Assembly (NCBI GenBank): GCA_019118505.1
Contig: DWYU01000108.1
Coordinates: forward strand, 1 to 47,339
DNA from: Candidatus Oscillibacter excrementavium
Lineage (GTDB): Bacteria > Bacillota > Clostridia > Oscillospirales > Oscillospiraceae
Reading direction: 5' to 3'
Length of the DNA stretch: 47,339 nucleotides
The notes under the pieces are model-generated. The model was given only the letters and a program-made list of their open reading frames with translations. It did no database searches and had not been told where the DNA came from. A program made the position numbers and the translations under genes. Shown piece after piece: positions 1 to 47,339 of the stretch. Numbering within the stretch: the first letter of the stretch is position 1; the number at the start of each line of letters is the position of its first letter.

Positions 1-213
1 GTGGTAAACACGGAGAAGTGGGTTGATCTGGTGAAACAATACACCGACTTGAACGAGTTGACCGCCGATGTGCTGAATGGCATGATAGAAAAAATCCTGA
101 TCCATGAGGCAGTCAAAGACAGCGAGGGAAACCGGGTCCAGGAAATCGAAATCTTTTACCGCTTTGTCGGTAACATAGACCAGCTTTCCAAGCCCGTATC
201 TTTAACTGCGTGA
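1..213 (+). CDS. Serine recombinase, 3' end only (mobile-element integrase)
   Basis: The frame is open from base 1 and ends with TGA at 211-213, so only about 70 C-terminal residues are visible. The stretch with WVDLVKQYTDLNELT, then VLNGMIEKILIHEA, then IEIFYRFVGNID resembles the C-terminal tail (DUF4368-type) of large serine recombinases carried by clostridial conjugative and mobilisable elements (TnpX/TndX-like). The catalytic serine domain lies off the window. This tail is followed within a few bases by the 3' part of a chromosomal XRE regulator gene, so the recombinase is probably the last gene of an integrated element whose body lies to the left. Element type and size cannot be told from here. 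Confidence 0.8.
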   Translation: MVNTEKWVDLVKQYTDLNELTADVLNGMIEKILIHEAVKDSEGNRVQEIEIFYRFVGNIDQLSKPVSLTA

Positions 214-619
214 ACCGGGACGGTCCGTGCCGGACGCGGAGCTGCTGCTCTCCCTGTCGGAGGCGCTGGAGACGCCCGTGAGCACACTGCTGGGGGAGAC
301 GGTGGCGGAGCCGGAGGCCGATACGCTGAAAGCCCTCTCTGAAAAGCTGGAGGTCCTCAACCTGCAGTTTGCCCGGCAGAGGGAGCTGCGGCGAAAGAGC
401 GTCCATGTTCTGTGCATCGCGCTGTGCGCGGGTGTCGTCCTCGCCTTCGGCGTCCTGGTTGCGGCGGGAAGCCCTTATCTGGCCTGGAACTACCAGGACC
501 CGGAGACCGCCGTGATGGGAACCGCGCTCCACGCGCTGGAGTGGCTGTTTGTCCGGCTGGCGCCGGCGCTCCTGATCGGGGCGGCCGCCGGGGCGTTCCT
601 GACGCGGAAGCGGACGTAA
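212..619 (+). pseudogene. XRE-family membrane regulator, 5' end displaced by element insertion
   Basis: The frame reads E-P-G-R-S-V-P-D-A-E-L-L, then LSEALETPVSTLLGE. This is the end of an XRE/HTH_3 DNA-binding domain (usual form W-E-x-G-x-S-x-P-D-xx-x-L...LLG). The first three or so helices and the start codon are missing. Counting from the GTG at 227, residues 31-58 look like a short coiled or linker segment. Residues 60-82 and about 104-126 are hydrophobic membrane segments, and the protein ends TRKRT. The break lies exactly at the serine recombinase stop codon, so the N-terminal half was probably carried to the other end of the inserted element. A short reinitiated product from the GTG at 227 is possible but would lack a DNA-binding domain. 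Confidence 0.75.
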
Positions 620-645
620 GCTGTTGGAAGATAAGAGAGATAAAG

Positions 646-698
646 GATAAAAGATAAGAGATACCCCCTCCGCCGGGAAATATCTCTTATCTTTTATC
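646..698. repeat. Perfect 18-bp inverted repeat, possible terminator
   Basis: An 18-nt arm at 646-663 (GATAAAAGATAAGAGATA) is the exact reverse complement of 681-698, with a 17-nt GC-rich loop. The arm is built from GATAA-type units that also occur just upstream (about 630-645) and again at 706-714. The right arm and the bases after it are T-rich, so it could terminate transcription leaving the broken XRE gene. The low-complexity stem could equally be a small intergenic repeat element. The remaining bases to 834 show no convincing gene. Confidence 0.6.
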
Positions 699-834
699 TG
701 TTCACTTTTATCTTAGTCCGCTTCCCACTCCGCCTTGTGTTCCTCCCACCAGGCAGGGGGATGGTGCGGGGAACGCGGGCACATGGTATGCGCTCCTACG
801 GCGATGATCTGCCGGATGGGAAACCATGCGGCCT

Positions 835-1248
835 TTACGATCTGTTGGGTTTCCGTTTGATCCGCAGCAGTCTCATAAAATCGTCGAACAGGGACATGTC
901 TGTCAGCTCAAACATCATCCATTTCCCATCGTGATACGTGCGGGATCCCTCATAGATTCTTTGCACTTCCTCTGCGTAATGCTCCCGGTCGTGTTCAAAT
1001 TTTAAGCGTTCCTCTTTTCCTAAGATGACCATGAATCCCATGCAATGTTCCCGTGCGTACAGTGCACACAGGGTTTTGCCGCCCCGGCGGTACTTATATT
1101 CATATGTCCACGCTTTGCCGCCGGGTCCCCACAGGTGATCCATATCGTATTGTTCGTCGATGCGCATACATAATTGCGCCCAGACCTCATACAGAGACGC
1201 TCCGAGCAAAGAGGTCATTTGTTCCGGGCTGGGGATGATACTCGACAT
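835..1248 (-). CDS. DUF3788 family protein
   Basis: 137 residues, function unknown. Motifs such as HLWGPGGKAWTYEYKYRRGGKT, split here as DHLWGPGGK and YKYRRGGKTLCALY, then YHDGKWMMFEL and the ending LLRIKRKPNRS fit DUF3788, a small cytosolic family of about 140 residues, so the protein looks full length. The ATG at 1248 is chosen because GGAGGAGG ends eight bases upstream. A longer open frame continues upstream but has no comparable site. A promoter with TTGATT and TATGCT lies at 1301-1329. Transcription is divergent from mrnC, and base composition matches the neighbours. Confidence 0.8.
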   Translation of the reverse strand: MSSIIPSPEQMTSLLGASLYEVWAQLCMRIDEQYDMDHLWGPGGKAWTYEYKYRRGGKTLCALYAREHCMGFMVILGKEERLKFEHDREHYAEEVQRIYEGSRTYHDGKWMMFELTDMSLFDDFMRLLRIKRKPNRS

Positions 1249-1300
1249 AACAGCAGCCTCCTCCATCAAATCTACTTTGCCCCTGGTTCCTCTTAAAACA

Positions 1301-1329
1301 AGCATAGCAGATGCCCGTGAGACAATCAA
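1301..1329 (-). promoter_or_regulatory. Sigma-A-type promoter for the DUF3788 gene
   Basis: Read on the minus strand: TTGATT (1329-1324), 17-bp spacer, TATGCT (1306-1301). The leader to the ATG at 1248 is about 50 nt. Confidence 0.6.
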
Positions 1330-1372
1330 TATTCTTTCATCCTGTGATAGGGATCCCTTCGCCGCTCCCCAG

Positions 1373-1401
1373 GTGACAAACCGGGAAATCTGTGGTACAA
1401 T
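1373..1401 (+). promoter_or_regulatory. Sigma-A-type promoter for mrnC-rqcH
   Basis: GTGACA (1373-1378), 17-bp spacer, TACAAT (1396-1401), 39 bases before the mrnC ATG. It is divergent from the DUF3788 promoter about 44 bp away. Confidence 0.65.
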
Positions 1402-1440
1402 GACCCGGTATGAAACTTTCTGTGATGCGGGGAGCCGTCT

Positions 1441-1842
1441 ATGGAAAACTATTTTGAACCGAATCTCACCGCCGACCAGCTGCGCGCCATCAGCTCTATC
1501 GGCTTGGCCCACATGGGGGACGCCGTGTTCGAGGTGCTGGCGCGCACCTGGCTCTGCGCCCACGGCAAGGCCACGGGGAAAGGCCTCCACCAGGCCGCCA
1601 TCGCCCTGGTGCGGGCGGAGAGCCAGGCGGAGAAGGCGGAGCGGATTTTGCCCCTTTTGACAGAGGAGGAGGCCGCCGTATTCCGCCGGGGCCGGAATGC
1701 CCACGTGAAGTCGGTGCCCGGTCACGCCACCCGGGCCCAGTACGGCGAGGCCACGGCCCTGGAGGCTCTGCTGGGCTGGCTGTATCTGCAGGGCCGGCAA
1801 GAGCGGATCAACCAGCTCTTCTGTGTCATGATGGAGGAATAA
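1441..1842 (+). CDS. mrnC: Mini-ribonuclease 3 (23S rRNA maturation)
   Basis: 133 residues, the normal length for Mini-III, a dimeric RNase III catalytic domain without the dsRNA-binding domain. In Firmicutes it trims 23S rRNA precursors. HMGDAVFEV at 24-32 supplies the catalytic Asp27, and YGEATALEALLGWLYL at 101-116 supplies Glu108. The RGRNAH motif at 83-88 is also typical. The ATG follows a well-spaced promoter at 1373-1401, although its ribosome binding site is weak (GGGGAG). rqcH starts four bases after its stop, so the two genes form an operon joining rRNA processing with ribosome-associated quality control. Confidence 0.95.
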   Translation: MENYFEPNLTADQLRAISSIGLAHMGDAVFEVLARTWLCAHGKATGKGLHQAAIALVRAESQAEKAERILPLLTEEEAAVFRRGRNAHVKSVPGHATRAQYGEATALEALLGWLYLQGRQERINQLFCVMMEE

Positions 1843-1846
1843 GACC

Positions 1847-3589
1847 ATGCCATTGGATGGAATCTGTATGCAGGCGGTGGTGGAGGAGCTGCGGCCCGCT
1901 CTGCTGGGCCTGCGGATCGACAAGGTCCAGCAGCCCGCCCGGGACCAGGTGATCCTGCTGCTGCGGGGCAACCAGCGGCTGCTGCTGAACGCCGGGGCCA
2001 ACGCCCCCCGCATTCAGCTGACGCATCTCACCCGGGACAACCCGGCGGAGCCCCCCATGTTCTGCATGCTGCTGCGCAAGCACCTGGTGGGGGGCCGGGT
2101 GGCCGCCGTCACCCAGCCGCCTCTGGAGCGGCTGGTGCGGCTGGAGCTGGATGTCACCGACGAGTTCGGCCGCCCGGGCCGGCGGACGCTGGTGCTGGAG
2201 GCCATGGGCCGCCGGTCCAACCTGATCCTGCTGGACGGGGAGGGGCGGATCATCGACTGCCTCCGCCGGGTGGACGCGGATATGTCCGCCAGCCGCCAGG
2301 TGCTGCCGGGGCTGTACTACGAGCCCCCGGCCTCCGTGGGCCGGCTACCGGTGACAGAGGAGACGGAGGCTGGCTTCCGGGAGAAGCTCTCCGCCGCCAA
2401 CCCGGAGCGGGGAGCGGACGCCTTTCTGCTGGACAGCTACTTCGGCATCTCTCCCCTGATCGCCCGGGAGCTGGCCTTCCGCGCCGCCGGGGAGACGGAC
2501 GCCCATCTCTTCGGCCTGGGCCGGGAGGGGGAGGACCGGCTGTGGCGGGAACTCTCCGATTTGATCGAAGCCATCAAGGAAAATCACTTCATACCCGTCT
2601 GCCTGAAAAAGGATGGGAAGATGGCGGATTTCACCTACTGCCCCATCGCCCAGTACGGCGGCGCCGTGGAGACCGTCCGGTATGACACCTTCTCCGACCT
2701 GATGGACGACTTCTACGTCCTCCGGGAGCAGCAGGAGCGGGTGCGCCAGCGGGGGGCTGACCTGCTGCGGACCGCCACCACGGCGAGAGACCGCCTGCGG
2801 CGGAAGCTGGCCATGCAGGAGAAGGACTACGCCGCCACCCAGAACCGGGACCAGCTGCGGATTTACGGCGACCTGATCACCGCCAACCTCTACCGGATGG
2901 AGCGGAGGGCAGGCAGGCTGGAGACGGAGAACTTCTACGACCCGGAGGGCGGCACCATCGCCATCCCTCTGGACCCGCTGCTGACGCCCCAGCAGAACGC
3001 CGCCAAATACTATAAGCGATACACCAAGGCCAAGACGGCGGAGAAGTACCTGGCGGAGCAGATGGCCATTGCCCGCCGGGACCTGGACTATATCGAGAGC
3101 GTGCTGGAGGAGCTGAACCGGGCGGAGACAGAGCAGGACTTTCTGGACATCCGCACCGAGCTGCGGGACGCGGGCTTCCTCCGCAAGCAGGGGAAGAAGG
3201 AGGTCAGCCGCCCGGCCAAGCCTCTGGAGTTCCGCACCACCTCCGGCTTCCGGGTGCTGGTGGGCCGGAACAACCGCCAGAACGACAAGCTGACAAAGTC
3301 CGCCGGTCCCCGGGACATCTGGCTCCACACCCAGAAGATCCATGGCTCCCACGTGATCCTCTGCACCGAGGGCCGGGAGGCGGACGACGACACCATCGTG
3401 GAGGCGGCCAAGCTGGCAGCCTGGTTCTCCCAGGCCCGGGAGAGCGCCAACGTCCCCGTGGACTACACCCCCGTGAAGAACGTGAAGAAGCCTGCCGGCG
3501 CCCGGCCCGGCATGGTGATCTACTCCACCTGCCGCACCGCCAACGTGACGCCGGAGGAGGCCCTGGTGAAAAAGCTGGCAAAGTCGTAA
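1847..3589 (+). CDS. rqcH: RqcH, NFACT ribosome-associated quality control protein
   Basis: 580 residues, matching bacterial RqcH/FbpA-type NFACT proteins. RqcH binds 50S subunits carrying obstructed peptidyl-tRNA and directs addition of C-terminal alanine tails that mark stalled chains for degradation. The N-terminal NFACT-N part shows LLLNAGANAPRIQLT, PMFCMLLRKHL and a GRRSNLILLD segment. A coiled-coil-rich middle (about 285-430, with RQRGADLLRTATTARDRLRR) follows. The NFACT-R domain has RPAKPLEF, VLVGRNNRQND and, near residue 489, DIWLHTQKIHGSHVIL. The old name 'fibronectin-binding protein' reflects homology only. A GGAGG site lies just before the ATG, inside the mrnC end. Confidence 0.93.
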   Translation: MPLDGICMQAVVEELRPALLGLRIDKVQQPARDQVILLLRGNQRLLLNAGANAPRIQLTHLTRDNPAEPPMFCMLLRKHLVGGRVAAVTQPPLERLVRLELDVTDEFGRPGRRTLVLEAMGRRSNLILLDGEGRIIDCLRRVDADMSASRQVLPGLYYEPPASVGRLPVTEETEAGFREKLSAANPERGADAFLLDSYFGISPLIARELAFRAAGETDAHLFGLGREGEDRLWRELSDLIEAIKENHFIPVCLKKDGKMADFTYCPIAQYGGAVETVRYDTFSDLMDDFYVLREQQERVRQRGADLLRTATTARDRLRRKLAMQEKDYAATQNRDQLRIYGDLITANLYRMERRAGRLETENFYDPEGGTIAIPLDPLLTPQQNAAKYYKRYTKAKTAEKYLAEQMAIARRDLDYIESVLEELNRAETEQDFLDIRTELRDAGFLRKQGKKEVSRPAKPLEFRTTSGFRVLVGRNNRQNDKLTKSAGPRDIWLHTQKIHGSHVILCTEGREADDDTIVEAAKLAAWFSQARESANVPVDYTPVKNVKKPAGARPGMVIYSTCRTANVTPEEALVKKLAKS

Positions 3590-3596
3590 AGGCGTT

Positions 3597-3662
3597 GTGA
3601 AAATCTGACAATTTTCACGTGACTTTTTCACAGAAAAACGGGCAAAAAAGCGAAACGCTTTT
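3597..3662. terminator. Two hairpins downstream of rqcH
   Basis: GTGAAAAT (3597-3604) pairs with ATTTTCAC (3611-3618). AAAAGCG (3646-3652) pairs with CGCTTTT (3656-3662) around AAA. Both are T-rich on the 3' side and lie between rqcH and the antiporter promoter. Confidence 0.55.
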
Positions 3663-3676
3663 GTGGGAAACGTCTC

Positions 3677-3704
3677 TTGCAAATCCCTGCGGAAAGGTTA
3701 AAAT
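3677..3704 (+). promoter_or_regulatory. Sigma-A-type promoter for the antiporter
   Basis: TTGCAA (3677-3682), 16-bp spacer, TAAAAT (3699-3704). The antiporter ATG follows 51 bases later. Confidence 0.55.
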
Positions 3705-3755
3705 AAAGCCCCAAAGAAGACTGTGCGGCGGAGGGCCGCGGAAAGCGGGGGCTGT

Positions 3756-5069
3756 ATGTCGTATCATTATCTGCTGGATTTGGCGCTGATCCTCCTGAGC
3801 ACCAAGGTACTGGGGATCCTGACGAAACGGATCCAGATGCCCCAGGTGGTGGGGGCGCTGCTGGCGGGCCTGATCCTGGGACCGGCAGTGCTGAACGTGC
3901 TGACGGAGACGGAGTTCCTCACCCAGCTCAGCGAGCTGGGCGTCATCGTCCTGATGTTCTCCGCCGGTATGGGCACGGACATCCAGGAGCTGAAGCACAG
4001 CGGCAAGGCGGGCTTTCTGGTGGCCCTGCTGGGCGTCATCGTGCCGCTGATCCTGGGCACGGGGCTGGCCATGTTCGCCGGCCGGACCGGCATGATCGTG
4101 ACCACCGGATTTCTGGAGGATGTATTCATCGGCACCATCCTCACCGCCACCTCCGTCAGCATCACGGTGGAGACACTGAAGGAGATCGGCAAGCTGGACA
4201 CCAAGGTGGGCAATACCATCCTGGCGGCGGCCCTCATTGACGATGTGCTGGGCCTGATCGCCCTGACCATCGTCAGCAGCGTGGCCGGCGGACAGGAGAG
4301 CATCCTGCTGGTGCTGCTGAAGATCGTGCTGTTCTTCGTGTTTGCAGCCGTGGTCTCGGCTCTGGCCCTGAAATTCTTCCGCTGGCTGATGAGCCTGTGG
4401 CCCGGCCGGGAGCGGCGGCGCTATCCGGTGCTGGCTTTTGTGCTGTGCCTGGCGATGGCCTACTGCGCGGAGGAGTTCTTCGGCGTGGCGGACATCACCG
4501 GCGCCTATGTGGCGGGGCTGGTGATCTCCTGCACCCCCAAGTCCACCTATATCCAGTCCAAGTTTGAACCCCTGAGTTTTCTGCTGCTGACGCCGGTGTT
4601 CTTCGCCAGCGTGGGCATCAAGGCGGAGATCAGCGGGATGTCCGGCAGCCTGGTGCTGTTCTCCGTCCTGCTGCTGCTGATCTCCATCATCACCAAGATC
4701 ATCGGCTGCGGCCTGGGTGCCAAGCTGTGCCGCTTCACCGGCAAGGAGAGCCTGCAGGTGGGCGTGGGCATGGTGTGCCGGGGCGAGGTGGCCCTGATCG
4801 TGGCCAACCGGGGCCTGGAGCTGGGCGTGCTGTCCAGCGCCATGATGGCGCCGGTGATCATCACCGTGGTGGGCGGCACCATTCTGACGCCCATCCTGCT
4901 GAAGCTGGTGTTCCGCCACGACGACCAGGTGGTCAGCCAGACGGACGGCAACCTGGTGGACCACTACAACAAGATGGAGCAGCTGGACATCGTCTCCGAA
5001 AAGCTGCTGGCCAAGGACGAGAGCTATCTGAAGCAGGGGGAGCAGAACGCGGAGAAGCACTCTTCCTGA
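3756..5069 (+). CDS. CPA2-family cation:proton antiporter
   Basis: 437 residues, strongly hydrophobic throughout, with about 12 membrane segments. The start of the exchanger domain (STKVLGILTKRIQMPQVVG, then LLAGLILGPAVL), the SELGVIVLMFSAGMGTD segment and the ALIDDVLGLIALTIV segment, whose Asp pair is the expected ion-binding site, identify a Na+(K+)/H+ exchanger of the Kef/NhaS type. Only about 40 polar residues follow the last membrane segment, so there is no TrkA-N nucleotide-binding domain. The start at 3756 is preferred over an upstream GTG because the protein then begins directly with the first helix. A strong bidirectional hairpin closes the gene. The exact ion cannot be read from sequence. 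Confidence 0.88.
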   Translation: MSYHYLLDLALILLSTKVLGILTKRIQMPQVVGALLAGLILGPAVLNVLTETEFLTQLSELGVIVLMFSAGMGTDIQELKHSGKAGFLVALLGVIVPLILGTGLAMFAGRTGMIVTTGFLEDVFIGTILTATSVSITVETLKEIGKLDTKVGNTILAAALIDDVLGLIALTIVSSVAGGQESILLVLLKIVLFFVFAAVVSALALKFFRWLMSLWPGRERRRYPVLAFVLCLAMAYCAEEFFGVADITGAYVAGLVISCTPKSTYIQSKFEPLSFLLLTPVFFASVGIKAEISGMSGSLVLFSVLLLLISIITKIIGCGLGAKLCRFTGKESLQVGVGMVCRGEVALIVANRGLELGVLSSAMMAPVIITVVGGTILTPILLKLVFRHDDQVVSQTDGNLVDHYNKMEQLDIVSEKLLAKDESYLKQGEQNAEKHSS

Positions 5070-5090
5070 CGGTGCGGAAGTTTGAAAATG

Positions 5091-5120
5091 AAGGGAGCCG
5101 GCCTTTTGGCCGGCTCCCTT
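5091..5120. terminator. Bidirectional terminator between antiporter and DUF378 gene
   Basis: AAGGGAGCCGGCC (5091-5103) and GGCCGGCTCCCTT (5108-5120) form a 13-bp perfect stem with a TTTT loop and A/T flanks on both sides. It lies between two converging genes. Confidence 0.85.
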
Positions 5121-5144
5121 TGCGTTTCCAGACGGCGCGGAACG

Positions 5145-5369
5145 TCAGGCGGTGTGCCGCGCGTGGCCCGTCTCCTCGTCGGAGGAGCGGAACAGCAGCG
5201 TGATGCACCACAGTCCCGCCAGGCCCACCAGGGCATAGATGACGCGGGAGAACACGGCCATCTGGCCGCCGAAGAGAAACGCCACCGCGTCAAAGCCAAA
5301 CAGGCCGATGGCGCCCCAGTTCAGCGCGCCGATGATGGCCAGCGTCAGTGCGATCTTGTCAATCACCAT
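5145..5369 (-). CDS. DUF378 small membrane protein
   Basis: 74 residues. IGALNWGAIGLFGFDAVAFLFG followed by VIYALVGLAGLW, in pieces ALNWGAIGLFGFD and YALVGLAGLWC, is the DUF378 (YuzA-like) signature: two membrane helices joined by a short loop with the conserved LNWG/LIGLF pattern. The function of the family is unknown. The ATG at 5369 has AAAGGAGG about ten bases upstream. The last 14 residues are polar and probably cytosolic. It is a single-gene unit converging on the antiporter and sharing its terminator. Confidence 0.9.
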   Translation of the reverse strand: MVIDKIALTLAIIGALNWGAIGLFGFDAVAFLFGGQMAVFSRVIYALVGLAGLWCITLLFRSSDEETGHARHTA

Positions 5370-5482
5370 GCGAAAAACCTCCTTTATGCCTTCCAGCAGG
5401 GATTTGGCCCTAGTGTGTCCGCCGGTGGGAAAACTATGCGGCGGGCAGTGTCCGCCGGCTCACACAAAATTTGTAAATCGCA

Positions 5483-5511
5483 TTGAAAAGAACCGGCGGG
5501 GACGGTATAAT
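5483..5511 (+). promoter_or_regulatory. Sigma-A-type promoter for thrH
   Basis: TTGAAA (5483-5488), 17-bp spacer, perfect TATAAT (5506-5511). The leader to the ATG at 5581 is about 60 nt and holds a GC-rich stretch. The rest of 5370-5480 contains two copies of CCGGCGGACAC but no gene. Confidence 0.7.
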
Positions 5512-5580
5512 CGAATCAGCGAACATCTGACTTCGCCCGCGGCGGAGCCGCGCAGACCGACTGATAAAAGGGGAGACAGT

Positions 5581-6180
5581 ATGAATATTGTATGTTTGGA
5601 TATGGAAGGCGTCCTGGTGCCGGAGATCTGGATCGCGTTTGCGGAGGCCAGCGGCATTCCGGAGCTGCGGCGCACCACCCGGGACGAGCCGGACTACGAC
5701 AAGCTGATGACTTGGCGGCTGGGCATCCTGAAGGAGCACGGCCTGGGCCTGAAGGAGATCCAGGCCACCATCGCCAAGATCGACCCGCTGCCCGGCGCCA
5801 AGGCGTTTCTGGACGAGCTGCGCTCCACCACCCAGGTCATTATTCTGAGCGATACCTTTGAGGAATTCGCCAAGCCCCTGATGGAAAAGCTGGGCTGGCC
5901 CACCATCTTCTGCAACTCCCTGGAGGTGGCGGAGAGCGGCGAGATCACCGGCTACAAGATGCGCTGCCAGCAGTCCAAGCTGACCACGGTGAAGGCCCTC
6001 CAGTCCATCGGCTATGACACCATCGCCAGCGGCGACAGCTTCAACGACTTAGGCATGATCCAGGCCAGCAAGGCGGGCTTTTTGTTCAAGAGCACGGAGC
6101 AGATCAAGAAGGACTACCCCCAGATCCCGGCCTATGAGGAGTTCGACGACCTGCTGGCGGCCATCAAGGCGGCACTGTAA
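5581..6180 (+). CDS. thrH: ThrH-type phosphoserine phosphatase / homoserine phosphotransferase
   Basis: 199 residues, a HAD-superfamily enzyme that hydrolyses phosphoserine and, in characterised ThrH proteins, can pass the phosphoryl group to homoserine. Motif I is LDMEGVLVPE (residues 6-15) with nucleophile Asp7 and Glu9, the D-x-E form typical of ThrH/SerB rather than the usual D-x-D. Motif II is the serine of IILSDTFEEF, and the motif IV acidic pair is in SGDSFNDLGM. Length matches ThrH (about 200). The ATG at 5581 follows AAGGGGAGA and a strong promoter. A DUF1015 gene starts 30 bases downstream, so the two are probably co-transcribed and point to serine metabolism. Confidence 0.9.
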   Translation: MNIVCLDMEGVLVPEIWIAFAEASGIPELRRTTRDEPDYDKLMTWRLGILKEHGLGLKEIQATIAKIDPLPGAKAFLDELRSTTQVIILSDTFEEFAKPLMEKLGWPTIFCNSLEVAESGEITGYKMRCQQSKLTTVKALQSIGYDTIASGDSFNDLGMIQASKAGFLFKSTEQIKKDYPQIPAYEEFDDLLAAIKAAL

Positions 6181-6210
6181 AACGTCTTTCGACGAGAAAG
6201 GGGACGCAAC

Positions 6211-7491
6211 ATGAACGAGAAATTCCAGAAGCTGGGCTTTTATCCCGCGGACATCCTGCTGCCCAAAGACGCGGACATGACCAAGTGGGCCGTGGTGGCC
6301 TGCGACCAGTTCACCTCCCAGCCGGAGTACTGGCAGGCGGTGGAGGACACGGTGGGGGACGCCCCCTCCACCCTCCGGCTGATCCTGCCGGAGGCCAAGC
6401 TGAACGACCCGGATGTGGACAAGGACATCGCGGACATCAACAGCGCCATGAACCGGTATCTCACGGAGGGCGTGTTCCGGACCCTGCCGGAGTCCCTGTT
6501 CTACATCGAGCGGACCCAGTCCGACGGCAAGATCCGCCACGGCCTCATCGGTATGGTGGATCTGGACCAGTACGACTTCACCCCCGGCTCCGGCGCCCTG
6601 ATCCGGGCCACGGAGGGGACGGTGCTCTCCCGTATCCCGCCCCGGGTGCGGGTCCGGCAGGACGCCCCCATCGAGCTGCCCCACGTGATGCTGCTGATCG
6701 ACGACCCGGACCGGACCGTCATCGAGCCCCTGACCGCCGGGACGGACGGCATGGAGAAGCTGTACGACTTCGACCTCCAGCAGGGCGGCGGCCACCTGAA
6801 GGGCTGGAAGCTGACGCCGGAACAGATGGACGCGGTGGCGGACGCCCTGACGGCCATGTGTACGCCGGAGGCCATGGAGAAGAAATACGGCCTGAAGGAC
6901 GCGGCGCCGCTGCTGTTCGCCGTGGGCGACGGCAACCACTCCCTGGCCACTGCCAAGCAGTGCTATGAGAACCTGAAAAAAGTGACGCCGGAGGACCAGT
7001 GGGACAGTCTGCCCGCCCGCTATGCCCTGGTGGAAGTGGTGAACAACCACGACGACGCGCTGCAGTTCGAGCCCATCCACCGGGTACTCTTCGGTGTGGA
7101 GCCGGAGCAGGTGCTGGAGGCCCTCAAGGCTTATTATCCCGGTGCACACGAGGGGGAGGGCGAGGGCCACACCATCGCCTACACCTACGCCGGCCACACC
7201 GGTACCATCACCGTGCCCCAGCCCAGGATGCAGCTGGCGGTGGGCACCCTCCAGGCCTTCCTGGACGCCTATCTCAAGGAGCACGGCGGCGAGGTGGACT
7301 ACATCCACGGCGACGCCGTCGCCGACGAGCTGGGCAGCAAGCCCGGCAACATCGGCTTCAAGCTGCCGGCCATGGGCAAGGAGCAGCTGTTCAAGACCGT
7401 CATGGCCGACGGCGTGCTGCCCCGCAAGACCTTCTCCATGGGCCACGCCCAGGACAAGCGGTACTATGTGGAGGCCCGGAAGATCCAGTAA
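6211..7491 (+). CDS. DUF1015 family protein
   Basis: 426 residues, the usual length for full DUF1015 proteins. Recognisable pieces are WAVVACDQFTSQPEYW near the N-terminus, the SRIPPRVRVRQDAPIELPH region (here ATEGTVLSRIPPRVRVR), and LLFAVGDGNHSLATAKQCYE, whose GDGNHS-like motif is the family hallmark. The biochemical role is not established. In many anaerobes the gene travels with serA and serC, and here it follows the phosphoserine phosphatase gene thrH, so a role in serine or phosphoserine metabolism is a reasonable inference. The start at 6211 follows GAAAGGGGACGC. It is soluble and has no signal peptide. Confidence 0.85.
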   Translation: MNEKFQKLGFYPADILLPKDADMTKWAVVACDQFTSQPEYWQAVEDTVGDAPSTLRLILPEAKLNDPDVDKDIADINSAMNRYLTEGVFRTLPESLFYIERTQSDGKIRHGLIGMVDLDQYDFTPGSGALIRATEGTVLSRIPPRVRVRQDAPIELPHVMLLIDDPDRTVIEPLTAGTDGMEKLYDFDLQQGGGHLKGWKLTPEQMDAVADALTAMCTPEAMEKKYGLKDAAPLLFAVGDGNHSLATAKQCYENLKKVTPEDQWDSLPARYALVEVVNNHDDALQFEPIHRVLFGVEPEQVLEALKAYYPGAHEGEGEGHTIAYTYAGHTGTITVPQPRMQLAVGTLQAFLDAYLKEHGGEVDYIHGDAVADELGSKPGNIGFKLPAMGKEQLFKTVMADGVLPRKTFSMGHAQDKRYYVEARKIQ

Positions 7492-7551
7492 CGGGGAGGC
7501 CCTTTTGGAATCGTGAGCGGACAGGAGCTGTTTGCGGAGGGAGGTCTCTGG

Positions 7552-7950
7552 ATGAAGGTGCAGAATCCGGACGCGCTGTTTCTGACGATTCTCGGCGGTG
7601 TGATCCTGATGGCCTATACGCTGATTGCCGGAAGCACAGTGGATGCTGTTTTGACGGGCCTCGTGATCGGCCAGGGCCTGCGACTCTCCTTTTCCGCCAA
7701 GGCGAATGCACAGGCCCAAAAGGACGAATCCGACCTGAAGGATATCTGGGGACGATTTGGCGTTTTAATTCCATGGGGGTGGGCTCCCTTCTGCATCGGA
7801 GTTCTCATTGCCGTGAAGATGGGATTCGGAATGGCGGCCCTGCTGATCTTCTGCGGAGCTGTTGTGTATCAGGTCACGATGTTTTTCATCACTTACGACC
7901 GCCGGAGCAAGAGGGACCAAACGCCCAAGGACCAGCCGCCGAAATTGTGA
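7552..7950 (+). CDS. Small integral membrane protein, unknown
   Basis: 132 residues, not assigned to a family. It has four hydrophobic segments: ALFLTILGGVILMAYTLIAG, AVLTGLVIGQGL, a segment around LIPWGWAPFCIGVLIAV, and MAALLIFCGAVVYQVTMFF. The C-terminus is charged and proline-rich (RRSKRDQTPKDQPPKL). The ATG at 7552 is chosen because GGGAGG lies eight bases before it; an in-frame GTG at 7513 is less well placed. It follows the DUF1015 gene by 60 bases and may share its transcript, which ends at the hairpin at 7968. Confidence 0.65.
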   Translation: MKVQNPDALFLTILGGVILMAYTLIAGSTVDAVLTGLVIGQGLRLSFSAKANAQAQKDESDLKDIWGRFGVLIPWGWAPFCIGVLIAVKMGFGMAALLIFCGAVVYQVTMFFITYDRRSKRDQTPKDQPPKL

Positions 7951-7967
7951 CAGTTGAGGCGGGAAGC

Positions 7968-8003
7968 AGACAGCGCCGCAGGCTTGTGCCTGCGGCGCTG
8001 TCT
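7968..8003 (+). terminator. 16-bp perfect hairpin after the membrane-protein gene
   Basis: AGACAGCGCCGCAGGC (7968-7983), loop TTGT, exact complement at 7988-8003. No long T-run follows, so it may act together with the next hairpin. Confidence 0.65.
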
Positions 8004-8018
8004 CTGCGCAGATATGGC

Positions 8019-8045
8019 AAAAGCCGCGGGACCGCCGCGGCTTTT
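8019..8045. terminator. Bidirectional terminator
   Basis: AAAAGCCGCGG (8019-8029), loop GACCG, CCGCGGCTTTT (8035-8045). A and T tails on both sides fit a terminator for the rightward transcript and for the leftward peptide gene at 8059-8202. Confidence 0.8.
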
Positions 8046-8058
8046 GGGGAGGGCACCG

Positions 8059-8202
8059 TTAGAACAGACCCCTCCGCCTCCGGAACTTCTGGATGGTTTC
8101 GTACGCGAAATAGAGCACGGCGAGGGACAGAATCGTGATGACCGGCAGGAACAGGACTGCGTACAGCAATGTGCTTCCGCTCAAAAACAGGATGTCCAGC
8201 AT
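8059..8202 (-). CDS. 47-residue single-pass membrane peptide
   Basis: The frame starting at the ATG at 8202 has AGAAAGGAG about six bases upstream. It encodes MLDILFLSGSTLL, then a long hydrophobic stretch (to about residue 33), then the basic tail IQKFRRRRGLF. That is one membrane helix with a positive-inside C-terminus. The open frame extends further upstream, but the ribosome binding site and composition support this short form. A possible -10 (TACAAT on the minus strand, near 8280) and a leader hairpin (GTTTGGGC 8224-8231 with GCCCAAAC 8237-8244) precede it. The function is unknown. Confidence 0.6.
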   Translation of the reverse strand: MLDILFLSGSTLLYAVLFLPVITILSLAVLYFAYETIQKFRRRRGLF

Positions 8203-8342
8203 ACGATGCTCCTTTCTGGCGCTGTTTGGGCGGCCTGCCCAAACAATTCGTTCCACCTCCTCCGTTCTGTGTATAAATTGTACCACATCTTTTCGGGAAA
8301 TGGAAGAGGAATTGTGAGATTTTACAGAAATCGGGCGCGTGC

Positions 8343-9014
8343 TCAAAAGGCCGAGTCCCGGTCGATCACATTGCAGCGAAAGGCGGAGATCGTCTGCCCA
8401 TCCCCGCACTCCAGCTGTACCTCAAAATGAGAATAGAGCCAGGCGGGGATCTCCCAGCGGAACAGGACAAAAGTCCGACCATCCCGGATCCGCCGGACAC
8501 CCAGCTGCTGCCGCTCCTCGGCGACTCCCGTGCCGGTGGGATACAGAAACAAAACCACCTGCTCCACAGAGCACTCCCGGCCATCCTGAAAGGTGACGGC
8601 CACCGTCACCGTGCTGTTGGGCGAAAACAGGTACCAGCCAAAGTCGCTTTTGGAGATCTCCTGCCCATCCTCATCATAGAAATAGACACCTGTAACCTGT
8701 GGTTCTGCCGGTGGTGGCCAGCCGTCCTGGCGCGCGTTGGAAAGGATCCAGACCAGTACCGCCAGCAGCGCCAGGCAGAGGAATCCCGCCGCCAGCGTTA
8801 GCCGCTTCCACCGCCGGAGAGGGGAGGCTGGCTCCGCCTGGAAGTCCACCGTCAAAACCTCCGAAAGCGCCCGCTGGTTTTCCGGGGAGGGAACAGATGT
8901 CCCCATCTCCCACTTGGACACCGCCTGCCGGCTGACGGACAGCCGCTCTGCCAAGGCCTCCTGGCTCATGCCCAGCCGTTCCCGCCCCTCCCGAATGGCC
9001 TTACCCAGATCCAT
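8343..9014 (-). CDS. XRE-family regulator with membrane anchor and outer sensor-like domain
   Basis: 223 residues. The N-terminal HTH_3 domain (about 4-58) shows GRERLGMSQEALAERLSVSRQ and AVSKWEMGTSVPSPENQ. A basic stretch (RRWKR) is followed by one membrane helix at about 71-91 (LTLAAGFLCLALLAVLVWIL). The remaining 130 residues have a beta-rich composition and would lie outside the cell. This design suggests a one-component regulator reading an envelope signal, which is an inference. The ATG at 9014 has AGGAGGT at good spacing. It is divergent from ispE, with three GGTTGCG half-sites between them. It is the only intact one of three XRE membrane-type regulators in the window. Confidence 0.8.
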   Translation of the reverse strand: MDLGKAIREGRERLGMSQEALAERLSVSRQAVSKWEMGTSVPSPENQRALSEVLTVDFQAEPASPLRRWKRLTLAAGFLCLALLAVLVWILSNARQDGWPPPAEPQVTGVYFYDEDGQEISKSDFGWYLFSPNSTVTVAVTFQDGRECSVEQVVLFLYPTGTGVAEERQQLGVRRIRDGRTFVLFRWEIPAWLYSHFEVQLECGDGQTISAFRCNVIDRDSAF

Positions 9015-9057
9015 GGAACTACCTCCTTTTTTGGATTCCAGCATAGCAGAATTTCCC

Positions 9058-9095
9058 GGTTGCGTCCACCAACTTTCCGCAACCAGCCGGTTGCG
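9058..9095. promoter_or_regulatory. Candidate operator: three GGTTGCG half-sites
   Basis: GGTTGCG at 9058-9064, then a perfect inverted pair CGCAACC (9078-9084) and GGTTGCG (9089-9095). They lie 45-80 bases upstream of the XRE gene start and just upstream of the ispE promoter. Autoregulation by the XRE protein is inferred. Confidence 0.5.
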
Positions 9096-9107
9096 GGCAT
9101 TCTGCGG

Positions 9108-9136
9108 TTTCCACCTTTGGCAGGATGTGCTATACT
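9108..9136 (+). promoter_or_regulatory. Promoter for ispE-spoIIR
   Basis: TTTCCA (9108-9113), 17-bp spacer, TATACT (9131-9136), 40 bases before the ispE ATG. The -35 is weak. Confidence 0.5.
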
Positions 9137-9176
9137 GGACCCAGACAGCGGGCTGAGACCCGCGGGAGGTGGAAGG

Positions 9177-10055
9177 ATGAAGACCATCACACTGGAGGCT
9201 CCGGCCAAGATCAACCTGACGCTGGACATTCTGGGCCGGCGGGCCGACGGCTATCACGACCTGCGGATGGTGATGCAGTCCGTGTCCCTTGGGGACACCG
9301 TGACCGTGACAGAGTCCGGGGACGGCTTTGCCCTGCTGGCGGAGGGCATCACCCTGCCGGCGGGAAAGACCACCCTGGAACAGCGGGCGGCGGAGTCGTT
9401 TTTCCGGTATCTGGACCGCCCTGTGCCGGGGCTGGAGGTGCGGCTTGCAAAGCGCGTCCCGGCCTACGCCGGGCTGGGGGGCGGCAGCGCGGACGTGGCG
9501 GCGGTGCTGCGGGGCCTCCGGGCTTTGTACGCCCCGGAGCTGCCCCGGCGGGCCCTGGAGGAGATCGGGCTGTCCGTGGGCAGCGACGTGCCCTTCTGCG
9601 TCCACGGCGGCACCTGCCTGGCGGAGGGCCGGGGAGAGCACCTGACGGACCTGCCGCCCCTGCCGGACTGCGCCATCGTGCTGTGCAAGCCGGACTTCGG
9701 CCTGCCCACGCCGGAGCTGTTCGCACGGGTGGATGGGGCGGAGCTGGGCGCCAGGCCGGACACGGCGGCCATGGAGGCGGCCCTGGTCCGGGGAGATCTG
9801 CCCGCCGTGGCCGGGTGCCTGGGCAACGTCTTTGAGCGGGTGCTGACGGAAGAAGAGGGAGCGGAGATCCGCTGCATCCGGGCGGCCCTGGCCCGGTGCG
9901 GCGCCCTGGGGGCCGCCATGAGCGGCTCCGGCCCCACGGTGTTCGGCCTGTTCGACGATCCGGCAAGGGCACATCGGGCGGCGGAGGCCCTGGGCCAGAA
10001 GTACCGGCAGACCTATCTGGCCGCGCCGGTGAAAAAGTTCAGGGAATTGGAATAG
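9177..10055 (+). CDS. ispE: 4-diphosphocytidyl-2-C-methyl-D-erythritol kinase
   Basis: 292 residues, normal for IspE, the GHMP kinase that phosphorylates CDP-methylerythritol in the MEP route to isoprenoids. Landmarks are APAKINLTLDILGRRADGYH at 8-27 (catalytic Lys11 and the substrate-binding GYH), the ATP loop AYAGLGGGSADVAA at 96-109, the catalytic Asp137 region GSDVPF, and the C-terminal AMSGSGPTVFG. The ATG at 9177 follows GGGAGGTGGAAGG. spoIIR begins 73 bases downstream and may share the transcript. IspE tells us that this organism uses the MEP pathway. Confidence 0.95.
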   Translation: MKTITLEAPAKINLTLDILGRRADGYHDLRMVMQSVSLGDTVTVTESGDGFALLAEGITLPAGKTTLEQRAAESFFRYLDRPVPGLEVRLAKRVPAYAGLGGGSADVAAVLRGLRALYAPELPRRALEEIGLSVGSDVPFCVHGGTCLAEGRGEHLTDLPPLPDCAIVLCKPDFGLPTPELFARVDGAELGARPDTAAMEAALVRGDLPAVAGCLGNVFERVLTEEEGAEIRCIRAALARCGALGAAMSGSGPTVFGLFDDPARAHRAAEALGQKYRQTYLAAPVKKFRELE

Positions 10056-10128
10056 AAATTGAACGTTCCGTCCATACTGCGGGGAAACGGGCCCGAGAGG
10101 GCTACATAGCAAAGGACGGAAAACGAAG

Positions 10129-10764
10129 ATGAAAACAGCTGCAAAGCATACCCGAAAGACCCTGCGGATCGCGGAGCTGGCCCTGCTGCTGGGCACGGCG
10201 GTCTTTCTGCTGACCGGCGCCTGGGCCCTGAACACCCAGCGGGACCTGGCGGACCGGGTGGTGCGGCTCCACGTGCTGGCCAACTCCGATTCGGAGGAGG
10301 ATCAGGCCCTGAAGCTCCTGGTCCGGGACGCCGTGCTGGAGCGGGCCACGGAGATTTTGGAGCAGTCCGCGGACCGGCAGGAGGCGGAATCGCTCCTGCG
10401 GGAGAGCCTGCCGGAGCTGGAGACCATCGGGGAGGAGACGGTCCGGGCCAACGGCTATTCCTATGATGTGGCGGCGGAGCTGGAGGATACCTCGTTCCCC
10501 ACCAAGGACTACGACGGCTTCTCCCTGCCCGCCGGGGAGTATCTGGCGCTGCGGATCCTCATCGGCGCGGGGGCAGGGCAGAACTGGTGGTGCGTGGTGT
10601 TCCCGCCCCTGTGCACCGCCACCTCCGCGGATGTGCCGGAGACGGCTCTGGCCGCCGGCCTCACAGAGGATCAGGTCAGCCTGATGACCGAGGAGGACAG
10701 CGGCTATGTGCTGAAATTCAAGGCCGTGGAGTGGTGGGAGCAGCTGAAGGCGGCCCTCTCTTAA
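10129..10764 (+). CDS. spoIIR: Stage II sporulation protein R
   Basis: 211 residues. Made in the forespore, SpoIIR is exported into the intermembrane space and triggers SpoIIGA processing of pro-sigma-E in the mother cell. A signal anchor spans about residues 13-34. The family signature follows directly: VVRLHVLANSDSEEDQALKL, then VRDAVL, and later GQNWWCVVFPPLC and VLKFKAVEWWEQL. Length is within the family range. The start has an AAAGGA-type site. No clear sigma-F promoter was recognised in the 73-bp gap after ispE. Its presence is good evidence for endospore formation. Confidence 0.93.
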   Translation: MKTAAKHTRKTLRIAELALLLGTAVFLLTGAWALNTQRDLADRVVRLHVLANSDSEEDQALKLLVRDAVLERATEILEQSADRQEAESLLRESLPELETIGEETVRANGYSYDVAAELEDTSFPTKDYDGFSLPAGEYLALRILIGAGAGQNWWCVVFPPLCTATSADVPETALAAGLTEDQVSLMTEEDSGYVLKFKAVEWWEQLKAALS

Positions 10765-10831
10765 ATCCCAGGTATAATTGCATCCCCAAACCAGCATCCT
10801 AACGGCAGACGGAGGAAGGGGAGGAGATGCC

Positions 10832-11836
10832 ATGAGATACGACTGGAAAAGACCGGCTGCCGCCGTCCTGCCGCTGGCGGTGCTGGCCGCCCTGTGTACT
10901 GGCTGCGGCGGAGACACCGCCCCGGAGACCCGGGCGGGAGAGCTCCGGACGCGGGAGCCCCAGGTGCTGGGGCTGCTGCTGCCCCGGGAGAACGCCTTGA
11001 CAGCGGAGCTGAAAACGGCCATCCAGACGGAGGCTGAGGCACGGGGCTATCAGGTGCGGTGCTATGACGCCGGCGGCGACCCGGAGACCCAGCTCCGCCA
11101 GGTCCACCAGGCCCTGGCGGACGGGATCGGAACGCTGCTGGTGGAGCTGGCAGACAGCGAGGCGTCGGAGAAGCTGGCCGGCATCGTGGGGGAAGCCGGC
11201 GTGGTCCTGATGGGCCAGGCGCCGGCGTCATCCATCCTGGATGAACGGCTGGTGCTGGTGGGAGCCGATGAGGCCGGGAGCGGCGTCCTTCAGGGACAGG
11301 CCCTGGCGGACTACTTCTGGGAGACGGACCACGGGACCGAGGTCCGCTGCCTGCTGTTTCAGGGGGAGGGCACGGACGCCCGGTCCGACAGCGCCGTTCA
11401 GACGCTGCTGGACGACGGCTTTTTCCCCATCGCCGCGGCAGGGGATCAGGTCTGCGGCCCCAGCCGGGCGGAGGCCTGCCGGGATATGACGGCGCTGCTG
11501 GCGGAGCAGGTGGACTACGACTGCGTCATCTGCGACAGTGATGAGATGGCCCTGGGGGTGATCGACGCCCTGGAGGCCGCCGGCCGGGACCCCGCCGTGA
11601 CCCCCATTGTCAGCGTGGACCACACCGCCCAGGGGACCGCCGCGGCGGAGGAGGGCAGCCTGTACCTGACAGTGGACCGGAACGCCGCCCTCCAGGCCCG
11701 GGCGGCGGTGGCGGCGGCCGTCAATCTGGACCAGGGCCGGCCCTTTGACACCGGCCTGCGGGAGCTGCTGGGCCAGGCTGGGATTTTGGATCCCAATCAG
11801 CCCTACACGGCCCGGGTGGCCCCGGCGGCGGGCTGA
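10832..11836 (+). CDS. Substrate-binding lipoprotein, periplasmic-binding-protein type I fold
   Basis: 334 residues. A signal peptide ends in a lipobox-like LAALCTGC, with Cys24 as the likely lipidation site; position -3 is Cys, so the box is imperfect. The body looks like a type I periplasmic binding protein (sugar or autoinducer type): VLGLLLPRENALTAELKTAI, a second strand at ADGIGTLLVELAD, and CVICDSDEMALGVIDALEAAG. No permease or ATPase genes are beside it, so it may serve a distant transporter or act as a sensor. The ATG at 10832 has GGGGAGGAG upstream. A TATAAT at 10773-10778 may be its own -10. The ligand is unknown. Confidence 0.75.
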   Translation: MRYDWKRPAAAVLPLAVLAALCTGCGGDTAPETRAGELRTREPQVLGLLLPRENALTAELKTAIQTEAEARGYQVRCYDAGGDPETQLRQVHQALADGIGTLLVELADSEASEKLAGIVGEAGVVLMGQAPASSILDERLVLVGADEAGSGVLQGQALADYFWETDHGTEVRCLLFQGEGTDARSDSAVQTLLDDGFFPIAAAGDQVCGPSRAEACRDMTALLAEQVDYDCVICDSDEMALGVIDALEAAGRDPAVTPIVSVDHTAQGTAAAEEGSLYLTVDRNAALQARAAVAAAVNLDQGRPFDTGLRELLGQAGILDPNQPYTARVAPAAG

Positions 11837-11868
11837 CCCGGACATAGGTCCGCTCACAGTGCATGAAC

Positions 11869-11909
11869 AGGCCCCGGAGGGGATGGAAGCTCCATCCCCT
11901 CCGGGGCCT
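11869..11909. terminator. Bidirectional terminator (19-bp stem)
   Basis: AGGCCCCGGAGGGGATGGA (11869-11887), loop AGC, exact complement at 11891-11909 followed by TTT. It separates the rightward lipoprotein gene from the leftward YibE/F gene. Confidence 0.85.
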
Positions 11910-11939
11910 TTGCTATGACCGGATCTGCCTGCGGGCGGC

Positions 11940-13115
11940 TCATGCCTGCTCCGGGATTTCCCGCCGGACCCGGGCCGGCAAGGTGTACAGCACCGTGGCG
12001 ATGGCCACTGTGGCCGGCACGCTCAAAATCACGCCGAAGCTGCCGGAGAGGCCCTGCATGACGGATATTGCGATGTTGTTGGAGTTGATGATCTGCAGCC
12101 AGGGCAGGTCGTAGGCGTAGTCCAGCACCAGCATGCTGACGCTGCCGCCGGCGAAGGCCAGGATCAATGTGTTGGAGTCGGTGCCCATCATGTCCCGGCC
12201 CACCCGCATCCCGGCCCGGAACAGCTCTTTCCGGGAGATGCCGGGGGACTGGCCCTGGATCTCCGCCATGGAGCTGGCAATGGACATGCCCACGTCCATC
12301 ATGGCCCCCAGGGCGGAGATCAAAAGGCCGGAGAACAGCAGCCCGCCCACCTGGATGCCGGAGGTGCTCCACAGGCTCATCAGGCTCTCGATGTCGCTGA
12401 TGTTCCAGCCGGTGACGCCGGTGGAGAAGGAGAAGAGGGAGGCGGATACCCCCGCCATCACCACGCCGGCCACGGTCCCGGCAGTGGCGGCCACCGTCTT
12501 GCGGGTGGGACCGCTCAGCAGCCACATGGTCACCACTGTGGTGACGGCACACACCAGCACCGCGCTCCAGAAGGGGGACCAGCCCCGGTACACCATGGGC
12601 AGGTACACCCAGATGATGCAGGCAAAGGTGAACACCAGGCTCAGCGCCCCCTTGGCCCCCTGCCAGCCGCCGATGGCACACAGGGCCAGCAGGTACAGCA
12701 GCACGAAGCAGAGGATCTGGAACTCCCGGTCCTGGGAGTAGACGCTGGACACCACCGTGTCTCCGGCCACGCTCTGCATCACCACCACCCGCATCCCTAC
12801 GGTGCAGGGGGCGCCGAAGAGGAAGCCGGCGCTGGAGGTAGTCTCGATCTCCTGGCCCTTCAGCTCACCGGAGGTCATACGGACCCGGACCACCTGTTCG
12901 CCCACCCGGGTGCCGTTGGGCTGGAGGTTGTCCTGGAGGATCTCCGTCACCACGCCCTTTTCAAAGGTCTGCCCCTCCCGGGAGACCAGCGCCACCTTGT
13001 CCACCTGGTTCAGGCGGACCACCAGCACCAAAAACAGCGCCAGCAGCACCAGGGGCGGCACAAAGCGCTTCCAATCCAATCGTTGTGTCAACAGCTTCAA
13101 GAGAACAGACCTCAT
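11940..13115 (-). CDS. YibE/F family membrane protein
   Basis: 391 residues. After one N-terminal helix (about 17-35) comes an extracytoplasmic domain of about 100 residues (GVVTEILQDNLQPNGTRVGE and so on). About seven membrane segments follow, with the motifs GGWQGAKGALSLVFT, LLISALGAMMDVGMSIASSM and MGTDSNTLILAFAGGS, characteristic of YibE/YibF. The biochemical function of the family is not settled. The ATG at 13115 is preceded only by a moderate ribosome binding site (AGAACAGACC). The gene lies downstream of the SLH metallophosphatase on the same strand, with a good terminator between them. Confidence 0.85.
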   Translation of the reverse strand: MRSVLLKLLTQRLDWKRFVPPLVLLALFLVLVVRLNQVDKVALVSREGQTFEKGVVTEILQDNLQPNGTRVGEQVVRVRMTSGELKGQEIETTSSAGFLFGAPCTVGMRVVVMQSVAGDTVVSSVYSQDREFQILCFVLLYLLALCAIGGWQGAKGALSLVFTFACIIWVYLPMVYRGWSPFWSAVLVCAVTTVVTMWLLSGPTRKTVAATAGTVAGVVMAGVSASLFSFSTGVTGWNISDIESLMSLWSTSGIQVGGLLFSGLLISALGAMMDVGMSIASSMAEIQGQSPGISRKELFRAGMRVGRDMMGTDSNTLILAFAGGSVSMLVLDYAYDLPWLQIINSNNIAISVMQGLSGSFGVILSVPATVAIATVLYTLPARVRREIPEQA

Positions 13116-13157
13116 TTCGTTCAGATATAGACGGCCGGGAGACCGGCGAAAAACAGG

Positions 13158-13190
13158 GTCTCTCCGCAGGCGGACGGCCTGCGGAGAGAC
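13158..13190 (-). terminator. Terminator of the SLH metallophosphatase gene
   Basis: GTCTCTCCGCAGGC (13158-13171) pairs with GCCTGCGGAGAGAC (13177-13190). On the minus strand a CTGTTTTT tract follows. Confidence 0.85.
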
Positions 13191-13213
13191 GGAAGGGGAC
13201 GCGGAACAGGGGG

Positions 13214-15154
13214 TCAGCCCAGCTTGGTCAGGGCGTAGTCCGCGCTGGAGGCGGTGACGGAGCTGCCATCCAGCAGGCCGTTGTTCCGGGCGTAGGCCAT
13301 GCCCTGGGAGAGGGTGGCGTTCCGCACGGCGCCGGCCTTGCCCTGGACCGCGGCGTACCGGGTCAGCATGGCGGCAAACTGGGCCTGGGTGACCAGCTCG
13401 TCCGGCTGGAAGCTGGAGCCGGTGACGCCCTTGACGATGCCCTGGGCCTTGGCCCAGGCCACGGCATTGAGATAGCCGGCATCGGCGCTCACGTCGGAGA
13501 AGCCGGCGGCGGTGGACACGGCGGGACGGCCGGCGTCATCATACAGCCGCTGGACGGCCTGGGCCCGGGTCAGGGGGGCGGTGAGGCTCTCGCCGTCGCC
13601 AGTCTTGCGGATGGTGAAGGTCTGGTCGATCTTCTCCGTCTGGCCGTCAGCGGTCAGCTGATAGGTGTCGATGGAGAAGGCATCCGCGCTGAGGGTGATG
13701 ACGGACCAGCTGGGCAGCCAGTTCTGGCTGCGCTCGGCGATGTAGTCCTGCTGGGCGGAGATCAACTCGTAGTACTTGGAGCCGGAGGCGGAGTTGGCGG
13801 TCATGTACAGGGTGCCGTTGGGATTCACCACGGTGTTGCCCACGGTGGTCTCAATGGTGTAGCAGTGGTTGTCCGCCTGGAAGTCGTCCAGCAGAGCCTG
13901 GCCGGCGGCATCCTCGGGGTACAGGGGGATCTGGGTGCTGGCGTTGATGTCGTAGGCGTGATCCCAGTCGTAGTCGCTGCCGTCATCGTTCAGCTGGAAC
14001 TCATAGGCGCCGTGGGTCTGGCCGTCGCCGTACAGCAGCTTGGAGCGGCTGTAGGTGTGGTCGTGGCCCTGGAGCACCACGTCGATGTCGTACTCGTCGA
14101 AGATGGGGGTCAGCTGGGTCCGGAGGATCATGCCGTCCGTGTCGGAGTGATCCAGGCCGGAGCCGTAGATGTCCTGGTGGATGGTGACGATCCGCCAGGC
14201 GGCGTCGGGATCCGAGGCAATGGCCTCCCGGATGGTCTGCTCATGCTCCGCCACATTGTAGTTGTTGGTGTTCAGCACGATGAACAGGCCGTTGCCGTAG
14301 GAGTAGTAATAGTCGCCGCCGGCCTGGGTGGCGCCGTTCTCCGTGGCGTTGGGGTTGTTGAAGTGGTACATATAGTCGGGGTTCAGGGAGTCGTGGTTGC
14401 CGATGGTGGTGGCAACCGGCAGGGAGGCCAGTACGTCCGGGCTCAGATAGCCGGCATACTCCTCCTCCTTGGCCTGGCCGGTCTTGTTGACCTGGTCGCC
14501 GGCGGAGATGATAAAGCTCACGTCCGGGTCCTGGGCCAGGGCGGCCTCCAGGGTCCGGTTCCAGCCGAAGGCGTCGTTCCGGGCGGCGGTATTGGCCGCG
14601 CCGGACTCGGCGGCCAGGGTCTCGCTGCCCTGGGGCTGGCCCTTGGAGGCACCGATCTGGGGATCGCCCACATACAGCATCTTCACGGTGTCGAAGCTCC
14701 GGGTCTGGTAGGTCTCCACCTCCGTCTGGACGCCGTTCTTCTCCACGGTGTAGTAGTAGGTGGTGTTGGGCGCCAGGCCGGTGACAGTGACGTGGTTGTA
14801 GTGATAGGCCACGCCGCCGGTGAGGCTGGTGTCCACGTCGCCGGCGGTGCCGGTGTAGGCCCGCAGGCTGTTCCGATTGGTGCCGAAGTGCACCACCGGA
14901 GTGGCGGCGGAGCCGTTGTCCTGGCTGTACCAGGCGAAGTTCAGCTCCGTCTCGTCGGCGCCGGGGGTCAGGGACACCTGGGTGTAGTCGGTGGCGACCG
15001 TGTTCCACTCCTGGGTCCAGGCGGTCCACTCGGCGCTGCCGCCCACGGCGGCACCGTCGTTGTAGTGGACGGTGGCGGCCAGGGCGGGGACCATAGTGCC
15101 GATCAGCAGTGCGCCGCACACGCCGCCCACCAGAAGTCTCTTCTTGATGTTCAT
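13214..15154 (-). CDS. Secreted purple-acid-phosphatase-like metallophosphoesterase with SLH anchor
   Basis: 646 residues. A signal peptide (1-27, ending VPALAA) is followed by a fibronectin-III-like domain of the purple acid phosphatase type (about 50-155, with VTGLAPNTTYYYTVEKNG). The calcineurin-like catalytic domain follows, with its five metal motifs: VGDPQIGA, SAGDQVN, TIGNHDS, TIHQDIYG and LQGHDHTYS. The last 100 residues resemble S-layer homology repeats (LTRAQAVQRLYDDAG, FSDVSADAGYLNAVAWAKAQGI, cut here to FSDVSADAGYLNAVAWAKA). Only about two repeats are recognisable and the final one is degenerate. It probably releases phosphate from extracellular esters at the cell surface; the substrate is unknown. 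It has its own promoter and terminator. Confidence 0.88.
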   Translation of the reverse strand: MNIKKRLLVGGVCGALLIGTMVPALAATVHYNDGAAVGGSAEWTAWTQEWNTVATDYTQVSLTPGADETELNFAWYSQDNGSAATPVVHFGTNRNSLRAYTGTAGDVDTSLTGGVAYHYNHVTVTGLAPNTTYYYTVEKNGVQTEVETYQTRSFDTVKMLYVGDPQIGASKGQPQGSETLAAESGAANTAARNDAFGWNRTLEAALAQDPDVSFIISAGDQVNKTGQAKEEEYAGYLSPDVLASLPVATTIGNHDSLNPDYMYHFNNPNATENGATQAGGDYYYSYGNGLFIVLNTNNYNVAEHEQTIREAIASDPDAAWRIVTIHQDIYGSGLDHSDTDGMILRTQLTPIFDEYDIDVVLQGHDHTYSRSKLLYGDGQTHGAYEFQLNDDGSDYDWDHAYDINASTQIPLYPEDAAGQALLDDFQADNHCYTIETTVGNTVVNPNGTLYMTANSASGSKYYELISAQQDYIAERSQNWLPSWSVITLSADAFSIDTYQLTADGQTEKIDQTFTIRKTGDGESLTAPLTRAQAVQRLYDDAGRPAVSTAAGFSDVSADAGYLNAVAWAKAQGIVKGVTGSSFQPDELVTQAQFAAMLTRYAAVQGKAGAVRNATLSQGMAYARNNGLLDGSSVTASSADYALTKLG

Positions 15155-15210
15155 GTCAATCCTTCCTCATTTTCAGTTTTGTTCTGCGCGGGTTTCCCCT
15201 TCGGAACATG

Positions 15211-15239
15211 AGTATAGCGCCCTGATTTTCGTCCCGCAA
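15211..15239 (-). promoter_or_regulatory. Promoter of the SLH metallophosphatase gene
   Basis: Minus strand: TTGCGG (15239-15234), 17-bp spacer, TATACT (15216-15211). A 19-base inverted repeat, AAACTCTT/AAGAGTTT (15250-15268), lies immediately upstream and could be a regulator site. Confidence 0.55.
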
Positions 15240-15341
15240 GGCACCTTGCAAACTCTTGTTAAGAGTTTAACATCCCTTTTACAAAGGGCTCCGCCGCTTT
15301 ACAGAATCGACACATTCCGGCAGCCCGCCGGGGAGAAAAAA

Positions 15342-15368
15342 CGCCCGTGTTCCATCGGAACACGGGCG
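15342..15368 (-). terminator. Terminator of the kinase gene
   Basis: CGCCCGTGTTCC (15342-15353), loop ATC, GGAACACGGGCG (15357-15368). On the minus strand it is followed by GTTTTTTCTC. Confidence 0.88.
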
Positions 15369-15379
15369 GCTGAGCGCGG

Positions 15380-17314
15380 TCAGGTAATATTGACATTGGG
15401 CACGTGGTCCAGGGGGGACATGTCCGCGATGCGGTTCTCCTGGCCGTCAAACTGAAGGGTCACGTTGGTCAGATTCTCCAGATCCCGGAGGGCGGAGATG
15501 TCTGTCAGCTGGTCCTGGGTCTGAATATAGAGGTTTTCCAGGGCGTGCAGATTTTCCAGCCCGGACAGGTCCCGGATCTTGTAGTTCCGCAGAGACAGTG
15601 ATTTGAGGTTCGTGAGATCTTTCAGCGGCTCCAGGGTCTGATATCCGCTTAGCCCCATATATCCGTCAGAGAGGTTCAGCGAGACCAGCTGCGTCAGGCC
15701 GGAGAGGGGAGACAGATCCGCTACCTTGTGGTCAATGGACAGGAAGGCCAGATGGGTACAGTTCGCCAGGGGCGTCAGGTCCGCGTAGATCTCCAGGGAC
15801 GAGTCGTAAATGGGCAGCTCCAGTTCCTTCAGCTCCGTCAGGTGCCCCAGAGGCTCCAGGGAGGTGAAGGTGGCGCCCTGGCCGCCGATGCGCAGAGTCT
15901 CCAGACGGGTCAGCGTCTCGATGCCGTCCAGGCTGGCCAGGCCCTGCGTCCGGACACGCAGGTATGTCAGGTTGGTCAGCCCTGAGAGGGGCGTCAGATC
16001 GCTCATGCCCAGCCCCTCCGGGTATGTGATCTCCAGCTTCGTCAGCGAGGGGAACTCCCGCAACGTTTGAAAGTCTGCATCCGTCAGATTCGAGCCATCC
16101 AGCTCCAGCTCCGTCAGCGCCGTGCTGTAGGACTCCCCACCGATGGTGACCTTGGGGGCCAGGGCCTCCGAGACGGGGTTCCCGCCTCCGCCGCTGCCGG
16201 AGCCGCCGCCCCCGCCCAGCGCCATGCCGACGCCCACGGCCACCACCACGACCGCGGCAAGGCCCGCGATCAGGGCGGGCTTGATCTTTTTCTTCTCCGG
16301 GGCAGGGGCGGCCGCCGCGCCGCCGGAGACAGGCACCTCCACCACCCGCTGGGACTCGATGGCGTCCAGAAATTCGGCGGCAGATTGGAACCGGTCCTCC
16401 GGCTGGACGGCAAGGCCCTTGAGAATCGCCTTGTCCAGGTACTCCGGGATGCCGATGCCGCACTGGGAGATGGGCACCAGGGTGTCCTCATCCAGACGCT
16501 CCAGGGATTCCGGCGGCAGGAATCCCGTGATGGCCGCGTAGAGGCAGGCGGCACAGGAGTAGACGTCGGTGTAGGGGCCCTGGCGGCTCCGGCGGATGTA
16601 CTGCTCCTTCGGGGCGTAGCCCACCTTCAGCACGACGTCCAGGCTCTTGGACTTGTCGCCGATGGAGTACCGGGCGGAGCCGAAGTCCAGCAGCTTCACC
16701 TGCCCGTCCTTGGTGATGTAGATGTTGTCCGGGGTCACGTCCCGGTGGATGAAGCCCTCGGCGTGGACGGCGGTCAACGCCCGCAGCACCGGGATCATCA
16801 CGTTCAGGGCCTCCTCCACGCTGACCTTCCCGCCGTGGTTGGCGATGTAGGTTTTGAAGGAGATGCCCTCGATGTAGTCCATGACGAAGTAGGACGTGTC
16901 GTTCTCGTCGAAGTAGTCCGTCACGCCGGCGATGTTGGGCTGGCCCATGAACTTGGCCAGGGTCCGGGCCTCCTCCTGGAACCGCTCCGCGCCGTAGGTA
17001 AAGTCCTGGGTGCGGCTCTCCACTGCCACGGACACGGTGGTGCCCACCCGGGTGGCGATCTCGTTGGGCATGAACTCCTTCACGGCCACCCGGGCCTCCA
17101 GTTTGGTGTCCCAGGCCAGATAGGTGATGCCGAAGCCGCCCTGTCCCAGCACCCGGCCCACGATGTAGCGGCCGTTCAGCGCGGTCCCGGCCCGCAGGGC
17201 CACGGGGAATTTCTTCTCGTTCTCCGCCAGATCGAACCCGCAGTACGGGCAGGGGCCCTCCTGGGTCTCCTTTTCCTGGAAGCAGTTGTAACACAGAACT
17301 GTCTTTTCCGCCAC
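15380..17314 (-). CDS. Zinc-ribbon, Ser/Thr kinase, membrane, leucine-rich-repeat receptor
   Basis: 644 residues. A zinc ribbon comes first (Cys8, Cys11, Cys22, Cys25). A Hanks-type kinase domain spans about 48-320: glycine loop GRVLGQGGFG (53-62), Lys79 in VAVKE, catalytic HRDVTPDN (190-197) and DFG (210-212). A proline-rich linker leads to one membrane helix at about 345-366 and a Gly/Ser spacer. About 250 extracytoplasmic residues of short leucine-rich repeats (SDLTPLSGLTNLTYLRV and the like) follow. So the kinase lies inside and the LRR sensor outside; PASTA domains are absent. All catalytic residues are present. The start is GTG at 17314 after AAGGAGGG. It lies between two SLH-anchored surface protein genes. 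Its ligand and targets are unknown. Confidence 0.88.
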   Translation of the reverse strand: MAEKTVLCYNCFQEKETQEGPCPYCGFDLAENEKKFPVALRAGTALNGRYIVGRVLGQGGFGITYLAWDTKLEARVAVKEFMPNEIATRVGTTVSVAVESRTQDFTYGAERFQEEARTLAKFMGQPNIAGVTDYFDENDTSYFVMDYIEGISFKTYIANHGGKVSVEEALNVMIPVLRALTAVHAEGFIHRDVTPDNIYITKDGQVKLLDFGSARYSIGDKSKSLDVVLKVGYAPKEQYIRRSRQGPYTDVYSCAACLYAAITGFLPPESLERLDEDTLVPISQCGIGIPEYLDKAILKGLAVQPEDRFQSAAEFLDAIESQRVVEVPVSGGAAAAPAPEKKKIKPALIAGLAAVVVVAVGVGMALGGGGGSGSGGGGNPVSEALAPKVTIGGESYSTALTELELDGSNLTDADFQTLREFPSLTKLEITYPEGLGMSDLTPLSGLTNLTYLRVRTQGLASLDGIETLTRLETLRIGGQGATFTSLEPLGHLTELKELELPIYDSSLEIYADLTPLANCTHLAFLSIDHKVADLSPLSGLTQLVSLNLSDGYMGLSGYQTLEPLKDLTNLKSLSLRNYKIRDLSGLENLHALENLYIQTQDQLTDISALRDLENLTNVTLQFDGQENRIADMSPLDHVPNVNIT

Positions 17315-17352
17315 GTCGAGCCCTCCTTGAAATCAGATGGTAAGGTGGTTCC

Positions 17353-17381
17353 ATCATATCCTTTTTTTGGATGCTCCACAA
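17353..17381 (-). promoter_or_regulatory. Promoter of the kinase gene
   Basis: Minus strand: TTGTGG (17381-17376), 17-bp spacer, TATGAT (17358-17353), giving a leader of about 30 nt before the GTG start. Confidence 0.6.
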
Positions 17382-17512
17382 TATGCTGGCTGCATAGGGT
17401 CGGGCAAAAATTCCGGCCAGAGCCCGCAGTCTCGCCGGGAATGTCTGGAGCGGCGGCCGGATGCTTCCAGGATGCCTTTCCGGAATGCGCTGCGGCACAA
17501 GGGAAACCGGCC

Positions 17513-17553
17513 GCTTTCCGGGATTTTCCGGCCAGCTGGAAAATCCGGAAAGC
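17513..17553. repeat. Imperfect 16-bp palindrome in a 437-bp gene-free stretch
   Basis: The arm at 17513-17529 pairs with 17538-17553 (GGAAAATCCGGAAAGC) with a single bulged G and an 8-base loop. TTTTCCGG-type words recur nearby (about 17610-17618). The gap 17315-17751 otherwise holds the kinase promoter and the leader of the SLH gene, and no gene or known riboswitch was recognised. It may be an operator or RNA hairpin. Confidence 0.45.
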
Positions 17554-17751
17554 CCTTGCGCGGGGACGCGGAGCTGTGCTAGGATCAGGACCGTGCTTTT
17601 GAGGCCGGATTTTCCGGGCATGATACGGATTTTGGTTAAAAATTGAAATATTTTCAGGATTTACATTTGGAGACGACCTCCCTGTCCGAAAACGGAAAGC
17701 CCCCTGCTTCAAACGCCATCACCACAAACCACTCAGGAGGAATCAACACAC

Positions 17752-19767
17752 ATGAAAAAAGAACTTGTCACAGGACTGCTGACCCTGAGCCTGCTGGCCT
17801 CCATGCTGCCGGCCAACGCGGCTGCGGCCCAGAGAACGGCCGCGCCGGAGGCGGGGCTGGTCCAGACGGTGACCGGCGGTGAGACGGAGCAGGACGGCCC
17901 CCAGGCCGACAGCGGGGAGGAGTCCGGCGGGGCGGAGCAGACCGGCTCCGCCGCGGAGATCGGCGGGACCCCCTATGACACCCTGGAGGCGGCCATTGCC
18001 GCGGCGAAGGAGAACGATGTCATCCAGCTGCGGCGGGATGTGGAGCTGGATGCCTCCGGCCTGGCCAACGGCCAGGGCGCCCTGACCATTTCCAAGAACC
18101 TGACTCTGGACGGCGGCGGTCACCGGCTCTTTGCCAAGGAGGGCACCTTCACCGTCACCGGCGATAACGGCGGCGGTCCCAGCCTGGTGAACGTTCAGGA
18201 CGGCGCCGCAGTGACTTTGCGGAACATCACCCTGGACGGCGGCGGTGCCGCCAAGCACGGCCTGAATGTCTACCACGCCGGCGTACTGTCCCTGGAGAAC
18301 GTGGAGATCTCCAACTGCCGCTGGTATGCCATGGTGGTCAACAACACGGAGCTGTCCGTGGACGGTCTGACCACCTCCGGGAACCAGTGGGGCGTCAACA
18401 TCGACCAGGGCAGCCGCGTCACCCTGGCCAACGCGGAGATCGCCGAGGGGGACTCCGTGGTATTTGAGGGCCAGGATGACTCCGGCAGCCTGACGGTGGA
18501 GAGCGGCAGCCTCCAGAACATCAAGACCCAGGGGGCTTCCACCGGCGGCACCATCACCATTGCCGGCGGCACCATTGCCAGCGTGTCCAACGAGGCGGGG
18601 GCGGAGGTCACCATCTCCGGCGGCACGGTGACGGGCCAGGTGGCCAACAGCGGCTCCGGCAGCATCTCCGTCACCGGCGGCAGCTTCACCACTGCGGATG
18701 TGGAGGACTTTGTGGACCCGGGCCAGACGGTGATCCTGACCCTGGACCCTGCCGGCGGCTCCTGCCAGGTCAAGACCCTGGCCGTGGCCAACGGCGCCGC
18801 TGTGGGGGATCTGCCCGCGCCGGTGCGGGAGGGATACCGCTTTACCGGTTGGTTCACCGCCGCCGACGGCGGCTCCATGGTCACGGCGGACACCACCTTT
18901 GACGCCGCCGCCACCCTCTATGCCCGGTGGGAGCAGGAGAGCAGCTCCGGCGGCAGCGGCGGTTCCGGCGGCAGCGACACGGACGGGGACTACCTCATCA
19001 CCGTGGACCGGGTCACCGGCGGCACCCTGCGGGTGAACCCCGGCCGCGCCGACAAGGGCGACACGGTGACCATCACCGTGACTCCCAAGACGGGCTATGT
19101 GCTGAAGGAGCTGGTTGTCACCGACAGCCGGGGCGAAGAGATCGAGACCCGCGGCGCCGGCGAGGGGCGCTACACCTTCGTCATGCCGGGCAGCCGGGTC
19201 AATGTGTCCGCCTCCTTTGCCCGGGCGGAGGAGCAGGAGAAGCTGCCCTTCAGCGATGTGAGCAGCAGCGCCTACTACTACGACGCGGTCCGCTGGGCCG
19301 CGGAGGAGGGCATCACCGCCGGCGTCACCGGCAGCACCTTCGCGCCGGACCGGGGCTGCACCCGGGCCCAGATCGTCACCTTCCTGTGGCGGGCCAACGG
19401 CTCCCCCAAGCCCTCCTCTCAGGAGAATCCCTTCACCGACGTGAGCGCCGGCAGTTATTACTACCAGGCTGTACTGTGGGCGGTGGAGAAGGGCATCACC
19501 ACCGGTGTCACCAGCACCACCTTTGCCCCTGATGCCCTCTGCACCCGGGGCCAGGCCACCATGCTCCTGTGGCGGGCCAGCGGCTCTCCCCAGGTTTCCA
19601 AGGCCCACCCCTTCCGGGACGTGGCGGAGGACGCCTACTATGAGGACGCGGTGAACTGGGCGGTCCACAGCGGCGTGACCCAGGGCACCACCGGCAGCAC
19701 CTTCGCGCCCCAGGACGTGTGCACCCGGGCCCAGATCGTGACCTTCCTCTATCGGGCACAGGCCTGA
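17752..19767 (+). CDS. S-layer-anchored beta-helix surface protein
   Basis: 671 residues. The signal peptide is about 1-26 (LLASMLPANAAAA). After an acidic linker, residues 70-315 form repetitive beta-strand units of the pectin-lyase/right-handed helix type (TLEAAIAAAKENDVIQL, LTLDGGGHRLFA, VTLRNITLDGGG). Next is an InlB B-repeat/Flg_new module (about 327-385: VREGYRFTGWFTAADGG, then TLYARWE), a Gly/Ser linker, a second beta domain (about 403-480) and three SLH repeats (from about 487, 550 and 612; for example FAPDRGCTRAQIVTFLWRA). The SLH repeats should bind secondary cell-wall polymer. No catalytic residues were identified, so adhesion or a structural role is a guess. The ATG follows CAGGAGGAAT. 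Confidence 0.88.
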   Translation: MKKELVTGLLTLSLLASMLPANAAAAQRTAAPEAGLVQTVTGGETEQDGPQADSGEESGGAEQTGSAAEIGGTPYDTLEAAIAAAKENDVIQLRRDVELDASGLANGQGALTISKNLTLDGGGHRLFAKEGTFTVTGDNGGGPSLVNVQDGAAVTLRNITLDGGGAAKHGLNVYHAGVLSLENVEISNCRWYAMVVNNTELSVDGLTTSGNQWGVNIDQGSRVTLANAEIAEGDSVVFEGQDDSGSLTVESGSLQNIKTQGASTGGTITIAGGTIASVSNEAGAEVTISGGTVTGQVANSGSGSISVTGGSFTTADVEDFVDPGQTVILTLDPAGGSCQVKTLAVANGAAVGDLPAPVREGYRFTGWFTAADGGSMVTADTTFDAAATLYARWEQESSSGGSGGSGGSDTDGDYLITVDRVTGGTLRVNPGRADKGDTVTITVTPKTGYVLKELVVTDSRGEEIETRGAGEGRYTFVMPGSRVNVSASFARAEEQEKLPFSDVSSSAYYYDAVRWAAEEGITAGVTGSTFAPDRGCTRAQIVTFLWRANGSPKPSSQENPFTDVSAGSYYYQAVLWAVEKGITTGVTSTTFAPDALCTRGQATMLLWRASGSPQVSKAHPFRDVAEDAYYEDAVNWAVHSGVTQGTTGSTFAPQDVCTRAQIVTFLYRAQA

Positions 19768-19801
19768 TCGAGCGCCCCGCCGCTGTGAAGCGGCACCTCT
19801 C

Positions 19802-19833
19802 CCGGCCAGGCGGACACGCCTGGCCGGTTTTTT
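19802..19833 (+). terminator. Terminator of the SLH beta-helix gene
   Basis: CCGGCCAGGCG (19802-19812), loop GACA, CGCCTGGCCGG (19817-19827), then TTTTTT. Confidence 0.9.
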
Positions 19834-19986
19834 GGCCGGACAGCGAAAAGGCACTGGAAAAATTCTCCCTGCGGGGATAGAATGGAAGCACAGCCTCTTG
19901 GCGCCGCCGGGCGGCGGAGACTGGACACGGGAGGCCGGGATGGGGCATCCGCCGGCCTGACCAGCATACAGGGAGGTTCTGCACAC

Positions 19987-20775
19987 ATGACGAAAAAAGT
20001 ATTTGGCTACCCGGAGTTTGACCAGGAGGGAGAGGAGATCCTCTGCACCTATGACAACGCGTACAGCGATATGCTGATGGACATTCGGGTCTACCGGATG
20101 CGGCCGGGCCAGAAGCGGTCCTTCTGCCGCCAGGGAGAGGAGATCGCGGTGCTGCTGCTGTCCGGGACCGTGGCCTTCGGCTGGGAGGGCCGGACGGAGA
20201 CGGTCAGCCGGAAGGACGTGTTCACCGAGGGACCCTATGCGGTCCACGTCTGCACCGGGAAGGAGATCACCGTGGAGGCCGGGACAGACGCGGAGATCCT
20301 GGTCCAGTGCACGAAAAACGACACGGCCTTTGCCGGCAAGCTGTACCGGCCGGAGGATGCCCCCTGGGTCTACTCCTCCGTGGGCAAGTTCGGCAATGTG
20401 GCCAAGCGCCGGGTGAACACCATCTTTGACAAGGACATCGCCCCCTGGTCCAACATGGTGCTGGGCGAGGTGCTGAACGACCGGGGCAACTGGTCCGGGT
20501 ACCTGCCCCACCGGCATCCCCAGCCGGAGTGCTATTACTTCAAATTCGACCGGCCCGAGGGCTTCGGTGCCAGCTTTGTGGGGGACGACGTCTTCAAGAG
20601 CGTGGACAACAGCTTCTCCGCCATCCCCGGCGGCTGCCTGCACCCCCAGGCGGTGGCACCCGGCTTCCAGATGTACACCTGCTGGATGATCCGCCACCTG
20701 GACGGCGATCCCTGGCTCCAGACCACCCGCAACGAGGATGAGCGGTACCTCTGGCTCCACGACGCCCAGTTTTGA
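19987..20775 (+). CDS. iolB: 5-deoxy-glucuronate isomerase
   Basis: 262 residues, a bicupin of the IolB family that converts 5-deoxy-glucuronate to 2-deoxy-5-keto-gluconate in myo-inositol catabolism. The C-terminal cupin shows GNWSGYLPHRHPQPECYYFK, where the His pair and Glu are the metal ligands, and GGCLHPQAVAPGFQMYTCWM. The N-terminal cupin has VLLLSGTVAFGWEG. The ATG at 19987 is chosen over an upstream in-frame ATG because AGGGAGGTT precedes it. No other iol gene is in the window and strong terminators lie on both sides, so it stands alone. A related sugar-acid isomerase role is possible. Confidence 0.88.
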   Translation: MTKKVFGYPEFDQEGEEILCTYDNAYSDMLMDIRVYRMRPGQKRSFCRQGEEIAVLLLSGTVAFGWEGRTETVSRKDVFTEGPYAVHVCTGKEITVEAGTDAEILVQCTKNDTAFAGKLYRPEDAPWVYSSVGKFGNVAKRRVNTIFDKDIAPWSNMVLGEVLNDRGNWSGYLPHRHPQPECYYFKFDRPEGFGASFVGDDVFKSVDNSFSAIPGGCLHPQAVAPGFQMYTCWMIRHLDGDPWLQTTRNEDERYLWLHDAQF

Positions 20776-20794
20776 TCTCCCGTCGGAAGAGACG

Positions 20795-20836
20795 GGAAAG
20801 AGCCTGTGCTCCCAGATGGGGGCACAGGCTCTTTCC
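20795..20836 (+). terminator. Terminator of iolB
   Basis: GGAAAGAGCCTGTGC (20795-20809) pairs perfectly with GCACAGGCTCTTTCC (20822-20836) around a 12-base loop. Confidence 0.8.
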
Positions 20837-20984
20837 GTGGAGCGCCGCGGGACCATAGAGAGCGGTCCGTCAAATTGCCCATAAAATCAATAATAAATTA
20901 TTGGCTTTCATAGAATTTGATTGGTAGATACTGGAAAATATCAAAAAATTCACAAGGAAACTGTACTTTTTACACAATTAGGAC

Positions 20985-21013
20985 TTCCCAAGAATGTATT
21001 TTTTTGCTACAAT
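20985..21013 (+). promoter_or_regulatory. Promoter of gdhA within an unusually AT-rich leader
   Basis: TTCCCA (20985-20990), 17-bp spacer, TACAAT (21008-21013) with an extended -10 TGC. The surrounding 20880-21020 is far richer in A/T than the rest of the window and contains the palindrome CAATAAT-AA-ATTATTG (20888-20903). The 124-nt leader to the gdhA ATG has no recognised RNA motif. Confidence 0.55.
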
Positions 21014-21136
21014 TGATATGGAAAGAGACCCTGTACAGGTGGTTGACCGTGCTGGCCGCCTGGCTGCACAGAGGCGGGAGCACAGACAGCCCCGGAGCAT
21101 TCAGATTTTAGACGGTTGGATGGGAGGAACGATGCA

Positions 21137-22486
21137 ATGAATGCATATCTTGCCAGCGTGATCGAGAATGTGAAGAAGAAGCACGGCGACGAGCCGGAGT
21201 TCGTCCAGACGGTGGAGGAGGTGCTCTCCTCTTTGGAGCCGGTGATCGAGAAGCACCCGGAGTATGAGAAGGTGGATCTGCTGAACCGGATGGTGGAGCC
21301 GGAACGGATGTTCACCTTCCGGGTCTGCTGGGAGGACGACCAGGGCCAGTGGCACACCAACACCGGCTGGCGGTGCCAGTTCAACGGCGCTTTGGGCCCC
21401 TACAAGGGCGGCCTGCGGTTCCAGGCCAACGTGTACCCCGGCATCATCAAATTCCTGGGCTTTGAGCAGACCTTCAAGAACTCTCTGACGGGCCTGCCCA
21501 TCGGCGGCGGCAAGGGCGGCGCGGACTTCGACCCGGCAGGCAAGTCGGATGCTGAGATCATGCGGTTCTGCCAGGCGTACATGCAGGCCCTGTACCGGTA
21601 CATCGGGCCGGACATCGACGTGCCCGCCGGGGATATGGGCGTGGGCGGCCGGGAGATCGGCTACCTCTTCGGGGAGTACCGGCGGCTGAAGGGGGCGTTT
21701 GAAAACGGCGTCCTCACCGGAAAAGGTTTTTCCTACGGCGGGAGCCGCATCCGGCCGGAGGCCACGGGCTATGGCGCGGTGTATTACCTCCAGAACGTGT
21801 TAGAGCACGAGGGGGAGGAGATCGCGGGCAAGACCATCGCCTGCGCGGGCTTCGGCAACGTGACCTGGGGCATCTGCAAGAAGGCCACGGAGCTGGGGGC
21901 CAAGGTGGTGACCCTGTCCGGCCCGGACGGGTATGTGTATGACCCGGACGGCGTGGCCACGGAGGAGAAGATCGCCTTCCTGGTGGAGATGCGGGCCAGC
22001 GGCCGCAACCGGGTGCAGGACTACGCGGAGAAGTTCGGCGTGGAGTTCCACGCGGGGGAGAAGCCCTGGGGTGTGAAGGCGGATGTGGTAATGCCCTCCG
22101 CCATGCAGAACGACGTGCACATGGAGTCCGCCAAGAAGATCGCGGCCAACCATGTGAAATACTATATTGAAGTGGCGAATATGCCCACTACCAACGACGC
22201 GCTGCGGTTCCTGATGGAGCAGCCGGGCATGATCGTGGCCCCCAGCAAGGCGGTGAACGCCGGCGGCGTGGCCACCAGCGCCCTGGAGATGGCCCAGAAC
22301 AGTGAGCGGCTGGTGTGGACCGCCGAGGAGGTGGACCGGCAGCTGCACCAGATCATGCGGACCATCTATCAGATGAGTGTGGAGGCGGCGGAGGAGTACG
22401 GCCTGGGCTACAACCTGGTGGCCGGGGCCAATATCGCCGGCTTCAAGCGGGTGGCCGAGGCCATGATGGAGCAGGGCGTGTTCTGA
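21137..22486 (+). CDS. gdhA: NADP-type glutamate dehydrogenase
   Basis: 449 residues, the size of the hexameric NADP(H)-linked bacterial enzymes, interconverting 2-oxoglutarate plus ammonia and glutamate. The substrate-binding region GWRCQFNGALGPYKGGLRFQ (about residues 76-95) and the catalytic LPIGGGKGGADFDP are intact. The Rossmann loop is GFGNVTWG. The ATG at 21137 has GGGAGGAAC upstream, and an in-frame ATG at 21116 is poorly placed. The C-terminal AGANIAGFKRVAEAMMEQGVF, here FKRVAEAMMEQGV, is typical. Cofactor preference is inferred from similarity, not from a measured motif. It is a monocistronic unit with its own terminator, next to the hydrogenase operon. Confidence 0.95.
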   Translation: MNAYLASVIENVKKKHGDEPEFVQTVEEVLSSLEPVIEKHPEYEKVDLLNRMVEPERMFTFRVCWEDDQGQWHTNTGWRCQFNGALGPYKGGLRFQANVYPGIIKFLGFEQTFKNSLTGLPIGGGKGGADFDPAGKSDAEIMRFCQAYMQALYRYIGPDIDVPAGDMGVGGREIGYLFGEYRRLKGAFENGVLTGKGFSYGGSRIRPEATGYGAVYYLQNVLEHEGEEIAGKTIACAGFGNVTWGICKKATELGAKVVTLSGPDGYVYDPDGVATEEKIAFLVEMRASGRNRVQDYAEKFGVEFHAGEKPWGVKADVVMPSAMQNDVHMESAKKIAANHVKYYIEVANMPTTNDALRFLMEQPGMIVAPSKAVNAGGVATSALEMAQNSERLVWTAEEVDRQLHQIMRTIYQMSVEAAEEYGLGYNLVAGANIAGFKRVAEAMMEQGVF

Positions 22487-22522
22487 GAACACACCATAAG
22501 GGCATAGCGACAATGGGCACAC

Positions 22523-22563
22523 TGCGCGGGATCCGCCAAGGAGTGCGGGTCCCGCGCATTTTT
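22523..22563 (+). terminator. Terminator of gdhA
   Basis: TGCGCGGGATCCGC (22523-22536) pairs with GCGGGTCCCGCGCA (22545-22558) with one mismatch, followed by TTTTT. The hydrogenase start lies only 33 bases beyond it. Confidence 0.8.
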
Positions 22564-22595
22564 GCTATCATCAATCAAAAATGAGGGGAGACTTT

Positions 22596-23078
22596 ATGGA
22601 GCAGAATCTGGACAGAGCGGAGGCAATCATCGACTCCTACGGCTGCGATCAGTCGAATCTGATCGCCATCATGCAGGAGATCCAGGGCGCGTACAAGTAC
22701 CTGAGCGAGGACGCCCTGACCCTGGTTGCGAAAAAGCTGGGCATCAGCACAGCCAAGGTGTACAGCGTGGCCACCTTCTACGAGAACTTCTCGCTGGAGG
22801 CCAAGGGCCGGCACATCATCAAAGTGTGCACAGGCACGGCCTGCCACGTGCGCAAATCCGGCCCCATTTACGACGCCCTGCGGGACGCCCTGGGGCTGAC
22901 CGGCAAGAAAAAGACCTCGGCGGACGGACTGTTCACCCTGGAGACCGTGGCGTGCCTTGGCGCCTGCGGCCTGGCGCCGGTGATGACCCTGGACGGGGAG
23001 GTCCACGCCAAGATGACACCGGAGGACGCCTTGGCCCTGGTGGAGGAAATTCGGAAGAAGGAGGGCGCTGCACAATGA
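22596..23078 (+). CDS. hydC: Electron-bifurcating hydrogenase, NuoE-like [2Fe-2S] subunit
   Basis: 160 residues. It is a thioredoxin-fold [2Fe-2S] protein like NuoE and HydC, passing electrons between the flavin subunit and the hydrogenase. Helical N-terminus: LIAIMQEIQGAYKYLSEDAL. Cluster ligands appear as VCTGTACHVRKSG (two Cys) and ETVACLGACGLAPV (two Cys), the usual C-x4-C...C-x3-C. The start at 22596 has GAGGGGAG upstream. Its stop overlaps the hydB start (ATGA), indicating translational coupling in hydC-hydB-hydA. No separate promoter is obvious after the gdhA terminator; TATCAT at 22564-22569 is a weak -10 candidate. Confidence 0.92.
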   Translation: MEQNLDRAEAIIDSYGCDQSNLIAIMQEIQGAYKYLSEDALTLVAKKLGISTAKVYSVATFYENFSLEAKGRHIIKVCTGTACHVRKSGPIYDALRDALGLTGKKKTSADGLFTLETVACLGACGLAPVMTLDGEVHAKMTPEDALALVEEIRKKEGAAQ

Positions 23079-24973
23079 CACAGGTAAAACTGACACGGGA
23101 CAGCTTCCATGTGTTCCAGGCCAACGCCCGGAACGCCCTGAAGCAGAGCCAGCAGGTGCCCTCCGTGCTGATCTGCGCCGGCACCGGCTGCATCGCCGGC
23201 GGCGCCATGAAGATCTACGACAACCTGAAGGCCGAGTGTGAGCAGCGGGGCCTGAAGGTGTACGTGGGCTTGAAGCACGACACCGATGAGGAGAAGAGTC
23301 TCCACGTGAAGATGAGCGGCTGCCACGGATTCTGCGAGATGGGCCCCCTGGTCCACATCGAGCCCATGGGGGTCATGTACATCCACGTGAAGCCGGAGGA
23401 CTGCCACGAGATCCTGGAAAAGACCGTGCTGGGCGGGGAGATCATCGACCGGCTGGTGTACCACCTGGACGGCGTGGCCTATCCCCGGCAGGCGGACATC
23501 CCCTTTTACAAGAAGCAGCACCGGGTGGTGCTGGAGAACTGCGGCAGCAGCGACGCCGAGGACATCGAGGAGTACATCGCCAAGGGCGGCTACGCCGGCT
23601 TTGAGAAGGCCCTGTTCGAGATGACGGATGAGGAGATCTGCCGGGACATCATCGACTCCGGCCTCCGGGGCCGCGGCGGCGGAGGCTTCCCCGCCGGCCA
23701 GAAGTGGGACGGCGCCCGGAAGCAGAAATCCTCGAAAAAGTACATCGTCTGCAACGGCGACGAGGGAGACCCCGGCGCCTTCATGGACCGGTCTATCATG
23801 GAGGGCAACCCCCACAGCATCCTGGAGGGCATGATGATCGCGGGCCTGGCCGCAGGCAGCGACGAGGGCTACATCTACGTCCGGGCGGAGTATCCCCTGG
23901 CGGTGAGCCGGCTGAAGGCCGCCATCGACAAGGCGGAGGAGTACGGCCTGCTGGGCGACCACATCATGGGCAGCGACTTCTCCTTCCGCATCCACGTGAA
24001 CCGGGGCGCCGGCGCCTTCGTCTGCGGTGAGGGCAGCGCCCTGACTGCCTCCATCGAGGGCAACCGGGGAATGCCCCGGGTCAAGCCCCCCCGGACCATT
24101 GAGCACGGATTGTGGGCGGAGCCCACGGTGCTGAACAACGTGGAGACCTTTGCCAACGTGCCGCTGATCATCCGCAACGGCGTGGACTGGTACCGGAGCA
24201 TCGGCACCAAGACCAGCCCCGGCACCAAGGCCTTCGCCCTGACGGGCAACGTGGTGAACACCGGCCTCATCGAGGTGCCCATGGGCACCACCATCCGGGA
24301 GGTGGTGTTCGACATCGGCGGCGGCATCCGCAACGGCAAGAAGTTCAAGGCCGTCCAGATCGGCGGTCCCTCCGGCGGCGCCACCACCGCCAGCAAGGAA
24401 CACCTGGACCTGCCCCTGGACTTTGACAGCCTGAAGAGCATCGGCGCCATGATCGGCTCCGGCGGCCTGGTGGTCATGGACGAGGACACCTGCATGGTGG
24501 AGACCGCCCGGTTCTTCATGGAGTTCACCCAGAAGGAGTCCTGCGGCAAGTGTGTCCCCTGCCGGGAGGGCACCAAGCGGATGCTGGAGATCCTGAACCG
24601 GATCATCGACAACAAGGGCACGCTGGAGGACCTGGACCTTCTGGAGGAGCTGGCGGACACCATCAGCAAAACGGCCCTGTGCGGCCTGGGGCAGAGCGCC
24701 TGCAAGCCGGTGCAGAGCACTCTGAAGTATTTCCGGGAGGAGTACCTCGCCCACGTGGTGGACCACCACTGCCCCATCTGCAACAAGGAGAAGCCCCACC
24801 CCACCATCGATCCGGAGAAGTGCAAGGGCTGCGGCAAGTGCCGGAAGAACTGCCCCATGGAGGCCATCACCGGCGCGCCCAAGCAGGTCCACGTCATCGA
24901 TCCGGAGAAGTGCATCAACTGCGGCGCCTGCGTGAGCAACTGCCCGTTCGGCGCCATCGCAGCCAGCAAGTGA
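23075..24973 (+). CDS. hydB: Electron-bifurcating hydrogenase, NuoF-like flavin/NADH subunit
   Basis: 632 residues, matching HydB of trimeric bifurcating hydrogenases. An N-terminal thioredoxin-like [2Fe-2S] domain (Cys34, Cys39, then the later pair in SGCHGFCEMG) is followed by the NuoF core. The NADH/FMN loop is GLRGRGGGGFPAGQKW (about 196-211), then CNGDEGDPGAFMDR and an SLBB region. The [4Fe-4S] motif SCGKCVPCREGTKRM lies near residue 488. The C-terminus adds two [4Fe-4S] ferredoxin motifs, CKGCGKCRKNCP and CINCGACVSNCP. This subunit is thought to be the site where electrons from NAD(P)H and ferredoxin are joined or split. It overlaps hydC by four bases. Confidence 0.94.
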   Translation: MTQVKLTRDSFHVFQANARNALKQSQQVPSVLICAGTGCIAGGAMKIYDNLKAECEQRGLKVYVGLKHDTDEEKSLHVKMSGCHGFCEMGPLVHIEPMGVMYIHVKPEDCHEILEKTVLGGEIIDRLVYHLDGVAYPRQADIPFYKKQHRVVLENCGSSDAEDIEEYIAKGGYAGFEKALFEMTDEEICRDIIDSGLRGRGGGGFPAGQKWDGARKQKSSKKYIVCNGDEGDPGAFMDRSIMEGNPHSILEGMMIAGLAAGSDEGYIYVRAEYPLAVSRLKAAIDKAEEYGLLGDHIMGSDFSFRIHVNRGAGAFVCGEGSALTASIEGNRGMPRVKPPRTIEHGLWAEPTVLNNVETFANVPLIIRNGVDWYRSIGTKTSPGTKAFALTGNVVNTGLIEVPMGTTIREVVFDIGGGIRNGKKFKAVQIGGPSGGATTASKEHLDLPLDFDSLKSIGAMIGSGGLVVMDEDTCMVETARFFMEFTQKESCGKCVPCREGTKRMLEILNRIIDNKGTLEDLDLLEELADTISKTALCGLGQSACKPVQSTLKYFREEYLAHVVDHHCPICNKEKPHPTIDPEKCKGCGKCRKNCPMEAITGAPKQVHVIDPEKCINCGACVSNCPFGAIAASK

Positions 24974-24986
24974 GGAGGGGAGAACC

Positions 24987-26693
24987 ATGGCAAAGGGAAT
25001 TATGTACATCGACGGCCAGCGGGTGCCCTTCGACGGGGAGAAAAACGTCCTGGCTGTGATCCGGAAGGCCGGCATCGACATGCCTACCTTCTGCTACTAT
25101 TCGGAACTGTCTGTTTACGGCGCCTGCCGGATGTGCGTGGTGGAGGACGAGCGGGGCAAGGTCGACGCCTCCTGCTCCATGGAGCCCCGGGACGGCATGG
25201 TGATCCGCACCAACACCGCCCGGCTCCTGAAGCACCGGCGGATGATCCTGGAGCTGATGCTGTCCTCCCACTGCCGGGACTGCACCACCTGCGAGAAGAG
25301 CGGCAGCTGCCGCCTCCAGGACCTGGCCCTGCGGTTCGGCGTGCGGCACGTCCGCTTCCAGGATACCCGGCCGGTCTATGAGAAGGACCACTCCTCGCCG
25401 GCCATCGTCCGGGATCCCAACAAGTGCATCCTGTGCGGCGACTGTGTGCGGGTGTGCGAGGAGATGCAGGGCATGAGCATCCTGAACTTCGCCAACCGGG
25501 GCAGCGACCTGGTGGTGTGCCCGGCCTTTGACCGGAAGCTCAGCGAGACCCACTGCATCAGCTGCGGTCAGTGCGCCGCCGCCTGCCCCACCGGCGCCAT
25601 CACCATCCGGGATGAGATCGGCAAGGCGTGGCGGGAGCTGTATGACCCCAAGAAGCGGGTGGTGTTCCAGATCGCCCCGGCGGTCCGGGTGGCGGTGGGC
25701 GAGGCCTTCGGCCTGGAGCCCGGCACCAACGCCCTGGACAAGCTGGTGTCCGCCCTGAAGATGATGGGCGCCGACGAGGTGTATGACACCACCTTCGGCG
25801 CGGATCTGACTGTGATGGAGGAGGCAGACGAGTTCCTGGAGCGGCTGAAGAAGGGCGGGCCCTTCCCCATGTTCACCAGCTGCTGCCCGGCGTGGGTGAA
25901 ATATGTAGAGGAGGAGCGGCCCCACCTGCTGAAGAACATCTCCACCTGCAAGTCCCCCATGGAGATGTTCGCCGCCGTGCTGAAGGACCAGTACGCCAAG
26001 AAGGACGCGGAGGACGGCCGCACCACCTATCACATCGCCGTCATGCCCTGCACCGCCAAGAAGATGGAGGCCAAGCGGCCGGAGTTCCAGCATGACGGAA
26101 AGCCGGATGTGGACCTGGTGCTGACCACCCAGGAGATCATCACCATGATCAAGGAGTCCGGCATCCGGTTCGCGGAGCTGGAGGGCGAATCTCCGGAGAT
26201 GCCCTTCGGCATGGGCACCGGCGCGGCGGTGATCTTCGGCACCACCGGCGGCGTGGCGGAGGCTGTGGCCCGCCGGGTGGTGGAGGACAAGTCCAAAAAC
26301 ACCCTCCAGGCCATCGAGTTCTCCGGCATCCGGGGCAGCGACACCATCCGTGCGGTGACGCTGCCGGTGGGAGACCGGGCCCTGCGGATTGCGGTGGTCC
26401 ACGGCCTGGTGAACGCCCAGAAGCTGCTGGACGACATCGAGGCGGGCCGGGAGTACTTCGACCTGGTGGAGGTCATGACCTGCAAGACCGGCTGCGTGGG
26501 CGGCGCGGGCCAGCCCTATGGGCTGATCCCCACCAAGCGCCAGCGGGCGGAGGGCCTCTACGAGGCGGACCGCACCGCCCTCATCAAGCGCTCTGAGCGC
26601 AACCCCATGGTGGAGCAGCTGCTGGAGGGCCCCATCAAGGGCCGCACCCATGAGCTGCTCCATGTGGAGTACAAGGTCCCCAACCAGGTGTGA
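24987..26693 (+). CDS. hydA: [FeFe] hydrogenase catalytic subunit, bifurcating type
   Basis: 568 residues. Domains: N-terminal [2Fe-2S] (Cys36, 47, 50, 63), His-Cys [4Fe-4S] (His95, Cys99, 102, 108), two [4Fe-4S] motifs (Cys147-157 and Cys190-200), then the H-cluster domain. The three H-cluster signatures are TSCCPAW (297-303), MPCTAKKME (353-361) and EVMTCKTGCVGGAGQP (495-510). All four H-cluster cysteines are present, but the third signature departs from the common MACPGGCxxGGGQP. The small-subunit-like tail (HELLHVEY) follows. It lacks the extra C-terminal [2Fe-2S] domain of longer HydA proteins such as Thermotoga's. It evolves or consumes H2 coupled to NAD(P)H and ferredoxin. The start follows GAGGGGAGAACC, 13 bases after hydB. 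Confidence 0.93.
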   Translation: MAKGIMYIDGQRVPFDGEKNVLAVIRKAGIDMPTFCYYSELSVYGACRMCVVEDERGKVDASCSMEPRDGMVIRTNTARLLKHRRMILELMLSSHCRDCTTCEKSGSCRLQDLALRFGVRHVRFQDTRPVYEKDHSSPAIVRDPNKCILCGDCVRVCEEMQGMSILNFANRGSDLVVCPAFDRKLSETHCISCGQCAAACPTGAITIRDEIGKAWRELYDPKKRVVFQIAPAVRVAVGEAFGLEPGTNALDKLVSALKMMGADEVYDTTFGADLTVMEEADEFLERLKKGGPFPMFTSCCPAWVKYVEEERPHLLKNISTCKSPMEMFAAVLKDQYAKKDAEDGRTTYHIAVMPCTAKKMEAKRPEFQHDGKPDVDLVLTTQEIITMIKESGIRFAELEGESPEMPFGMGTGAAVIFGTTGGVAEAVARRVVEDKSKNTLQAIEFSGIRGSDTIRAVTLPVGDRALRIAVVHGLVNAQKLLDDIEAGREYFDLVEVMTCKTGCVGGAGQPYGLIPTKRQRAEGLYEADRTALIKRSERNPMVEQLLEGPIKGRTHELLHVEYKVPNQV

Positions 26694-26702
26694 GAACAAC
26701 AG

Positions 26703-26733
26703 ACAGGACCAGAGGCACTGCCTCTGGTCCTGT
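26703..26733 (+). terminator. Terminator of hydCBA
   Basis: ACAGGACCAGAGGC (26703-26716), loop ACT, exact complement 26720-26733. Confidence 0.8.
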
Positions 26734-26891
26734 TCGTCCATGGCGGAAGAAAGCTGGGAGCGGAGCGTGAAGGATGGTTAGGAGGTGTGGAGTCCGGCGG
26801 GGCCGGGCGGATTCAAATCGTTCCGCCTGCGGCGGAACATATCGAGTCCCCATTCCGAACCCCACCTACGGCATAGCTGCGGAAAAGACCC

Positions 26892-26920
26892 TTGCAATTT
26901 CCCGGCAAATTGGGTATGGT
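26892..26920 (+). promoter_or_regulatory. Promoter of the 26951-28209 pair
   Basis: TTGCAA (26892-26897), 17-bp spacer, TATGGT (26915-26920), 30 bases before the GTG start. The preceding intergenic DNA (26734-26890) holds a perfect small hairpin GTTCCGCC-TGC-GGCGGAAC at 26820-26838 and no gene. Confidence 0.6.
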
Positions 26921-26950
26921 AGAGAAAAACCGCGAAAGGAGGGGGAGACC

Positions 26951-27358
26951 GTGATCCTGATTGCCTGTGTGGACGGTCGAAACGGCATGGCCTTCAACCG
27001 CCGCCGGCAGAGCCGGGACCGGGCGGTGCGGGCGGATCTGCTGGCGGAGATCGGGGAGAGGCCGCTGTGGGTGAATGCCGCCACCGCCCGCCAGTTCGCC
27101 CCGGAGGAACAGCCCCGTCTCCGGGTGGACCCGGCGTTTTTGGAGCAGGCGGGGCCGGGGGAGCCCTGCTTTGTGGAGGACCGCTCCGTGGCGCCCTTTG
27201 CCGGGCGGGCGGAGCAGGTGATCCTCTACCGCTGGGACCGGGCCTATCCGGCGGACCTGTTCTGGGACCTGCCCCTGGAGGGCTGGACCCTGGCCCGGCG
27301 GGAGGAGTTCCCCGGTTTCTCCCACAAACTCATCACAAAGGAAGTCTATATCCCATGA
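26951..27358 (+). CDS. Uncharacterised conserved protein, coupled to nuclease gene
   Basis: 135 residues, cytosolic, with no signal peptide. ILIACVDGRNGMAFNRRRQS, then RDRAVRADLL near the N-terminus, LWVNAATARQF, PCFVED and VILYRWDRAYPADLFWDLPL (here ILYRWDRAYPADLFWDL) recur in a family common in Lachnospiraceae and Oscillospiraceae. Members are sometimes labelled 'ribonuclease Z' in databases. It lacks the HxHxDH metal-binding signature of real RNase Z, so I do not adopt that name. The start is GTG at 26951 after AAAGGAGGGGG. Its stop overlaps the ATG of the nuclease lipoprotein gene (ATGA at 27355-27358), so the two are co-translated and may work together. Confidence 0.75.
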   Translation: MILIACVDGRNGMAFNRRRQSRDRAVRADLLAEIGERPLWVNAATARQFAPEEQPRLRVDPAFLEQAGPGEPCFVEDRSVAPFAGRAEQVILYRWDRAYPADLFWDLPLEGWTLARREEFPGFSHKLITKEVYIP

Positions 27359-28209
27359 ATCGAATCCGCATTTCCCTGACAGCCGCGCTGCTGTCCCTGT
27401 GTCTGCTCCTCACCGGCTGCATGCCCCCGGCGGAGGGGACCGTCACCTCCTTCTCCCTGGAGGAGCTTCCGGCCTATTCCGGGGATCCCTATGTGGTCAT
27501 CGACGACAACCAGCCGGACTTTCCGGAGGAGGACCGGACCTCCACGGAGTCCTTTGAGACCTACAGCCCTCTGGACGCCCTGGGCCGCTGCGGCACGGCA
27601 TACGCCAACATCGGCCGGGACCTGATGCCCACCGAGGACCGGGAGAGCATCAGCTCCGTCACCCCCACCGGCTGGATCAACAGACAGTACGACGGGGAGT
27701 ATCTGTACAACCGCTGCCACCTGATCGGCTTTCAGCTGACCGGGGAGAACGCCAACGAGGAGAACCTCATCACCGGCACCCGGTACATGAACGTGGATGG
27801 GATGCTGCCCTTTGAAAACCTGGTGGCGGACTATGTGACGGAGACGGACAACCACGTCCTCTACCGGGTGACCCCGGTGTTCGAGGGCCAGAACCTGGTG
27901 GCCAGCGGCGTCCAGATGGAGGCCTGGTCCGTGGAGGACGAGGGGGACGGCGTGTGCTTCAACGTCTATGTGTACAACGTCCAGCCCGGCGTCACCATCG
28001 ACTACGCCACCGGCGAGAGCTGGCAGGAGGGGGCGGAGCCGTCAGACGGGGACGTGACGTACATCCTGAATACCAGCAGCCATAAATTCCACTACCCGGA
28101 CTGTGCCGGCGTGGCCAACATGAGCGACGCCAACAAGGAGACCTACACCGGCAGCCGGGAGGACCTGATCGCCCAGGGGTACGAGCCCTGCGGCCAGTGC
28201 AAGCCGTAA
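27355..28209 (+). CDS. Secreted DNA/RNA non-specific endonuclease lipoprotein
   Basis: 284 residues. A lipoprotein signal ends at LLLTGC (Cys22). The nuclease domain resembles the EndA/NucA-like beta-beta-alpha-metal family: YNRCHLIGFQLTGENANEEN carries the catalytic His and metal-binding Asn residues in place of the usual DRGH/NRGH, and NLITGTRYMNVDGMLPFEN follows. A separate C-terminal module, YILNTSSHKFHYPDCAGV, then CGQCKP, has the His/Cys pattern of Ada-type or similar zinc-binding tails found on several secreted clostridial nucleases. The likely role is degradation of extracellular nucleic acid for nutrition or uptake. It is coupled to the upstream 135-residue protein and ends at a strong terminator. 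Confidence 0.88.
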   Translation: MNRIRISLTAALLSLCLLLTGCMPPAEGTVTSFSLEELPAYSGDPYVVIDDNQPDFPEEDRTSTESFETYSPLDALGRCGTAYANIGRDLMPTEDRESISSVTPTGWINRQYDGEYLYNRCHLIGFQLTGENANEENLITGTRYMNVDGMLPFENLVADYVTETDNHVLYRVTPVFEGQNLVASGVQMEAWSVEDEGDGVCFNVYVYNVQPGVTIDYATGESWQEGAEPSDGDVTYILNTSSHKFHYPDCAGVANMSDANKETYTGSREDLIAQGYEPCGQCKP

Positions 28210-28215
28210 CGAAAC

Positions 28216-28249
28216 GCCGCCCGGAGCCTCTGGCTCCGGGCGGCATTTT
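28216..28249. terminator. Terminator of the nuclease gene
   Basis: GCCGCCCGGAGCC (28216-28228), loop TCT, GGCTCCGGGCGGC (28232-28244), then ATTTTT. The minus-strand Cys-rich gene ends nine bases beyond, so this hairpin may serve both. Confidence 0.88.
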
Positions 28250-28257
28250 TGGGCGCC

Positions 28258-28500
28258 TCAACAGCAGCAGTTCACCGGACGGACGCTGTCGGCGGTGATT
28301 TGAGGCGGGCAGCTCCGGGTCATGGCACCGCTGTACTCGATGCAGACCTGCTGTCCCACCCGGAAGCAGCAGGCGTTGTCGGTATGGACCAGGACCTGCT
28401 GACAGGTCTCGTGGTCGCAGACGCACAGCTCACAGGGGCAGACCCGCAGGACAGTGGCGCACATGGTGGCGGACTCGCAGGAAGTGCTCTCCATTTCCAT
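28258..28500 (-). CDS. Cysteine-rich small protein, unknown
   Basis: 80 residues with 14 cysteines, including a dense block CPCELCVCDHETC (residues 21-33), ACC at 43-45 and a terminal CCC. The middle reads VLVHTDNACCFRVGQQVCIE and the end PPQITADSVRPVNCCC, so the cysteines form two clusters around a conserved-looking core. The ATG at 28500 has GAGGAGG eight bases before it. No signal peptide or membrane segment is visible. The composition suggests metal binding or disulfide crosslinking, for instance in a spore coat, but neither is shown. It is divergent from greA. Confidence 0.7.
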   Translation of the reverse strand: MEMESTSCESATMCATVLRVCPCELCVCDHETCQQVLVHTDNACCFRVGQQVCIEYSGAMTRSCPPQITADSVRPVNCCC

Positions 28501-28549
28501 AGCCTCCTCAACTTGTGATACAGTCCAGTCTATGCCCGGCGGGCCGGGG

Positions 28550-28578
28550 TTGTGCTTTCCGGCGGGACATGGTAGAAT
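28550..28578 (+). promoter_or_regulatory. Promoter of greA operon
   Basis: TTGTGC (28550-28555), 17-bp spacer, TAGAAT (28573-28578). The leader is about 60 nt and ends in GGAAAGGAAG before the ATG. Confidence 0.6.
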
Positions 28579-28644
28579 AGCCCCAGGGCGGCGGGGCCGC
28601 CCGTTCCGCCGGACGCTCCGGCGGATTGGAAAGGAAGCTGTGAC

Positions 28645-29148
28645 ATGTACGACGAACTGACGGAAGTGGACATCAAGAAGATGCAGGAGGAGATCGACTA
28701 CCGGACCCGGGTCCTCCGGCCCCAGCTGATCGAGGAGGTGCAGACGGCCCGCGCCTTCGGCGACCTCAGCGAGAACTACGAGTACAAATGCGCCAAACAG
28801 GCCAAGAACCGCAACGACAGCCGCATCCGCTACCTGGAGCGGATGATCCGCACTGCCAAGGTCATCGAGGTGAAGGACCAGGGAGACCGGGCGGGCTTGT
28901 TCGACAAGGTCACCATCTACAACGAGCTGGCGAAGCAGGAGATGACCCTCCAGATCGTCACCACCCTGCGGCAGGACGCTTTGAAAGGCCTCATCAGCAA
29001 GGAGTCCCCGGTGGGCCGTGCCCTGCTGGGCCATCAGGTGGGAGAACGGGTCCAGGTCCAGGTGAGCCCGGAGCTGAAATACTGGGTGGAGATCCGGGCC
29101 ATCGAGAAGGGCCAGGACGACGAGAGCCTGGAGATCAGCAGCTACTGA
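28645..29148 (+). CDS. greA: GreA/GreB-type transcript cleavage factor
   Basis: 167 residues, close to the GreA norm (about 158). It has an N-terminal coiled coil (about 7-80) whose tip carries GDLSENYEYK, with acidic residues Asp40 and Glu43 that reach the RNA polymerase active site. A C-terminal FKBP-like domain follows (VTIYNELAKQEMTLQIV, SPVGRALLGHQVGERVQV). GreA rescues backtracked RNA polymerase by stimulating transcript cleavage. The ArsC-like gene starts 30 bases downstream, so the unit is greA - arsC-like - dus. Confidence 0.92.
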   Translation: MYDELTEVDIKKMQEEIDYRTRVLRPQLIEEVQTARAFGDLSENYEYKCAKQAKNRNDSRIRYLERMIRTAKVIEVKDQGDRAGLFDKVTIYNELAKQEMTLQIVTTLRQDALKGLISKESPVGRALLGHQVGERVQVQVSPELKYWVEIRAIEKGQDDESLEISSY

Positions 29149-29178
29149 GCGGAGATAAAAAGAGAAGGAGAGACTATC

Positions 29179-29529
29179 ATGCTGTTTCTGTGGTACCCCA
29201 AGTGCACCACCTGCCAGAGGGCCAAGGCCTTTCTGGATGAGCGGGGCGCCTCTTACGAGGCCCGGGACATCAAGCTGGAAAATCCCGCGGCGGACGAGCT
29301 GCGAACCTGGTGGCAGAAGAGCGGCCTGCCCCTGAAGAAGTTCTTCAACACCAGCGGCCTCCAGTACAAGGCCCTGGGGCTGAAGGACAAGCTGCCGGAG
29401 ATGAGCGAGGAGGAGCAGCTGGCCCTGCTGGCCACCGACGGGATGCTGGTGAAGCGGCCCATCCTGGTGGGTGAGGACTTCGTCCTCACCGGCTTCCGCC
29501 CGGCGGAGTGGGAGACGGCCCTGGGATGA
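29179..29529 (+). CDS. ArsC/Spx-family thioredoxin-fold protein
   Basis: 116 residues, the typical length for ArsC-like/Spx/MgsR proteins. The N-terminal strand LFLWYPKCTTCQRAKAFLD holds a CxxC pair (Cys9, Cys12) as in Spx and YffB. Later pieces PLKKFFNTSGLQYKALGLK, then MLVKRPILVGEDFVLTGFRP (here KRPILVGEDFVLTGFRP), are also family hallmarks. Classical arsenate reductases keep one Cys plus three Arg. The CxxC here fits the Spx/YffB side better, but it could be a thiol reductase rather than a transcription regulator. Its stop overlaps the dus start by four bases. A role in redox stress is inferred from the fold only. Confidence 0.82.
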   Translation: MLFLWYPKCTTCQRAKAFLDERGASYEARDIKLENPAADELRTWWQKSGLPLKKFFNTSGLQYKALGLKDKLPEMSEEEQLALLATDGMLVKRPILVGEDFVLTGFRPAEWETALG

Positions 29530-30491
29530 TCCAACGGTATGACTTCGCCCCCCTGGACGGCATCACCAAGGTGGTGTTCCGGCAGGTGTACCACCGGCTG
29601 TTCGGCGGGGCGGACCGGTATTTCCTCCCCTTTTTCTCCCCCACAGACCAGCACATCCTCACCAAGCGGGACCGGCGGGAGCTGGACCCGGCGGCCAACG
29701 CCGGGCTGCGGGTGGTGCCCCAGGTGATGACCCGCCGGGCGCCGGACTTCCTGTGGGCGGCGGAACTTCTGGAGGATATGGGCTACACCGAGGTGAACCT
29801 GAACCTGGGGTGTCCCTCCGGCACGGTCACCGCCAAGGGCAAGGGCTCCGGATTCCTGGCAAAGCCCGAGGAGCTGGAGCGGTTTTTCGACGAGGTGTTC
29901 GCCTCCGTGAAGCTGCCGGTGTCCGTCAAGACCCGGCTGGGGGTGAAGGAGCCGGAGGAATTTGAGCGGCTGCTGGAGATCTACAACCGCTATTCCATCG
30001 CCTGTCTCACCATCCACCCCCGGGTGCAGAAGCAGTTCTACAAGGGGACTGTGTACCGGGACTGGTTCGCCTGGGCGGCGGAGCGGAGCCGGAATCCCCT
30101 GTGCTACAACGGGGATTTGGTGACGGTGGAGGACTGCGGGGCCTTTGAGGCGGACTTTCCCGCCATTGACGCGGTGATGATCGGCCGGGGGGCTGTCGCG
30201 GACCCGGCCCTGTTCCGGAAGCTCCGGGGCGGTACCCCCGCCACCCGGCGGGAGATCCAGACCTTCACCCGGACGCTGTACCAGTCCTATCAGGAGTTCT
30301 ACGGCCAGGTGGGCCCGGCGGCCCAGCGGATGAAGGAGGTCTGGTTCTTCCTGATCCGCCTGTTCGAGGGAGGCGAGCGCCACCACAAGAGGATGCGCCG
30401 CCTTCGGACACCGGCGGAGTACGAGGCGGTGGAGGCCGCCATCTTCCAGGAGCTGCCTCTGCGGGACCACGCGGAGGGGGCGTTTGGATAA
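29526..30491 (+). CDS. tRNA-dihydrouridine synthase family protein
   Basis: 321 residues, an FMN TIM-barrel enzyme that reduces uridines in the tRNA D-loop. YDFAPLDGITKVVFRQ begins the barrel. NLNLGCPSGTVTAKGKGSGF at 91-110 carries the catalytic Cys96 and the RNA-binding lysines. VSVKTRLGVKEPEEF, LTIHPRVQKQFYKG and VMIGRGAVADPALF complete the family pattern. The members common in Clostridia form a group apart from DusA/B/C, so no subtype letter is given. It starts in the ATGA overlap with the ArsC-like gene. Confidence 0.9.
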   Translation: MIQRYDFAPLDGITKVVFRQVYHRLFGGADRYFLPFFSPTDQHILTKRDRRELDPAANAGLRVVPQVMTRRAPDFLWAAELLEDMGYTEVNLNLGCPSGTVTAKGKGSGFLAKPEELERFFDEVFASVKLPVSVKTRLGVKEPEEFERLLEIYNRYSIACLTIHPRVQKQFYKGTVYRDWFAWAAERSRNPLCYNGDLVTVEDCGAFEADFPAIDAVMIGRGAVADPALFRKLRGGTPATRREIQTFTRTLYQSYQEFYGQVGPAAQRMKEVWFFLIRLFEGGERHHKRMRRLRTPAEYEAVEAAIFQELPLRDHAEGAFG

Positions 30492-30497
30492 ATAAGG

Positions 30498-30530
30498 CGA
30501 GACCGGGGGACGGAGTCCTCCGGTCTCGTT
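30498..30530. terminator. Terminator between dus and PPC genes
   Basis: CGAGACCGGGGGA (30498-30510) pairs with TCCTCCGGTCTCG (30516-30528) with one mismatch, then TTT. It lies between converging genes. Confidence 0.75.
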
Positions 30531-30539
30531 TCCGCGTAT

Positions 30540-30959
30540 TCAGAAGGAGATCAGGTTCAGCCCCACCTCGTCGCTGAACGCCCGGTCTGTCCGGCCCGGC
30601 AGGCAGGTGACCGTCAGCTCGCAGGTGGCGCTGATGACGGCCTCGTTCAGATGCCCGCCGAAGGCGCGGCCCTGCTGGTCCGCCGCGCACATGTGGACGT
30701 GGCAGTAAAAGGCGTCATCCATGGTGTTGATGGTGCCCACCAGGGAGACGATCTCGTACACCCCCTGGAAGCGGTTGGACTGGTAGACCTTGGCGCCGGG
30801 GTCGAATACCCCCACGGTGAAGTCCTTTACAGCGCCCAGGCCGGTGATGGATGCCAGCTTGACCCCCTCTGCCTCCGCAAAGACCTTCAGCTGGGTCAGG
30901 ATCTCCTCGTCCCGGTCGATGCGGACGATGTAGGTGTCTCCGAATTTCCGGTATTCCAT
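30540..30959 (-). CDS. PPC (DUF296) domain protein
   Basis: 139 residues, a single PPC domain. The conserved core shows ASITGLGAVKDFTVGVFD, the HVHMCAADQQGRAFGGHL metal-site region (HVH and GGHL) and the end VGLNLISF. In plants the domain accompanies AT-hook proteins. Bacterial stand-alone versions form trimers with a bound metal and are often called DNA-binding without direct proof. Length and motifs are complete. The ATG at 30959 follows AGGAGGAAG. It has its own promoter at 30992-31020 and shares the terminator with dus. Confidence 0.88.
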   Translation of the reverse strand: MEYRKFGDTYIVRIDRDEEILTQLKVFAEAEGVKLASITGLGAVKDFTVGVFDPGAKVYQSNRFQGVYEIVSLVGTINTMDDAFYCHVHMCAADQQGRAFGGHLNEAVISATCELTVTCLPGRTDRAFSDEVGLNLISF

Positions 30960-30991
30960 AAAAGCTTCCTCCTGTTTTGAAATACCAGGCT

Positions 30992-31020
30992 ACCATATCA
31001 CATTTTTTCCTCCGCCGCAA
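30992..31020 (-). promoter_or_regulatory. Promoter of the PPC gene
   Basis: Minus strand: TTGCGG (31020-31015), 17-bp spacer, TATGGT (30997-30992). Confidence 0.6.
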
Positions 31021-31050
31021 GGCCCTGAGGCGGGCGCAACGGTTTCTTGC

Positions 31051-31080
31051 GTGACAATTCCCGCGGATCTGTGGTATGCT
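31051..31080 (+). promoter_or_regulatory. Promoter of the broken XRE gene
   Basis: GTGACA (31051-31056), 18-bp spacer, TATGCT (31075-31080), 20 bases before the ATG. The promoter is intact although the gene is not. Confidence 0.5.
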
Positions 31081-31100
31081 GAGACCGGGAGGCGAAACTT

Positions 31101-31766
31101 ATGAACGCAGTGGGAAAGAATCTGAAGCGGCTGTGCCAGCGGGAGAAGCTGACCCAGGACGCCCTGGCGGAACAGCTCCACGTGACCCGGCAGGCGGTGT
31201 CCTCCTAGGAGACGGGCAAGACCCAGCCGGACGTGGAGACCCTGACCGCCCTGGCGGAGGTGCTGCACACCGACATCCGGGAACTGATCTACGGCCCGGA
31301 GCAGGCGGCCTATGCCCGGTTCCAGCGGCGGTACATCGTCTGCACGGCCGTCTGCGTCCTGGTACTGTTGGCTTGGCTTATCATGGAGTGGACGCTGGAG
31401 CCCTATCTGACACGGCTGCGGGAGGAGACATATGAACTCTACCCGGGCTTGTTCTATACCCTTCTGGTTCCGCCCCTGGCCAGTGCCGCGGCGGGCGTCC
31501 TGATCCCATCGGCCATCTCCATGTGGGGGGACATCCGAATCCGCTCCCAAAAGCTGCGGCGCTGTCTGCTGGTGCTGGGCCTGCTGGCGCTGCTTCCGCA
31601 GCTGCTGCTTGCCGCATGGTGCTTGAATCTGCTGCCGGATTTTATGGTGCACTGCCGTCCGCTCCAGCTTTGGCTGGTCTCGGTGGCTGCGGCCGGCAAC
31701 GGGATGCTGCAAGAGAGCCACATGTTCCTCTCCGGCTGCCTGCTGTTCCTGGGATTGAATCGATAG
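31101..31766 (+). pseudogene. XRE-family membrane regulator inactivated by a nonsense codon
   Basis: The ATG at 31101 opens a typical HTH_3 domain (NLKRLCQREKLTQDALAEQL, then HVTRQAVSS). An in-frame TAG at 31206-31208 stands where the family has Trp (SSWETGK), so a single G-to-A change would explain it. Downstream the same frame continues unbroken to 31766: ETGKTQPDVETLTALAEVLH, then four hydrophobic segments (VCVLVLLAWLIMEW, LVPPLASAAAGVLI, LVLGLLALLPQLLLAAW and a final one). It encodes 220 sense codons in total. Restart at the GTG at 31233 would give a membrane protein without the DNA-binding helices. A sequencing error or real recent inactivation are both possible. Confidence 0.82.
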
Positions 31767-31775
31767 ACGTTCCCC

Positions 31776-31807
31776 AAAAGCGCCGCGGAGCCTTCCGCGG
31801 CGCTTTT
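31776..31807. terminator. Terminator after the XRE pseudogene
   Basis: AAAAGCGCCGCGGA (31776-31789), loop GCCT, TCCGCGGCGCTTTT (31794-31807). Confidence 0.85.
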
Positions 31808-31832
31808 GCCTGTGTCCGCCCCTGGGGCGGAG

Positions 31833-31861
31833 TTGCAAAGCCGGGGCGGCTGGTGTATCAT
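31833..31861 (+). promoter_or_regulatory. Promoter of cysK
   Basis: TTGCAA (31833-31838), 17-bp spacer, TATCAT (31856-31861). The leader is only about 25 nt, so there is no room for a T-box or riboswitch. Confidence 0.65.
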
Positions 31862-31893
31862 AATACCATCTTGCAGAAAACGGAGGAACCGCT

Positions 31894-32823
31894 ATGCCTA
31901 TCTATCACAGTGTCACGGAGCTGATCGGCCGCACGCCCCTGCTGGAGCTGTGCCGTTACGAGAAAAACCACGGCCTCCGGGCCACGGTGCTGGCCAAGCT
32001 GGAGTGCATGAACCCCGCCGGCAGCGCCAAGGACCGGGTGGCCGCCAACATGATCACCCGGGCGGAGGCGGAGAGCCGCCTGGCCCCCGGCGGCACGGTC
32101 ATCGAGCCCACCTCCGGCAACACCGGCATCGGCCTGGCGGCGGTGGCCGCCGCCAAGGGGTATCACGTGATCCTCACCATGCCGGACACCATGAGCGTGG
32201 AGCGGCGGGCCCTGATCGCCGCCTACGGCGCGGAGATCGTGCTGACGCCCGGCGCGGAGGGCATGGCCGGCGCCGTGGCCAGGGCGGAGGAACTGCACCG
32301 GAGCATCCCCGGCAGCATCACCGCCGGGCAGTTTGAGAACCCCGCCAACCCGGAGGCCCATGAGCGGACCACCGGCCCGGAGATCTGGGCGGACACCGAC
32401 GGAAAGGTGGACATCTTCGTGGCCGGCGCCGGCACCGGCGGCACCGTCAGCGGCGTGGGCCGGTATCTGAAGGCCCAAAATCCGAAGATCCAGATCGTGG
32501 CCTTTGAGCCCGCCTCCTCGCCCCTGCTGACGGAGGGCCATGCCGGCCCCCACGGACTCCAGGGCATCGGCGCCAACTTCGTGCCGGAGAACCTGGACCG
32601 CGGCGTCCTGGATGAGATCCTCACCGTCACCGATGAGGACGCCTACGATACCGGCCGGGAGCTGGCCCGGACCGAGGGCATCCTGGTGGGCATCACCTCC
32701 GGCGCCGCCGTGTGGGCGGCGGCCCGGCTGGCGGCACGGCCGGAGAACGCGGGCAAGACCATCGTGGCCCTGCTGCCGGACAGCGGGGAGCGGTATCTCT
32801 CCACCCCCATGTTCCAGGAGTGA
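31894..32823 (+). CDS. cysK: Cysteine synthase A (O-acetylserine sulfhydrylase)
   Basis: 309 residues, full length for CysK. It makes cysteine from O-acetylserine and sulfide with PLP. Lys46 in NPAGSAKDRVA is the PLP lysine. PTSGNTGIGLA (72-82) binds the substrate carboxylate, and GAGTGGTVSGVGRYLK is the phosphate-binding glycine loop. The final LLPDSGERYLST is typical of CysK. CBS domains are absent, so it is not cystathionine beta-synthase. The ATG follows GGAGGAACC. It is a single-gene unit with its own promoter and terminator, about 7 kb from the sulfur amino acid degradation locus. Confidence 0.95.
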   Translation: MPIYHSVTELIGRTPLLELCRYEKNHGLRATVLAKLECMNPAGSAKDRVAANMITRAEAESRLAPGGTVIEPTSGNTGIGLAAVAAAKGYHVILTMPDTMSVERRALIAAYGAEIVLTPGAEGMAGAVARAEELHRSIPGSITAGQFENPANPEAHERTTGPEIWADTDGKVDIFVAGAGTGGTVSGVGRYLKAQNPKIQIVAFEPASSPLLTEGHAGPHGLQGIGANFVPENLDRGVLDEILTVTDEDAYDTGRELARTEGILVGITSGAAVWAAARLAARPENAGKTIVALLPDSGERYLSTPMFQE

Positions 32824-32836
32824 AGCGAGGAAAAAC

Positions 32837-32876
32837 AGCCCGGGAGACGTCTTTGACGTCTCCCGGGCTTCTTTTT
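32837..32876. terminator. Terminator of cysK
   Basis: AGCCCGGGAGACGTC (32837-32851), loop TTT, GACGTCTCCCGGGCT (32855-32869), then TCTTTTTTT. Confidence 0.92.
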
Positions 32877-32882
32877 TTCGTG

Positions 32883-33677
32883 TTACACGGCCTCCATGGC
32901 GTCCCGCAGCTTGTCGGTGACAGCCCCCTCAAAGATCCGGGTGGAGTGGCCGTGAAGCGTCTCCAGCGCCCCTGCGGCCAGGGTGCAGGGGGTGTTGCCC
33001 GTCATGGACAGGTCCATGTCCAGGATGAACTTCACCTCCGGGTCCTGGGGCACATTGGGGCCCCGCCGCTTCACCATGCCGGGACCGGCGTGGATCTTGG
33101 CCTGGCAGCTGGAGTCCAGCTTCACCGTCAGATCGCAGGCGCAGTTGAGGAAGCGGTCCTCCGGCAGCTCCGCGTCCTGCATGGGGGCGGTGTAGGCGGG
33201 GGTGAACAGCTCCGCCCAGGGGGTGCCCTCCAGCCCCAGCCGGGCCCGGGAGAACACGTTCACATACCGCAGGCCCACCCGCTGGAAGTAGGCGGGCTTG
33301 TACAGCCGGATGAAGGCCGCCAGGGGCTTGTCCAGCTGTCGGGCGAACTCCTCCCACCCGGAGTAGTGGAGGGTGGACAGGGCGATGAAATCCTTCGTCA
33401 GGTTCAGCTTCCACTGGTTGTCCTCGGAGACGAAGTTGTGGTTGGTCACCGGGGGCTGCTGCTCCACCTTGGGAGCGGGACCGCCCAGGCCGGTGATCCG
33501 GGGCGGCGCGGCGTCCTGCCGCCGGGCGTACTGGGGAAATTCGGCGCGGATGGTCTCCTGGAAGTCGGCGGGCTCCACGTTGTTGATGGTGAGGATGGAC
33601 GGAAACCGCAGCTGGCAGATGACCTCATGGGCCGGGGCGTTGCGGTAGTGGGTCCGGGGATGATCGGAAAACAGCAT
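32883..33677 (-). CDS. TIGR04255 family protein
   Basis: 264 residues, soluble, no signal peptide. YRNAPAHEVICQLRFPSILT near the N-terminus, FQETIRAEFPQYARR, TLHYSGWEEF and FQRVGLRYVNVF match TIGR04255, a family of unknown function with a patchy distribution across bacteria. The ATG at 33677 follows AAAGGAGC; a longer in-frame start upstream overlaps the promoter and is rejected. The promoter at 33709-33737 is close to consensus, so expression may be strong. The gene lies directly downstream of the SleB-like gene on the same strand but has its own promoter. Confidence 0.75.
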   Translation of the reverse strand: MLFSDHPRTHYRNAPAHEVICQLRFPSILTINNVEPADFQETIRAEFPQYARRQDAAPPRITGLGGPAPKVEQQPPVTNHNFVSEDNQWKLNLTKDFIALSTLHYSGWEEFARQLDKPLAAFIRLYKPAYFQRVGLRYVNVFSRARLGLEGTPWAELFTPAYTAPMQDAELPEDRFLNCACDLTVKLDSSCQAKIHAGPGMVKRRGPNVPQDPEVKFILDMDLSMTGNTPCTLAAGALETLHGHSTRIFEGAVTDKLRDAMEAV

Positions 33678-33708
33678 GTGGCTTGCTCCTTTATCGCTTG
33701 ATGGCCCT

Positions 33709-33737
33709 ATTTTAGTCCCCCGGCGGCGAATTGTCAA
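33709..33737 (-). promoter_or_regulatory. Near-consensus promoter of the TIGR04255 gene
   Basis: Minus strand: TTGACA (33737-33732), 17-bp spacer, TAAAAT (33714-33709). The -35 abuts the stop codon of the SleB-like gene. Confidence 0.75.
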
Positions 33738-34532
33738 TTACAGGTAGAACCGGTGGCAGCCGATGGTCTTGAGATACGTCCGGTTGGCGTTGATCCACAC
33801 CCCCTGGGACAGGGCCGGGGCATAGAAGTACAGGGCCCTGCCCGCGGTGTTCTCCCCGTCCAGGACCCGCTTGGCCGCCTCCACCGACTGGGCGGTGGGA
33901 GGCAGGTACACCGTGCCGTTGGAGATGGGGGTGAACTGCACGTCGTGCTTGCGGTCGAAGATGACAGCGGGGATGGTTCCGGGGAACTCACTGGCCGCCA
34001 CCCGGTTCAGCACCACGTTGCCCACGGCGATCTGGCCGGTCAGGGACTCGCCCCGGCTCTCGGCGCTGATGATGCGGCTGAGCCAGTAGAGGTCCATGGC
34101 GTTGTAGTCCGCGCCGGGGGAGGTCACCGCCGCGCCCCCCAGATAGGGGTCCCAGGCCACCTGGCCGCCCAGGGCGGTCGTCAGGGTCCGCAGGGGGACG
34201 TAGGTGCGGCCCCGCTCCACAAAGACCTTGCCGCTGTATGTACGGCCGTTGACCGTCATGGTGTTCCTGGCGGGATCGGCGGTGAGGGACTGGCTGCCGG
34301 AGGAGGCGGCCGCCACCTTTTTGCCGCTGTCCCACCAGACACTCCATCCGCCGAAGGCGTTCAGCAGGCCCCGGAGGGGCACATAGGTCACGCCGTTTTC
34401 CAGGTAGTTGACGCCCTGACTCAGCACGGTGCTGTCCACCTGGACGGGGACCACCCGGCTGGGCGCCGCCTTCACGGAGAGGCCGGTCAGGGTGAGGGCG
34501 GCCAACAGGCCGCAGAGCAGTTTTCGTTTCAT
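33738..34532 (-). CDS. Secreted SleB-like cell wall hydrolase with copper-amine-oxidase-type N domain
   Basis: 264 residues. A signal peptide is at about 1-23. A paired Cu_amine_oxidN1 stalk domain (about 30-130) has the repeated YLENGVTYVPLRGLLNAFGG and ERGRTYVPLRTLTTALGG. A hydrolase_2/SleB catalytic domain (about 142-264) then has LSRIISAESRGESLTGQIAV, GNVVLNRV and ALYFYAP. The Glu in SAESRGE is the likely catalytic acid of this lytic transglycosylase-like fold. SleB enzymes degrade spore cortex, but versions with this stalk also act on vegetative walls, so its stage of action is uncertain. The ATG at 34532 follows AGAAAGGACG and a promoter at 34574-34602. Confidence 0.85.
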   Translation of the reverse strand: MKRKLLCGLLAALTLTGLSVKAAPSRVVPVQVDSTVLSQGVNYLENGVTYVPLRGLLNAFGGWSVWWDSGKKVAAASSGSQSLTADPARNTMTVNGRTYSGKVFVERGRTYVPLRTLTTALGGQVAWDPYLGGAAVTSPGADYNAMDLYWLSRIISAESRGESLTGQIAVGNVVLNRVAASEFPGTIPAVIFDRKHDVQFTPISNGTVYLPPTAQSVEAAKRVLDGENTAGRALYFYAPALSQGVWINANRTYLKTIGCHRFYL

Positions 34533-34573
34533 GGGAAGAGATCGTCCTTTCTGGTTGGTTGCTGCTAAGCAAG

Positions 34574-34602
34574 AGCATACAGGAGGCCGGGCCGGGCCGC
34601 AA
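34574..34602 (-). promoter_or_regulatory. Promoter of the SleB-like gene
   Basis: Minus strand: TTGCGG (34602-34597), 17-bp spacer, TATGCT (34579-34574). Confidence 0.6.
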
Positions 34603-34651
34603 CCCTCAAAACCTTCCAGAGCTGGAAACCGGGCGCTTGGATAGAACTGTA

Positions 34652-34709
34652 TTGACAATATCGTGAAACGATATTATAGTGGAATCAAGGAATATCGTGT
34701 TTCGATATT
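34652..34709 (+). promoter_or_regulatory. padR operon promoter with two palindromic operators
   Basis: TTGACA (34652-34657), 17-bp spacer, TATAGT (34675-34680). Operator 1, AATATCGTGAAACGATATT (34657-34675), fills the spacer and touches both promoter hexamers. Operator 2, AATATCGTGTTTCGATATT (34691-34709), lies just downstream. The 7-bp arms are identical and the centres are 34 bp apart, about three helical turns. This fits repression by the PadR protein encoded 15 bases further on. Confidence 0.85.
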
Positions 34710-34723
34710 GAAGGAGGGAGACC

Positions 34724-35080
34724 ATGGCCAAGGAACCGCTGAAGGTGCTGACGGAGAGCATGTTCTATGTGCTGCTGAGCCTGCTGCGGCAGGAGCGGTG
34801 CGGCACGGAGATCGTCCAGTATGTGGACGACGCCACCGCCGGCCGGGTGCCCTTGGGGCCGGGGACGTTGTACACCATTCTGGCCAAATTCCAGGAGGAG
34901 GGATTGATCCGGGAGACGGCGGTGGAGGGCCGGAAGCGGACCTACGCCATCACGGACCGGGGCCGGGCGTTGTTCCGGCAGGAGCTGAGCCGCCTGCGGC
35001 TGTGTGTGGCCGACGGCGAGCGGGAGGAGCGAGCGGCGGAACACCTGCTGCCGGGGCGGAGAGAGGAGGAACCGACATGA
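34724..35080 (+). CDS. PadR-family transcriptional regulator
   Basis: 118 residues, the short PadR-s2 type: a winged helix followed by a dimerising helix. TESMFYVLLSLLRQERCGTE begins helix 1. GRVPLGPGTLYTILAKFQEE is the recognition region with the family hallmark P-x-x-LY-x-x-L. LIRETAVEGRKRTYAITDRG is the wing. The C-terminal helix is short and ends in a charged tail. The ATG at 34724 follows AAGGAGGGAG. Its stop overlaps the first DUF2812 gene (ATGA). PadR proteins usually repress their own operon and release DNA when a ligand binds; the operators at 34657-34709 support that here. The ligand is unknown. Confidence 0.92.
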   Translation: MAKEPLKVLTESMFYVLLSLLRQERCGTEIVQYVDDATAGRVPLGPGTLYTILAKFQEEGLIRETAVEGRKRTYAITDRGRALFRQELSRLRLCVADGEREERAAEHLLPGRREEEPT

Positions 35081-36222
35081 AAAACCACAAGCGATTCCTG
35101 GCCCCCAAGGACCTGTGGGACGTGGGCACCATCGAGGCCTGGCTGGAGGAGAAGGCCGCCCAGGGCTGGATTCTGGAGAAGTGGGGGTCCTATCCCCGAT
35201 TCGAGCGGATGGAGCCCCGCCCCTGCCGGGTGCGGCTGGATCCCCAGGGCCAGCGGATCCAGGTGGAGCAGGAGGAGGCGGATGCCCTGTACCGGGACAT
35301 GGGCTGGCGCCGGGCCTGTCCGGTGTGGGACGACTATCTGGTCTACTACTGCTTTGACCCGGCGGCCCCGGATCTGTACACGGACCCCGCCAGCCAGGCC
35401 TGGGCCTGGGAGAAGCTGCTGAAGCGGACCGTGCGGCGAAATGTGCTGGCGCTGCTGCTCCTGGCCGTGTGGACGGCGCTGCAGTTCGACGATCTTTTCA
35501 GCGACAATGCGGTGGAGCTGTTCCTCCGGGGGATGTGGGCTGTCTGGCTGTTTGTGGTGTTGTACGTGGGAGGAGAGCTCTGGCGGCTGGCCCGGCAGAT
35601 CATGGGCGTCCGGCGACAGCGCCAGCGACTGGAGGCGGGTGTCCCCCTGGAGCGGGGCGACCCGGCCAGGGCCGTAAGACGGCGGATGCGGGCCGAGGTG
35701 CTCAGCTGGACAACGACCGTTCTGCTGTATGTGTTCGTGGTGGGCCTTGTTGCCGGCCAGCGGGAGATGCCCCTGTCCGGCGCGCCGGAGCCCCTGCCCT
35801 ATGTCTCCATGGAGGTGTTGGCCCCGGAGGAGGCCGGGCTGGACATGGACATTGCCCGATATAAGACCTTCAACGGCCTGCTGCTCACCATGCGGAGCGC
35901 AGAGGAATTTCAATGGGAGGGACCCTATCTGGAGGCAAAGATGGCTCGGGTCTGTGCCGCGCCCCTGGCGGAGCTGTTATATCAAGAATGGCTGACAGAG
36001 GCCGAAACGCGCCTGCCAAGAGCTGGGGTAGCTGTGCGTCAGGATTCCCGATTCGACCAAGTGACCCTGCTGGACAACGGCACAGGAACTGACGATGGCC
36101 GCGCACGGCAGCTTCTGGTGGCCCGGCAGGGACAGGCGGTCATTTATCAAGCGGTCCGGCTCCATGGAGACCTATCCGCCCACCTGGACGACTTCGCCGC
36201 CGTCCTGGCGGAGTTTCAATAG
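35077..36222 (+). CDS. DUF2812 membrane protein, paralogue 1
   Basis: 381 residues. A cytosolic DUF2812 domain spans about 1-110 (IEAWLEEKAAQGWILEKWGS, RVRLDPQ, LYRDMGWRRAC). Three hydrophobic segments follow: about 121-138, 147-167 and 212-231. An extracytoplasmic C-terminal domain of about 150 residues begins at PLPYVSMEVL and ends FAAVLAEFQ. DUF2812 genes typically lie beside padR genes and their function is unknown. It starts in the ATGA overlap with padR. Paralogues 2 and 3 share the same layout and C-terminal ending, but this copy is clearly more distant in sequence. Confidence 0.85.
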   Translation: MKNHKRFLAPKDLWDVGTIEAWLEEKAAQGWILEKWGSYPRFERMEPRPCRVRLDPQGQRIQVEQEEADALYRDMGWRRACPVWDDYLVYYCFDPAAPDLYTDPASQAWAWEKLLKRTVRRNVLALLLLAVWTALQFDDLFSDNAVELFLRGMWAVWLFVVLYVGGELWRLARQIMGVRRQRQRLEAGVPLERGDPARAVRRRMRAEVLSWTTTVLLYVFVVGLVAGQREMPLSGAPEPLPYVSMEVLAPEEAGLDMDIARYKTFNGLLLTMRSAEEFQWEGPYLEAKMARVCAAPLAELLYQEWLTEAETRLPRAGVAVRQDSRFDQVTLLDNGTGTDDGRARQLLVARQGQAVIYQAVRLHGDLSAHLDDFAAVLAEFQ

Positions 36223-36243
36223 AAAAAGAGAGGGGGAAGCACC

Positions 36244-37353
36244 ATGGTCAAGCTGATGCCGGGGTATGTGGAGGACGTGGCCGCATGGCAGGCGCGGCTG
36301 GAGGACCTGGCGGCCAAGGGCTGGTTTTACGTTCCCAGCTGGCGGTTTTTCTTTCTGGCGTCCTTTGAATGGGGATTGCCAAAGACCGTCCGCTACCGGC
36401 TGGAGCCCGTGGGCAAAAAGGGGGAGGTCCCGGACCAGGAGCGCCGGGAGACCTACCGGGTCCTGGGCTGGGAGTACGTGGACACTATCGGAAAGACCAT
36501 GCACCTGTGGCGATGCGACGATCCCGGGGCCCCGGAGCTCCACACGGACCCGGAGACGGAGGCAAGAGCCTATGACCGGCTCTCACGGCAGGAGAAGATC
36601 AGCAGGTATCTCGGTTGGGGGATCTTGGCAGTCTTCGTGGGGCTCATCGCCTTTACCCTATACTTTTCTGGGGAGACGTACCTGGCACATCTGGTGGGGA
36701 GCTGGCTGCCCCTGTGGTATCTGGCGGCGAGTGTGGGCTTTTTTTGGGCAGTTGGCAAGATGGCCCGATGGCAGACCCGCGTCCTGCGGCGGGCCTTACG
36801 GACCATGCGGGCCGGCGTGGAGGCCCCCCGCCGGCGGCCCTACCGGCTGGCCTGTTTCCTGACATTGGTGATTGATCTGCTGTGGATGTTCTATATCGTC
36901 GCCGTCTGCTGCCACGGGGTCCACGACGGCCGCCAGACGTTTTATCAGCTGAAGGACATTGACGAGCCAGTGCCCTATGTGGCGGTGTCCCAGAACGGGG
37001 AAGTGATGGCGGGCCCCCAGGAGAACTGGCTCACCAGCGAACAGTGGTGGACCATAGAGGACTATACGGAGGGGCGGCGGTACTACCGGTACAGCGAGGC
37101 CCGGTACTACCGCCTCTGGTTCCCGTCTCTGGCGGACAACTTGGTGGACAGCCTCCTGGCAGAGTATGGGGACGAATACGCCCCCACGGAAACGGAATAT
37201 CCCGGCCTGGACGAGGTCTGGACCGGGGCGGCGGTGGACGGCGATCAGTATCTGCTGCTCCGGCTGGGGGACCAGGTGTGGAGCGTGGAGGCAAATGCGC
37301 CGCTGGAGGACCTGCTGCCCCAATACGCCGCCGTCCTGGCGGAGTTCCAATAG
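36244..37353 (+). CDS. DUF2812 membrane protein, paralogue 2
   Basis: 369 residues. The N-terminal DUF2812 domain (about 1-110) has AWQARLEDLAAKGWFYVPSW, TVRYRLEPVGKKG and GWEYVDTIGKTMHLWRCDDP. Membrane segments lie at about 122-140, 152-169 and 203-223. The extracytoplasmic part runs from PVPYVAVSQ to the end, with QWWTIEDYTEGR, ADNLVDSLLAEYG and LLRLGDQVWSVE, and finishes YAAVLAEFQ. It is the closest relative of paralogue 3, with long identical stretches such as PELHTDPETEA. It starts 21 bases after paralogue 1, with AGAGGGGGAAGC as ribosome binding site. Confidence 0.85.
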   Translation: MVKLMPGYVEDVAAWQARLEDLAAKGWFYVPSWRFFFLASFEWGLPKTVRYRLEPVGKKGEVPDQERRETYRVLGWEYVDTIGKTMHLWRCDDPGAPELHTDPETEARAYDRLSRQEKISRYLGWGILAVFVGLIAFTLYFSGETYLAHLVGSWLPLWYLAASVGFFWAVGKMARWQTRVLRRALRTMRAGVEAPRRRPYRLACFLTLVIDLLWMFYIVAVCCHGVHDGRQTFYQLKDIDEPVPYVAVSQNGEVMAGPQENWLTSEQWWTIEDYTEGRRYYRYSEARYYRLWFPSLADNLVDSLLAEYGDEYAPTETEYPGLDEVWTGAAVDGDQYLLLRLGDQVWSVEANAPLEDLLPQYAAVLAEFQ

Positions 37354-37373
37354 AAAGAGAAGGAGGAGACACC

Positions 37374-38477
37374 ATGCTGAAGCTGATGCCAATGAACATC
37401 TACGACGTGGCCGCCCAGCAGGCCCGGATGGAGGACCAGGCGGCCCGTGGGTGGTTCGCCACCTCTGTCCCCGGCATTTTCTTCCTGGCGGTTTTTGAGA
37501 AGGGGGAGCCCAAGGCGGTCCGCTACCGGCTGGAGCCCGCCCCGGTGAAGGAGAGCCGCCCGGACCCGGAGCGCCTGGCGGCCTATCGGGCTATGGGCTG
37601 GGAGTATGTGGACACCTCCGGCAAGTCCATGCACCTGTGGCGGTGCGACGACCCGGAGGCCCCGGAGCTCCACACGGACCCGGAGACGGAGGCGCAGGCC
37701 TACGACCGGCTATTCCGCCGGCAGCAAAAGGTGACGCAGTTCTGGGCCGCAGTCGTGGCGCTTCTGGCAGTGCTGGTGGTACGGACTCTCCTGACAGAGG
37801 GAACGCTTTTCGCCTGGAGCGTGCAGGAGTGGAAGCCGCTGTGGCGGGAGATCGCCTATGGGGGCTTCCTGCTGGCAGTCGCGTTGGCGGCGTTCCAGCA
37901 GTGGTGGTCTCTGCGGCGGTATCTGCGGCTCCTCCGGGCAGGCGTGCCCGCGCCCCACAGGCGGCCCTACCGGCTGGTCTGCTGGCTGTCTGTGGCGGTC
38001 ATGCTGCTGTGGGGATTCTACATCGTATCGCTCTGCGCCGACATGGCAGACCCCAGATCGCGGCCCTTTGAACCGGCAGAGACCATCGATGCGCCCATCC
38101 CATATGTTACAGAACAGGGACGGAACAGCGTGCAGGCCCTTCACTGGGACAATTGGCTCACCACAGACCAGTGGTGGACCTTTGAGGGCATGGGTGACTG
38201 GGAGACAGAGAACCGCTATTACCGCCTCCGCTTCCCGTGGCTGGCGGACAATCTGGTGGAGAGCATCCTGGCGGGCTACCAGGAGAACGGCTGGCCCGTC
38301 ACCGCCTGGCAGGTCCCCGGCCTGGACGAGGCCTGGGTGTCCACCCGCAGCGACTACGGGTATTGGTTCCTGGTGGTCCGGCTGGGGGACCAGGTGTGGG
38401 ACATCTCCACCGGCACCACGGAGCCCACGGTGGAGCTGGCAGAGCGGTACGCCGCTGTGCTGGTAGAATTTCAGTAG
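37374..38477 (+). CDS. DUF2812 membrane protein, paralogue 3
   Basis: 367 residues with the same plan as paralogue 2. The DUF2812 domain has VAAQQARMEDQAARGWFATS, AVRYRLEPAP and GWEYVDTSGKSMHLWRCDDP. Membrane segments lie at about 122-141, 155-174 and 203-223. The outer domain has PIPYVTEQGR, QWWTFEGMG, LADNLVESILAGY and VVRLGDQVWDIS, ending YAAVLVEFQ. Paralogues 2 and 3 look like a recent duplication, judging by identical motifs both in protein and in the DNA around their starts (AGAAGGAGGAGACACC). The outer domain differs most, which may mean different partners or ligands. Confidence 0.85.
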   Translation: MLKLMPMNIYDVAAQQARMEDQAARGWFATSVPGIFFLAVFEKGEPKAVRYRLEPAPVKESRPDPERLAAYRAMGWEYVDTSGKSMHLWRCDDPEAPELHTDPETEAQAYDRLFRRQQKVTQFWAAVVALLAVLVVRTLLTEGTLFAWSVQEWKPLWREIAYGGFLLAVALAAFQQWWSLRRYLRLLRAGVPAPHRRPYRLVCWLSVAVMLLWGFYIVSLCADMADPRSRPFEPAETIDAPIPYVTEQGRNSVQALHWDNWLTTDQWWTFEGMGDWETENRYYRLRFPWLADNLVESILAGYQENGWPVTAWQVPGLDEAWVSTRSDYGYWFLVVRLGDQVWDISTGTTEPTVELAERYAAVLVEFQ

Positions 38478-38492
38478 AGAGGGGGGACACGA

Positions 38493-39704
38493 ATGAGCAC
38501 CGGCCATCCTTATGTAAAAAACGAGATGTTCCGGGAGACCTGTCCCATCAGCATTTACGACGTGGCGGCGGTGGAGAGCTGGCTGGAGGACCTGGTCCGC
38601 AGGGGATACCGTCCCATCGGCTTTACTGGCTTCAAGGTGGAACTCCTGCCGGACGAGCCCCGGGAGAGCCGCTTCCGGCTCCAGCCCCTCCAGCGGAGAA
38701 AGGAGGTCCTGGACCCGGAGCGGGTGGAGGCGTACCGGGTTATGGGCTGGCAGCTGGTGGGGCAGCTGGGCCCCTTCTGGGTCTGGCGGTGCGAGGACCC
38801 CAATGCCCCGGAGCTGGACACGGACCCGGTGGTCCAGGGGGAGGGGTACCGGTATCTGAAGCGGCGGATGCTCCGCCGCACCGTGGGGTATGGGCTGGTT
38901 TGGCTGGCACTTCTGGGGTTCGATATTTGGGTTGCTGCTGATGTCTCCCTGCGGGCGGTCCTGGATGGGGGCAGTTGGTTAGAGTTGATTGCAAGACCGT
39001 TGGTCTCCCTGGCACTGATGGTGATGATCGGCGTGGAAATCTGGCTGGACGCCCGGAACACCCGGCGGCTGTGGCGGACCCTGACGGCGGGCGTTCCTCT
39101 GGAACGGCCCAGGCCCTACCGCCGCCAGCTGTGGATGGGCCGAATCGCCTATGCCGCCATCATGGCCGTCCTGGCGCTGAATCTGGTGGTCAGCTTTCAA
39201 GACCTGGACAACAGTCCCTCCGGCTGGGACCATGCGGAGTGGACCGTCTATGAAGAGGGGGAGCGTCCGCCGGCGCAGGTGATTCTGGCGGAACTGGCCG
39301 CCCTGGACGGCCTGGACCCGGAGTGGACGGACGTGCGGGAGAAGTCCCTCCCCATTGCGCCGGAGATGTACGCGGTGCGCCAGCTTGCATACCTGCCGGA
39401 TGTAGGGCAAATCTCCTGTTACACCGAGTATTACCGGATGCTGACAGAAGGACTGGCCCGGGATCTGACGGAGGAGCTGACCGGAAACCGCGCCGGGTTT
39501 CTGGACAGAGAGCCGGAGTTGCCTCTGGAACCAGTTTCCGTTCCCGGCACAGACGGCTTCTGGTGGGCGGAGGAGAACAGAACGATGGCCCACGACCAAT
39601 TTGCCGTGCTCCGGCAGGGGAAACAAGTCCTGGCCATCTGGTATACCGGCCCCACAGATCTGCGGACAGAGACGGCATATCTGGCCTCCCTGCTGCCGGA
39701 TTGA
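38493..39704 (+). CDS. DUF2812 membrane protein, paralogue 4
   Basis: 403 residues, the most divergent copy. The DUF2812 domain spans about 15-125 (DVAAVESWLEDLVRRGYRPI, RFRLQPLQRRKE, GWQLVGQLGPFWVWRCEDP). Hydrophobic segments lie at about 133-152, 165-185 and 215-233. The outer domain is about 170 residues long with no obvious similarity to paralogues 2 and 3, except for a final FAVLRQGKQVLAIWYTG that mirrors their LRLGDQVW strand. It ends LASLLPD and lacks the AAVLxEFQ tail. It starts 15 bases after paralogue 3 and is the last large gene of the padR operon. Confidence 0.83.
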   Translation: MSTGHPYVKNEMFRETCPISIYDVAAVESWLEDLVRRGYRPIGFTGFKVELLPDEPRESRFRLQPLQRRKEVLDPERVEAYRVMGWQLVGQLGPFWVWRCEDPNAPELDTDPVVQGEGYRYLKRRMLRRTVGYGLVWLALLGFDIWVAADVSLRAVLDGGSWLELIARPLVSLALMVMIGVEIWLDARNTRRLWRTLTAGVPLERPRPYRRQLWMGRIAYAAIMAVLALNLVVSFQDLDNSPSGWDHAEWTVYEEGERPPAQVILAELAALDGLDPEWTDVREKSLPIAPEMYAVRQLAYLPDVGQISCYTEYYRMLTEGLARDLTEELTGNRAGFLDREPELPLEPVSVPGTDGFWWAEENRTMAHDQFAVLRQGKQVLAIWYTGPTDLRTETAYLASLLPD

Positions 39705-39767
39705 CCTCTATCCCCGTCAAGAAATCCCCCGCCGCCTCATACACTCTCACCAGGGAGGTGCCGGGGG

Positions 39768-39950
39768 ATGGATGCCTATGAGTGGAGCGCGGGGGTCTAT
39801 GCCCTGGCGGTGGCCCTGTCCCGGAGCATGACCGCGGAGGAGACGGAGCGTATGGCCCTGCTGTTCACCCAGCTGGGCACCACGCTGGATACCCTGGCCG
39901 CCCTGCGGCAGCTGGAGGAGGGCGGCCGGGAGACGGAAGCCGGGCTTTGA
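39768..39950 (+). CDS. Small helical protein, unknown
   Basis: 60 residues, starting at an ATG preceded by GGGAGGTG. The sequence (AYEWSAGVYALAVALSRSMT, then ALLFTQLGTTLDTLAALRQL) is a predicted pair of amphipathic helices. It resembles small Oscillospiraceae proteins filed under DUF6774, though I am unsure of that assignment. It lies 63 bases after the last DUF2812 gene and before a strong bidirectional terminator, so it probably shares the padR transcript. No membrane segment is convincing. Confidence 0.5.
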   Translation: MDAYEWSAGVYALAVALSRSMTAEETERMALLFTQLGTTLDTLAALRQLEEGGRETEAGL

Positions 39951-39961
39951 ATTGCAGAGAG

Positions 39962-40005
39962 AACGCCCCGGCTGGGACCGCGCAGGTCCCAGCCGGGGCG
40001 TTTTT
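39962..40005. terminator. Strong bidirectional terminator
   Basis: AACGCCCCGGCTGGGACC (39962-39979), loop GCGCA, exact complement 39985-40002, then TTT. It separates the padR-DUF2812 operon from the converging sulfur operon. Confidence 0.92.
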
Positions 40006-40014
40006 CCGTTTGAC

Positions 40015-40266
40015 TTACTTCAGCACGTCCGCCAGGTCCAGGGTGACGGTGCCGTCCTCCAGCACAAAGGCCGGGATGCCGATGCTGCCGTTTTCCCGGA
40101 CGCTCTCATACAGAGGGCTGCTCTCCCGCAGGGCCAGATAGGTCCGCAGGTCCGGCAGGCTGGCGGAGAGGTTCTTGAACGTGATGTCCGCCTTGGCCTC
40201 ACAGAGCTTGTTGAGGGCGTACAGGGTGTCGGGGCACAGGTGGCTGCCGATGACGGTGACTTTCAT
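40015..40266 (-). CDS. Glutaredoxin-like small protein
   Basis: 83 residues, a short thioredoxin fold. The first strand MKVTVIGSHLCPDT carries a single active-site-like Cys11 (CPDT, a monothiol form of CPxC). GIPAFVLEDGTVTLD provides the cis-Pro and GSIG-type glutathione-fold region. It is the last gene of the minus-strand unit patB/malY - symporter - ridA - this gene, 12 bases after ridA. A role in handling thiols or persulfides released by the C-S lyase is inferred from context. Most clostridia lack glutathione, so the partner is unclear. Confidence 0.75.
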   Translation of the reverse strand: MKVTVIGSHLCPDTLYALNKLCEAKADITFKNLSASLPDLRTYLALRESSPLYESVRENGSIGIPAFVLEDGTVTLDLADVLK

Positions 40267-40278
40267 ATCCCTGCCTCC

Positions 40279-40647
40279 TTACTTGACCGCGATGGCCTCG
40301 ATCTCGCACAGGGCGCCCTTGGGCAGATCCTTCACGGCGAAGCAGCTGCGGGCGGGCTTGGAGGTGAAGTACTTGGCGTACACCTCGTTGAAGGCGCCGA
40401 AGTCGACGATGTCCGCCAGGAAGCAGGTGGTCTTGATCACCTTGTCCGCGCCGGAGCCGGCGGCCTCCAGAATGGCCAGCACGTTCTTGCAGCTCCACTC
40501 CGCCTGGGCGGCGATGCCCTCGGGCATGGAGCCGTCAGCGGGGTTCACCGGCAGCTGGCCGGAGGTGATGACAAAGCCGTTGGCCTCATAGGCCTGGGAA
40601 TAGGGTCCGATGGCGCCGGGGGCGTTCTTGGTATCGATGACAGTCAT
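40279..40647 (-). CDS. ridA: RidA enamine/imine deaminase
   Basis: 122 residues, full length. RidA hydrolyses reactive 2-aminoacrylate and other enamines to keto acids and ammonia. GPYSQAYEANGFVITSGQLP begins the fold. KPARSCFAVKDLPKGALCEI (about 97-116) is the signature with the catalytic Arg100 and the Glu of EIEAIA. The ATG follows AAAAGGAG. It belongs directly with a PLP-dependent C-S lyase and a cysteine desulfidase, both of which can release 2-aminoacrylate, so the biological logic is clear. Confidence 0.93.
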   Translation of the reverse strand: MTVIDTKNAPGAIGPYSQAYEANGFVITSGQLPVNPADGSMPEGIAAQAEWSCKNVLAILEAAGSGADKVIKTTCFLADIVDFGAFNEVYAKYFTSKPARSCFAVKDLPKGALCEIEAIAVK

Positions 40648-40701
40648 GGTTGGATACTCCTTTTCTAAAATCAGTTGATGGGATTTCTGCGGGAATAGGG
40701 G

Positions 40702-41961
40702 TCAGGCGGTCTCCTTCTTGGCGGCCATGGCCTTCACCAGCCAGTCCTTGCCCTCCACGATCCGGGTGACCAGCATGGAGGCGATGGTGTCGCCGGAGGA
40801 GTTCAGGCAGGTGGCGGCAGGGTCGAAGATGAAGCCCAGGGTGGCGATGATGGGGAAGGCCTCGGCGGGGAAGTTGAACATGGAGACGATCAGCATCTCG
40901 CCCACCAGACCGCCGCCGGGGGCGCCGGAGAGGACGAAGGCGGACAGGATGGCCACCACGATGGCCATGGCGTAGGTGTCCGCGCCGGTAAATTCCATGT
41001 TGAAGATGCCGTACAGGAAGGCGATCTTCACGATGGAGCTCAGAACGGAGCCGTCCATGTGCATGGTGCAGCCCATGGGCAGCACCAGATCGCTGACGTC
41101 CTTGGGCACGCCGATGTTGTCACAGGCTTCCTTGTTCACGGGGATGGTGGCGGCGGAGGACTGGGTGGCGAAGGCGGTGATGGCAGGCGGGAAGATGTTC
41201 TTGATCATTCTCTTCACGCCCAGCTTGCCGCCGGCCAGGAAGGCGTACAGGGGGAAGAAAATAACGCCGTACAGCAGGCACAGGGGGTAGTAGACCAGCA
41301 TGGAGCGGCCGTAGTCGCCCACGATCTCCGGGCCGTAGGTGGCCACCAGATTGGCGAAGTAGGCGCCCAGGCCGATGGGGGCGATGAACATGATGACGCC
41401 CACGAACTTCATGATGATGTCGTTCAGGTTCATGAGCAGCTTGCCCATGGGGCTCTCGTCGCCGCCGCAGGCGGACACACAGAAGCCGAAGATGATGGCA
41501 AAGATGATCAGGGGCAGCATGTTGGACTTATCCCACAGATCGGAGAAGTCGGACACGGTCAGAGTGCTGACCAGCAGCTCGCCGGCGCTCTGGGCCTCGC
41601 CGGCCTCGCCGGCCGTCAGCTGGATGGAGGTGCCGGCGGAAGGGCTGAACAGGTTCACCCACAGCAGCACACAGGCCGCGGCGATCAGGCCGGTGAAGAT
41701 GAAAGTGCCGATGGTGGAGCCCAGGATCTTGCCCAGCCGCTTCATGTTGGCCATGCTGCCAACCGCGGAGGCGATGGACACGAACACCAGGGGAACCACG
41801 ATGGTGAACAGCAGGTTCAGGAAGATGTCGCCGATGGGCTTGATGGTGGTGCCCACGGCAGGGGCAAAGGCCCCGATGAGGGCGCCGATGATGATGCCGC
41901 CCAGGATCAGGATCAGGCTTCCGTACTGCTGCCAGAAGCTCTTCTTTTGAATGGTTGCCAT
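40702..41961 (-). CDS. Dicarboxylate/amino acid:cation symporter (DAACS), likely cystine or cysteine-type substrate
   Basis: 419 residues with about eight transmembrane helices and two re-entrant loops. ITAFATQSSAATIPVNKEAC is the serine-rich loop (HP1), LPMGCTMHMDGS is the TM7 motif, and VLSGAPGGGLVGEMLI is the HP2 region. The family moves glutamate, aspartate, C4-dicarboxylates, or cystine (TcyP of Bacillus) with Na+ or H+. The neighbouring C-S lyase, RidA and CyuA suggest a sulfur amino acid as substrate; this is inference. The ATG at 41961 has AGGAGGAGCC upstream. It lies 40 bases after patB/malY with no terminator between, so they are co-transcribed. Confidence 0.88.
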   Translation of the reverse strand: MATIQKKSFWQQYGSLILILGGIIIGALIGAFAPAVGTTIKPIGDIFLNLLFTIVVPLVFVSIASAVGSMANMKRLGKILGSTIGTFIFTGLIAAACVLLWVNLFSPSAGTSIQLTAGEAGEAQSAGELLVSTLTVSDFSDLWDKSNMLPLIIFAIIFGFCVSACGGDESPMGKLLMNLNDIIMKFVGVIMFIAPIGLGAYFANLVATYGPEIVGDYGRSMLVYYPLCLLYGVIFFPLYAFLAGGKLGVKRMIKNIFPPAITAFATQSSAATIPVNKEACDNIGVPKDVSDLVLPMGCTMHMDGSVLSSIVKIAFLYGIFNMEFTGADTYAMAIVVAILSAFVLSGAPGGGLVGEMLIVSMFNFPAEAFPIIATLGFIFDPAATCLNSSGDTIASMLVTRIVEGKDWLVKAMAAKKETA

Positions 41962-42001
41962 AAAAGGCTCCTCCTCACTTTACCAATCTCTTTTCAAATG
42001 G

Positions 42002-43171
42002 TCACAGGGACTTGACCGCCGCCTCCAGCTGCTTCATGGCCTGCTCCAGCACGCTGCGGGGGCAGGCGGCGTTGAGCCGCATGTAGCCGCTCAGGCTGCG
42101 GCCGAAGGTGTAGCCCTCGTTGAGGCCCAGCTTGGCCTTCTCGATCATGAAGCGGCGCAGCGCCTCGTTGTCCAGGCCCAGCTCCCGGCAGTCCAGCCAC
42201 ATCAGGTAGGTGGCGTCGGGGGCGTAGGTCTTGATCTGGGGAATGTGCTCCCTGCAGTAGTTGACCACGAAGTCGAAGTTGTCGGACAGATAGGCCAGCA
42301 GCTGCTCCAGCCACTCCTCGCCCTCGTTGAAGGCGGCCTGCATGGCGGTGAGGGAGAAGGCGTTGTTGCGGTGGATGTCCATGCACTGCCAGTAGTGGTC
42401 AAAGACCTGCTTCATGTGGGCGTTGGGGAACACCGCGGTGGAGGCCTGCAGGCCCGCCAGGTTGAAGGTCTTGGTGCCGGAGATGCCGGTGACCACATAC
42501 TGGGCGGCCTCGGGGGACACGGTGGCGGTGGGGGTGTGCTTCTTGCCGTGGAAGATCAGGTCGGAGTGGATCTCGTCGGAGAACAGAACCACATGGTGCT
42601 TCATGCACAGCTCCACCATGCGGCGCAGCTCCTCAGGGGTCCACACGATGCCCAGGGGGTTGTGGGGGTTGCACAGCAGGAACAGGTCGGCCTCCTCCAG
42701 CTTGGCCTCAAAGTCGGCCCAGTTCATCTCCCACTTGCCGTCCTTCTCAATAAACTGGTTCTCCAGCACCCTGCGGTTCCACGCCTCGGTCATGTCGTAG
42801 AACTCGGAGTACACCGGGGTCTGGATGAGGACGCTGCCCCCCTCGGGGGTGAACAGCTTCACCATGGCGCTGATGGTCTGCACCACGCCCAGGCTGAAGC
42901 TCATCAGGCTCTGGTCGATGTCCCAGCCGTTGCGGCGCTTCTGCCAGCCCCGGATGGCCTCAAAATAGGAGTCCGGGCGGCTGGTGTAGCCCCAGATGCC
43001 CTCCTGGGCCCGCTTGCCCAGGGCGTCAATGATGGGCTGGGCGGTCTTGAAGTCCATGTCGGCGATCCACAGAGGGATGACATCGTCGGTGCCGAATTTC
43101 TTCTTCCGCTCATCGTACTTGGCCGCGCAGTTTTTGCTGCGGTCAACCACCACATCAAAATCATACTTCAT
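42002..43171 (-). CDS. MalY/PatB-type PLP-dependent C-S beta-lyase
   Basis: 389 residues, a fold-type I aminotransferase-like enzyme. MalY/PatB members cleave cystathionine, cysteine or cystine to thiol, pyruvate and ammonia by way of 2-aminoacrylate. IPLWIADMDFKTAQPIIDAL is the diagnostic N-terminal motif. GYTSRPDSYFEAI, LLCNPHNPLGIVW and FSDEIHSDLI line the cofactor site. The PLP lysine lies in SGTKTFNLAG, near residue 235. Length and motifs are complete. The gene starts at ATG 43171 after AGGAAAGGCAGG, about 60 nt downstream of a sigma-54 promoter. It is first in the unit with symporter, ridA and glutaredoxin-like gene. Aminotransferase activity on related compounds cannot be excluded. Confidence 0.9.
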   Translation of the reverse strand: MKYDFDVVVDRSKNCAAKYDERKKKFGTDDVIPLWIADMDFKTAQPIIDALGKRAQEGIWGYTSRPDSYFEAIRGWQKRRNGWDIDQSLMSFSLGVVQTISAMVKLFTPEGGSVLIQTPVYSEFYDMTEAWNRRVLENQFIEKDGKWEMNWADFEAKLEEADLFLLCNPHNPLGIVWTPEELRRMVELCMKHHVVLFSDEIHSDLIFHGKKHTPTATVSPEAAQYVVTGISGTKTFNLAGLQASTAVFPNAHMKQVFDHYWQCMDIHRNNAFSLTAMQAAFNEGEEWLEQLLAYLSDNFDFVVNYCREHIPQIKTYAPDATYLMWLDCRELGLDNEALRRFMIEKAKLGLNEGYTFGRSLSGYMRLNAACPRSVLEQAMKQLEAAVKSL

Positions 43172-43240
43172 CGCTGCTTACCTGCCTTTCCTTCTCTGGA
43201 TTGGGTTTTTATTTCAGGCTGTACGCTTGCCCCTGTTTTA

Positions 43241-43257
43241 AGCAATCGGCGTGCCGA
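43241..43257 (-). promoter_or_regulatory. Sigma-54 promoter of the patB/malY operon
   Basis: Minus strand TCGGCACGCCGATTGCT: GG (43255-43254) and GC (43243-43242) are separated by exactly 10 bp. It matches TTGGCAC-N5-TTGCW at all but one position. The start site should fall near 43230. Confidence 0.85.
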
Positions 43258-43333
43258 ACTATGCCAGCTTCCGCAATATTATCCGATCTACACAATTTCT
43301 ATTCTCTTCCTTTGTATAAAACAGATAAAAGCA

Positions 43334-43363
43334 CCGCCGGACACTCTTACCAGTGTCCGGCGG
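43334..43363 (-). terminator. Terminator of the sigma-54 activator gene
   Basis: CCGCCGGACACT (43334-43345) pairs with AGTGTCCGGCGG (43352-43363). On the minus strand TGCTTTTATCTGTTTT follows. It lies between the enhancer array and the patB/malY promoter. Confidence 0.85.
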
Positions 43364-43389
43364 CGCCCCCGACGCAAGCCGGGGAAACA

Positions 43390-43425
43390 GGTTAAATCGG
43401 TTAAAAAGGTTAAATCGGTCAAACC
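43390..43425 (-). promoter_or_regulatory. Four-unit 9-bp direct-repeat array, candidate enhancer for patB/malY
   Basis: The plus strand reads GGTTAAATC, GGTTAAAAA, GGTTAAATC, GGTCAAACC without gaps. In the direction of the patB/malY promoter this is GGTTTGACC GATTTAACC TTTTTAACC GATTTAACC, consensus NNTTTRACC. It begins four bases from the activator stop codon, and its centre lies about 150 bp upstream of the -24 element. A three-unit version lies before cyuA. Confidence 0.75.
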
Positions 43426-43428
43426 AAT

Positions 43429-45504
43429 TCAGGGCTTCTCCTCCGTTACCAGTCGGCGGCACAGGGCCCGGCCGGCTGGGGTGAGCCGTGTGCCCCCTCT
43501 CCCCCGGCTCACCCGGGCCAGGCCCGCCTGATCCAGGGCGGAGAGGATGCGCCGCACCTCCTGCTGGGAGCAGGGCAGCCCCGCCGCCTTGGCGGCGGCC
43601 AGGATGGCATCCCGGCCCAGGCTGCGCCCCTCCCGGTCGGCCTGGTAGAGCCGGGAGAGCACAAACCGCTCGTCCTCCTGGGGGCAGTCCGCCAGCCGCG
43701 GGGGCTGCGCCCCGGCCCCGCCGGCCTCCGGCAGGCCGGCGGGCAGATAGTGAAAGGTGGGCGGCAGCTCCTCCGGCCCCACCACCGGGCTGCCGGTATA
43801 GCTGAAATACTCCACCACGTTGCGCAGCTCCCGGATATTCCCCCGCCACTGGTGGGTGAGCAGCAGCCGCTCCAGCTCGGGCGACAGGGTGAAGGAGGCG
43901 CCGATGCCCTTCCGGAAGTGGTCGATGAGCAGCAGCAGATCCCCCTCCCGCTCCCGCAGGGGCGGGATCAGCACGGGCAGGGTGTTGAGGCGGTAGTAGA
44001 GATCCCGCCGGAAGGTGCCCTCCTCCACCATCTTGTCCAGGTTTTCGTTGGTGGCTGCCACGATGCGCACGTCCACCGAGACGATGCGGTTGCCCCCCAC
44101 CCGCATGATCTCCCGCTCCTGGAGCACCCGCAGCAGCTTGCACTGGAGGGCGGTGCTCATGCCCTCCACCTCGTCCAGAAACAGGGTGCCCTTGTGGGCG
44201 AACTCGAACAGGCCGGGCTTGCCCCCCTTCCGGGCGCCGGTGAAGGCCCCCTCCTCGTAGCCGAACAGCTCGCTCTCCAGCAGGTTTTCCGGCATGGCGG
44301 CGCAGTTGATGGCTACAAAGGGCCCGTTTGCCCGGGGAGAGGCGTTGTGAACCGCGTGGGCAAAGAGCTCCTTGCCGGTGCCCGTCTCCCCGATGAGGAG
44401 GACGGGGAGCTGGGTGAGGGACATCTTCTTTAATATGGTGATGCACCGCCGGATGGCCGGTGACTGGCCCACCACGTCGTCAAAGGTGTACTTGGCCCGG
44501 TAGCCCTTGTGGAGCAGCTGGCTGCGCAGCTCGTTCTGCCGGTTCTCCGCGTCGCTGAACCGCTGCACCGTGGCGAAGGCGCCGATGCAGGCGCCCCCCC
44601 GGAGCACCGGCGCCACCGCCACGTTCATGTTGACGCCGTTGGCGCTCACCACCTGGGCGGGCTGGGGGGCCCGCTCGGCCAGGCATCTGGCAAAGGGGAC
44701 GAAGGGGTACACCTCCGCCGCCGGGCGCTGGAGGGCCCGGGCACCGGGGATGCCGGTGATCTCCTCCAGCTTGTGGTTGCTGGCAAACACCTCTCCCCGC
44801 TCGTTGACCCCCACGATGCCCTCGTCCAGGATCTCCATGAGGATCTCAAACTGGCTCTCCAGCCGCAGGCCCCGGGCAAACACCCGGTCGAAGCTGTAGG
44901 TATTGGCGGCCACATCCCGCTGGTACTGCTCAAACTCCGGGGTCTCCAGCAGCTCCTCGAAGCCCAGGCGGAGGGCCGCCTCGATCATGGTGGAGCTGTC
45001 GCACACCCGCTGGCCGATGTCGATGATCTCCCTGGCTCCGGCGGGGACATAGCGGGTCTCCTGGGGGGTGATCACAAAGTCATACTGGCTCATATCCGGC
45101 TCCGGCGCGCCGGGATGGTAGAGATCGAAGTCCAGCTGGTTCACCCCCAGCTGGTTGAGGCGGGTCACCGCCTCCCGGCACATCTTGTCGCTCAGGTTGA
45201 CGAACAGAACCTTTTTGCCGGCGGGCAGGGCCTGGAGCCTGTGCACCACGTCCCAGCGGAGGGTGACGTGGATCTCCATCATCTCCCCGTCGATGGGCAC
45301 ATAGCGGTGCATATCTCCCAGGGAGTCGAAGGCGTCGGTGGTGACCATATAGAGGTCGTACTTGCGGGGCATGTGCTCCACCGAGCCGTCCCGCACACTG
45401 TAGGAGCACACGGCAATCCGGTCGCTGAAGAGTTTCTGTACCTGCTGGGCATAGAACTGCCCGGCATAGGCGTCCAGGGAGATGACCGCCACATTCTTTT
45501 TCAA
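43429..45504 (-). CDS. Sigma-54-dependent transcriptional activator of the sulfur amino acid locus
   Basis: 691 residues. The N-terminal region of about 200 residues looks alpha/beta (YDLYMVTTDAFD, YDFVITPQETRYVPAGAREI) and could be a PrpR_N-like signal domain. A PAS-like domain follows (about 215-325: LMEILDEGIVGVNERGEVFA). The AAA+ domain (about 340-575) has Walker A GETGTGKE (372-379), the sigma-54 contact loop GAFTGA (419-424), Walker B GTLFLDEVE (439-447) and the arginine finger region FRRDLYYRL. The C-terminus (about 610-690) reads like a winged helix (VRRILSALDQAGLARVSRGR, then GGTRLTPAGRALCRRL) instead of the usual Fis-type helix-turn-helix. The start is TTG at 45504, after AGGAGGG. 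Its own upstream DNA holds the cyuA repeat array, so autoregulation is likely. Confidence 0.9.
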   Translation of the reverse strand: MKKNVAVISLDAYAGQFYAQQVQKLFSDRIAVCSYSVRDGSVEHMPRKYDLYMVTTDAFDSLGDMHRYVPIDGEMMEIHVTLRWDVVHRLQALPAGKKVLFVNLSDKMCREAVTRLNQLGVNQLDFDLYHPGAPEPDMSQYDFVITPQETRYVPAGAREIIDIGQRVCDSSTMIEAALRLGFEELLETPEFEQYQRDVAANTYSFDRVFARGLRLESQFEILMEILDEGIVGVNERGEVFASNHKLEEITGIPGARALQRPAAEVYPFVPFARCLAERAPQPAQVVSANGVNMNVAVAPVLRGGACIGAFATVQRFSDAENRQNELRSQLLHKGYRAKYTFDDVVGQSPAIRRCITILKKMSLTQLPVLLIGETGTGKELFAHAVHNASPRANGPFVAINCAAMPENLLESELFGYEEGAFTGARKGGKPGLFEFAHKGTLFLDEVEGMSTALQCKLLRVLQEREIMRVGGNRIVSVDVRIVAATNENLDKMVEEGTFRRDLYYRLNTLPVLIPPLREREGDLLLLIDHFRKGIGASFTLSPELERLLLTHQWRGNIRELRNVVEYFSYTGSPVVGPEELPPTFHYLPAGLPEAGGAGAQPPRLADCPQEDERFVLSRLYQADREGRSLGRDAILAAAKAAGLPCSQQEVRRILSALDQAGLARVSRGRGGTRLTPAGRALCRRLVTEEKP

Positions 45505-45531
45505 GGGAAGGCCCTCCTTTTCTGGCCAATT

Positions 45532-45558
45532 TCTTTGACCAGTTTAACCGATTTAACA
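45532..45558 (+). promoter_or_regulatory. Three-unit 9-bp direct-repeat array, candidate enhancer for cyuA
   Basis: The plus strand reads TCTTTGACC AGTTTAACC GATTTAACA, the same NNTTTRACC consensus and orientation relative to the promoter as at 43390-43425. The two sites share the 15-mer TTTAACCGATTTAAC. The centre is about 100 bp upstream of the -24 element and 40 bp upstream of the divergent activator start codon. Confidence 0.75.
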
Positions 45559-45643
45559 CCTATTTTGGCCGCTGCCCGCCCCTTTGTCAAGTCCCAGAGG
45601 CCGATTTTCCCCGTTTTTCCACTCTTTTTCCCGCCGAAATGAG

Positions 45644-45660
45644 TTGGCACGCCGGTTGCA
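45644..45660 (+). promoter_or_regulatory. Sigma-54 promoter of cyuA
   Basis: TTGGCACGCCGGTTGCA: GG at 45646-45647 and GC at 45658-45659 with 10 bp between, a full match to the -24/-12 consensus. The predicted leader to the ATG at 45722 is about 50 nt and ends AAAAGGAGAGAATCGCA. Confidence 0.9.
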
Positions 45661-45721
45661 TATCTGTCAGTGCAGAAAACAAAGCCGCCCGGCCGGGGCG
45701 ACTGAAAAGGAGAGAATCGCA

Positions 45722-47017
45722 ATGAATCAACTGACCAAGGAAGAAATGCTCACCCTGCTGCGCCAGGAGGTTGTCCCCGCCCTGGGCTGCACCGAGCCCG
45801 TGTGCGTGGCCCTGTGCGCCGCCGACGCCTACCACGCCATCGGCGGCCAGGTGGTATCCATCAAGATGGAAGTCAACCCCGGCATCTATAAGAACGGCAT
45901 GAGCGTGGGCATCCCCGGCTTCAACCGGGTGGGCCTGAAGTACGCCGCCGCCCTGGGCGCCTGCCTGGGCAACCCGGAGAAGGGCCTGCAGCTGCTGGAG
46001 GAGATCAACAGCATCGTCAGCAAGGAGGCCACCCGCCTGGTGGAGGAGAAGCAGGTCAGCGTCACCATCGCCGAGGAGGAGACTCAGCTCTACGCCCACG
46101 CCGAGATCATCACCACCCGGGGCATCGGCATCAGCACCATCCGCAACACCCACGCCAACATCGTCTACACCAGCGCCAATAACCAGGTGCTCTTTGAGAA
46201 GGAGTACACCGTGGACGGCGAGGACGCCCTCCATGAGAAGCTCAAGGACATGACCATCTCCCAGATCCGGGAGCTGGTGGACTCCGCCACCGAGGAGGAG
46301 CTCTCCTTCATGATGGACGGCGCCGAGATGAACGAGAACCTCTCCGACTACGGCCTGGAGAACCGCCTGGGCATCGGCATCGCCGACACCCTCAAGAACC
46401 AGCTGACCACCGACGTGATGGGCTCCAGCCTGATGAGCAACATCATGGTTCGGGTGGCCTCCAGCGCCGAGGGCCGTATGTCCGGCTGTCCCTACGCGGT
46501 CATGAGCAGCGCCGGCAGCGGCAACCACGGCATCACCGCCATCATCCCCGTGGTGGAGATGGCCAAGCACGTGGGGGCCAGCAAGGAGGCCACCGAGAAG
46601 GCCCTGGCGTTCTCCCACCTGCTCAACGTGTACATCAAGATCTTCACTGGCAAGCTCAGCGCCACCTGCGGCTGCGGCGTGTCCGCGGCGGCCGCCGCCT
46701 CCGCCGCCATGGTGTGGCTGCTGGGGGGCGACGACGCCCAGATGGGGGCCGCCATTATCAACATGAGCGGCAATCTGACCGGCATGATCTGCGACGGCGG
46801 CAAGATCGGCTGCGCCCTCAAGCTGGCCACCGCCTCCTCCGCCGCGGTGATGAGCGCCTACCTGGCCATGGGCGGCGTGGTGGTCAGCGCCAGCGACGGC
46901 ATCTGCGCCTCCACCCCCGAGCAGGCCATCCGCAATATGGGCCGGGTGAGCAACCCCGGCATGGTTGCCACCGACCGTACCATCCTGGACATCATGATGG
47001 AGAAGGACGAGGGCTGA
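45722..47017 (+). CDS. cyuA: L-cysteine desulfidase family protein (CyuA/YhaM, UPF0597)
   Basis: 431 residues, full length. The family resembles the fused L-serine dehydratase fold and carries an oxygen-sensitive Fe-S cluster. CyuA converts L-cysteine to sulfide, ammonia and pyruvate. Likely cluster cysteines lie in [15 protein letters not shown] (Cys23), [15 protein letters not shown] and [34 protein letters not shown] (here [16 protein letters not shown]) is another hallmark. The gene is controlled by the sigma-54 promoter at 45644 and the adjacent repeat array, linking it to the divergent activator and the patB/malY operon. Action on serine or other 3-thiolated amino acids cannot be excluded. 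Confidence 0.9.
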
Positions 47018-47079
47018 GCTGGTTCCCATGCCCGCCTGAGTCAAGATCTCCGGCTAAGCCGCAATCTCATTAAGATAAG

Positions 47080-47118
47080 GAACAGACCAGACTGTCTCGC
47101 ATACAGTCTGGTCTGTTC
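47080..47118. terminator. 16-bp hairpin downstream of cyuA
   Basis: GAACAGACCAGACTGT (47080-47095), loop CTCGCAT, exact complement 47103-47118. It can end the cyuA transcript, or it may be a protective hairpin at the edge of the IS remnant that follows. No strong T-run is present. Confidence 0.65.
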
Positions 47119-47130
47119 TGCAAATATTTG

Positions 47131-47339
47131 AAAGAGGATCTATCTGCATATGCAGCCGATCCCAAACGGGATTTCATACGCAGCCGCAACTACATCGGCC
47201 TTCGTTCAGCAGCGGGGAAGGCTCCTTCCTGCTGCCTTCGAAGAGATCTTGCGCCGGTTTACTTCCGAAAACCGTCCCATACGAAGGTGGAACGGGTACA
47301 CACTGCTGGCAGTGGATGGTTCCCATGTGCAGATTCCAA
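47131..47339 (+). pseudogene. IS4-type transposase remnant, internally deleted, runs off window
   Basis: Two frames give pieces of one IS4-family (DDE) transposase. From about 47131 one frame reads EDLSAYAADPKRDFIRSRN, the usual N-terminal D-P-x-x-D-F-x-R-x-R motif. A second frame, open from the ATG at 47150, then reads ATTSAFVQQRGRLLPAAFEE, next ILRRFTSENRPI, and WNGYTLLAVDGSHVQIP, which holds the first catalytic Asp (AVDGS). In intact relatives about 40 residues separate these motifs. Here they nearly touch and are out of frame, so an internal deletion of the N-terminal region is likely. The rest of the element is beyond the window edge. Confidence 0.75.

Follow-up and report, generated by a model that had tools for sequence, protein, structure and literature searches.

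The window analysed here, a stretch of 47,339 nucleotides from Candidatus Oscillibacter excrementavium, contains the gene for a sigma54 activator (bEBP) of 691 amino acids (43429–45504, minus strand) between two sets of candidate target genes. On its downstream side, on the same strand, lie the gene for a patB-type C–S lyase (42002–43171; TIGR04350, above its cut-off), the first of the downstream target operon, and that for a sodium:dicarboxylate symporter (SDF) family transporter (40702–41961; PF00375), the second gene of the operon. On the other side, the plus strand encodes an SDH_alpha protein (45722–47017; PF03313), which has no NCBIfam match and which we infer from its family and neighbourhood to be cysteine-desulfidase-like. 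Each flank carries a sigma54 −24/−12 element, CGGCACGCCGATTGCT ahead of patB (43241–43256, minus strand) and TGGCACGCCGGTTGCA ahead of the desulfidase-like gene (45645–45660, plus strand), and both elements face outward, away from the activator gene. The activator gene has a predicted sigma70 promoter of its own (TTGACA-17-CAAAAT; 45562–45590, minus strand), and a predicted intrinsic terminator (43327–43370, minus strand) separates the patB sigma54 promoter from the downstream of two repeat arrays that flank the gene, each upstream of a −24/−12 element. The sigma54 gene is present in the assembly (PF04552, E 2.2e-53).

The downstream array (43390–43425) reads TTTGACC-N2-TTTAACC-N2-TTTAACC-N2-TTTAACC on the minus strand, toward the patB sigma54 promoter, its first exact TTTGACC beginning 5 bases beyond the activator stop codon; on the plus strand it is GGTTAAATC GGTTAAAAA GGTTAAATC GGTCAAACC, that is, four exact GGTYAAANN units with a 9-bp period. 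The upstream array (45532–45558), which ends 27 bases ahead of the activator start codon, reads TTTGACC-N2-TTTAACC-N2-TTTAACA on the plus strand, toward the sigma54 promoter of the desulfidase-like gene; on the minus strand it consists of the exact units GGTTAAACT and GGTCAAAGA and a third, TGTTAAATC, with one mismatch. An earlier, sequence-only reading had counted four and three units at an exact 9-bp period: the four stand, and the three are properly two exact units and one imperfect one. What it said of the arrangement holds as the sequence has it, in that both arrays have the same orientation toward their promoters, carry the TTTGACC variant at the distal end and have the 15-mer TTTAACCGATTTAAC in common, and the exact half-sites lie 95–104 bp and 133–160 bp from the −24 elements, about the 100–150 bp it had given. 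A three-unit pattern allowing up to three mismatches has four overlapping matches in the window and none in 100 shuffles; with up to two mismatches it occurs nowhere besides these arrays in the 2.53-Mb assembly, and all four occurrences of the exact two-unit form TTTRACCNNTTTRACC in the whole assembly fall at these arrays.

The protein encoded between the arrays comprises an N-terminal alpha/beta region, a PAS domain, a central AAA+ domain, a lid, a linker and a C-terminal winged helix, the last by prediction. The AAA+ domain (PF00158, E 1.9e-70, residues 345–511), with GAFTGA in the translation, marks it as a bEBP of the NtrC family, as do the sigma54 gene in the genome and the −24/−12 promoters at its targets. 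Matches to the Sigma54_activat and lid domains are clear and that to PAS is weak (E 0.002); a fold search with a model of residues 1–330 returned mostly PAS-domain structures and, as a search that gives no aligned ranges, no named fold for residues 1–200. The last 122 residues, modelled from an alignment of 32 relatives, form an H-H-H-E-E-H fold with pLDDT blocks of 78–89 in the domain, preceded by a low-confidence linker (residues 584–598). HTH_12, a winged-helix family, weakly matches 26 of the 32 relatives (best E 5.8e-6), and the best Foldseek matches of the C-terminal domain are the winged helices of DtxR, AF1382, MntR and CggR (E 1e-3 to 2e-2), again weak, the best at 1.4e-3 and none below 1e-3. 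We therefore take the C-terminus to be a winged helix without a family assignment and place the predicted DNA-binding domain at residues ~607–689 (43438–43686, minus strand), which agrees with the earlier choice of residues 600–691 as the DNA-binding end. A Fis-type domain was rejected, given the winged-helix prediction and the lack of any match of the window activator to the Fis helix-turn-helix (PF02954, HTH_8) up to E = 1; among the 32 relatives, PF02954 is absent from the 25 families shown at E ≤ 0.1, with 15 more families beyond those shown. Because the domain is a predicted winged helix, the contrast that had been drawn with the palindromes of Fis-type activators belongs to a different domain.

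Scanning one genome per species yielded 23 orthologue loci with 56–99% identity in Flavonifractor, Enterenecus, Intestinimonas, Gemmiger, Fournierella, Lacrimispora and other genera. PatB adjoins the activator in all 23, the desulfidase-like gene lies on the activator's other side in 21 (the exceptions being L094 and L095), and 45 of the 48 flanking regions of the 24 loci, window included, contain a −24/−12 element. Half-sites were counted in 44 activator-to-promoter regions from 23 species, again including the window; L074 was omitted as near-identical to the window, the upstream regions of L094 and L095, which have no promoter, were left out, and for L077 and L085 the downstream limit was placed by hand at a weaker promoter. 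Of the 44 regions, 38 contain two or more [TA][TC]RACC half-sites and the other 6 fewer than two, with none downstream by this pattern in the Gemmiger-type loci L092 and L093. Across the 44 regions, 66 TTYRACC half-sites point toward the sigma54 promoter and 2 away from it, so that like-oriented half-sites upstream of a sigma54 promoter, the hallmark of a direct-repeat UAS, are the rule. The sequence-only reading had itself offered conservation beside orthologues as the test that could overturn it, and on this test the half-site and its orientation came through, the counts being taken over related, non-independent species. Blind counting of 6-mers gave TTAACC at least twice in 12 of the 44 regions, against a mean of 12.6 for the commonest 6-mer of shuffled sets, and at least once in 26 regions, against a shuffled mean of 19.9 and maximum of 30. 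As such counting did not single out the motif, what carries the case is the orientation of the half-sites, their spacing and the motif as a whole, criteria that were fixed after the data were seen.

Pairs of RACC on the same strand of the 44 regions are most often 9 bp apart (23 pairs), followed by 22 bp (13), 13 bp (10) and 18 bp (9), and then by 11 and 20 bp (8 each), 27 and 30 bp (6 each) and 8 and 10 bp (5 each). Random stretches of the same loci give on average 0.75 pairs at 9 bp, with a maximum of 4 in 300 draws; for the steps of 9, 13, 18, 22 and 27 bp they give 0.3–0.8 pairs and the opposite orientation gives 0–1. The steps of 8, 10, 11, 20 and 30 bp are likewise in excess (5 to 8 pairs each), so the set of steps is not tight, and at least one 9-bp step is found by the [TA][TC]RACC pattern in 9 of the 23 species, which makes 9 bp the favourite and not the rule. 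The exact 9-bp period proposed earlier thus survives as the commonest step and fails as an invariant one, since 13, 18, 22 bp and others occur. Half-sites of the orthologues that have no other at +9 carry T at +6 in 87% and at +7 in 82% of cases (57 cases, L074 excluded). The unit is therefore probably TTTRACCNNTT(T), with a T-tract that neighbours at 9 bp have in common, and because half-sites with no follower at +9 keep these T residues, the imperfect third unit of the upstream array (45550–45558) may be no unit in its own right but the 3′-terminal part of the second.

A search of 19 orthologue genomes found the exact two-unit pattern at 20 places and the reversed one at 2. Sixteen of the 20 sites are at one end or the other of the activator gene, in 7 genomes, two of these sites starting within the last codons; one lies about 2.2 kb from the activator and 3 are elsewhere. 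The exact site is absent from 9 of the 19 genomes. Among the 86 congeners of the window's assembly, 34 have a match to the activator at E ≤ 1e-120, and the exact pattern has 11 matches in the 85 congeners outside the assembly itself, against 26 for the reversed control in 86. With no excess over the control in congeners and nine orthologue genomes devoid of it, the exact 9-bp array was rejected as a family-wide signature. The one outlying site at 2.2 kb (L087:2763–2778, TTTGACCCATTTGACC) precedes the activator gene, beyond the desulfidase-like gene, and is possibly a further target or a chance occurrence.

The activator transcript, as predicted, has roughly its first 25 bases within the upstream array. 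An activator promoter is predicted in 21 of 22 upstream regions (L074 included here; none in L090), and of these 21 regions 20 have a half-site core at +13 to +17, and 16 have one at +5 to +7, with +1 taken from the best-scoring promoter prediction and the positions counted without a control. Given these cores near the predicted +1, the upstream array seems to overlap the activator's transcript start, and binding on the first bases of the predicted sigma70 transcript should repress the activator gene. We consider it probable that the upstream array mediates autorepression of the activator.

Related activators extend the pattern. Sister activators with 55% identity, one of them (L035) in the window's own assembly, have the same gene order and the same half-site on both sides, with steps, in 24 regions from 12 genomes, of 13 bp (13 pairs), 18 bp (8), 8 bp (6) and 9 bp (4). 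These statistics cover 12 of the 26 activators with 55–58% identity; of 20 stretches considered, L048 was omitted, as only one of its promoters passed, and L036–L042 were omitted as other relatives. In 16 relatives at 30–35% identity, two kinds of pair occur just past the stop codon, TAGG at 12 bp (9 pairs; 0.05 expected) and ACC/TCC at 9 bp (6 pairs; 0.25 expected), in a 110-bp stretch picked after inspection and with six patterns tried; one such relative, L102, shows no step pairs of this kind by eye. Winged-helix-type bEBPs of this distant group (L099–L112, L118 and L124, at 30–35%) often have AATAGGT/ACCTATT half-sites directly behind the stop codon, with 9- and 12-bp steps and partly as inverted arms. 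The remaining hits of the orthologue scan, mostly AAA+-only relatives, were not used (L113–L116, L119–L123, L125–L152). The sister L035 belongs to a further copy of the entire cluster, on a separate contig of the assembly, where identity to the window is 55% for the activator, 83% for PatB, 93% for SDF, 76% for RidA and 73% for the desulfidase-like protein; the further copy may reflect either two copies in one genome or a mixed MAG (contamination 3.71%).

The feature is thus real and conserved, and the adjacent sigma54 activator is very probably the protein that binds the arrays. Our preferred reading, to which we assign a probability of roughly 0.77, is that both arrays are upstream activating sequences, or enhancers, for two outward operons, served by the bEBP encoded between them, and that the upstream array additionally represses the activator gene. 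The role of the arrays as the activator's enhancers is thereby retained from the sequence-only reading, on the grounds of their conservation beside the activator and their orientation to the promoter, while its contrast with Fis-type sites, its invariant period and its claim of a new type of enhancer need changing, and the side-by-side loading of subunits that it took the spacing to imply stands as conjecture. Mechanistically, the C-terminal winged helix would read one short asymmetric site, about TTTRACCNNTTT, repeated head to tail mostly every 9 bp, where neighbours would share the T-tract, and at 13 bp and more in other species. Several sites in this arrangement would allow several subunits of one activator oligomer to bind one array, and the flexible linker would tolerate varied steps. 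The N-terminal and PAS region would sense a signal, probably cysteine or a product of cysteine, and the AAA+ ring would reach from the arrays, by looping, to sigma54-RNA polymerase poised at both outward −24/−12 promoters, and would thereby activate patB with the transporter gene at one and the cysteine-desulfidase-like gene at the other. Activator bound at the upstream array should also repress its own gene, read from the predicted sigma70 promoter.

The most serious competitor of this reading assigns the enhancer role to the downstream array only and treats the upstream one as mainly an operator for autorepression of the activator. It draws on the nearly constant positions of half-sites in most orthologues (about +6, +15 and +28 from the predicted activator +1), and on a distance to the −24 element that varies more than that to the activator +1. 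We nevertheless regard it as unlikely, because half-sites of the same kind and orientation lie downstream of the activator gene, where no activator promoter is expected, beside a conserved sigma54 promoter, and because operator and enhancer roles of the upstream array are compatible. That a different regulator sharing the locus occupies the sites is less likely still. Winged-helix repressors of many families bind short AT-rich sites, which counts in its favour; yet the sites accompany the activator gene from genus to genus, its flanks have nearly all the exact two-unit sites (16 of the 20 in the 19 genomes), and the sister activator also has half-sites on both sides.

It is also conceivable, if improbable, that inverted pairs, with GGTYAAA facing TTTRACC, are what the activator binds, as with other bEBPs, and that the direct repeats are by-products. 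The sister group has GGTCAAA around the activator stop in 9 of 13 patB-side regions, 8 of these with TTTRACC further on, and many of the relatives with 30–35% identity have inverted AATAGGT/ACCTATT arms past the stop. Against this stand the 44 orthologue regions, where 66 half-sites share one direction and 2 have the opposite one, and the inverted arms of distant relatives may partly double as terminators. As for a functionless short tandem repeat produced by replication slippage, two arrays at an exact 9-bp period do resemble a microsatellite, but between species the units are kept while the spacing varies, and the orientation to the sigma54 promoter is kept on both sides, which makes this origin exceedingly improbable.

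The combination of features can be set against described systems, in each case as far as the consulted portions of the published accounts extend. Nla28, a bEBP of Myxococcus xanthus, has clusters of 8-bp half-sites upstream of sigma54 promoters, proposed to be tandem direct repeats, and half-site mutations lowered binding and promoter activity (PMC9765219). It resembles the window activator in its clusters of short, directly repeated half-sites at sigma54 promoters; it differs in being encoded with a histidine kinase and in its spacers of 3 to 54 bases (PMC9765219), and its consensus CT[C/G]CG[C/G]AG is not that of the window, where the half-site is TTYRACC. DVU0151 of Desulfovibrio vulgaris is described as a one-component bEBP without a Fis helix-turn-helix; the C-termini of its orthologues match a winged-helix model, and its gene is divergent from a sigma54 promoter (PMC4641369); judged by this description, the window activator resembles it in having a winged helix, by prediction, in place of Fis. 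Direct-repeat half-sites and a winged-helix bEBP are therefore each on record in the portions of these accounts consulted, the earlier claim of a new type of enhancer was too strong, and what would be new here is their combination: the literature searched, by titles and the starts of abstracts and with most subscription papers outside it, yielded no description of direct-repeat sites of a winged-helix bEBP.

Other comparisons are more distant. CdsR of C. difficile, according to the portions consulted, is a sigma54 activator that adjoins a cysteine desulfidase gene and is needed for its expression with cysteine (PMC5767170), and it is like the window activator in its position beside a desulfidase(-like) gene. 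Orthology was rejected, as CdsR has 591 amino acids, a Fis domain and a proposed inverted-repeat UAS (PMC5767170) and the window activator has 691 amino acids and no Fis domain; the C. difficile relative of the window activator, L100 (669 amino acids, 33% identity), is another protein than CdsR. GamR of Clostridioides/Clostridium is encoded beside puuDT and regulates it (PMC6615313). L100 adjoins glutamine-amidotransferase-type and amino-acid-permease-type genes, which, read by eye, fit puuDT, and is thus perhaps GamR; among the relatives grouped with it, AATAGGT/ACCTATT half-sites with steps of 9 and 12 bp follow the stop codon. The window activator itself is not GamR, since its flanks hold patB with the transporter gene and the desulfidase-like gene and not puuDT, and its C. 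difficile relative is only 33% identical. At rpoS of Borrelia, direct repeats near a sigma54 promoter are bound by the winged-helix protein BosR, which differs in belonging to the Fur family and not to the bEBPs and in its pentamer repeat TAAAT (PMC3037356). AnfA sites are dyads (PMC7294313). In the portion of the bEBP survey consulted, TGT-N10-12-ACA inverted-repeat motifs occur in 15 of 39 groups, and Fis domains in 335 of 490 bEBPs (PMC6615313).

As far as the regulon surveys considered go, inverted repeats make up many of the bEBP enhancers, and Fis-type domains are present in most bEBPs. A directional array next to a winged-helix bEBP is a simple system in which to ask how an AAA+ hexamer loads on DNA, what number of sites this takes and whether sister activators owe their specificity to spacing. 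It also supplies a testable rule by which to look for regulons of winged-helix bEBPs, and it puts forward a candidate regulator of cysteine breakdown, probably with sulfide release, in gut Flavonifractor-like bacteria. A broader proposal, which we advance tentatively and at slightly less than even odds, is that a Bacillota family of winged-helix bEBPs reads head-to-tail arrays of one asymmetric site, with steps of 9 and 12–13 bp above all, their sums and some looser ones; that the one array which enhances the divergent operon is at once the operator of the activator gene; and that activator, arrays and both operons move between species as a plug-in regulon.

Comparison with the genome of Flavonifractor sp. 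An10 touches on such movement. Positions 40713–47039 of the window, which span the transporter, patB, both arrays, the activator and the desulfidase-like gene, are 97.7% identical to it over 6336 bp; positions 1–20000 have only scattered matches of 67–87%, and the sigma54 region of the assembly reaches ~65% at best length. With identity elsewhere so far below that of the block, the segment from the transporter to the desulfidase-like gene looks, by sequence comparison, as if it had been passed between species as one self-contained regulon.
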